Program-made: the position numbers and the translations under genes
Notes under the pieces: generated by a model
What the model was told of the DNA's origin: nothing
Seen by the model: only the letters and a program-made list of their open reading frames with translations
Database searches by the model: none
Assembly: GCA_030065075.1 (NCBI GenBank)
Contig: JASJDQ010000028.1
Span: 1-33,015, forward strand
DNA: 33,015 nt
Direction of reading: 5' to 3'
Source: Paracoccaceae bacterium
GTDB lineage: Bacteria; Pseudomonadota; Alphaproteobacteria; Rhodobacterales; Rhodobacteraceae
In this document: positions 1 to 33,015 of the stretch, piece by piece
Layout of the letters: every line of letters starts with the position of its first letter
Numbering within the stretch: the first letter of the stretch is position 1

Positions 1-1
1 C

Positions 2-448
2 GGCGAAACCTATTTGACCGGCGTGGTGATCGAAGATGGCGACGACGATGACTTCTACGACATCGGCGAAGGGCAGGGCGGGGTTCAGATCACGGCCTTC
101 GACGGTGAAAACACCTATACCACTTCGACCTGGGAAGCGGGCGGCTACACGCTTGCTCTGCCGCCCGGCACCTATCGCGTTCTCTTCGAAGGGGGCGATC
201 TGGATGCCCCATACGAGACGGATGTCACCATCGGCGACGAGAACGTGAAGCTCGACGTCATCGACGAGGGCGGTGCTTTGCTCGCGACCGTCAGCGCTGG
301 CGGCTCGGGCGCCGAGGCCGAAGAAACGGCGAAATTCGTCATGGAAACCTCAGGTGGTTCGACACTGCCGAACATCGTTGTCGCGGATGACGCGATGTCT
401 GCGGGCTGGATGGCAGAGGACGACGAGGACGAGCTGCTTCTGCTCTAG
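2..448 (+). CDS. C-terminal part of an acidic secreted protein, possibly CAP-domain family (5' partial)
   Basis: The frame is open from the window edge, so the N-terminus is missing; the first ATG at 14 is internal and need not be a start. The visible 148 residues are very acidic. They begin with a segment GVVIEDGDDDDFYDIGEG followed by a beta-rich stretch (GGYTLALPPGTYRVLFEGG) resembling a carboxypeptidase-regulatory or SdrD-B-like fold. From memory, this combination occurs at the C-terminal side of some bacterial CAP/SCP-like secreted proteins, but the CAP domain itself would lie outside the window. The protein ends in acidic residues and a run of leucines (DDEDELLLL). The function is not determinable here; the Asp-rich segment could bind calcium. 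It is convergent with the next gene. Confidence 0.6.
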   Translation, partial: GETYLTGVVIEDGDDDDFYDIGEGQGGVQITAFDGENTYTTSTWEAGGYTLALPPGTYRVLFEGGDLDAPYETDVTIGDENVKLDVIDEGGALLATVSAGGSGAEAEETAKFVMETSGGSTLPNIVVADDAMSAGWMAEDDEDELLLL

Positions 449-481
449 GATGCGGGGTCGGCAAAATTGCCACGCAACAAA

Positions 482-499
482 GCCTCCCGGTTTCGAGGC
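482..499 (-). terminator. Weak hairpin downstream of the TfoX-like gene
   Basis: Read on the - strand, GCCTC and GAGGC form a 5-bp stem around an 8-nt loop, followed by TTTGTTGC. It lies just past the stop of the tfoX-like gene, between two convergent genes. The stem is short and the T tract interrupted, so this is only a possible terminator. Confidence 0.35.
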
Positions 500-512
500 C
501 GTGAATTCTGGC

Positions 513-872
513 TCAGATTTCGCGGCCTTTTCTCTGGTTTTGGTTCGGGTGCAGGATGACGCCGACCTCGTCAAGCGCTCGCGCCATCGCGCTGTCTCCA
601 TTCGGTCGAACGGTCGCGACTAGCGCATCGAAGCGCGCACGTAATTCTGACTTCTCCGGGCCTTGGCAATCGTTCCAGTGACGCCCCTGAAGCCCCATCA
701 CAAGAGCATAGTAGCCGATGAAATGCGGCCTCGTGCCGGCCTTGATCAGGCGCCCATAAGCCGCGTCGGCCCCAAGGGCGCGTAATTCTTCCGCCGAAAC
801 GATACCCGCCCTCTCGAAAGCCTCGGCCATGGCAGGACCGATGTTTCGAACATCTGTCACAGGTGTGGTCAT
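513..872 (-). CDS. TfoX C-terminal domain-containing protein
   Basis: This 119-aa protein matches the pattern of the TfoX/Sxy C-terminal domain. An N-terminal helix-hairpin-helix-like region (VRNIGPAMAEAFERAGI, then AEELRALGADAAYGRL) is followed by the typical aromatic block FIGYYALVMGLQGRHWND. In gamma-proteobacteria TfoX activates competence genes, with an N-terminal domain that is absent here. Stand-alone C-terminal-domain proteins are common in alphaproteobacteria and their role is not established. The start is the ATG at 872, and no strong ribosome binding site is visible. There is no operon partner; the next - strand gene upstream begins at 1231, 53 bp from this start. The family call is fairly secure and the function is unknown. 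Confidence 0.75.
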   Translation of the reverse strand: MTTPVTDVRNIGPAMAEAFERAGIVSAEELRALGADAAYGRLIKAGTRPHFIGYYALVMGLQGRHWNDCQGPEKSELRARFDALVATVRPNGDSAMARALDEVGVILHPNQNQRKGREI

Positions 873-925
873 ACGCCCAGATTAGGGCGGATCACCCATA
901 CACAAAAGCCCCGCCTGGTGGCGTC

Positions 926-1231
926 TCAGATTGCGGCCCAATCGTCGAAACGATGAGGCGTCTCGGGCTTTTCAGGTTGTTCTTTGGCATTGGCAGGCGG
1001 TTTTGCCTGATCACTCGGGACGTTCACTTCACGCTGATCAATCATAACGAATACTCCTAACAACAAGATAAGCGTGCCAAAAAGGAGCGACGAAATCATG
1101 TCCCGCAGCTGCCGGAACAGAGGTTTTTTCTGACGTGTTGCGGCAAATCCCGCGCTTGTCCGCCCGAACAGTGAAATCAAAGTGGCGACGATGCGGTCCG
1201 AAACCTGGGTGTTTTCCACACGAAAGCCCAC
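926..1231 (-). CDS. Small hypothetical protein with one membrane segment
   Basis: This frame encodes 101 residues from a GTG start at 1231. A basic N-terminal region (RQKKPLFRQLRD) precedes a single hydrophobic helix at about residues 47-64 (SSLLFGTLILLLGVFVMI). A hydrophilic Pro/Lys/Glu-rich tail follows (about residues 73-95). This suggests an inner-membrane protein with a short soluble tail. No family is recognised. The start is uncertain because no clear ribosome binding site precedes the GTG, and an internal ATG just before the hydrophobic segment is possible. It may be co-transcribed with the tfoX-like gene downstream on the same strand. Confidence 0.5.
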   Translation of the reverse strand: MGFRVENTQVSDRIVATLISLFGRTSAGFAATRQKKPLFRQLRDMISSLLFGTLILLLGVFVMIDQREVNVPSDQAKPPANAKEQPEKPETPHRFDDWAAI

Positions 1232-1625
1232 AGGTGAGCTTACCGCTCGGATACTTTAGTTCTTGTCTTCAAATCTCTGAAATAGCAGTATTATGGCTCG
1301 TCAAATTGGCGCGCGCTCAATGATTTCGTGCCTGAATACAGCGGGCCTTTTGGGTGTTTCCCACAGCTTGCAATGACAGATTCGCACACATGCATTTGGC
1401 CATGTAACCGACCGAACTCTGTCCAGAAATTGCCACAGTTCTGCAAGATTCTGACACAAAAACAGCCATAGGTTGTATAATTCACCGCTGTGGATGATGC
1501 TCTGTCGTTAAGAAAGACTTACTCTATCAGCGTGGGATTGGCGAGGGACAGTCGTCGGACCCATGCGTTGGCGTGCAAGATGAGTTGATCGCCAGCAGTT
1601 CATAGCGTTCGTAAGGAGTACCGAG
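1232..1625. other. 394-bp intergenic region upstream of the pilin genes
   Basis: This is lower in GC than its surroundings and holds no convincing gene. A 64-codon frame on the - strand (1291-1485) has no family signature or ribosome binding site. The region probably carries the promoter of the Flp pilus operon. A TATAAT hexamer lies at 1476-1481 with a CTGACA hexamer 19 bp upstream (1451-1456), which is a long spacer. A CtrA-like site follows at 1508-1522, and the pilin ribosome binding site (GGAG, 1616-1619) is at the end. Confidence 0.5.
1508..1522 (+). promoter_or_regulatory. Possible CtrA binding site upstream of flp
   Basis: TTAA, seven bases, then TTAC matches the alphaproteobacterial CtrA recognition pattern TTAA-N7-TTAA at seven of eight fixed positions. 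It sits 104 bp upstream of the first pilin start. In Caulobacter the pilA pilin gene is activated by CtrA, so the location makes biological sense. One seven-of-eight match in about 400 bp could arise by chance. Confidence 0.35.
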
Positions 1626-1874
1626 ATGCGCGTCGAATTTCTTAACTTTGCCAAGTCCGAGGATGGGGCCTCGTTGGTGGAATATGCGGTTGCCTTGATC
1701 GTGGTGACCATCATTGGTGGCGCCGGTGTGATTGCACTGGGCCAAAACGCCGGTGGTGTGACCGAAGCGGCCTGTGGCACGGCAGCTGACGCCTTGGCGG
1801 CTGTAGACCCCACCGCAACAGCGGAGGAATGCGAAGGCGTTCCGGGTGTTGGCGGCGGCGGCGGCGGGGGCTGA
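1626..1874 (+). CDS. flp: Flp family type IVb pilin with poly-glycine tail
   Basis: This is an 82-aa prepilin of the Flp/PilA type, the major subunit of Tad pili. A short basic leader ends in SEDG at residue 14. It is followed by the processed-pilin motif ASLVEY (Glu19, Tyr20) and a hydrophobic helix to about residue 38. The prepilin peptidase should cleave after Gly14. Unlike minimal Flp pilins it has a C-terminal extension with two cysteines (Cys50, Cys69) and ends in Gly-Val and seven glycines. The cysteines could form a disulfide. The ribosome binding site GGAG lies 6 bp before the ATG. A second pilin gene and cpaB follow on the same strand. Confidence 0.9.
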   Translation: MRVEFLNFAKSEDGASLVEYAVALIVVTIIGGAGVIALGQNAGGVTEAACGTAADALAAVDPTATAEECEGVPGVGGGGGGG

Positions 1875-1900
1875 TACCCGCACATGAGTCAAGCCGGCGC

Positions 1901-1917
1901 TGATGGGGGGCCCATCA
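1901..1917 (+). terminator. Intercistronic hairpin between the two pilin genes
   Basis: TGATGGG and CCCATCA form a perfect 7-bp stem with a GGG loop, 26 bp after the first pilin stop codon. There is no following T tract. It is therefore more likely an mRNA-stabilising or attenuating hairpin that sets the pilin-to-assembly-protein ratio than a full terminator. Confidence 0.45.
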
Positions 1918-1951
1918 TGGGTCCCGCATAGCCACCTGAAACGGAGTGGTA

Positions 1952-2119
1952 ATGACCAGTCTAATCGGAGCCATCAAAAAATTCGCCGGTGACGCGGCCG
2001 GAGCAACAATTGTCGAATATGCCGTAGCCCTTATTGTCGTGACCATCGTCGGCGCCGTGGTGCTGACCTTTGGCGACAATATCGCAGGCATCGTCGACGC
2101 GACGGCCGGAGCGTTCTGA
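1952..2119 (+). CDS. flp: Second Flp family type IVb pilin (55 aa)
   Basis: This short gene encodes 55 residues of a typical minimal Flp prepilin. The leader MTSLIGAIKKFAGDAAG is followed by the mature start ATIVEYAVALIVV (Glu22, Tyr23) and a single hydrophobic helix, ending DATAGAF. The core EYAVALIVVTI is shared exactly with the pilin at 1626, so the two are paralogues. Only this one lacks the Cys-containing glycine-rich tail. The ribosome binding site GGAG at 1943-1946 precedes the ATG by 5 bp. It could be the main shaft pilin, or an alternative or minor subunit mixed with the longer one. Confidence 0.88.
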   Translation: MTSLIGAIKKFAGDAAGATIVEYAVALIVVTIVGAVVLTFGDNIAGIVDATAGAF

Positions 2120-2123
2120 TAAA

Positions 2124-2136
2124 GCGGCATCGCCGC
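2124..2136 (+). other. Small hairpin between second pilin and cpaB
   Basis: GCGGC-ATC-GCCGC is a perfect 5-bp stem with a 3-nt loop, 4 bp after the pilin stop codon. It has no T tract. With the hairpin at 1901 it would place each short pilin message next to a 3' stem-loop, consistent with pilin mRNA being more stable than the downstream operon mRNA. Confidence 0.35.
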
Positions 2137-2161
2137 AAAGCATCGATGTTGGAGTAATTCC

Positions 2162-3010
2162 ATGCGTGTTCGTTCTCTATTGATAACGATGCTGGGTATC
2201 GCCGTGGCGGCAGCCTCAGTCTATGCCTCCCGAGAGTTTCTGGCCGTCGAGCAAGCGACAGCCTCGGCGGAAAAACCTACGCCTGCACTGGTCAGTGTCG
2301 TCGTGGCGGGTCAGGACATCTCGTTCGGCTCGACAATCGAGGCTCACAAGCTGACCACCATCCAATGGCCCGCAGAGGCCGTTCCGGCGGGCGTCTACAC
2401 CGAATTTGCGCCCTTGTTGCCGCGTGACGGCGAAGAACCGCGCCGCGCGCGCAGGCCGTTTGTCAAAGGTGAGCTCTTGCTGCCCGCCAAGCTGTCGGAC
2501 TTCGGAGAGAAGGTCACCATTGGCCAGACGCTGAGACCCGGCAATCGGGCGATGGCCATCAGCGTGAACGCCACGACCTCGGTCGGCGGTTTCGTGACGC
2601 CGGGCGACTTTGTCGATGTCGTTCTGACCAGTCGCGACAAGCGCGGCTTAAAGGCCACCACAATTTTGCAAAAGATCCGCGTGGTCGGCGTTGACCAACA
2701 GTCGGACGAACTGACCGAGCGCGCGCAGGTCGCCCGGACCGTGACCGTCGAAGTGACCCCGCGGCAAGGCCAGAAACTGGCCTTGGCGCAGCGCGCGGGC
2801 ACGCTCAGCCTAACGCTTCGCAACATCGGCGAAGTGGATGAAGGCGAACAGGAACTGGATGTCATCCGGCTCAGTGACATCATTCAGGACGACGCGCCCG
2901 TCGTGACGCTACCCGAGCCGAAGCAAACCGTAAAAGTGCGGCGCGGCAGCGCGATTGAAGAGGTCGAATTGGACGGTGCTGCTGAGGAGTTGCAAGGCGA
3001 CGGAAGTTGA
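2162..3010 (+). CDS. cpaB: Flp pilus assembly protein CpaB (RcpC)
   Basis: This 282-aa protein has an N-terminal membrane anchor or signal segment (about residues 5-21, LLITMLGIAVAAASVYA). An SAF-type domain follows (about residues 46-80, VVVAGQDISFGSTIE through AEAVPAGVY). Then comes the conserved CpaB core around GFVTPGDFVDVVLT. CpaB is periplasmic and in other Tad systems works with the outer-membrane secretin RcpA/CpaC, which is not encoded next to it here. The C-terminal 50 residues are acidic and probably flexible. The ribosome binding site GGAG (2151-2154) supports the ATG at 2162. It lies between the pilin genes and three TadE/TadG-type genes on the same strand. Confidence 0.9.
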   Translation: MRVRSLLITMLGIAVAAASVYASREFLAVEQATASAEKPTPALVSVVVAGQDISFGSTIEAHKLTTIQWPAEAVPAGVYTEFAPLLPRDGEEPRRARRPFVKGELLLPAKLSDFGEKVTIGQTLRPGNRAMAISVNATTSVGGFVTPGDFVDVVLTSRDKRGLKATTILQKIRVVGVDQQSDELTERAQVARTVTVEVTPRQGQKLALAQRAGTLSLTLRNIGEVDEGEQELDVIRLSDIIQDDAPVVTLPEPKQTVKVRRGSAIEEVELDGAAEELQGDGS

Positions 3011-3019
3011 GGCGGGACC

Positions 3020-4720
3020 ATGGGGGTGGGCCAGCTAACAAAGCACATTCATAAGTTCGTCAGACGCGAGGACGGGACCCTTCTGGTCTTCTTCGCGGTC
3101 TGCACCATGACGATTCTGGGGATCGTCGCGCTGTCGTTCGATCTGGGCCGTCGCGCGGCGACACAGACAGACATGCAATCCTTCGTCGACAACGTTGCCC
3201 TCGCCTCTGCGGGCGAGCTTGACGGCGAACCGGATGCGATCACACGGGCCACGCGCGCAGCCACGGATGTGGTGGTCGCCGCAAATGACCAGTTGAAGTC
3301 AGGAACGGCGGGTCAGGACTACACGATGGCCCTTGATCAGATTGTCTTTTACGAGACGTTGCCAGCGGAAGATATGCCCAGTTCGCTCTCGACCAGCGTG
3401 CTCCGGACGGAAAAGTATCAGCTCCCCACAGCATCCACGACGACGGATCCGACGCTCGCGAACTTCGTTGGCATTCGCCTGACCTCGGTCGATGTCCCCT
3501 GGATTTTCGCCAGCATCTTCAGCCCGTCCGACCTGCCGGGCGAGGGTATCGGCGCCGTCGCGGTGGCGGGTCTTTCGGAATGGACTTGCGATATTGCCCC
3601 CCTGGCGTTTTGCCTGCCCAATGCGGGAGGATCGCCCTTGCCGGTTTTCCCAGGGCAGGCGATGTCGCTTACGACAGCGCTGCAGGGACAAACCTGGGGT
3701 GAGGGCGACTTCGGCTTCATCTCGGTGGACATTGATTCGGCGGGTGTCTGCGCGGGCATTCCTGACGCGGCCGGCCGCCTTGCTTGTCAGATCACCCTCG
3801 ATCGCCGGGTTGCGGCCTGCTTTCAGACCCGGCAGGCCGATGTCGAAACCGGCCAGCGCCCGGATCAGGAACTGGCGGCCTTCAACATGGCCTTCGATGA
3901 CTTTTCGGGCGCAATGATCCAGTTCTTCAACGATCCCCGCTATGCGCCGGGGCCGCACACCATCCGAGGGTTCGAGCCCGATCCCGGCGACATTTGTGTC
4001 CCCGGCGCGCCTTCCACGGATACAATGGCCTTTCCGCTTGATGACTGCCACACCTCGGGGACCTGCCTCGGTGGTGCCTACGGGGACGGAGACTGGTCGG
4101 AAGGGCGCGAAGAATACGTCGAGGTCAACTACGGGCTGGTGCTCGAAGACGACGATGGTGGCGACGACGGTGATGACGGCGGAATAATCGGTCTCGATGA
4201 CGGTACCTTCTTCGATTTCCCCGAAGCGGGCCTGTCGCGCTACCAGTACTATCTGCGCGAAATCGAGCGCGCAGAAAACGGTGGCGTCATGGATGCTGCA
4301 GGGGTGCCGCCCTATACCGGTTCCGTCTATCAGGTGGACAATGATGGAAGCGGCGAAGCGGTGGAGGATTACACCACATGGGACGACTTCTGGCCCGACA
4401 CATACGTCGGCTTGAACCCGATCATTCCGGATGCTCACGGCCGCTCTGAAAACGGTCTGCCGCAATGCAATACCGCCAACCTCGATCCGGACCGGGCAGA
4501 CCGGCGGGTCATGCTGGCTGCCGGTATCCACTGTCCGTCGTCCGGTGACGTGGTCACCGGCAACGACAGCGAAGTCAGGGCCGAAGCGTTCTATCGCGTC
4601 TTTCTTCTGGGGCCGGCAACGAACGAGATCGGTTTTCCGCCGACCTTCGACTTGAACGTCGAAGTGATCGAAGAAGTGGACATCACAACCGACCGCGAAG
4701 TGGTGCAGCTTTACCGATGA
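3020..4720 (+). CDS. TadG-like pilus assembly protein
   Basis: This 566-aa protein starts with the TadE/TadG-type signature. A basic N-terminus and REDGT are followed by a hydrophobic helix (about residues 22-41, LLVFFAVCTMTILGIVALSF) and the DLGRRAATQTDMQSFVDNVALASAGEL block typical of TadG-related proteins. The large remainder is a secreted domain with several cysteines, which may form disulfides. It includes a very Asp/Gly-rich linker at about residues 374-390 (LEDDDGGDDGDDGG). TadG-like proteins are membrane-anchored minor pilins or assembly factors of Tad pili. Its stop overlaps the next start by 4 bp (ATGA), so translation is probably coupled. The exact role is not known; the size and acidic loop suggest a surface-exposed or adhesive subunit. 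Confidence 0.8.
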   Translation: MGVGQLTKHIHKFVRREDGTLLVFFAVCTMTILGIVALSFDLGRRAATQTDMQSFVDNVALASAGELDGEPDAITRATRAATDVVVAANDQLKSGTAGQDYTMALDQIVFYETLPAEDMPSSLSTSVLRTEKYQLPTASTTTDPTLANFVGIRLTSVDVPWIFASIFSPSDLPGEGIGAVAVAGLSEWTCDIAPLAFCLPNAGGSPLPVFPGQAMSLTTALQGQTWGEGDFGFISVDIDSAGVCAGIPDAAGRLACQITLDRRVAACFQTRQADVETGQRPDQELAAFNMAFDDFSGAMIQFFNDPRYAPGPHTIRGFEPDPGDICVPGAPSTDTMAFPLDDCHTSGTCLGGAYGDGDWSEGREEYVEVNYGLVLEDDDGGDDGDDGGIIGLDDGTFFDFPEAGLSRYQYYLREIERAENGGVMDAAGVPPYTGSVYQVDNDGSGEAVEDYTTWDDFWPDTYVGLNPIIPDAHGRSENGLPQCNTANLDPDRADRRVMLAAGIHCPSSGDVVTGNDSEVRAEAFYRVFLLGPATNEIGFPPTFDLNVEVIEEVDITTDREVVQLYR

Positions 4721-5241
4721 ACTGGGCGCGCCGTCATAACTCGCATCGCTTTCGGGCAAGCGAACGGGGCGCCACGGCGGTCGAATTCGCCATTCTGATG
4801 CCCATCATGATGGTCTGCTTCGGAGCCATCGTCGAAGGTGCGCGCATCTATTGGAACTACCAAAGCGCCGTCAGCGGGGTTCGCGATGCGACCCGCTACC
4901 TTGCGCGCACGGTCGATCCCGCCATCTGCGGCGGTACGACCAACACAACGGCTGCCCCGCTTCCCGGCAGTGCGCTCGTCGATGCGCGAGAAATTATCCG
5001 GGAACACATCGGAACGGGCGAGACAAACCTTTTTCCTGTGGCTGTGCGAGTCGATGGCATCCGCGCCGAATACACCTGTCCCGATTTGAACTTGCGCGTG
5101 AACCCGACGCCCATCGCGCAGGTCGAGGCCCGGCTGATCGTGGATTTGCCATTCGGCACTGTCTTCGAGTTCTTCGGGAACCGATCCAACAGCCAGATGC
5201 AAAGCACGATCATAGACCAATCGCGGATTTACGGGCTATGA
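4717..5241 (+). CDS. tadE: TadE/TadG family minor pilin, first copy
   Basis: This 174-aa pseudopilin has a basic leader ending in SERG at residue 18. It is followed by ATAVEF (Glu23) and a hydrophobic helix (about residues 24-40), and then GARIYWNYQSAVSGVRDATRYLAR, the conserved TadE helix. The C-terminal domain has two pairs of cysteines. TadE proteins are processed by the prepilin peptidase and are needed for Flp fibre assembly. The gene overlaps its upstream neighbour and its downstream neighbour by 4 bp each (ATGA), so the three TadE/TadG genes form one translationally coupled set. Confidence 0.85.
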   Translation: MNWARRHNSHRFRASERGATAVEFAILMPIMMVCFGAIVEGARIYWNYQSAVSGVRDATRYLARTVDPAICGGTTNTTAAPLPGSALVDAREIIREHIGTGETNLFPVAVRVDGIRAEYTCPDLNLRVNPTPIAQVEARLIVDLPFGTVFEFFGNRSNSQMQSTIIDQSRIYGL

Positions 5242-5948
5242 CATGGCAGCGTTTGATATCGTTTGCGCGCCGCTTCCGGCGGTCCGAGGATGGGGCGTCG
5301 CTGATCGAGTATTCGATCGTTATCTCGCTGTTCCTGCTCGTCTTTTTTGCCATCCTCGATTTTGGGCGCCTCGGCTTCAACTGGGTAATGACGGAAAAGG
5401 CGATGCAACGTGCCGCGCGCATCGCGGTCGCACGTCCCCCCGTCTGCCCCGGCGTGCCCGAAACGCACGATCGTGGCACCCGGGTTTCAGCCAGATACGG
5501 CGATCTTTGTCGTGCCGGAGACAATATCTGCATGCCGGAGCCCGCGCAGGTCTGTCGGCTCAGCACCTCGACCATGCTGTCTGCGATGACCGACTACCAA
5601 ACGGACTGCCCGGCCGCCACGAATGCCGACACGGCAACGGAAATCTGGTGCATCATCTGGCCAATCCTGCCGTCCAACGCGACGCCGGCGAATGTCCAGG
5701 TTAGCTACAGCTTCGAAAAAAGTCTGGGCTTTCTTGGCGGACCATATACGCCTATTGTCGAAGTCTCGGTTGCGGACCTTCGGTTCAGCTTCATAACGCC
5801 GCTACCGGGACTTGCAGCCTTGGTCGGAGGCGGCGCTACGACTAACCTGTCAGAGGATGCGGACAGCAACGGGCAGGCCGACATAGCATTTCCGGACATG
5901 TCGGTGTCCATGCCGGCAGAAGATCTGAGCTTGGGGGGCAGGGGATGA
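5238..5948 (+). CDS. tadE: TadE/TadG family minor pilin, second copy
   Basis: The start is the ATG at 5238, which overlaps the previous stop (ATGA). The frame is open much further upstream, but that part is antisense-like shadow within the preceding gene. The 236-aa product has a leader ending in RSEDG at residue 19, the mature start ASLIEYS (Glu24, Tyr25), and a hydrophobic helix to about residue 40. The conserved DFGRLGFNWVMTEKAMQRAARIAVARPP helix follows. The rest is a secreted domain with many cysteines (about residues 74-140), likely disulfide-bonded. It should be a minor pseudopilin of the Tad pilus, working with the two TadE/TadG proteins encoded just upstream. cpaE begins 27 bp after its stop. 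Confidence 0.85.
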   Translation: MTWQRLISFARRFRRSEDGASLIEYSIVISLFLLVFFAILDFGRLGFNWVMTEKAMQRAARIAVARPPVCPGVPETHDRGTRVSARYGDLCRAGDNICMPEPAQVCRLSTSTMLSAMTDYQTDCPAATNADTATEIWCIIWPILPSNATPANVQVSYSFEKSLGFLGGPYTPIVEVSVADLRFSFITPLPGLAALVGGGATTNLSEDADSNGQADIAFPDMSVSMPAEDLSLGGRG

Positions 5949-5975
5949 TGCCCGTGGCATACGAAAGGGGCCAAA

Positions 5976-7172
5976 ATGGCTAGTGCGACATCGGTACTGC
6001 TGATTTCTGACGACCAGGGTGTCTCGAATGCCGTGAGCCTGGCGCTGTCGGACAAGCGCCGGGTCAAGCTCAGCTCCGAAAACCGATCCGTTGCCAGCAT
6101 GAATGGCACGGCGGTTCGCATGGCCGCCGAAAACGACATTGTCGTTTTCGCGACCGACCCCGGCAACCGCGAGGATCTGAACGCGATTCGCGCGCTCCAT
6201 GCCGAGCGGGGCGAAAACTCGATCTTCCTGGCGCTCACCGACCGCGACATCACGCTGGCGCGCGCACGGGCGCTTTCGGACGCGGGCGTCGACGATGTTC
6301 TGCCGTTCCCGGTCACCGGCGAAGAGCTGGGCCGTCAGATGGAGAAGTGGCTTCAGAAGGTCGCCAGCTCCAAGACCAGCGGTGGGCATGACGGATCGGT
6401 GATCGTTGTGTCCCAAGCGCGTGGCGGGATCGGCGCCACCACGGTTGCCGTGAACCTTGCCGACCAATTGCAGGCCCGCAAAGGCCGCTTCCGCCGGGGC
6501 CCCGCCAACAGCGTCGCCATCGTGGACCTCGACCTGCAGTTCGGCGCGGTCGGCGACTTTCTGGACATTGAGCCGCAGGAAGGTCTCATGCAGCTGGCCA
6601 CGGGCGATGTGATGCCGGACCAGATGTGGGTCGAACAATCGCTTGCGGATACGCCGGGCGGGCTCTCGGTTTTGGCAGCACCTGCAGATTTCATGCCGCT
6701 TGAAGCCATCAACGCCAAGCAGATCGAGTCGCTGATCGCAGCGCTCAGGGCAACGCATGATTACGTCGTGGTCGACATGCCGCGTGCCCTGGTTGACTGG
6801 ATCGAGCCGGTCATCAATTCAGCCGACGAAATCCAGATCGTGACCGATACAACGGTACCCTCCATCCGCGCCACGCGGCGGCTGATGGACTTCTATATGG
6901 CCGACAACCCGGGCCTTCAGATCGAGATCGTGATCAACCACGAAAAACGCCCGATGATGCAGGCCGCGCATCACAAAGAGGCCGCCCGGGTCCTCGAAAA
7001 GAAGTTCGAACACTGGCTGCCGCATGACCCAAAGGCCGCTCGCAACGCGGTCGATTTCGGGCGTCCGTTGTCTGAAGTGTCCCCGCGCTCTGATCTGGCC
7101 AAGGCAATCGGGCTTTTGGCACGTGGTACAGTCGCCCGCTTGTCCACCGGTGAACGGGCGAGCGCGTCGTAG
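5976..7172 (+). CDS. cpaE: Pilus assembly ATPase CpaE (TadZ), polar localisation factor
   Basis: This 398-aa protein has the two-part CpaE/TadZ layout. Residues 1-125 form an atypical receiver-like domain (LLISDDQG start, ending DVLPFPVTGEELG). Residues 140-360 form a MinD/ParA-like ATPase. The nucleotide loop at residues 149-156 is RGGIGATT, in which the usual lysine before TT is Ala154. A deviant P-loop is seen in this family. VAIVDLDLQFG follows, and VVVDMPR is the Walker-B region. CpaE localises the Tad machinery in the cell and interacts with the assembly ATPase. cpaF follows after 9 bp with a strong ribosome binding site. Confidence 0.9.
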   Translation: MASATSVLLISDDQGVSNAVSLALSDKRRVKLSSENRSVASMNGTAVRMAAENDIVVFATDPGNREDLNAIRALHAERGENSIFLALTDRDITLARARALSDAGVDDVLPFPVTGEELGRQMEKWLQKVASSKTSGGHDGSVIVVSQARGGIGATTVAVNLADQLQARKGRFRRGPANSVAIVDLDLQFGAVGDFLDIEPQEGLMQLATGDVMPDQMWVEQSLADTPGGLSVLAAPADFMPLEAINAKQIESLIAALRATHDYVVVDMPRALVDWIEPVINSADEIQIVTDTTVPSIRATRRLMDFYMADNPGLQIEIVINHEKRPMMQAAHHKEAARVLEKKFEHWLPHDPKAARNAVDFGRPLSEVSPRSDLAKAIGLLARGTVARLSTGERASAS

Positions 7173-7181
7173 GAGGTATGA

Positions 7182-8573
7182 ATGTTCAAGTCGTTTGGGA
7201 AATCGTCAGGGCCCGAGAAACCTGAAGCCGCCGAAGACGCCCCACCGGTTCAGGCCAGCGCCGTTGCGGCCGAAAAGGCGCTCCGTGCGCTGAACGCGAC
7301 CGATGCCAAGCTGACCGAACGCCTTGAACTGAAAAACCGTCTGCACACCGCGCTGCTTGAGCGCCTGAACCTTTCCGTCATCGACAAGGTCCAGACCGAG
7401 GAACTGCGTCGCGAAGTGGCCAATCTGGTCCAGCAGGTGCTGGCCGAAGAAAAGCGGCCGATGCGGACCGAGGACTTCAAGCAGATCGTCGATGAACTGA
7501 TGGATGAGGTGCTGGGTTTCGGCCCGCTCGAGCCGCTTCTGGCCGATCCGTCCGTGAACGACATCCTCGTCAATGGGCACTCGAACGTCTACATCGAACG
7601 CTTCGGCATTCTCGAAAAGACAACTGTCCGGTTCCGCGACGAGAGGCACTTGCTGCGCATCATCGACAAAATCGTCTCCTCCATCGGGCGCCGGATCGAT
7701 GAAAGCCAGCCCTGGGTCGACGCGCGCCTTGCCGATGGCAGCCGGGTCAACGCAATCATCCGGCCCTGCGCCATCGACGGGCCGTCGCTTTCGATCCGCA
7801 AGTTCTCCCGCAAGCCGATACTTCTGGAAAAGATGGTCGAGCTTGACTCGCTGACCACCCAGGCGGTGGACTTCCTGACGACGCTCGTGCAGGCGCGCAT
7901 GAATATCCTGATCTCGGGCGGCACCGGCTCGGGCAAGACGACGCTTCTCAATGCCATGAGCCGCGCCATCGAACCCCGCGAACGCATCGTCACCATCGAA
8001 GACGCCGCCGAACTGCAACTTCAGCAGGAACACGTCGTGCGCCTTGAAACCCGCCCGCCGACGCCATCGGGCACGGGGGCAATCATGCAGCGCGATCTGG
8101 TCAAGAACGCACTTCGGATGCGCCCTGACCGCATCATCGTGGGCGAGGTGCGGGGCGCCGAGACCTTCGACATGCTGCAAGCCATGAACACCGGTCACGA
8201 CGGCTCGATGACCACCGTCCACGCCAACACGGCGCGCGACGCGCTGGCGCGGATCGAACAGATGGTGACAATGATCGGGATCGATTTGCCGCTTTCGGCC
8301 ATCCGGTCCCAAATCGCCAGCGGGCTGAACTTCGTCGTCCAGCTCAACCGCATGTCCGATGGCAACCGCAAGGTCATGTCGATCAGCGAGATCACAGGCA
8401 TGGAAGGCGATACCATCATGATGCAGGACATCTTTGTCTTCAAAAGGCAGGGCAAGGATGAAAACGGCCGGGTCTTGGGAAAGCTGATGTCGACAGGCAT
8501 GCGCCCCCGCTGCGCCGAACAACTGATTGCCGCCGGCATCGATCTGGCGCCCCTGCAGATGGCGGGGGAATGA
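7182..8573 (+). CDS. cpaF: Flp pilus assembly ATPase CpaF (TadA)
   Basis: This 463-aa type II/IV secretion ATPase powers Flp pilin polymerisation from the cytoplasmic face of the inner membrane. The N-terminal helical domain (about 30-110) is followed by [20 protein letters not shown], the usual start of the CpaF core. The Walker A loop GGTGSGKTT is at residues 246-254 (Lys252). The Asp-box region is [15 protein letters not shown] (about 313-327), and the His-box region includes [21 protein letters not shown]. All expected motifs are intact and the length is normal. The ribosome binding site GGAGG lies 5 bp before the ATG. tadB follows after 3 bp, indicating one operon. Confidence 0.95.
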
Positions 8574-8576
8574 TCC

Positions 8577-9557
8577 ATGCAGTTGCCCGAGTTCCTGCAA
8601 ACCAACCTGAACGCCCAACTTCTGATCTACATCGGTTTGGTCATAGGCGTGCTTCTGGCTTTCGAGGGCCTCCGGCAACTGTTCTCGGGCCACGGGCGCC
8701 GCGAAGAAGCGCGCAGCCGCCGCATGCAGATGATCGCGAAGGGTGCCAGTACCGAAGAAATCCTCGCCATCCTGAAACCCGAGGAAAAGCAAACGCTGGC
8801 CAGCCGCATCCCCTTCGTGGGGGACCTGCCGACCGTTTTGCGTCAGGCGGGGGTCACCATGTCGTCGGGGGCCTTCCTGACGACCTCTTTTGTCGGTTTT
8901 GTTGCGGTCAGCTTGCTGTTCGCCCAGCTTTTCAATCCTGTTCTGGGCGTGCTTTTCGGCTTCGTGCTCTGCCTTGTGATCCCGCTGACAGCCGTCCGAT
9001 TGCAGCGGACACAGCGGATCAACGAGCTGGTCAAGCAGCTTCCGGACGCGCTGGACATGATGGCGCGCGGGCTTCGGGTCGGGCATCCGCTCAGCGCCTC
9101 GCTCGCTGCCGTCGCGAATGAAATGCCCGACCCCATCGGGACCGAGTTCGGCATCGTCGTCGACCAGGTCTCTTTCGGCGACGAACTGGTCGATGCATTC
9201 AACGAGTTCGCGGACCGGTTGAACCAGGAAGACATCCACTACCTGGCAACCGCCGTCGCCATTCAGCACGGCACCGGTGGCGATCTGGCCCGCGTTCTGA
9301 CGGTGCTCTCCAAGGTGATCCGCGATCGCCTGACAATGCGGCGCAAGGTGCAGGCGATCTCGGCCGAGGGACGGCTTTCGGCGGCCATCCTCAGCGTCGT
9401 TCCGGTGGTCATCTTTGTCGGGCTCAATCAGATGTCACCGTCCTACTACGGCGATATCGCTGATGAACCACTTGCCAAACCCCTGATCTTCATCGTGATC
9501 GCACTTGTCTTGCTGAACGCCTTCATCCTGCGCCGCCTCGTAGCCTTCAGGTTCTGA
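8577..9557 (+). CDS. tadB: Tad pilus inner-membrane platform protein TadB
   Basis: This 326-aa protein has an N-terminal membrane helix (about residues 15-35), a paired central hydrophobic segment (about 100-140) and a C-terminal helix region (about 260-325). These surround a cytoplasmic type II secretion F domain with the conserved LPDALDMMARGLRVGHPLSASL and the GGDLARVL motifs. TadB and TadC together form the PilC/GspF-like platform on which CpaF works. It sits between cpaF and tadC with only 3 bp on each side, the usual order for Tad loci. Confidence 0.92.
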   Translation: MQLPEFLQTNLNAQLLIYIGLVIGVLLAFEGLRQLFSGHGRREEARSRRMQMIAKGASTEEILAILKPEEKQTLASRIPFVGDLPTVLRQAGVTMSSGAFLTTSFVGFVAVSLLFAQLFNPVLGVLFGFVLCLVIPLTAVRLQRTQRINELVKQLPDALDMMARGLRVGHPLSASLAAVANEMPDPIGTEFGIVVDQVSFGDELVDAFNEFADRLNQEDIHYLATAVAIQHGTGGDLARVLTVLSKVIRDRLTMRRKVQAISAEGRLSAAILSVVPVVIFVGLNQMSPSYYGDIADEPLAKPLIFIVIALVLLNAFILRRLVAFRF

Positions 9558-9560
9558 CGC

Positions 9561-10556
9561 ATGGTCCAGTGGCTTCTGAACATATTCCCGGCACTTGATA
9601 GCCAGGCCAACCTCATCCTGATGGTGGGCGTCGGGATCGGGATGATGCTGTTCGTCTATGGCGCCTTCGATGTGCTCACACCCTCGAACCCGGCGGCACG
9701 CCGCTATCGGCGCGACGGGTCGGGCGAGCGGCGGAGCAATTTTGACGCCGGCATCCTCTACAACCCCGAGGTCGACCCCAAGGGCCTGATGAAGGCGCTT
9801 CTGCCAGGTGACCGAAACGAACGTTCGAAACTAAAGCGCGATCTGCGCAACGTCGGTTTCGTCGGTCCAAACGCCATTGTGCGTTACTTCCTGCTGCGCG
9901 TGGCGCTGGGCGTGGGGCTGCCGCTGGTCTTCGTCGCTGTGATCATGCTTCGCCGTGCGGGCTTTCCGATGCCCGATGATCTGGTCTGGGCGATCGACAA
10001 CACGCCGCGGCTTGTCATGTTGCAGATCGTAACCGCCCTGGCGGGGGTCGGTTTCTTTGCACCCGCGCTTTGGCTCCACCAACGCGTTAACGCGCGCCGC
10101 CGCCAGATCGAAGAAAGCTTTCCGAACGCGCTCGACCTGATCCAGATTTCGGTCGAGGCGGGCCTGGGCTTCGATGCCGCCATGACGCGTGTCGCCAACG
10201 AAATGGTGCATTCGGCACCCGAACTCTGCCGGGAATTCCGGATGGTACAGTTGGAGATCTCGGCCGGTGGCGAGCGCGAGAAAGCGCTCATGGACATGGC
10301 CAAGCGCACCAATGTGGACGAGGTGAATTCCTTCGCCAATGTCGTGCTGCAATCCGTGCGCTTCGGCACGTCCATGTCAGATGCGCTTCAGATCTACGCT
10401 GGCGAAATGCGCCTGGCACGGGAATTGAACGCGCAGGAAAGAGCGAACAAGCTTCCAGTGAAAATGTCTGCGGTCATGTCGGCTCTGATGCTGCCCGCGA
10501 TGATCCTTCTGATCGTCGGGCCGGTCGTTATTCGCTGGATGAACACCTTCGGTTGA
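9561..10556 (+). CDS. tadC: Tad pilus inner-membrane platform protein TadC
   Basis: This 331-aa protein is the TadB partner. It has an N-terminal helix (about residues 17-38), two central membrane helices (about 108-130 and 151-172) and a C-terminal helix ending VIRWMNTFG. The type II secretion F domain carries FPNALDLIQISVEAGLGFDAAM and the NSFANVVLQSVRFGTSMSDAL block. TadC closes the structural part of the operon. No TadD (TPR lipoprotein), secretin or prepilin peptidase follows; the next gene is a LuxR-type regulator after 293 bp. Confidence 0.92.
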   Translation: MVQWLLNIFPALDSQANLILMVGVGIGMMLFVYGAFDVLTPSNPAARRYRRDGSGERRSNFDAGILYNPEVDPKGLMKALLPGDRNERSKLKRDLRNVGFVGPNAIVRYFLLRVALGVGLPLVFVAVIMLRRAGFPMPDDLVWAIDNTPRLVMLQIVTALAGVGFFAPALWLHQRVNARRRQIEESFPNALDLIQISVEAGLGFDAAMTRVANEMVHSAPELCREFRMVQLEISAGGEREKALMDMAKRTNVDEVNSFANVVLQSVRFGTSMSDALQIYAGEMRLARELNAQERANKLPVKMSAVMSALMLPAMILLIVGPVVIRWMNTFG

Positions 10557-10620
10557 GCCGCGAAAGCACCAGAAACGGGCGATTCGTGGCCGTTAACTAT
10601 TTGTGGCCAGAATGCGGCAG

Positions 10621-10641
10621 TTCCGACGAATATCGTCAGAA
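10621..10641. promoter_or_regulatory. Inverted repeat downstream of tadC, upstream of luxR
   Basis: TTCCGACGA and TCGTCAGAA are 9-bp arms with one mismatch around a 3-bp centre; the inner GACGA/TCGTC match is perfect. The site lies in the 293-bp intergenic space between tadC and the LuxR-type gene. It has no T tract, so it is more likely a protein-binding site than a terminator. A second, weaker palindrome, CAAC-ATAC-GTTG, lies at 10717-10728. Autoregulation by the LuxR protein is a guess. Confidence 0.35.
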
Positions 10642-10849
10642 TCCGTAAACAATACTACACGAGAGCGGTTTTTTGTTTCGATAATATGCAAAACGACAGC
10701 CGTTTGTGATACATTGCAACATACGTTGTCTGCCAAGATTGACTATGGACCAGTGATTTGCGTTATCCTTTGAGACGGAGCGGCAAGAACTCCCGACAGG
10801 GGTGAACAGAGAGTGCGCAGTCGATTTTCGACTGAAGCGTGGGTAATTT

Positions 10850-11725
10850 GTGGGGAGAGGTTTGCGCGACGACAAGGCCATATCCGGGGACGGAACTTCC
10901 ATACCCGATCTGACAGTTCTGGACGGCATTGCAAGTTGGTGCGGCGGTCTGCACGGCTCTATGCCGCTGTCCGAAGCGCTGCAAGCCCTGGCGTCCGGTC
11001 TCGGCGCATCGGCGGCCGCTATCTCTCGGCATCATTACCGGTCTGAAGAATTGGCACGAACGGTGGCTCTCTATTCCGGTCAGATGCGCCGACCGTTGCG
11101 TCGCAGTTTCGGACAGGATGTGCTTGGCTACCTCTATGGCACCGAACGGTTGGGCTCTGTGATCTTCATGGGCGATCTGCTGGGGGACCCGCAATGGAGC
11201 GTGTCGCCGGCCCTCCGGTCCTGGATGAGCTCCAAGGTGATCCACGAGATCGCGGTCATCCCCTTGGCGCGGACCCGAAACCACGTCGATTTCATCGAAT
11301 TTCACTTCGACCATGTGCTTGACCGGACGGCCTACAACGATCTGGAGCGCCTGGTGCCGACCATCATGCGATCCTGGAACGGGCGGAAGCCCGGGCTGGT
11401 CACCCATTCGCTGATCGATGAACGAATTGCGATCGCGCATGCGCCAGCAGCCGACCGCAAGCCCGCGCAAGATGAACCGCTGTTGGGCGTCTCAAACCCC
11501 GCGCGGCTCAGCCGGGCCGAGTTCCGCGTGTGCCTGATGTTGTCGCGAGGTCTGTCGGTCAAAGGCGTGGCCGAAGCGCTGAGCCTGTCGGAAAACACTG
11601 TCCGCTCGCATCTGCGCGCGATCTACTCCAAGACCGATACGTCGAACCTGGCCGAATTGATGTATTGCATCCTGTCGGTCGGGCGTCCCGAAGACGAAAC
11701 CGAATATCGGTTCGGAACGCGGTAG
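10850..11725 (+). CDS. LuxR-type helix-turn-helix regulator next to the Tad operon
   Basis: This protein of up to 291 aa has a C-terminal LuxR/GerE DNA-binding domain at about residues 219-275 (LSRAEFRVCLMLSRGLSVKGV, then LSLSENTVRSHLRAIYSKTDTSNLAEL). The N-terminal about 200 residues look like a PAS/GAF-type sensory fold, but no typical acyl-homoserine-lactone-binding signature is obvious. The start is uncertain. A GTG at 10850 opens the frame, but a TTG at 10862 is preceded by a GGGGAGAGG ribosome-binding-like sequence and may be the true start. The position after tadC suggests control of pilus expression or a related surface programme. That role is inferred from context only. Confidence 0.8.
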   Translation: MGRGLRDDKAISGDGTSIPDLTVLDGIASWCGGLHGSMPLSEALQALASGLGASAAAISRHHYRSEELARTVALYSGQMRRPLRRSFGQDVLGYLYGTERLGSVIFMGDLLGDPQWSVSPALRSWMSSKVIHEIAVIPLARTRNHVDFIEFHFDHVLDRTAYNDLERLVPTIMRSWNGRKPGLVTHSLIDERIAIAHAPAADRKPAQDEPLLGVSNPARLSRAEFRVCLMLSRGLSVKGVAEALSLSENTVRSHLRAIYSKTDTSNLAELMYCILSVGRPEDETEYRFGTR

Positions 11726-11770
11726 GTTTCATCTGGGTTTTGCGCCGCGCTTTGCGCGTCACCCAGGGCA

Positions 11771-11832
11771 GGGGGCTTTGCCCACTCTTGGCCTCTCGGC
11801 CAATTCACCCCCAGGATATTTTGACCAAGAAG
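11771..11832 (-). repeat. Intergenic hairpin repeat, copy A
   Basis: Read on the - strand this begins TCTTCTTGG, continues AAAATATCCTGGGGG, and then has two hairpins. TTGGCC-GAGA-GGCCAA is a perfect 6-bp stem (11788-11803), followed by GGGC-AAA-GCCC (11773-11783). It follows the stop of the reductive dehalogenase gene by 16 bp on the same strand, between that gene and the convergent luxR. It shares its core with copies near 17229, 22109 and 27192. It may act as a bidirectional terminator. Confidence 0.7.
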
Positions 11833-11848
11833 ACGGCAAGACCTTCTG

Positions 11849-14800
11849 TCAAAGGTCGATCGTGATCTCGCCGTTCGCCGCCGCCGCACGCGATTGGCAG
11901 AGGATTATGTTCGTCTTCCGCTGCGCCTCTGACAGAACGAAATCGCGGTGCTCGACCTCGCCCTCCAGAAGCCCACATTTGCACACCCCGCAAAGCCCGT
12001 CCGAACATTTGACATCGATGGCGATACCGTGCTCGGTCAGAACATCTGTTGCGGATTTGTCCGCTGGCACGTCGAAGCTTTGTCCGGACCGCGCCAGATG
12101 CAGGGTGAACGCGTGGTTCTCGTACTCGGGCAACACGGGTACCGCGAAATACTCCAGATGCCGCGCCTCTTCAGGATAGCCTGCGGCCTCCGCTCCTTCC
12201 ATCACCGCCGCCATATAAGCGTCTGGCCCACAGGTATAGACATGCGCGCCCGGCACGTAGGCGCCCAGAATGGTGTCCAGATCGGCGCGCGTGCCTTCGT
12301 CCGAGACATGAAGGTGCACACGGTCCGCCCAAGGCACCTTCGCCAAACAATCGGCAAACGCCGCATTCGAGCGGGTGGGAACGGAATAGTGCAACGTGAA
12401 GTCCTTGCCCAAGGCGTGCAGACGATGCCCCATTGCCACCATTGGCGTCACGCCGATCCCACCGCCCATCAGAAGCGTCTTCGATGCGTCCTCTGCCAGC
12501 GGGAAGTGGTTGATCGGGCGCGATAAGAACACGCGCCGATTTTCGGTGAAGATGCGATGTATCAGTTTCGATCCACCCCGCCCGTCGTCTTCGCGCAGGA
12601 CGGCGATCTGGTACCTGGAACGGTCCGCCGGATCGCCCGACATCGAATACTGGCGCAGAAACTCGGGCGCGACCACGATGTCCAGATGCGCGCCCGCCTC
12701 CCAGGCCGGCAGTTCGCCGCCATCGGGCGCTTGGAATTCGTAAAGCGTGATGTCGTCCGAGAGTTTCTCGGCCCGACTCACGACCACGCGCAAGACCGGA
12801 CTGTCGGCATGACTTGGCACCTCATGGGCCAGCCCCTTTGTATCGCCGCGATCCAGCCGTGCACGGTATTCCTCGGGCGTTAGCATCTCGCGGTATGCCT
12901 GAATGCCCGCCTCGCGATCCATCGGGAAGGGATAGGGCCAAGGCGGTGGCGTCAACGGCGCGGGATAGACGGCGAGCGTCTGGTCTTCGTAGCGCAAATC
13001 CAGATCCCGTTGCAGATCGCGAGCATTCACGGGGTGACGCGCCGGGCGATAGCCGCCGTCCTCCTCGATCTCCAGATCCCACCACCATTTCTTCACCGGG
13101 TTCAGCCCACCATTGCCGACCATATCGTCGAGTTTGGCCAGTGCGGGTGCGAGCTTGGGCACATTCATCGCCGCCCAGCGGAAGGGCCGTTCGGCAAAGA
13201 GCCCGTCAAGGTTCCAGGGGCAGGTCTTCATGCAGCGCCCGCACATGGCACCACCCTCGGTCGTGATCCGGTAGGTGGCGCAGCGTTGACTGTCGGACTT
13301 CCAGATCTCGTAGCCGTTGAACATCAGCTTCGGCCCGGCCGTGATCGCACCGCTGGGACACTCGCGGGCGCATTTGGTGCAGGCCTCGCAAAAGGATTGC
13401 AGCCCGAAGTCGATGGGCTTGTCATGGGCCAGCGGCATGTCCGTCGTGACAACGCCGGACTTAAGACGCGGGCCAAGGAAGGGGTTCAGGATCACCTCGC
13501 CGATCCGGCTGACTTCGCCCAGCCCCGAGATCAGCAACAAGGGCGGCTGCAACACGTCGCCATCCAGCACGGTATGCGCCTTCGCTTTGTAGCCCAAGCG
13601 CCTGATCTGCTTGGCAATTATCCCGCCCAGAAGCGAGAACCTTAGGTACGCGCGCATCGACTGCGCGACCGAAATCCAGTCGTCGCCGCTGGCGCCTTCC
13701 ATCGTCTCGAAGCCTTGATCGACGATGACGGAAATCGCGTTGTCATGGGGCGGATCGATGGGTGTGCCCGTGGCGTCATGGCTGTACCACGCCCACTCGG
13801 GACACCGGCTGATGCCCACTGCATCGCAGCCGAGGAAATAGGCCGCGGCCTTGACGTTCTCGGCGTTCCGCTCGGCATCGGTGGGGCGCAGGTCGCCCTC
13901 GGCAGCCCCGTCCTGCAAAAGGACAAACGCGCCCAGCATCCGCCGCTGCGCCATCGAGGGCGCGGCCTTCCGCGCATAATGCCCGCCCTTGGCGTTGTCC
14001 TGCAAGCTCTTCCCCATGTCGCCGAACTGCGCGCGGGCGAACATGTCTGTCCGTTTCGGCACGCGCGGCACGCGTGGTTCGTCGATGAAGGTCGTGGGAT
14101 CATCGACGCGCTTCAGCGTCTCGAACGGATGCGGACCCTGAACATAGTAGCGTTTCTTGTAAGGATCGCGGTCCATGCCGCTTTTTCGCGTGCCATAGCC
14201 CAGCCACCACTTCCACCCCAGCGTCGGCTGCTCCATCGCCAGCGGCTGGTCGGACGCCAGTTCGAACGTCGTGGTGACGACGGCCAGACCGAAACGAACG
14301 CCCAGGAAGGGGTTGGTCGGCACACCATCCACCGGCAGGGCCAACCCGGCCTCAATCGCCAGCCGGTTCAGATCAACATCCGAGGATGTCACCGTGTGCG
14401 CCTTGGCGTCCCAGCCTAGAAGCCGGATGTAGTTGGCCAGGATGACCGCAACCTCGGTTGACCGCAGCGCCGCACGGGCCGCCTGTGCGTCTTCCAGCCA
14501 CGCCGTGCCGACCTCGCCCTTGTCCGGGTCGCGCGGCATCTCGGTCAGGAAGACCAAAGCATGGGTGTGGCCTTCCACCGTGGAGGGCGGAGCCTCCATC
14601 GACTCCTTCAGATCCGCCATGATCAGATCGATGCCGCTCGCCAACGTCTTCGTCTGACGCGTTCTCAGCTCCTCTGCCAGACGGTCGATGTCGGGGTTGC
14701 GCACCGGCTCCGCCAGATGCGCCTCGCGCGGCAGGACGCAAATCCCGACCATACTGATGTCTTCGAAATACCCGAAAGCTTTCAGATGGTTGGCGCGTTC

Positions 14801-15040
14801 GGTTGGATCGGCTGGGCACTCGGCCCGCGCCATGTTCACCAGCCCGTCGCGGATCGCATCCATGCAGGCTTGATACTCGGCCATGGCATTCACCAGCGCC
14901 TCCGGTGCCTCGGGACGGCGGAAGGAAAGCGGTTCGAAGGCGGGAAGTTCGGCCAGCACTGGCGCGTCCTGCCGTGCGAGACGCTCCAAGGGGTAGGGGC
15001 CAAGATGAACGGGACGTTTGGCGTCGGAAAAGAGGCGCAT
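11849..15040 (-). CDS. Self-sufficient reductive dehalogenase-like protein (corrinoid, 2x[4Fe-4S], flavin reductase, [2Fe-2S] fusion)
   Basis: This 1063-aa protein joins two modules. Residues 1-660 resemble the cytoplasmic catabolic reductive dehalogenases (NpRdhA/BhbA type). A CX2CX2CX3CP cluster lies at Cys551, 554, 557 and 561, and a second cluster uses Cys587, 600, 603 and 607. The corrinoid-type half occurs twice (about 200-268 and 474-543). Residues 745-965 are a ferredoxin-reductase-like domain with RQYSMSG (796-802), GGGIGVTPMVAM and YTCGPDAYM. Residues 975-1063 are a plant-type [2Fe-2S] ferredoxin (Cys1012, 1017, 1020, 1048). No Tat signal or RdhB anchor is seen, so it should act in the cytosol, drawing electrons from NAD(P)H. 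Known relatives remove ortho halogens from phenols or hydroxybenzoates; the substrate here is unknown. The ATG at 15040 lacks a clear ribosome binding site. An epoxyqueuosine reductase (QueG) is excluded by length and fusion. Confidence 0.85.
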   Translation of the reverse strand: MRLFSDAKRPVHLGPYPLERLARQDAPVLAELPAFEPLSFRRPEAPEALVNAMAEYQACMDAIRDGLVNMARAECPADPTERANHLKAFGYFEDISMVGICVLPREAHLAEPVRNPDIDRLAEELRTRQTKTLASGIDLIMADLKESMEAPPSTVEGHTHALVFLTEMPRDPDKGEVGTAWLEDAQAARAALRSTEVAVILANYIRLLGWDAKAHTVTSSDVDLNRLAIEAGLALPVDGVPTNPFLGVRFGLAVVTTTFELASDQPLAMEQPTLGWKWWLGYGTRKSGMDRDPYKKRYYVQGPHPFETLKRVDDPTTFIDEPRVPRVPKRTDMFARAQFGDMGKSLQDNAKGGHYARKAAPSMAQRRMLGAFVLLQDGAAEGDLRPTDAERNAENVKAAAYFLGCDAVGISRCPEWAWYSHDATGTPIDPPHDNAISVIVDQGFETMEGASGDDWISVAQSMRAYLRFSLLGGIIAKQIRRLGYKAKAHTVLDGDVLQPPLLLISGLGEVSRIGEVILNPFLGPRLKSGVVTTDMPLAHDKPIDFGLQSFCEACTKCARECPSGAITAGPKLMFNGYEIWKSDSQRCATYRITTEGGAMCGRCMKTCPWNLDGLFAERPFRWAAMNVPKLAPALAKLDDMVGNGGLNPVKKWWWDLEIEEDGGYRPARHPVNARDLQRDLDLRYEDQTLAVYPAPLTPPPWPYPFPMDREAGIQAYREMLTPEEYRARLDRGDTKGLAHEVPSHADSPVLRVVVSRAEKLSDDITLYEFQAPDGGELPAWEAGAHLDIVVAPEFLRQYSMSGDPADRSRYQIAVLREDDGRGGSKLIHRIFTENRRVFLSRPINHFPLAEDASKTLLMGGGIGVTPMVAMGHRLHALGKDFTLHYSVPTRSNAAFADCLAKVPWADRVHLHVSDEGTRADLDTILGAYVPGAHVYTCGPDAYMAAVMEGAEAAGYPEEARHLEYFAVPVLPEYENHAFTLHLARSGQSFDVPADKSATDVLTEHGIAIDVKCSDGLCGVCKCGLLEGEVEHRDFVLSEAQRKTNIILCQSRAAAANGEITIDL

Positions 15041-15228
15041 GAGGCGACGTTAGAGGAACGGGCGCAGTCCTGCCAGAGGGCGAATTCCAGCGCATTTGCG
15101 CGGTCACGGAAGCAATGTGGCGCATCTCGAATTCCGCGTCACATACTCTCCATTTTATTGCAGCCTCTTGCGTTTGCCCTCTGCTGTACGCGTGCTAGCC
15201 TTTCGCTAACCCAACCGGAGGAACCTGG

Positions 15229-17070
15229 ATGCGCATACCGGGCATTGTCGCCGCCTTGATATTCTTGGCCACCCCTGCAGCCGCCGAAAACCACGAGACG
15301 ATCGCAAGTCACGGCATCTCCGCCTTTGGCGAATTAAGATACCCGGCAGGCTTCCCGCATTTCGACTACGTGAATCCGGACGCGCCCAAGGGCGGTACCA
15401 TGAGCTTTCGCGGCACGCTCGCCAGCTCCACCTTCGACAGCCTCAATTGGTTCATTCTGGCAGGCGAACCGGCCCAGGGGCTCCGGCATATCTACGACCA
15501 GTTGATGGTCCGCGCCTTTGACGAACCCGACTCCGTCTATGGCTCGCTTGCCGAGCAGATCGAGTACCCCGAGGACCGCTCCTGGGTCATCTATACGCTC
15601 CGCGAGGGCGCCACGTTTTCCGACGGTGAGCCTGTGCAGGCCGACGATGTGGCCTACACCATCGACATCCTCAAAAGCGATGGAAACCCGCGTTGGCAAA
15701 TCCTGCTGAAAGACGTCGAAGGCACCGAGGTTCTGTCGGACCGCGAGGTGAAGGTTACATTTGCAGCAGACGCCCAGACGCGCGACCTGATCTCGACCGT
15801 GGGCCAACTCTACATCCTGCCCAGGCACTACTATGAAACGGTCGAATTCAACCGCTCGACGCTGGAGCCGCCCGTCGGCTCGGGGCCTTACGTCATCTCG
15901 GACGTCGAACCGGGCCGCAACATCACCTATTGCCGGAACCCTGACTATTGGGCGGCGGACCTTAATGTGAATGTCGGCACCTGGAATTTCGACTGCTTCC
16001 GCTACGAATACTTCACCGACACCACCGCCGCCTTCGAGGCACTGAAAGCGGGTGTCTACCTCTTCCACGAAGAGTTCTTCTCGGCCATCTGGGCCACCGG
16101 CTACGATTTCCCGGCGCTCGATGCAGGCCACGTCAAGCGAGAGACCATCGGCGATGACCGTTCCTCCGGCGCGCAGGGCTTCTGGCTGAACCTCAGGCGG
16201 GAGAAGTTTCAGGACCGCCGCGTCCGCGAAGCCGTGGGCCTCATTTTCAACTTCGAATGGTCAAACGAAACGCTGTTCTATGGCCTCTACAACCGGACCG
16301 ACAGCTTCTGGGAGAACTCGCCGATGCAAGCGGCAGGACCGCTTGAAGGCGAGGAATTGGGCGTTCTGGAGCCGTTCCGGGACCAACTGCCTGCGCGCAT
16401 CTTTACCGAAGACGCCTTTGTTCCACCCGTTTCCACCACGCGCAAGACCGACCGGCGACTGGTGCGCCGGGCCGCGGCGCTTCTGGACGAGGCAGGGTGG
16501 ATGACGGGCAGCGACGGCTTTCGCAGAAATGCTGCCGGCGAGACACTGACCCTCGAAATCCTCGACGATGGCCCATCCTTCGAACGGATCGCACTTCCTT
16601 TCATCGAAAACCTCAAATTGATCGGGATCGACGCCTCCTGGGAACTGATCGACCCCGCGCAATACGAGGAAAGGCAGGAGAATTTCGACTACGACGTCGT
16701 GATCGGGCGCTTTTCACTGCCGCTCTCGCCGTCTGTCGAGCTGAACACGCTTTTCGGCTCGGACAGTGCCGACCGTCCGGGGACCTTCAACCTCTCGGGC
16801 GTTCAGGACCCGGTCGTGGATGCGCTGATCGAACAGGTCATCGCAGCCAAGGACCGCGAAACCCTGACAACGCGCGTCAAGGCACTCGACAGGGTGCTGC
16901 GGGACAAGATCATATGGGTGCCCAACTGGTACAAGGGCTCGCACTGGATCGCCTATTGGGACGTCTTCGGCTTCCCGGACGGAAAACCGCCCTTTGATCG
17001 GGGCACGGATTACTGGTGGTTCGATCAGGAGAAATATGACGCGCTGATCGCAGCTGGTGTTCTCAGATAA
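15229..17070 (+). CDS. Extracellular solute-binding protein family 5, YejA-like (oligopeptide/microcin C type)
   Basis: This 613-aa protein has a clear signal peptide (MRIPGIVAALIFLATPAAA, cleavage near residue 19-20). The mature start contains HGISAFGELRYPAGFPHFDY and VNPDAPKGG, which is characteristic of YejA-type binding proteins of the YejABEF ABC importer. The length is normal for the family, and the C-terminal DRGTDYWWFDQEKYDAL also fits. It should bind peptides in the periplasm. No permease (yejB, yejE) or ATPase (yejF) gene is nearby, so it is an orphan binding protein that must use a transporter encoded elsewhere. A GGAGG ribosome binding site precedes the ATG. It is divergent from the reductive dehalogenase gene, with 188 bp between starts. 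Confidence 0.88.
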   Translation: MRIPGIVAALIFLATPAAAENHETIASHGISAFGELRYPAGFPHFDYVNPDAPKGGTMSFRGTLASSTFDSLNWFILAGEPAQGLRHIYDQLMVRAFDEPDSVYGSLAEQIEYPEDRSWVIYTLREGATFSDGEPVQADDVAYTIDILKSDGNPRWQILLKDVEGTEVLSDREVKVTFAADAQTRDLISTVGQLYILPRHYYETVEFNRSTLEPPVGSGPYVISDVEPGRNITYCRNPDYWAADLNVNVGTWNFDCFRYEYFTDTTAAFEALKAGVYLFHEEFFSAIWATGYDFPALDAGHVKRETIGDDRSSGAQGFWLNLRREKFQDRRVREAVGLIFNFEWSNETLFYGLYNRTDSFWENSPMQAAGPLEGEELGVLEPFRDQLPARIFTEDAFVPPVSTTRKTDRRLVRRAAALLDEAGWMTGSDGFRRNAAGETLTLEILDDGPSFERIALPFIENLKLIGIDASWELIDPAQYEERQENFDYDVVIGRFSLPLSPSVELNTLFGSDSADRPGTFNLSGVQDPVVDALIEQVIAAKDRETLTTRVKALDRVLRDKIIWVPNWYKGSHWIAYWDVFGFPDGKPPFDRGTDYWWFDQEKYDALIAAGVLR

Positions 17071-17228
17071 GATTTTGCGCCGGGCGACAGGAAGGGAAGG
17101 GGGCGTTCGTGGGCACAAGGTCCACCGAACCTTTGTTGTTCTTCCTCGCCCCCAGCACACTTGCTCTGGAATGAAGAAGCTTTCCGGCAACACGTCCAAT
17201 TCGACTCAAATTGTCCTTCGCCCGTTCG

Positions 17229-17276
17229 AAAATATCCCGGGGGAATTGGCCGACAGGCCAAGGGGGCAGAGCCCCC
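17229..17276 (+). repeat. Intergenic hairpin repeat, copy B
   Basis: The core AAAATATCCCGGGGG is followed by TTGGCC-GACA-GGCCAA (perfect 6-bp stem, 17246-17261) and GGGGGC-AGA-GCCCCC (perfect 6-bp stem, 17262-17276). It lies 158 bp after the stop of the solute-binding protein gene, on the same strand, between two convergent genes. The TTCTTCTTGG lead-in of the other copies is not conserved here. A further GGCCAAT follows at 17278-17284. Confidence 0.7.
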
Positions 17277-17288
17277 AGGCCAATCGTT

Positions 17289-17567
17289 TCAGAGTAGGCG
17301 TCCGTTCGCCGTCAATGCGCCGGCGCGCGCATTCAGCCCGGCACTCGGCCCGATGCCGATGTCGCGCTGCAGATGTTCGGGCAGGGCCAGCAAGACCGCG
17401 CGTGCGGCGCGATCCTTCCGCACCTTGGCCCGTGCCGCCCACCATTCTCGAACAAGGTCCAGACGCTCGCGCAGGAAGCGGAAAAGCTGTCCGACATCAG
17501 CTCCCGGCAGAACACCCGGTCTAGGGGCAAAAAGGTAGTCGAAGGGGTTGGGATTAATCGTGTGCAT
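17289..17567 (-). CDS. Small DUF1127-like protein
   Basis: This 92-aa, Arg/Leu-rich protein has a central amphipathic helix (residues about 25-60, basic and tryptophan-containing). The motif LPEHLQRDIGIGPSAG resembles the C-terminal half of the DUF1127 family (usually L-x-R-DIG-L). DUF1127 proteins are small and abundant in alphaproteobacteria; some affect phosphate/carbon metabolism and RNA turnover. This protein is longer than the typical 45-70 aa and the match is limited to that one motif. The ATG at 17567 is divergent from the lrp-type gene, with 152 bp between starts. Existence of the gene is likely; function is not known. Confidence 0.6.
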   Translation of the reverse strand: MHTINPNPFDYLFAPRPGVLPGADVGQLFRFLRERLDLVREWWAARAKVRKDRAARAVLLALPEHLQRDIGIGPSAGLNARAGALTANGRLL

Positions 17568-17719
17568 GTTCAGAAGCCCTTTCGTTGATATCTGACGAAG
17601 GGTGTAGCAAGCGGACCAAGCGTGTTTTGCGCGAATCTGACGCGTAAGTCCGTCTAATCTCGCAAATATGTTATTCTTGATGCGAGATTTTATCGAATCA
17701 CACGAATCGGACGCACTCC

Positions 17720-18181
17720 ATGGCCCAACCGACCCTCGACGAATTCGACCGCCGCATCCTCGATGCCATGCGGATCGACAGCAACCGCACCGGTCAGGAA
17801 CTGGCCGGGATCATCGGGCTTTCGGCGGCGGCCTGCCTGCGTCGTCTCCAGCGTTTGCGCAAGATTGGGGCCATCGAACGCGAAGTGGCGATCATCGCGC
17901 CCGCGTTTCAGGCGCAAACCACCAAACTGCTCGTGCTGCTGGTCATCGACCGTCACAATCCAAAACGGATCGTGGAGCTGACCGACAAGCTTCGGAAGCT
18001 CGACGAAGTCGAACGCATCTTTATGGTGACCGGCGAGGAAGACATCGCCGTCATTCTGAACTGCGCCTCGATGGAGGCCTTCACCGACTTCGCTTTCGAG
18101 CATTTCCACGAAGCGCCCGTCGAAGGTTATCAAACCCTCGTCGTCATGCGTGAATACCCGACCCGCCATCACCCCGGATGA
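17720..18181 (+). CDS. Lrp/AsnC family transcriptional regulator
   Basis: This 153-aa protein starts with the family's winged helix-turn-helix: LDEFDRRILDAMRIDSNRTG at about 5-24, then LAGIIGLSAAACLRRLQRLRKIGAIERE. The RAM effector-binding/oligomerisation domain (about 70-150) follows. The length is typical. Lrp/AsnC regulators respond to amino acids and usually control neighbouring or divergent genes, here the DUF1127-like gene. It converges on dctM with only 15 bp between the two stops. There is no obvious link to the TRAP genes beyond position. Confidence 0.88.
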   Translation: MAQPTLDEFDRRILDAMRIDSNRTGQELAGIIGLSAAACLRRLQRLRKIGAIEREVAIIAPAFQAQTTKLLVLLVIDRHNPKRIVELTDKLRKLDEVERIFMVTGEEDIAVILNCASMEAFTDFAFEHFHEAPVEGYQTLVVMREYPTRHHPG

Positions 18182-18196
18182 CGGGCCAGAACTGGG

Positions 18197-20002
18197 TTAG
18201 GGCAGCAATATCTCCACGATCGGCGGCCAGACCAGCATCACCGACAACGCCAGAAGCTGGATGCAGATGAACGGCAGGAAGCCCCGGAAGATATCCGTCA
18301 GCGAGATATGCGGTGGAGCAACCGACTTCAGATAGAAGGCCGCCGGACCGAAGGGCGGCGACAGGAAGCTCACCTGCATGTTCATACAGAACAAGACCCC
18401 GAACCAGACGCTGACATACTTCGGATCAAGCTGACCGATGAAACCGATTTCTTCGATGGGAAGCCGCTTCACGATGGGCAGGAACACCGGGATGATCAGC
18501 AGCACGATCCCCACCCAGTCCATGAAGGCGCCCATGAACAGAAGGATCAGCATCATCATCAGCAAAACCAGCATCGTCGGCATCTCGGAGCCCACGATCA
18601 TGTTCGCGATGAACGTCGGTCCGCCCGCCAGCGTATAGGCGCCCGCCAGCGCCGCGGCACCAATGGTGACCCAGATGATCGTGCCCGTGGACCTGAGCGT
18701 TCGCATCAACCCGTCCCAGACCAGAGGCACTTTTCCCGGAGCGCGCATGCACCAGTAGAAGAACATGATGATGAACGGGACAGAGGCCCAGACCGCCGTA
18801 CTCTCCCCGCCGATGACGGTCGCCAGCGCCCACGAGAGCGCCGAGGTTGCCAGCAGCACGGCGAATATCTTGACGATATTCTCGGCGACGAAGGCTTTCC
18901 ATTCGTCCCAACTGCGATCCATGATGATCGAGATCAGAAAGACCGCCAACGCGCCCATGCCCGCCGCTTCGGTGATCCCGGTGATCCCTCCATAAATCGA
19001 GCCAAGCACGACCCCGATGATCGTGAAGGGGGCCACCAGACCCTTCCCGTATTTCCACCCGAGCGCGCAGCGTTTCTGGCCAAAGACCAATATCGCAAAG
19101 GCCACGAACCCGGCCAGCCAGGCCGCAATCCACGGGATATGATAGGGCATCCCCAGACTGATCGGGTCTTCGCCTTCCTCGACCAGATACTGCCCGGTCA
19201 CGAAGAAGAAGAGGGCGCGCAGTAAAAGCACACCTGCCGCCGAAGCGCCCATGATCGTCAGAAACGCCCCGAAAAGCGCACCCTTGTGCATCCCGTCCGT
19301 TTCATGCGCCTTCTTCTCGGGCAGGGGCGCCTGGCTTGGGTCCAGGTTCACCCGGATCAGGATGTAGATGATGATGAACGACGCCAGCATGAAGCCCGGA
19401 ATGAAGGCCCCCGTGAACAGGTTCTTGATCGATGTTTCCGTGATCAGGCCATAGATGATCAGCACGATCGACGGCGGAATCATCGTCCCCAAGGACCCGG
19501 ACGCACAGATCGTGCCGATAGCCAGGTTCTGATTGTACCCCAGTCGCAGCATCTGCGGCAGCGCGATCAGCCCCAGAAGCACGACCTCACCGCCGATGAT
19601 CCCCGACATCGCCGCCATGATAACGGCCATCAGCGAGGTCACGACCGCAATGCCGCCCCTCACGGACGACAGCCAATAGTCCAGCGCGTCATACATGCCC
19701 TTCGCAATGCCCGACCGTTCCAAAAGCGCTGCCATGAAGATGAAGAGGGGCACCGACAACAGCACATATTCTGTCATCAGATCGAATATCTTCTGCGTCA
19801 GGATGTATAAGGGCCCCGTGCCCGGGCGCCCGGTCAGAAGCCCTTCGCCAAAGGTCGACGGGTCCAGAAGCACATTGGGCTCGAACTTCATGACCATGAC
19901 GACAAGTGCAAGGAAGGCCGAGGCATAGCCCAAGGGCATGCCGATGGCCAAAAGGAAGATCAGTCCACAAACAAGGACGATCGAGATTGTGCCGATATCC
20001 AT
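18197..20002 (-). CDS. dctM: TRAP transporter large permease subunit (DctM), long form
   Basis: This 601-aa, highly hydrophobic protein has the DctM family pattern: FLLAIGMPLGYASAFLA near the N-terminus, VPLFIFMAALLERSGIAKGMY, GIIGGEVVLLGLIALPQM, and GSLGTMIPPSIVLIIYG. The C-terminal half has FLSPPFGPAAFYLKSVAP. Classical DctM is about 425 aa; the extra length lies mainly in the middle (about residues 225-330) with added hydrophobic segments. Such long forms are known among TRAP transporters. It forms the secondary-transport channel with DctQ, driven by a cation gradient and fed by DctP. Its start overlaps the dctQ stop by one base (TAATG), showing coupled translation. Confidence 0.92.
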   Translation of the reverse strand: MDIGTISIVLVCGLIFLLAIGMPLGYASAFLALVVMVMKFEPNVLLDPSTFGEGLLTGRPGTGPLYILTQKIFDLMTEYVLLSVPLFIFMAALLERSGIAKGMYDALDYWLSSVRGGIAVVTSLMAVIMAAMSGIIGGEVVLLGLIALPQMLRLGYNQNLAIGTICASGSLGTMIPPSIVLIIYGLITETSIKNLFTGAFIPGFMLASFIIIYILIRVNLDPSQAPLPEKKAHETDGMHKGALFGAFLTIMGASAAGVLLLRALFFFVTGQYLVEEGEDPISLGMPYHIPWIAAWLAGFVAFAILVFGQKRCALGWKYGKGLVAPFTIIGVVLGSIYGGITGITEAAGMGALAVFLISIIMDRSWDEWKAFVAENIVKIFAVLLATSALSWALATVIGGESTAVWASVPFIIMFFYWCMRAPGKVPLVWDGLMRTLRSTGTIIWVTIGAAALAGAYTLAGGPTFIANMIVGSEMPTMLVLLMMMLILLFMGAFMDWVGIVLLIIPVFLPIVKRLPIEEIGFIGQLDPKYVSVWFGVLFCMNMQVSFLSPPFGPAAFYLKSVAPPHISLTDIFRGFLPFICIQLLALSVMLVWPPIVEILLP

Positions 20003-20916
20003 TAGTCGTCGCCCTTCGGATGCGTTTTCTGAATGCTGCCGCGGGTGACATCCAAATCCCCTACGCCCTCGTCGCCCACGGCGCGCTTGATCGCCTCAAG
20101 CTCGTCTTCGTCGATGTCATCTGCGGCCGTGTGGATGACCGGCTCGGCGTTCCAATCCGAAAACAGGTTCGCGACAGCCTGCAACGCGATAAGCACGATC
20201 ATGATCAGCACGAAAGGTTGAATGGTCGATGGTATCGGTGGATCGAAGGCCGTGCCGAACGTCTCCCATCGATAGAACTTCACGGCGAAAACTTGATTAT
20301 AGCTGCCGAACACAAGACCGACGGCAAAGACACAGATCAAGAACGTCCAGATGATGTCGAAGACCCGCTGCATCCAACGGGGCACAACATCATAAAGCAG
20401 AAAGATGCGGATATGGCTCCGCTGCTGCATCGCGTATAGCCCGGAACTCAGGAAGACGAAGCCTCCGATCCACAGCGTCAGTTCGTTGGCCCAAAGGGTA
20501 GGGGCCTCTATCGCATATCGCAGGAAGACTTCGTACAGCATGACCCCTGTCATCGCGAGGATCAGCATCATCGTCACTCGGCCGATGAAAATGGCGAACC
20601 GATCCCTGCCGCGCCAGTCCTGGAACTCCATATGGGCAACGCTGAAGGTGCGCATGCCGATTATGGCCAGAACCGGCATCGCAATCAGCGACAGCCAGTC
20701 GATGGGGTCGGCGAAACCTCCGAAAAGCCCCGGCATATTGGGCGTCACATCCTTTTTCAGATGGATCGCGCTCGTCTGCGCGTACAGGCTTTCATTGGAC
20801 GACGGCAGGAAATCCAGAATGAACGCTGGCAGATGCCAGACGAACCAGCCAGCGGCCAACACGAAGACAAATGGCACGATCCATTCGATCCATGTCCCGG
20901 TTTTCTCGGACATCAC
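20002..20916 (-). CDS. dctQ: TRAP transporter small permease subunit (DctQ), extended
   Basis: This 304-aa protein has a DctQ-type four-helix core at about residues 105-255. It includes FIGRVTMMLILAMTGVMLYE, the conserved EAPTLWANELTLWIGGFVF segment and two later helices. The typical DctQ length is 160-200 aa. The extra part is an N-terminal extension of about 100 residues with two further hydrophobic segments (about 11-37 and 74-92), plus an acidic C-terminal tail (about 260-304). It pairs with the similarly enlarged DctM next door, which fits a co-evolved long-form pair. It starts 10 bp after the MR/MLE gene, in the same transcription unit. Confidence 0.88.
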   Translation of the reverse strand: MMSEKTGTWIEWIVPFVFVLAAGWFVWHLPAFILDFLPSSNESLYAQTSAIHLKKDVTPNMPGLFGGFADPIDWLSLIAMPVLAIIGMRTFSVAHMEFQDWRGRDRFAIFIGRVTMMLILAMTGVMLYEVFLRYAIEAPTLWANELTLWIGGFVFLSSGLYAMQQRSHIRIFLLYDVVPRWMQRVFDIIWTFLICVFAVGLVFGSYNQVFAVKFYRWETFGTAFDPPIPSTIQPFVLIMIVLIALQAVANLFSDWNAEPVIHTAADDIDEDELEAIKRAVGDEGVGDLDVTRGSIQKTHPKGDD

Positions 20917-20926
20917 TTCCCCTCCC

Positions 20927-22093
20927 TTATGCCGCCCGATACCGGGCGAGGACAGCGCGATCGGGCTCCACCCCCAACCCGGGGCCTGTCGGCACCGGCA
21001 CGCGTCCTTTGTTGTTTTTCACATGCTGTTGAATATTCAGCGGTTCCGTCAAGAGTTCATCGCGAAAAGCATTGTGTGTAGTGTCGAATTCCAACATTGG
21101 CTCCCACGGGTACAGACCACCCGGCAAGGGCGGCATGGCGGCCAACAGGTGCAGGTTCGTGGCCACCGCGACGGCGCTGCCCCAGACATGGTTCACAACC
21201 GGCGTGAAGTGGGCATGGGCAAGCGCCAGCACGCGCTGGTATTCGGTGATACCTCCCAGGGCACAGACTTCGGGTTGCGCGATGTCCAATCCCCGGTTCT
21301 CCAGAATGGCGCGCCAGCCCCAGCGGTTGAACTCGGCCTCGCCACCCGAGATGTTGACCTTCAGCCCGGCGCGCAATTCGCGATAGCCGTCAAGGTCCTC
21401 GGGCGCGACCGGTTCTTCGAACCAGTAGGCGTCCAACGCCTCCAATGCGCGGCCCACCACAAAGGCATCCGCCGTTGTGTAGCAATGGTTGGCATCCACC
21501 ATGAACCGGAAGTCATCGCCCACGCCGCGGCGCACGGCCTCGGCCAGGCGTATGTCGTCCTTCGGGCCAAGTCCGACCTTCATCTTGGTCGCGGCAAAGC
21601 CCGCCTCCCGGATCGCCGCCGCCTCATCCACAAACCTGGCCGCCAGATCGGCGACCGGCTCGGGGCGCAGCATCATGCCATAGCCGTAAACCGGCACATC
21701 GCTCCGATGCGCACCACCCAAAAGATTGTAAACCGGCTGCCCCGTCGCCTTGCCCGCAATGTCCCAAAGCGCGATGTCGACACCGGACAAGGACTGCAAC
21801 GGCATCCCCTTCTGCCCATGATCCCGCATCAGGTTGTAAACCTTGTGCCAGATTACATCGCGCGCCATCGGGTCCATCCCCAGCACCATCGGCTGGATCA
21901 CCCCTTCGACGATGCCCTTGTTGGCCCGCGCAATGGCGCCCGGACCGAAGCATTCGCCCCAACCGGTCACGCCCTCATCCGTTTCCACTTCCACCAGATG
22001 GGCAGACCGCTTGGTGTAATACTGCTGCGAATAGCCCAGCACCTCGGGCAGGTCATATTCCAGCAGGTGGGATTTGATGCGCGTGATCTTCAA
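20927..22093 (-). CDS. Mandelate racemase/muconate lactonizing enzyme family protein (acid sugar dehydratase type), first
   Basis: This 388-aa enolase-superfamily enzyme has an N-terminal capping domain (1-125) and a TIM-barrel domain. The catalytic features are KMK at 170-172, metal ligands Asp200, Glu226 (in WFEEP) and Glu252 (SGGE), and an Asp270/His302 dyad (NHVWG). This layout is that of the mandelate racemase subgroup. It abstracts a proton alpha to a carboxylate with Mg2+ and most often dehydrates sugar acids. It lies between dctP and the TRAP permease genes, so its substrate is probably the imported acid or a near product. The exact substrate cannot be assigned; a racemase or epimerase is possible. 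Confidence 0.88.
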   Translation of the reverse strand: MKITRIKSHLLEYDLPEVLGYSQQYYTKRSAHLVEVETDEGVTGWGECFGPGAIARANKGIVEGVIQPMVLGMDPMARDVIWHKVYNLMRDHGQKGMPLQSLSGVDIALWDIAGKATGQPVYNLLGGAHRSDVPVYGYGMMLRPEPVADLAARFVDEAAAIREAGFAATKMKVGLGPKDDIRLAEAVRRGVGDDFRFMVDANHCYTTADAFVVGRALEALDAYWFEEPVAPEDLDGYRELRAGLKVNISGGEAEFNRWGWRAILENRGLDIAQPEVCALGGITEYQRVLALAHAHFTPVVNHVWGSAVAVATNLHLLAAMPPLPGGLYPWEPMLEFDTTHNAFRDELLTEPLNIQQHVKNNKGRVPVPTGPGLGVEPDRAVLARYRAA

Positions 22094-22108
22094 TGCAATG
22101 CCTGGACG

Positions 22109-22160
22109 TTCTTCTTGGCAGAAATATCCCGGAGGGGCCCGGGGAGGCAGAGCCTCCCCG
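22109..22160 (+). repeat. Intergenic hairpin repeat, copy C
   Basis: TTCTTCTTGG then GAAATATCCCGGAGGGG leads into GGGGAGGC-AGA-GCCTCCCC, a perfect 8-bp stem (22141-22159). It lies between dctP and the MR/MLE gene. Its orientation is opposite to transcription of these genes, unlike the other three copies. Next to it is the canonical dctP terminator. It shares the AAATATCC core with copies A, B and D. Confidence 0.7.
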
Positions 22161-22174
22161 GCGAAACCTCTCTA

Positions 22175-22202
22175 GAAAAAACGGGGCCCGAAAGGGCCCC
22201 GT
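22175..22202 (-). terminator. Rho-independent terminator after dctP
   Basis: On the - strand, ACGGGGCCC-TTTC-GGGCCCCGT forms a perfect 9-bp GC-rich stem with a 4-nt loop, followed directly by TTTTTTC. It starts 23 bp past the dctP stop codon. This is a textbook intrinsic terminator, placed between the binding-protein gene and the MR/dctQ/dctM genes. It would keep dctP mRNA above the membrane-subunit mRNA. Confidence 0.9.
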
Positions 22203-22225
22203 CAAAGTCCCACCGGTTCGAGTGA

Positions 22226-23236
22226 TTACTGCATCGCGCCGATATCGGTCAGGAAGTTCACGTGGCTTTCCAGCAGGGCCTTCGCCTCCGGTGTGGTTGC
22301 GAACTTCTCCCAGCCAGCCTTCACGGCCACGCGGAACTTGGCCAGCTCTTCAGGCGACCATTCATAGAGGTTCACACCTTCGGCCCGCAGCTTCACCGCG
22401 TTCTGGGCGTTCTTCACCTCGTTGATCGTCGCATTGTGCAGCGCCAGGCTGTCCATGGCGACTTCCATGATCTTGCGGTGATGCGCCGGCATTGCTTCCC
22501 AAACGTCGGTGCGGCAGGCCAGGTGGTCGGCCGGCATCGAGTGGAAGCCCGGGAAGTTGGTGTGCTTGCCGATGTCGTAAAGACCCAGACCGATGTTGTT
22601 GGTCAGGTTGGCAGCGTCAGCACCGTCGATGATGCCGGTTTCCAGCGCGGTGAAGATCTCGTTGAAGTCCATCACGATGGGCGAGGCGCCCAATTCGGCG
22701 AACACTTCCGTGGCCAGACCCGGAGGCGAGCGGAACTTCCAGTCCTTGAAATCTGCCACACCGCGGATCGGACGGGTCGAAGTCAGCGATTCCGGACCGG
22801 GGATCCACCAGCCGACGAAGCTCATGCCGTGCTGCTTGTAAAGCTCGTCAACAGCGGCGCGGCCGCCGCCGTGCAGAAGCCAGGCCATCTGCTGGTAGGG
22901 GTTCGAATAGCCACCCATCAGGTCGCCGGTGAACTGGAACGCGGGGTTCTTACCTGTCTGGTAGGCGCCGCCGGTCATGTCGCAGTCGAGAATGCCGGTT
23001 GCGGCCGCGTCGAAGGTCTCGGCCGACTTCACGACGGACGAGGCATAGAACATCTCGACCGTGATCTCGCCATTCGACATTTCCTGAATGTCGTTGATGT
23101 ACTGCTCGGCGAGCTGGCCGGACAGCGTCTCCTGGCTGAAGTGGGTCTGAATGCGCAGGTTCGTCTGAGCCGACGCAACCGTCGCTGTCAGAGCGACGGC
23201 GCAAGCGCCCGCGCTCAGTTTCTTGATCAGGTCCAT
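22226..23236 (-). CDS. dctP: TRAP transporter substrate-binding protein DctP
   Basis: This 336-aa periplasmic binding protein has a signal peptide with cleavage near residues 23-24 (TVASA, then QTNLRIQ). The family landmarks are present. ADFKDWKFRSPPG places the conserved carboxylate-binding arginine at residue 169, and VMDFNEIFTALETGIIDGADAAN is the typical following block. The acid-binding arginine supports an organic or sugar acid ligand. The ribosome binding site GGGAGGA lies about 5 bp before the ATG. A GntR/FadR-type operator lies about 57-71 bp upstream, and an intrinsic terminator follows the gene. Confidence 0.93.
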   Translation of the reverse strand: MDLIKKLSAGACAVALTATVASAQTNLRIQTHFSQETLSGQLAEQYINDIQEMSNGEITVEMFYASSVVKSAETFDAAATGILDCDMTGGAYQTGKNPAFQFTGDLMGGYSNPYQQMAWLLHGGGRAAVDELYKQHGMSFVGWWIPGPESLTSTRPIRGVADFKDWKFRSPPGLATEVFAELGASPIVMDFNEIFTALETGIIDGADAANLTNNIGLGLYDIGKHTNFPGFHSMPADHLACRTDVWEAMPAHHRKIMEVAMDSLALHNATINEVKNAQNAVKLRAEGVNLYEWSPEELAKFRVAVKAGWEKFATTPEAKALLESHVNFLTDIGAMQ

Positions 23237-23260
23237 TTAGTCCTCCCTAGTCCTGATGGT

Positions 23261-23273
23261 CCGGCTTCGCCGG
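23261..23273 (-). other. Small hairpin in the dctP leader
   Basis: CCGGC-GAA-GCCGG is a perfect 5-bp stem between the operator and the ribosome binding site of dctP. It may affect mRNA stability. It has no T tract and is too small to call a riboswitch. Confidence 0.3.
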
Positions 23274-23292
23274 TATGTTATGGATTGCTCCC

Positions 23293-23307
23293 TTTGGTCA
23301 GACCAAG
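23293..23307. promoter_or_regulatory. GntR/FadR-type operator upstream of dctP
   Basis: TTTGGT-CAG-ACCAAG is a 6-3-6 inverted repeat with one mismatch in the outermost pair; the inner TTGGT/ACCAA match is perfect. It is the same motif as the perfect palindrome at 26414-26428 next to the GntR-type regulator gene, and fits the TGGNNNNNCCA pattern of FadR-subfamily operators. It lies 57-71 bp before the dctP start, where it would cover the -35 region. Control of dctP by the regulator at 26446 is inferred. Confidence 0.7.
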
Positions 23308-23388
23308 CTAGCAACCGCGCTATGGGGCGTCTACATGAATTTTTGCGCGCGCCCCGTTATGATTTTGGCAACTCCAGCGGTCTGCCGT

Positions 23389-23428
23389 CTGTACAATTCT
23401 GAATTCCGGGTATGCCGGAGCTGTACAA
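23389..23428. repeat. Paired CTGTACAA direct repeats
   Basis: CTGTACAA occurs at 23389-23396 and again at 23421-23428, a 32-bp period (about three helical turns), in the space between the SDR stop and dctP. The half-palindromic GTAC core suggests a possible second DNA-binding site upstream of dctP. Function is unknown. Confidence 0.3.
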
Positions 23429-23474
23429 AACGTACGTCTCTCCCGGTTTCGCGAACGTACATGTAACGCTTCGT

Positions 23475-24233
23475 TCACCGTCCCATCCACCCGCCGTCGA
23501 CCGTCAGGATCTCGCCATGGACGTACCGCGCAGCGTCCGACGCGAGGAATACCACCGGCCCCGCAAAGTCCTCCGGCTCCCCCCAACGCCCAGCCGGTAT
23601 GCGCTCCAGAATGGCCTTGTAGCGGTCCGGATCGTTCCTGAGCGCCTCCGTGTTGTCGGTCGCGATATACCCCGGCGCAATGGCGTTCACGTTCACGCCT
23701 TTCGAGGCCCACTCATTCGCAAAAGCCTTTGTCAGTTGACCAATACCGCCCTTCGAGGCCGAGTAGCCGGGCACCGTGATACCCCCCTGGAACGTCAGAA
23801 GCGAGGCGGTGAAGATCACCTTGCCCGACCCCCGCGCGATCATGCCCTTGCCGATTTCGCGGGTCAGGATGAACTGTGCGCTCAGATTGACCTCGATCAC
23901 CTTGTCCCAGTCTTCGTCCGGGTGTTCGGCGGCAGGCGTCCGCAGGATGGTGCCGGCGTTGTTGACCAGAATATCCGGCTCGACTCCGTCTGCCCTCAAC
24001 TTCTCGATGAACTCATAAAGCGCTGATCTGTCTGAAAAATCGCAGGAATAGGCGCTGAACCTTCGGCCCATCCCCGTCACCGCTGCCTCGACCTCGGAAC
24101 CCGCTTCCAGCGTCGCACTGACGCCGACGATGTCTGCCCCCGCCGCGGCCAGCGCCTCGGCCATGCCGCGCCCGATGCCGCGTTTCGCGCCGGTAACCAG
24201 CGCGGTTCTTCCGGAAAGATCGAACATTTTCAT
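23475..24233 (-). CDS. Short-chain dehydrogenase, KduD-like
   Basis: This 252-aa classical SDR has the cofactor motif TGAKRGIG (14-21), NNAG (91-94), and the catalytic Ser144, Tyr157 and Lys161 (YSASK). The C-terminal block GRWGEPEDFAG, then YVHGEILTVDGGWMGR, is very like KduD. KduD is the 2-dehydro-3-deoxy-D-gluconate 5-dehydrogenase (also called 2-deoxy-D-gluconate 3-dehydrogenase) of uronate breakdown. The context of sugar-acid dehydratases and a TRAP importer supports a role on a deoxy-keto sugar acid, but other polyol or sugar acid substrates are possible. It is the last gene of the - strand set that starts at 26363, 4 bp after the alcohol dehydrogenase gene. Confidence 0.85.
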   Translation of the reverse strand: MKMFDLSGRTALVTGAKRGIGRGMAEALAAAGADIVGVSATLEAGSEVEAAVTGMGRRFSAYSCDFSDRSALYEFIEKLRADGVEPDILVNNAGTILRTPAAEHPDEDWDKVIEVNLSAQFILTREIGKGMIARGSGKVIFTASLLTFQGGITVPGYSASKGGIGQLTKAFANEWASKGVNVNAIAPGYIATDNTEALRNDPDRYKAILERIPAGRWGEPEDFAGPVVFLASDAARYVHGEILTVDGGWMGR

Positions 24234-24237
24234 TTGG

Positions 24238-25269
24238 TTACTCGCTCACTTTGATAAGGCTCTTCAGCGCAGTCGGGCTGCGATCCAGCGCTTCGAAGGC
24301 GGTCTGAATGTCCGCAAGCGGCGCGACATCGGTGATAACAGTCTCGGCATCGACACCGCCGGAGGTGACGATTTCTATCGCCTTTTCATAGTCTTCCGGC
24401 TCATAGACCCGCGCGCCGATCAGCCTCAGCTCGCGCCAGAAGAACTGGAACAGGTCGATCGCAGGTTTCTGGGCATGAATGGCCACCATCACGATCCGCG
24501 CCCGTGTTGCCGCCACGGCGGTCATCGCATCGACCCCGGGTTGCGTGCCGGAAACTTCGAAGACCACATCAGCGCCCTTGTCGCCCGTGCGCGCGTTGAT
24601 CTCGGCCACCAGGTCCGCTTCCGCCGGGTTCACCGTTGAAAACCCGAGCTTTTCGGCAATCGCCAAGCGGTTCGGATTTACTTCCGAGACGACGACATTA
24701 CCGCCCGCATCGCGTGCCACCATTGCGACCAGTATGCCAATCGGCCCGCCGCCGATCACCACCACATCCTCGCCAGCCTTGAGCTCCGAAAGCCGAACAT
24801 CATGACATGCTACCGCCACCGGTTCGATCAGGGCAGCATGCGACATATCAATTTCGTCCGGTAGCACATGGAGCGTATGCGCCGGCACCGTCCAGACCTC
24901 TTGCATGGCGCCATCGGTGTCGAGCCCAAGGAATGTCAGCTTATGGCAAATGTGCTGGTGTCCCGCCTTGCAGGCCGGACATATTCCGCAATGATCCAAG
25001 GGCCTTACGACAACCTTCTGGCCCACGGCCATATTCGTCACGCCGTCGCCCACAGCACTGATCGTGCCCGACATCTCGTGCCCGATCACCCGGTTCAGGC
25101 CCACGCGCGCATCCATATTGCCGTGATAGACATGCATGTCCGTCCCGCAGATGCCGCAGTACGCCACCCGGATCGAGGCTTCGCCCGGCCCGGGGGCAGG
25201 GGCGTCCTTCGTCTCGACGGCAAAGCTCTTGTTGCCCCGGTAAAACGCGGCGGTGATCTGTTCGGTCAT
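24238..25269 (-). CDS. Zinc-dependent alcohol dehydrogenase (MDR family)
   Basis: This 343-aa medium-chain dehydrogenase resembles sorbitol/L-idonate/threonine dehydrogenases. The catalytic zinc site is Cys38 (YCGICGTD), His64-Glu65 (GHE) and Glu149. The structural zinc cysteines are Cys94, 97, 100 and 108. The NAD(P)-binding loop GGGPIG is at about 173-178. It probably oxidises a secondary hydroxyl of a polyol or sugar acid to the keto form. It overlaps the upstream MR/MLE gene by 4 bp, so both belong to one operon, with the KduD-like SDR downstream. The specific substrate is not readable. Confidence 0.88.
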
Positions 25270-26363
25270 GCGGCCTCCTTGACGGCAGCTTCCAGTTTGT
25301 CCCAGTCGAAGGTGACCCCCGTGCCCGGCACATCCGGGGCTACGGCCAGGTGATCTTCGACGACAAGCGGACGGGTCGTGTATTCGTCGATCGGGAAGCT
25401 GTGCACCTCCAGCCAGCCCGCGTTCGGTTGGGCCGAGACAAGGCTCACATGCAGCTCCTGCATCCCGTGGCTGCAGACCGGAAGCCCATGTTGACGCGCA
25501 AGCTCCGCCACCCGAAGCCAGCCCGTGATGCCGCCGCAGTTCGAGGCATCCGGTTGTACGAACGACAGCTTCGCATCGGCAAAAGCATACTCGAACTCGT
25601 GGATGGTGTGCAGGTTTTCCCCCATTGCAAGCGGCATGCCGGTCTCATCCGCAATGCGCCCGAAGCCCTTGTAATCATCGGGAATTGTCGGCTCTTCGAA
25701 CCAGAAGATGTCATAGGGCTTCATCGCCTCGGCGGCAACGCCGGCCTTCTCGACGCTCATCGAATAATTTGCATCCACCATGAAGGTAACGTCCGGCCCG
25801 ATCATCTCGCGCACGGCCTTGATCCGCGCGATATCCTCGGCCAGCGTCGGTTGCCCGATCTTGATCTTTACGGCGTTGAAGCCGCGGTCCAGATAACCTT
25901 GGATCGAGTTCAGCAGCTTCGGCAGTGGGAAGTTCAGATCGATCCCGCCCGCATAGGCCTTGCACCGGTCCGAAGCACCACCCGCCATCCGGCGAAGCGA
26001 TTGCCCTGTCCTTTTGCCGCGCAAGTCCCAAAGCGCGATGTCGATCGCGGAGATCGCAAAACTCGCCACACCACCGCGTCCCACATAATGGATATGCCAG
26101 CCCATCGCATCGTAAAGCGCGTCGATGTCCTGCGTCTCTTGCCCAATAAGGAACGGTGCGAGGTCGTGGTCGAGCATGGCCTTGATCGCATGCCCGCCCT
26201 TGCCACCGGTATAGGTATAGCCCGTGCCCGAAAGTCCGTCGTCGGTCGTGACCGTCGTCGTGATCAGTTCGAAATGCGTGTGATCGCCGTGTTTCGCATC
26301 CACCAGCACTTCCGCCAGCGGCACCGCAAACCTTTGCGTGTCTATACCCGCGATGAGCGCCAT
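25266..26363 (-). CDS. Mandelate racemase/muconate lactonizing enzyme family protein (acid sugar dehydratase type), second
   Basis: This 365-aa enolase-superfamily enzyme is clearly different from the one at 20927. The catalytic lysines are in KIK (166-168). The metal ligands are Asp197 (VDANY), Glu223 (WFEEP) and Glu249 (MGEN), and the base pair is Asp272/His299 (CSHGMQELH). The N-terminal cap has an unusual [10 protein letters not shown] and [10 protein letters not shown] segment that should shape the substrate pocket. It most likely dehydrates or isomerises a sugar acid. It is first in the operon with the alcohol dehydrogenase and KduD-like genes. A GGGAGG ribosome binding site precedes the ATG. 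It is divergent from the GntR-type regulator gene, sharing an 82-bp region with a palindromic operator. Confidence 0.88.
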
Positions 26364-26413
26364 GATCCGTGATCCTCCCTCGGGTCACGCTTGCCAGGTG
26401 ACCTCCAACCTGT

Positions 26414-26428
26414 TTTGGTACGACCAAA
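26414..26428. promoter_or_regulatory. GntR/FadR-type operator in the divergent promoter region
   Basis: TTTGGT-ACG-ACCAAA is a perfect 6-3-6 inverted repeat matching the TGGNNNNNCCA form of FadR-subfamily sites. It lies 17 bp before the regulator's ATG and 51-65 bp before the divergent MR/MLE gene, almost the same spacing as the matching site before dctP. It should mediate autoregulation and control of the catabolic operon. Confidence 0.8.
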
Positions 26429-26445
26429 CGCAGCGGGATTTGTCA

Positions 26446-27183
26446 ATGGAAAAGAGGGCCGAGCGCGCGGATCAAGCGGGTGCCGCCGAACGGGCGGCCG
26501 ATACCTTGTTCCGAACCTTTGCGGAGATGATCAGCAACGGCACCCTGAAGGAAGGCGACCCATTACCGCCCGAACGCGAGATCGTTGGCACCTATGGCGT
26601 CAGCCGAACCGTCGCGCGCGAGGCGGTGCAAGCCCTTGCCAATCGCGGTTTCGTGGAGGCAAGACCACGTTTTCGTCCCATCGTGCGCCGCCCAAGCTAT
26701 GACGCGGCGATGGAAGCGGTCGGCTCGGTCATGATGCGGCTTCTGGACGAACCCGACGGTGTGCGTGCGCTATTCGAGACCCGTGTGCTTGTGGAAACCA
26801 GTCTTGCCCGGCAGGCCGCCAGCCACGCGACCGAAGACGAGGTTGCGACCATGAAAGAGGCGCTCGACGCCAACGAGGCGGCAATCCACGACAGCACGGC
26901 ATTCTACGAAACCGATCAGGCGTTTCATGCCACACTGTTCGCGATCAGCCGCAACCCGGTCATGGTCTCGGTCCACAAGGCCTATTCGACGTGGCTCGCG
27001 CCACAGTGGTCAAAAATGCCGCGGCTGCCAGACCGCAACCAACGGAATTACAAAGCACACAAGGCAATCCTGAACGCTATCTCCAAGCGTGATGCGGATG
27101 CCGCAGAAGCCGCCATGCGCGCGCACCTCGACGCCGCATGGGACCAGGTCAAGGCGACTTTCCGGAACGACCAGATCGAGTAG
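26446..27183 (+). CDS. GntR-family (FadR subfamily) transcriptional regulator
   Basis: The 245-aa product from the ATG at 26446 has an N-terminal winged helix-turn-helix (about 15-80; GDPLPPEREIVGTYGVSR, then TVAREAVQALANRGFVE). A C-terminal FCD ligand-binding domain carries the usual metal site residues Asp157, His161, His205 and His227. The frame is open back to 26338, but that would overlap the divergent gene and include the operator, so the shorter start is preferred. FadR-subfamily regulators with FCD domains commonly sense sugar acids or organic acids and repress catabolic operons. The palindrome just upstream and a twin before dctP make it the likely regulator of the whole island. Confidence 0.9.
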   Translation: MEKRAERADQAGAAERAADTLFRTFAEMISNGTLKEGDPLPPEREIVGTYGVSRTVAREAVQALANRGFVEARPRFRPIVRRPSYDAAMEAVGSVMMRLLDEPDGVRALFETRVLVETSLARQAASHATEDEVATMKEALDANEAAIHDSTAFYETDQAFHATLFAISRNPVMVSVHKAYSTWLAPQWSKMPRLPDRNQRNYKAHKAILNAISKRDADAAEAAMRAHLDAAWDQVKATFRNDQIE

Positions 27184-27191
27184 CCCTGTCT

Positions 27192-27238
27192 TTCTTCTTG
27201 GGAAAATATCCCGGGGAGTTTGAGGGGCTGGCCCCTCA
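27192..27238 (+). repeat. Intergenic hairpin repeat, copy D
   Basis: TTCTTCTTGG, then AAAATATCCCGGGGA, leads into TGAGGGGC-TG-GCCCCTCA, a perfect 8-bp stem (27221-27238). It starts 8 bp after the regulator stop, on the same strand, and its hairpin contains the stop codon of the convergent mrpG gene. It shares its core with copies A-C. Confidence 0.7.
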
Positions 27239-27616
27239 ATCCGCCCCTTGCCCTTCCGCGCCATCGGGCGAGTTCAGCGTCGACCACGTGTCGTCGCGGG
27301 GCGGCGAGGGTGGAACCGCGCAATCGCGGCGGTGAATGGCGACCTTGGCGATGAAGTTTGCCGAAACCGGTGCCGTCACGAATAGAAACGCCATGATCAA
27401 CAACTCGTGCATCGACGGATCGCCCTGCGCGAAGGCGTTCAGAATCGACGCCAGAAGCAGCATTCCGATCCCGAGCGTCCCGACCTTCGTGGGTGCGTGA
27501 AGCCGCGTCATCGGATCGTTGAACTTCAAAAGCCCTATGACGCCCACGGCAATGAACGCGGACCCGATCAGCAGGGACAGCGCAGCGGCATAGGTGGCGA
27601 GGACCTCCAACGTCAT
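27236..27616 (-). CDS. mrpG: Mrp/Pha antiporter subunit G
   Basis: This 126-aa membrane protein has three hydrophobic segments and the family signature GVIGLLKFNDPMTRLHAPTK followed by VGTLGIGMLLL. MrpG is a small obligatory subunit of the multi-subunit Mrp cation/proton antiporter. Its C-terminal tail of about 30 residues (from RRDCAVPPSPP on) is hydrophilic, Pro/Asp-rich and less conserved-looking. It is the last gene of the operon and overlaps mrpF by 4 bp. The stop codon lies inside a strong hairpin that may end transcription. Confidence 0.93.
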   Translation of the reverse strand: MTLEVLATYAAALSLLIGSAFIAVGVIGLLKFNDPMTRLHAPTKVGTLGIGMLLLASILNAFAQGDPSMHELLIMAFLFVTAPVSANFIAKVAIHRRDCAVPPSPPRDDTWSTLNSPDGAEGQGAD

Positions 27617-27897
27617 TCGATGATGTCCCCCCTCAGGATGAAGCGCGCCAGCGCCACCGTAGACACGAAGCCAAGCATTGCGATCAGCAAGGCCACCTCG
27701 AAATAGACCTTCACGCCCTGATGGATGCCGAGGACAATGACCAGCCCAAGTGCGTTGATGACCATCGTGTCCAGCGCCAGAATGCGGTCGCCCGACGTGG
27801 GCCCCATCACAAGGCGCACCATCGACAGTATCTGGCCAACGGCCAAAGCCAGAAAGGCGATGATCAAGGCAATCTCCATGATGTTTTCGGCGCTCAT
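27613..27897 (-). CDS. mrpF: Mrp/Pha antiporter subunit F
   Basis: This 94-aa protein has three predicted membrane helices. The conserved MrpF block VRLVMGPTSGDRILALDTMVIN is followed by FEVALLIAMLGFVSTVALARFI. It is one of the small subunits of the Mrp complex and is needed for assembly; in other bacteria MrpF has been tied to bile salt or cholate efflux. It overlaps mrpE and mrpG by 4 bp on each side, so translation is coupled. Confidence 0.93.
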   Translation of the reverse strand: MSAENIMEIALIIAFLALAVGQILSMVRLVMGPTSGDRILALDTMVINALGLVIVLGIHQGVKVYFEVALLIAMLGFVSTVALARFILRGDIIE

Positions 27898-28397
27898 GCG
27901 AAAATCTCCATCAACCGGCGTTCATAGCGGTCTTTGATCTCGTCCCGGACACCATCGGGATCGTCGGTGTGCAAAACGTGCACCAAGAGGCTGTGCCCTT
28001 CGTCCGACAGGTCTGCCGAAACGGTGCCCGGAGTAAGTGTGATGGTGCCGGCAAGAAGGGTGATCGCCTCGGGCTGTTTCAACTCCAGCGGCACTACGAT
28101 CCAATGGGGCTTTAGGTTGCCGTTTGGCACCGTCAGCACGATCCACGCCACCTGGATATTGGCCAGGATGATATCCCAGACCACCAGGAAGCTATAGGCA
28201 ACCATCTTGCCCATCCGGAACCCTTGGGGCGTGTCCGGCCACCAGATCGAGGTGGCCCATGGGATCAGAATGCCAAGGATCAGTCCGAAAACGGCCATCC
28301 CCGCCGTCAATTCGTTCTGCAAAAGGATCCAGACGACCGCCAGGATCAGGGTCAAGAGCGGATGCGGCAGTAACCATCGATACGCGGCACGGGCCAT
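27894..28397 (-). CDS. mrpE: Mrp/Pha antiporter subunit E
   Basis: This 167-aa protein has an N-terminal hydrophobic region (about 12-50) and a cytoplasmic C-terminal domain. The block VPLELKQPEAITLLAGTITLTPGTVSADLSDEG is highly characteristic of MrpE. It is a structural subunit of the antiporter. It starts 1 bp after the mrpD stop and overlaps mrpF by 4 bp. Confidence 0.93.
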   Translation of the reverse strand: MARAAYRWLLPHPLLTLILAVVWILLQNELTAGMAVFGLILGILIPWATSIWWPDTPQGFRMGKMVAYSFLVVWDIILANIQVAWIVLTVPNGNLKPHWIVVPLELKQPEAITLLAGTITLTPGTVSADLSDEGHSLLVHVLHTDDPDGVRDEIKDRYERRLMEIFA

Positions 28398-28398
28398 G

Positions 28399-29943
28399 TC
28401 AGTCCTCCTTCTCCTTGGGTTTGCTCAACTTGCCGGGCGTTTCGAGAACAGTCGATTTGTAAACCTCCGGCGCAAAAAGCTCCTTGGCCATGGAGGTCGT
28501 ATAGCCATGGACCTGACCGGCAAAGACAGTGTGCAGAGCCAGAAGCGCGAAAAGCCCGCCGACCGCCGCGTAGGATAGCACCGAGGGCCGCAACCTGTCC
28601 TCATCCGGCTCCGCCGCCACCGCGCCATGGGACTTCCAGAAGACCACACTGCCGGCGCGGGCAAAGCCGACAACGCTGATCAGGCTTGATGACAGGACAA
28701 CGGCCCAGATCCAGACCATCAGCGTGTTGCCGTAGGCCGCGTCCAGCACCAGCAATTTGCCCAGAAAGCCCGACAAGGGTGGCAGGCCCGCCATGGCGAT
28801 AGCGCCTGCAAAGAACATGCCCGCCGTCAGTGCCGTCCCCAGCATCGGCGGCTCTGTCGACAGATCGACGCTACCGCGCCCCGTTCGCACAAGGTCCGAG
28901 ATCAGGAACAGCACTGCGCCCGCCAGCGTCGAATGCACGATGTAGTAAAGCGCTGCCGCGATGCCTGCCGGGCTGAACAGCGAAATCGCGACCATCACCA
29001 TGCCCATCGATCCGATGATCGAATAGGCGACAAGCCGGTCAAGCTTCTTCGCCGCCAGAACCCCGATCATCCCGATGGCGAGCGAGACCAACGCGGCGGG
29101 TAAAAGCCATAGGTCATGCAGGCCCGAGGTCACCTCCAACTCGGGCGGGAAGATCATCGTATAGACCCGGATGATCGCATAGGCACCCACCTTGGTCATG
29201 ATCGCGAACAGGGCTGCGACGGGGGCAGGGGCCTCGGCATAGCTCGACGGTAACCAGAAATGCAGAGGCACCAGCGCGGCCTTGATCGCGAACACAAGAA
29301 GCAGCAGGACGGCAGCGACCCGAATGCCCACGGTCTCTTCCGGGGCAATCAGTTTCACCCGCTCGGCCAGATCGGCCATGTTGAGCGTGCCGGTCTCGGC
29401 ATAGATCGCCCCCAGCGCGAACAGGAACAGCGTCGACCCTATCAGGTTGAACAGCACATACTGCACGCCCGCACGCAATCGCGTATTGCCGCCCGCGTGG
29501 ATCATCAGACCGTAGGATGCGATCAGCAGCACCTCGAAAAAGACGAAGAGGTTGAAAAGGTCACCTGTCAGAAACGCGCCCAGAATGCCCATCAGTTGGA
29601 ACTGGAAAAGCGCGTGGAAGTGCCTTCCGCGATTGTCCCAACCCGACCCGATGGCATACAGCAGAACGAAAAGTGCCAGCACTGATGTCAAAAGCACCAT
29701 CAGCGTCGAAAGACGGTCACCCACGACGACGATTCCGAAAGGCGCGGCCCAGTCACCAAGGCGATAATAGATGACCGATCCGTCCGAGACGGACCACGCC
29801 AGGCCCGCCGCCAGCGCGATCAATGCGATCACGCCGGTGACCGAGAAAACGCGTTGGATGCCAATGTGATAGCGCGCAGCTAGCACGATGAAGGGCGCCA
29901 GAAGTGCAGGAAGGATGATCGGGGCGACGATCCAGTGTGTCAT
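28399..29943 (-). CDS. mrpD: Mrp/Pha antiporter subunit D
   Basis: This 514-aa protein belongs to the proton-conducting membrane transporter family, homologous to NuoM/NuoN of complex I. It has about 14 hydrophobic segments. Typical regions are FLTGDLFNLFVFFEVLLIASYGL (the glutamate in FFEV is a conserved ion-path residue), KAALVPLHFWLPSSYAEAPAPVAALF and GMIGVLAAKKLDRLVAYSIIGSMGM. MrpD with MrpA carries out cation/H+ exchange. It overlaps mrpC by 4 bp. Confidence 0.94.
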   Translation of the reverse strand: MTHWIVAPIILPALLAPFIVLAARYHIGIQRVFSVTGVIALIALAAGLAWSVSDGSVIYYRLGDWAAPFGIVVVGDRLSTLMVLLTSVLALFVLLYAIGSGWDNRGRHFHALFQFQLMGILGAFLTGDLFNLFVFFEVLLIASYGLMIHAGGNTRLRAGVQYVLFNLIGSTLFLFALGAIYAETGTLNMADLAERVKLIAPEETVGIRVAAVLLLLVFAIKAALVPLHFWLPSSYAEAPAPVAALFAIMTKVGAYAIIRVYTMIFPPELEVTSGLHDLWLLPAALVSLAIGMIGVLAAKKLDRLVAYSIIGSMGMVMVAISLFSPAGIAAALYYIVHSTLAGAVLFLISDLVRTGRGSVDLSTEPPMLGTALTAGMFFAGAIAMAGLPPLSGFLGKLLVLDAAYGNTLMVWIWAVVLSSSLISVVGFARAGSVVFWKSHGAVAAEPDEDRLRPSVLSYAAVGGLFALLALHTVFAGQVHGYTTSMAKELFAPEVYKSTVLETPGKLSKPKEKED

Positions 29944-30290
29944 GACTGTCCCCCGGTCTCGCCCGTATCCGGCTGGTCGTCGATATGATCGTCATCCGAA
30001 CCGAGGAAGGCGCCTAGACCGATCATTACGACAACGGCCGTCATCCCGAAAGAGATCACGATGGCCGTCAGCACCAGCGCCTGCGGCAGCGGGTCGGTAT
30101 ACACGGTCACGTCGTCTCTCAAAACCGGCGGCGCGCCGATTTTCAGTCGACCGGAGGTGAAGAGGAAGACGTTCACGGCATAGGTCAAAAGCGACATGCC
30201 AAGGATCACAGGAAACGTCCTGAGGCGCAGCACCAGATAAATCCCTGCTGCTGTCATCACACCAATGGCCGAGGCGACGAGCAATTCCAT
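29940..30290 (-). CDS. mrpC: Mrp/Pha antiporter subunit C
   Basis: This 116-aa protein is homologous to NuoK and has three membrane helices. The conserved segments are GIYLVLRLRTFPVILGMSLLTYAVN and DPLPQALVLTAIVISFGMTA. It is a core small subunit of the antiporter. The C-terminal tail is acidic (DDDHIDDQPDTG). It starts 1 bp after the mrpA stop and overlaps the mrpD start by 4 bp. Confidence 0.94.
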   Translation of the reverse strand: MELLVASAIGVMTAAGIYLVLRLRTFPVILGMSLLTYAVNVFLFTSGRLKIGAPPVLRDDVTVYTDPLPQALVLTAIVISFGMTAVVVMIGLGAFLGSDDDHIDDQPDTGETGGQS

Positions 30291-30291
30291 G

Positions 30292-33015
30292 TCACACCTC
30301 TCCCTTCGACGGATCGATCATGGTCGCCGGCACCTCTTCCCGCGAGGGGTCGATATCCATTGGATACTCGCTGTCTTCACTGTCGGCGCGGCGGGCGAGG
30401 CGCGAAAAGCTTTCGAGCGACAACATCACCGCGCCCACGACCGCCAGGAAGACGCCCAGGTCGAACAGGGCCGCCGTCGCCAATTCGAACTCGTTGAAGG
30501 GCGGGATGCGCACATAGGTGAAGTCCGACGTCAGGAAAGGCTTCGTGAAGAACCACGACCCGATGCCGGTCAGCCCCGCGATCAGCACGCCCGCACCGAT
30601 CACCCCGTGATACGGATAGTGCAGCCGGGCCGAGGCCCAGGAAAAGCCGCTCGCCATGTACTGCATCACGACCGCAATCGAGACGATCAGACCCGAGATG
30701 AAGCCGCCGCCTGGTTCGTTGTGTCCGCGCAGGAAGATGTAGAAGCCCACCAGCAGCACCACGGGCATGATTACGCGCGTCAACACCACCATCATCATCG
30801 GGTGCATGTCGCCCGCACGCGGCTGATAGGGGATGCGGTTCAACAAGCGCCGACGCACCGGTCCGTCCAGCAGCGTCTCGGTCAACGCATAGATCAGAAG
30901 CGCGGCGATCCCCAGCACGATGATCTCGCCATAAGTATCGAAGCCCCGGAAATCGACGAGGATCACGTTCACCACGTTGGTGCCGCCGCCGCCCTTGTAA
31001 GAGTTCGCCAGATGGAACTCGGAAATCGGCGTAGTGACTGCATCGCGCAGCATGTAGTGATAAGCGAGCGCGAATGCCGCTAGCCCGCCTGCAATCGCCA
31101 CGCCGGCATCGCGCACGCGCCGAAGTGCGGTGCTTTCCACCGGCGTCCGGTTCGGCAGAAAGTTGAGCGCCAGAAGCAGCAGGATGATCGTTACGACCTC
31201 GACCGTGAACTGCGTCATCGCAAGATCGGGCGCGCTGAGGAACACAAACCCGATCGAGACCATGAGCCCCACGATGCCAATCAGGATCAGCGCCAGGAAG
31301 CGGTTCCGGTGCATCAGCACCAGCCCGCCCGTTGCTGCGACCAGCATCGCCCAACCGGCAATGGCGACGGGTCCTGCAGCCTGTACCGAGCGCGTCGCCT
31401 CGCCGACCGTGCCTGTGACCCAAGCGTGGTACCCCGCGGCCACAATCGCGACGACGCCGATCATGGCGTAGCGTGTGAAAGCGCCATTATGGAGCGTATT
31501 GGTCAGGCCCCGCGCAATAGTCGCCGCAGCTTCGACGATCGCTTCGAAAATGACCTTGGCCTCGGGGCGGGGCGTCGTCTCCCAAATCCTCAAAAGCGGC
31601 CTGTATACCATCATAAGAGCCAAACCGCCCACGACCGCCGCGACCGACATGTAAAGCGCCGGGATCAGCCCGTGCCAAATCTTGATGTGCTTGTCCGGCA
31701 CCTCGGCCGCGGTGCCCAGTACCGACGAGGTCACGAGCTTCACGAAGGGCTCTGCCAGGAACGGCGCGACCCCGATGACCACCACCAGCACCACAAGAAT
31801 TGCGGGCGGCATCCACATCCCCGAACCCGGATCATGCGGGTGCGCTGGATAGTCCTCGCGAACAGGGCCAAGGAAGGTGTGCCCGATAAAGCGGAAGCAA
31901 TAGGCCGCCGAGATGAGCGAGCCGATGGTCGCCAGCGCGGGTACCAGCATCGGGCTGCCGAAGAGAACCGTCTTCGTCGACTGCTCCAGCATCATTTCCT
32001 TTGACAAAAAGCCGTTCAGAAGTGGGATGCCCGCCATCGACAAGGCGGCCAGCGTGGCGATCACGAACGTCACGGGCATCAGGGTGCGAAGCCCGCCCAG
32101 CCGCCGGATGTCGCGGGTCTTCGCCTCGTGATCGACAATGCCCGCACTCATGAAGAGGGCTGCCTTGAAAGTCGCGTGGTTCAGGATGTGAAACACCGCC
32201 GCCATGGCGCCAAAGGCTGTGCCGGTGCCCAGAAGCATGGTGATCAGCCCCAAGTGGCTGACCGTCGAAAAGGCCAAAAGCGCCTTCAGATCGTGCTTGA
32301 AAAGCGCGATCACCGCGCCCAGCACCATAGTCACCAGCCCGGCGGTCGTAACGATGACGAACCACTCGGGCGTCCCCGACAACACGGGCCACATGCGCGC
32401 CATCAGGAAGATACCCGCCTTCACCATCGTGGCCGAGTGCAGATAGGCACTGACAGGCGTTGGTGCGGCCATCGCATGCGGCAGCCAAAAGTGGAATGGA
32501 AACTGCGCCGATTTGGTGAAGCAGCCCAGAAGGATCAGGATCAAAGCAGGCACATAGAGCGGATCGGCCTGGATCAACTCGCGGTTCTGCAGAATGACGC
32601 TCAGATCATAGCTGCCCACGATCTGGCCCAGGATCAGCATGCCGCCGATCATCGCGAGCCCGCCCATGCCAGTCACTGCCAGTGCCATCCGCGCGCCTTC
32701 GCGGCCTTCGGGCAGGTGCTTCCAATAGCCGATCAGCAGGAAGGAAGAGAGCGAGGTCAATTCCCAGAAAACCAGCAAAAGCAGGATGTTGTCGCTTAGA
32801 ACGATTCCCACCATCGCGCCCTGAAACAGAAGCAAATAAGTGAAGAACTCCCCCATGTGATCGTCCCGGCTGAGGTAGTGCCGCGCATATGTGATGATCA
32901 AAAGGCCGATGCCGAGGATGAGGAAGGCGAAGAAAAAGCCGAGCCCGTCGAGCATCAGTGTGAAGTTCAGTCCAAGCTCGGGCATCCAGCCAATGCGGGC
33001 GGTCACGACCTCACC
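30292..33015 (-). CDS. mrpA: Mrp/Pha antiporter subunit A with fused subunit B (5' partial)
   Basis: About 907 residues are visible; the frame runs through the window edge, so the start is missing. The GTG at 33006 is probably internal. The N-terminal two-thirds is a NuoL-like proton-conducting channel (EFFTYLLLFQGAMVG, KSAQFPFHFWLPHAMAAPTPVSAYLHSATMVKAG, LKALLAFSTVSHLGLI). An MrpA-specific segment follows (SAPDLAMTQFTVEVVTIILLLL). The last about 170 residues are an MrpB domain (HPMMMVVLTRVIMPVVLL, then RGHNEPGGGFISGLI), so A and B are one protein, as in the Pha system of rhizobia and other group 2 Mrp loci. The complex exports Na+ or K+ for H+ and supports salt and pH tolerance. Confidence 0.94.
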   Translation of the reverse strand, partial: GEVVTARIGWMPELGLNFTLMLDGLGFFFAFLILGIGLLIITYARHYLSRDDHMGEFFTYLLLFQGAMVGIVLSDNILLLLVFWELTSLSSFLLIGYWKHLPEGREGARMALAVTGMGGLAMIGGMLILGQIVGSYDLSVILQNRELIQADPLYVPALILILLGCFTKSAQFPFHFWLPHAMAAPTPVSAYLHSATMVKAGIFLMARMWPVLSGTPEWFVIVTTAGLVTMVLGAVIALFKHDLKALLAFSTVSHLGLITMLLGTGTAFGAMAAVFHILNHATFKAALFMSAGIVDHEAKTRDIRRLGGLRTLMPVTFVIATLAALSMAGIPLLNGFLSKEMMLEQSTKTVLFGSPMLVPALATIGSLISAAYCFRFIGHTFLGPVREDYPAHPHDPGSGMWMPPAILVVLVVVIGVAPFLAEPFVKLVTSSVLGTAAEVPDKHIKIWHGLIPALYMSVAAVVGGLALMMVYRPLLRIWETTPRPEAKVIFEAIVEAAATIARGLTNTLHNGAFTRYAMIGVVAIVAAGYHAWVTGTVGEATRSVQAAGPVAIAGWAMLVAATGGLVLMHRNRFLALILIGIVGLMVSIGFVFLSAPDLAMTQFTVEVVTIILLLLALNFLPNRTPVESTALRRVRDAGVAIAGGLAAFALAYHYMLRDAVTTPISEFHLANSYKGGGGTNVVNVILVDFRGFDTYGEIIVLGIAALLIYALTETLLDGPVRRRLLNRIPYQPRAGDMHPMMMVVLTRVIMPVVLLVGFYIFLRGHNEPGGGFISGLIVSIAVVMQYMASGFSWASARLHYPYHGVIGAGVLIAGLTGIGSWFFTKPFLTSDFTYVRIPPFNEFELATAALFDLGVFLAVVGAVMLSLESFSRLARRADSEDSEYPMDIDPSREEVPATMIDPSKGEV

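Follow-up and report, generated by a model that had tools for sequence, protein, structure and literature searches.

The window analysed here, the whole 33,015-nucleotide stretch of contig JASJDQ010000028.1 from a Paracoccaceae bacterium, contains a long open reading frame that raises two questions: is its product a self-sufficient dehalogenase, and what would the cell gain from it? Based on the computed architecture, residues, phylogeny and fold, and on B12 and ring-cleavage genes found in the host genome, we consider it very probable that the gene encodes a catabolic reductive dehalogenase of the self-sufficient BhbA/JtRdhA kind, which would be located in the cytoplasm and would debrominate and deiodinate phenols with NADPH and B12.

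Gene and domain layout

The reading frame starts with ATG and lies on the minus strand (Table 1), a detail absent from the preliminary description; the first frame of the plus strand is interrupted by stops over the same interval. Relatives in many genomes cover residues 1–1063 and have no inner stops. We thus conclude that the frame did not arise by chance and that the single-chain gene described previously is real.

The chain indeed combines an RdhA-type module, two [4Fe-4S] clusters, a flavin/NAD(P)H reductase and a [2Fe-2S] domain, as had been proposed. The reductive dehalogenase profile TIGR02486 scored 195.8 bits (cut-off 160.35), with its best stretch at residues 432–642, and the cluster profiles Fer4_16 (4Fe-4S) and Fer2 (2Fe-2S) matched residues 551–610 and 981–1052, respectively. 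Among the best matches for the C-terminal third is phthalate dioxygenase reductase (2PIA), which aligns to residues 748–1062 with an E-value of 2.9e-59. The 4Fe-4S motifs are CEACTKCARECP at residue 551 (CxxCxxCxxxCP) and CGRCMKTCP at 600 (CxxCxxxCP), the reductase motifs are RQYSMSG at 796 and GGGIGVTP at 859, and the 2Fe-2S motif is CSDGLCGVC at 1012. Furthermore, the corrinoid domain occurs twice, with a degenerate copy at residues 78–267 that had been missed before; this copy gives a second TIGR02486 match of 28.7 bits, and its self-alignment score is 167, compared to a maximum of 50 over 200 shuffles. The claim that there is no Tat signal or membrane anchor agrees with our scans: no Tat-like RRx[FL] occurs in the first 60 residues (by motif scan), and no 19-residue window of the protein exceeds a Kyte-Doolittle value of 1.32. 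In addition, inspection of the translated reading frames by eye revealed no rdhB membrane anchor gene.

By alignment, F334, S461, M462, Y465, K527 and R591 correspond to the NpRdhA residues F291, S422, M423, Y426, K488 and R552, which are named as active-site residues in the published description (PMC10463259). F334 lies N-terminal to the catalytic corrinoid domain (residues 380–545). None of these six residues varies among the 86 fusion proteins compared, and neither does any of the twelve cluster cysteines, eight for 4Fe-4S and four for 2Fe-2S.

Table 1. Positions of the dehalogenase gene, its domains and the adjoining features in the window.
Feature	Position	Strand	Basis
rdhA-type gene, self-sufficient catabolic reductive dehalogenase (predicted), 1063 aa	11849..15040	-	ORF, profile, structure-sequence match, residues, trees
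Vestigial duplicate of corrinoid-binding domain, residues 78–267	14240..14809	-	second TIGR02486 match, self-alignment
Catalytic corrinoid domain, residues 380–545 (limits approximate)	13406..13903	-	invariant residues, 86/86 fusions
Two [4Fe-4S] motifs (CEACTKCARECP, CGRCMKTCP) with C587 and R591, residues 551–607	13220..13390	-	Fer4_16, motifs, alignment
FMN-/NAD(P)H-binding reductase, phthalate dioxygenase reductase type, residues 745–966 (limits approximate)	12143..12808	-	2PIA match, motifs
[2Fe-2S] ferredoxin domain, residues 978–1063 (C1012, C1017, C1020, C1048)	11852..12109	-	Fer2, alignment
LuxR-family regulator gene, convergent with dehalogenase	10850..11725	+	neighbour comparison
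Intergenic region, dehalogenase to divergent binding-protein gene	15041..15228	.	alignment of window and four relatives

Phylogeny, fold and distribution

A phylogeny with NpRdhA and BhbA had been suggested as a check, and the window protein groups with both, away from QueG. In a 44-row tree, built from 30 of 89 fusion or truncated sequences and 14 further rows, it belongs to a clade with NpRdhA, BhbA and other fusions that has a support of 98/98, in a tree where long branches and doubtful joins, some adjoining this clade, were flagged. A 41-row rebuild omitting three long-branch rows (QueG, L148 and L175) kept the 30-row fusion/NpRdhA/BhbA clade with a support of 100/99. The clade is separate from the short and the Tat-type dehalogenases in both trees and from QueG in the 44-row tree, where QueG sits on a very long branch. 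Within the clade, a group of 25 rows includes the window protein but neither BhbA nor OM-1, with a support of 99/99 (44 rows) and 100/100 (41 rows). The nearest named relatives are from Silicimonas MAGs; Silicimonas belongs to the Rhodobacterales, which fits the alphaproteobacterial host suggested earlier.

The predicted structure, also suggested as a check, resembles NpRdhA most. Sequence comparison with solved structures also puts NpRdhA first (E 2.9e-170), with the respiratory enzyme PceA matching more weakly. A model of residues 1–740 (81 alignment rows, pTM 0.83) matched NpRdhA with Z 33.4 at 2.8 Å over 612 residues, spanning model residues 1–691, compared to Z 17.2–20.5 for respiratory enzymes. 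QueG structures reached Z 10.8 at best, aligned to residues 78–299; as these rows align with the vestigial domain, the lower Z is hardly informative on the catalytic one. The model has low pLDDT at 322–343, 496–516, 561–586 and elsewhere. A full-length model (1063 aa, 24 rows) was poor (pLDDT 64.3, pTM 0.52) and was set aside. Since the catalytic and cluster segments are low in pLDDT in both models, the 1–740 model backs the fold and not the corrinoid pocket.

This type of enzyme had been called rare, which our survey contradicts: a near-full-length copy is present in at least 143 of the 393 other host-family genomes. In a phylum-wide sample, the fusion is present in 14 of 26 other genomes of the same family versus one of the 371 remaining genomes. 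For instance, Ruegeria sp. TM1040 has a copy that is 72% identical to the window protein, and Roseobacter sp. MED193 carries the fusion too (L049, 1069 aa). Eight copies on plasmids align over at least 80% of the query; five of them were examined.

Gene neighbourhood, proposed mechanism and possible roles

The dehalogenase gene stands alone, as stated before: no halo-aromatic genes were recognised next to it, and the neighbours change between loci. Among 80 named loci we found no conserved partner gene, and the commonest neighbour families (three adjacent ones, including LamB/YcsF) occur at 12. Pfam tallies of the adjacent genes, from which 6 upstream and 10 downstream loci were dropped because the neighbour was incomplete, do not place any family next to the dehalogenase at more than 7 of 74 loci upstream or 7 of 70 loci downstream. 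The window's LuxR and binding-protein genes have orthologues beside the dehalogenase only in its nearest relatives (L031, L032 and L036). A LuxR-type regulator of some kind adjoins the gene upstream at 6 of 74 loci and downstream at 2 of 70, and LysR-type regulators are upstream at 6–7, so regulators differ among loci. That the LuxR gene regulates the dehalogenase is a conjecture. An alignment of the upstream region in the window and four relatives (with the L005 piece loosely cut) contains one short common block close to the binding-protein gene, possibly the promoter of that gene; in this alignment we could not make out a clear operator for the dehalogenase. In searches of open-licence papers, none of the titles and abstracts displayed dealt with the window gene.

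For the mechanism, the cofactors, electron path and halogen preference are carried over from JtRdhA and NpRdhA. The C-terminal reductase would pass electrons from NADPH to FMN, from which single electrons would travel via [2Fe-2S] and the two [4Fe-4S] clusters to a base-off cobalamin held by the second, catalytic corrinoid domain. The reduced cobalt species formed would remove bromide or iodide ortho to the phenol, with a proton from Y465 backed by K527 and R591. The first corrinoid domain would be a structural remnant that replaces the partner subunit of dimeric respiratory enzymes. According to the published substrate data, JtRdhA accepts bromo- and iodophenols broadly, is best on bromophenols bearing a para-carboxyl or para-acetate group, is poor on 2,6-dibromophenol (6.8% of maximum) and does not convert chlorinated substrates (PMC10463259). 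Bromophenols had been named as plausible substrates; halophenols are indeed likely, but given the preference of JtRdhA, plain bromophenols are not the strongest guess. The natural substrate is a conjecture, for which compounds whose para position bears an acid side chain, for instance 3-bromo-4-hydroxyphenylacetate and bromo-4-hydroxybenzoates, would be the best candidates. Their dehalogenated products might then enter the homogentisate or protocatechuate pathways of the host under air. The host genome contains cobN (1023.9 bits, over cut-off) and ring-cleavage genes for protocatechuate (pcaHG) and homogentisate (hmgA and fumarylacetoacetase), so debrominated products could enter ordinary aromatic catabolism; no pobA was found over cut-off in the 83%-complete assembly, which, like the lack of recognised halo-aromatic neighbours, makes the connection to these pathways an indirect one.

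We lean towards a nutritional role, in which natural marine halophenols are dehalogenated for carbon use. The same chemistry might instead be protective, removing halogens from toxic or signalling halophenols of algae or animals while their carbon goes unused. The isolated position of the gene with its mixed neighbours, the lack of a pobA hit and the broad substrate acceptance of JtRdhA would suit protection, which we regard as possible but somewhat doubtful, as the relatives in Comamonas 7D-2 and Nitratireductor OM-1 adjoin protocatechuate ring-cleavage genes, the host has its own pcaHG and hmgA/fumarylacetoacetase genes, and JtRdhA is reported to enable growth of E. coli W on 3-bromo-4-hydroxyphenylacetate (PMC10463259). 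Building on the nutritional role, a stand-alone NADPH debrominase present in more than a third of the sampled family genera could be a general entry gate for bromotyrosine-type aromatics (e.g. 3-bromo-4-hydroxyphenylacetate) into the homogentisate and protocatechuate pathways of aerobic marine bacteria, which would make these bacteria a main aerobic route for bromine cycling in the sea. We put this forward tentatively and think it rather unlikely; the kind of enzyme is already known, whereas such a role on such a scale would, if true, be new.

Two further readings concern the chemistry itself. RdhA and QueG are both described as class III B12 enzymes (PMC10463259), and the occurrence of the gene in many genomes of the family could point to some common substrate without halogen, acted on by a QueG-like reductase that merely looks like a dehalogenase. 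This is very improbable, as all six NpRdhA active-site residues are retained and the patchy presence in the phylum-wide sample is unlike that of a housekeeping gene. Furthermore, in the proposed profile search TIGR02486 exceeded its cut-off whereas the QueG profile TIGR00276 reached 23.3 bits of a required 200, the 44-row tree separates QueG, though on its very long branch, and a true QueG is encoded separately on contig C137 (441.2 bits); we thus rejected a QueG identity. Even less credible is a respiratory enzyme for anaerobic energy conservation, despite the membership in the RdhA superfamily and the weaker similarity to PceA. The window protein has neither a Tat-like motif nor a hydrophobic segment, whereas the tree rows L148, L161 and L165 carry such a motif; moreover, the NAD(P)H reductase is fused and the duplicate domain is internal. 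The respiratory reading was rejected on the missing motif and the fused reductase.

Comparison with known dehalogenases

The layout had been likened to both BhbA and NpRdhA, a comparison that can be refined. NpRdhA (Nitratireductor pacificus; 4RAS, 6ZXU) is 45.2% identical over 569 aligned positions and shares the vestigial and catalytic corrinoid domains, the six key residues and the eight 4Fe-4S cysteines. However, it is described as a truncated type without a fused reductase (PMC10463259), whereas the window protein has the reductase in its C-terminal third, so the truncated type was ruled out and the proper comparison is with BhbA and JtRdhA.

Ros_A3X954 (Roseobacter sp. MED193) also comes from a roseobacter, belongs to the RdhA superfamily and lacks a Tat signal; it is reported to debrominate 2,6-dibromophenol and, unlike JtRdhA, to be highly oxygen-sensitive (PMC13101508). 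Its clusters are given at 283–345, much nearer the chain start than in the window protein. Neither these positions nor its motifs agree with L049 (1069 aa) from the same strain, so we rejected Ros_A3X954 as an orthologue. Two proteins with the very same motifs (L164 and L169) have 391–416 aa, no reductase and a place on another branch of the 44-row tree. The window protein is thus not of this short type (about 400 aa, CDICTKCADACP/CAICMRVCP), having 1063 aa, CEACTKCARECP/CGRCMKTCP and a different tree position. As Ros_A3X954 belongs to another branch, we did not take PMC13101508 as functional evidence.

BhbA (Comamonas sp. 7D-2, plasmid pBHB, L114) is a full-length fusion with the same active site and 52.2% identity over 1060 aligned positions. 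Its gene is clustered on the plasmid with protocatechuate 4,5-dioxygenase, transporter and porin genes, whereas the window gene is alone.

With the window, an enzyme type that has already been purified gains a clear-cut member from the Silicimonas lineage, which is no discovery in itself. The useful part is the scale and setting, that is, the family-wide spread, the changing neighbours and a host with cobN and ring cleavage; with these, what marine Rhodobacterales debrominate, and why, becomes testable in named strains, for example Ruegeria sp. TM1040. The architecture and the NADPH-driven debromination are already known from JtRdhA (accession WP_104007082) of Jhaorihella thermophila, likewise a marine member of the Rhodobacterales; the purified enzyme removes bromine and iodine from phenols with NADPH (PMC10463259). 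According to its published description, JtRdhA resembles the window protein in its single chain with a duplicated corrinoid domain, two [4Fe-4S] clusters, FMN/NAD(P)H reductase and [2Fe-2S] domain, in the lack of a Tat signal and in the named active-site residues.

Domain organisation and phylogenetic placement

The preliminary description read the dehalogenase gene as encoding one chain with a reductive-dehalogenase corrinoid module, two [4Fe-4S] sites, a flavin/NAD(P)H reductase and a [2Fe-2S] site, without Tat signal or membrane anchor. Our analysis bears this out. The open reading frame is real, and the first residues of NpRdhA, the Nitratireductor pacificus enzyme with solved structures, align with its residue 1, so that the starts agree. 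The reductive dehalogenase profile TIGR02486 scores 195.8 bits on the whole protein (cut-off 160.35), and residues 748–1062 resemble phthalate dioxygenase reductase (2PIA). Neither a Tat-like motif nor a strongly hydrophobic segment was found in a motif and hydropathy scan of the protein. The degenerate domain copy aligns with residues 381–560 at a score of 167 (maximum of 50 in 200 shuffles); its own TIGR02486 match reaches 28.7 bits.

Features of the dehalogenase, its flanks and the enolase-superfamily matches
Feature	Position	Orientation	Basis or remark
Dehalogenase ORF	11849–15040	minus	complete, 1063 aa from ATG
Degenerate corrinoid-domain copy	residues 78–267		self-alignment, second TIGR02486 match
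Strong TIGR02486 match in the catalytic module	residues 432–642		best TIGR02486 stretch
Two [4Fe-4S] motifs	residues 551 and 600		motif scan
Presumed FMN site RQYSMSG	residue 796, past linker after [4Fe-4S] motifs		motif scan
Presumed nicotinamide site GGGIGVTP	residue 859		motif scan
[2Fe-2S] motif	residue 1012		motif scan
LuxR-family gene	one flank of dehalogenase	convergent	
Family-5 solute-binding protein gene	other flank of dehalogenase	divergent	
Mandelate racemase/muconate lactonizing matches	20927–22093 and 25266–26363		

In a tree of 44 rows, rooted on the host's own epoxyqueuosine reductase (QueG), the protein pairs with that of a Silicimonas MAG (100/99), and this pair is nested in a clade of BhbA from Comamonas sp. 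7D-2, NpRdhA and other fusions (98/98). Dehalogenases with a Tat-like motif (L148, L161, L165), short cytoplasmic dehalogenases and QueG lie outside, in agreement with the proposed BhbA/NpRdhA type. Since long branches were flagged, the tree was rebuilt without QueG, L148 and L175; the clade was kept (100/99), and the protein grouped with the Silicimonas and Meinhardsimonia rows (96/91). Its identity is 79.7% to L031, 72.2% to the Ruegeria TM1040 fusion, 71.4% to that of MED193, 52.2% to BhbA and 45.2% to NpRdhA over 569 positions.

Compared with solved structures, the fold predicted for residues 1–740 gives Z scores of up to 33.4 with NpRdhA chains (2.8 Å, 612 residues) and of 17.2–20.5 with respiratory enzymes; QueG reaches 10.8, but the aligned part is the vestigial domain. 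As the pocket segments are modelled at low confidence, the model supports the NpRdhA-like fold only, not the corrinoid pocket. According to PMC10463259, the conserved active-site residues of NpRdhA are F291, S422, M423, Y426, K488 and R552, the last three acting in substrate binding and catalysis. These align with F334, S461, M462, Y465, K527 and R591. All six are invariant both in the two truncated relatives that were examined and in 86/86 fusions, a set made up of the window protein, 80 loci and five of the eight plasmid copies. Across the same 86 fusions, none of the twelve cluster cysteines varies.

Distribution

The dehalogenase type had been called rare, which does not hold: the gene is common in its family. 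A match at E 1e-30 or better occurs in 224 of 394 family genomes (393 genera), part of these spanning the reductase portion only. Near-full-length fusions (starting at residue 5 or earlier and ending at residue 1033 or later) are present in at least 143 of the 393 other family genomes, with partial copies in five more among the matches listed. Among 397 other genomes sampled across the phylum, a hand count gives the near-full-length fusion in 14/26 genomes of the same family versus 1/371 others, and two truncated relatives occur within the class. Within the genus, 4/5 genomes have it (own genome counted); one copy spans residues 1–339 only, apparently at a contig end. Earlier reports describe bhbA homologues as widely distributed in the Roseobacter clade (PMC13101508), note an alphaproteobacterial rdhA cluster corresponding to bhbA (PMC3939436) and give dehalogenase genes in 7.8% of Alphaproteobacteria (PMC6299228).

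Fusions on MAG contigs labelled Granulosicoccaceae and Geminicoccaceae (L078, L098, L091) are nested among those of Rhodobacterales and Hyphomicrobiales, reflecting either transfer between groups or mis-binned contigs. For the window gene, composition bears no mark of recent arrival, because its third-position G+C (77.6%) lies within the range of seven other window genes (72.5–81.7%) and its G+C (63.5%) only slightly exceeds theirs (59.1–61.7%). A second RdhA-family protein of about 330–450 aa, without Tat-like motif, occurs in 7/14 other same-family fusion genomes of the phylum sample (L164, L169–L173, L175); the cluster motifs in L164 and L169 are identical to those reported for the short MED193 debrominase Ros_A3X954 (PMC13101508).

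Gene neighbourhood and host metabolism

Orthologues of both flanking genes are kept beside the dehalogenase only in the nearest relatives, and beyond these the neighbours vary. Relatives in Comamonas 7D-2 and Nitratireductor OM-1 are grouped with ring-cleavage genes; those of Jannaschia M317 and Aminobacter SS-2016 lie next to a gene for a MarR regulator. The two enolase-superfamily genes that give the mandelate racemase/muconate lactonizing matches are not counted as aromatic pathway genes because of their company: with a TRAP transporter, an SDR, an FCD/GntR regulator and a zinc alcohol dehydrogenase, they would make up a cluster for taking up and degrading sugar acids (18197–27183). From their translations, we take 2162–10556 to be a Tad/Cpa pilus operon and 27236–33006 an Mnh/Mrp-type sodium-proton antiporter. 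In 2/70 scanned loci the downstream neighbour is a second B12 enzyme, a class II ribonucleotide reductase, probably by chance. On the Jannaschia M317 plasmid (L112, 17416–19047), the fourth gene beyond the dehalogenase encodes a 543-aa protein that carries a pyridoxamine 5'-phosphate oxidase family annotation; its C-terminal half is similar to the reductase module, with 32% identity across 238 aa.

The host assembly (83% complete) has one RdhA, a separate QueG and, above its cut-off, cobN, a gene of the aerobic B12 route. For protocatechuate, it encodes both the alpha and the beta chain of the 3,4-dioxygenase along with a 3-oxoadipate enzyme; for homogentisate, it encodes the dioxygenase along with fumarylacetoacetase. 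4-Hydroxybenzoate hydroxylase gave no match above cut-off; as the assembly is incomplete, this argues weakly for true absence.

Comparison with JtRdhA

JtRdhA, the purified fusion enzyme of Jhaorihella thermophila, is reported to couple NADPH oxidation 1:1 to substrate reduction and to contain FMN (0.53), Fe (about 9.4) and base-off cobalamin (0.4), with protons proposed to come from the Y-K/R pair. It turns over bromo- and iodophenols, the tested chloro-analogues inhibiting only; its best substrates are 3,5-dibromo-4-hydroxybenzoate and 3-bromo-4-hydroxyphenylacetate, with 2,6-dibromophenol at 6.8% (PMC10463259). Since the window protein belongs to the same family, we infer that it would share this coupling, these cofactors, the proton supply and the bromo- and iodophenol turnover. 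The preference of JtRdhA for para-acid bromophenols suggests, as a conjecture, bromotyrosine-type breakdown products as natural substrates, whose debrominated products the host homogentisate genes could perhaps use. We conclude that the window protein is a secure new member of an already known kind of enzyme.
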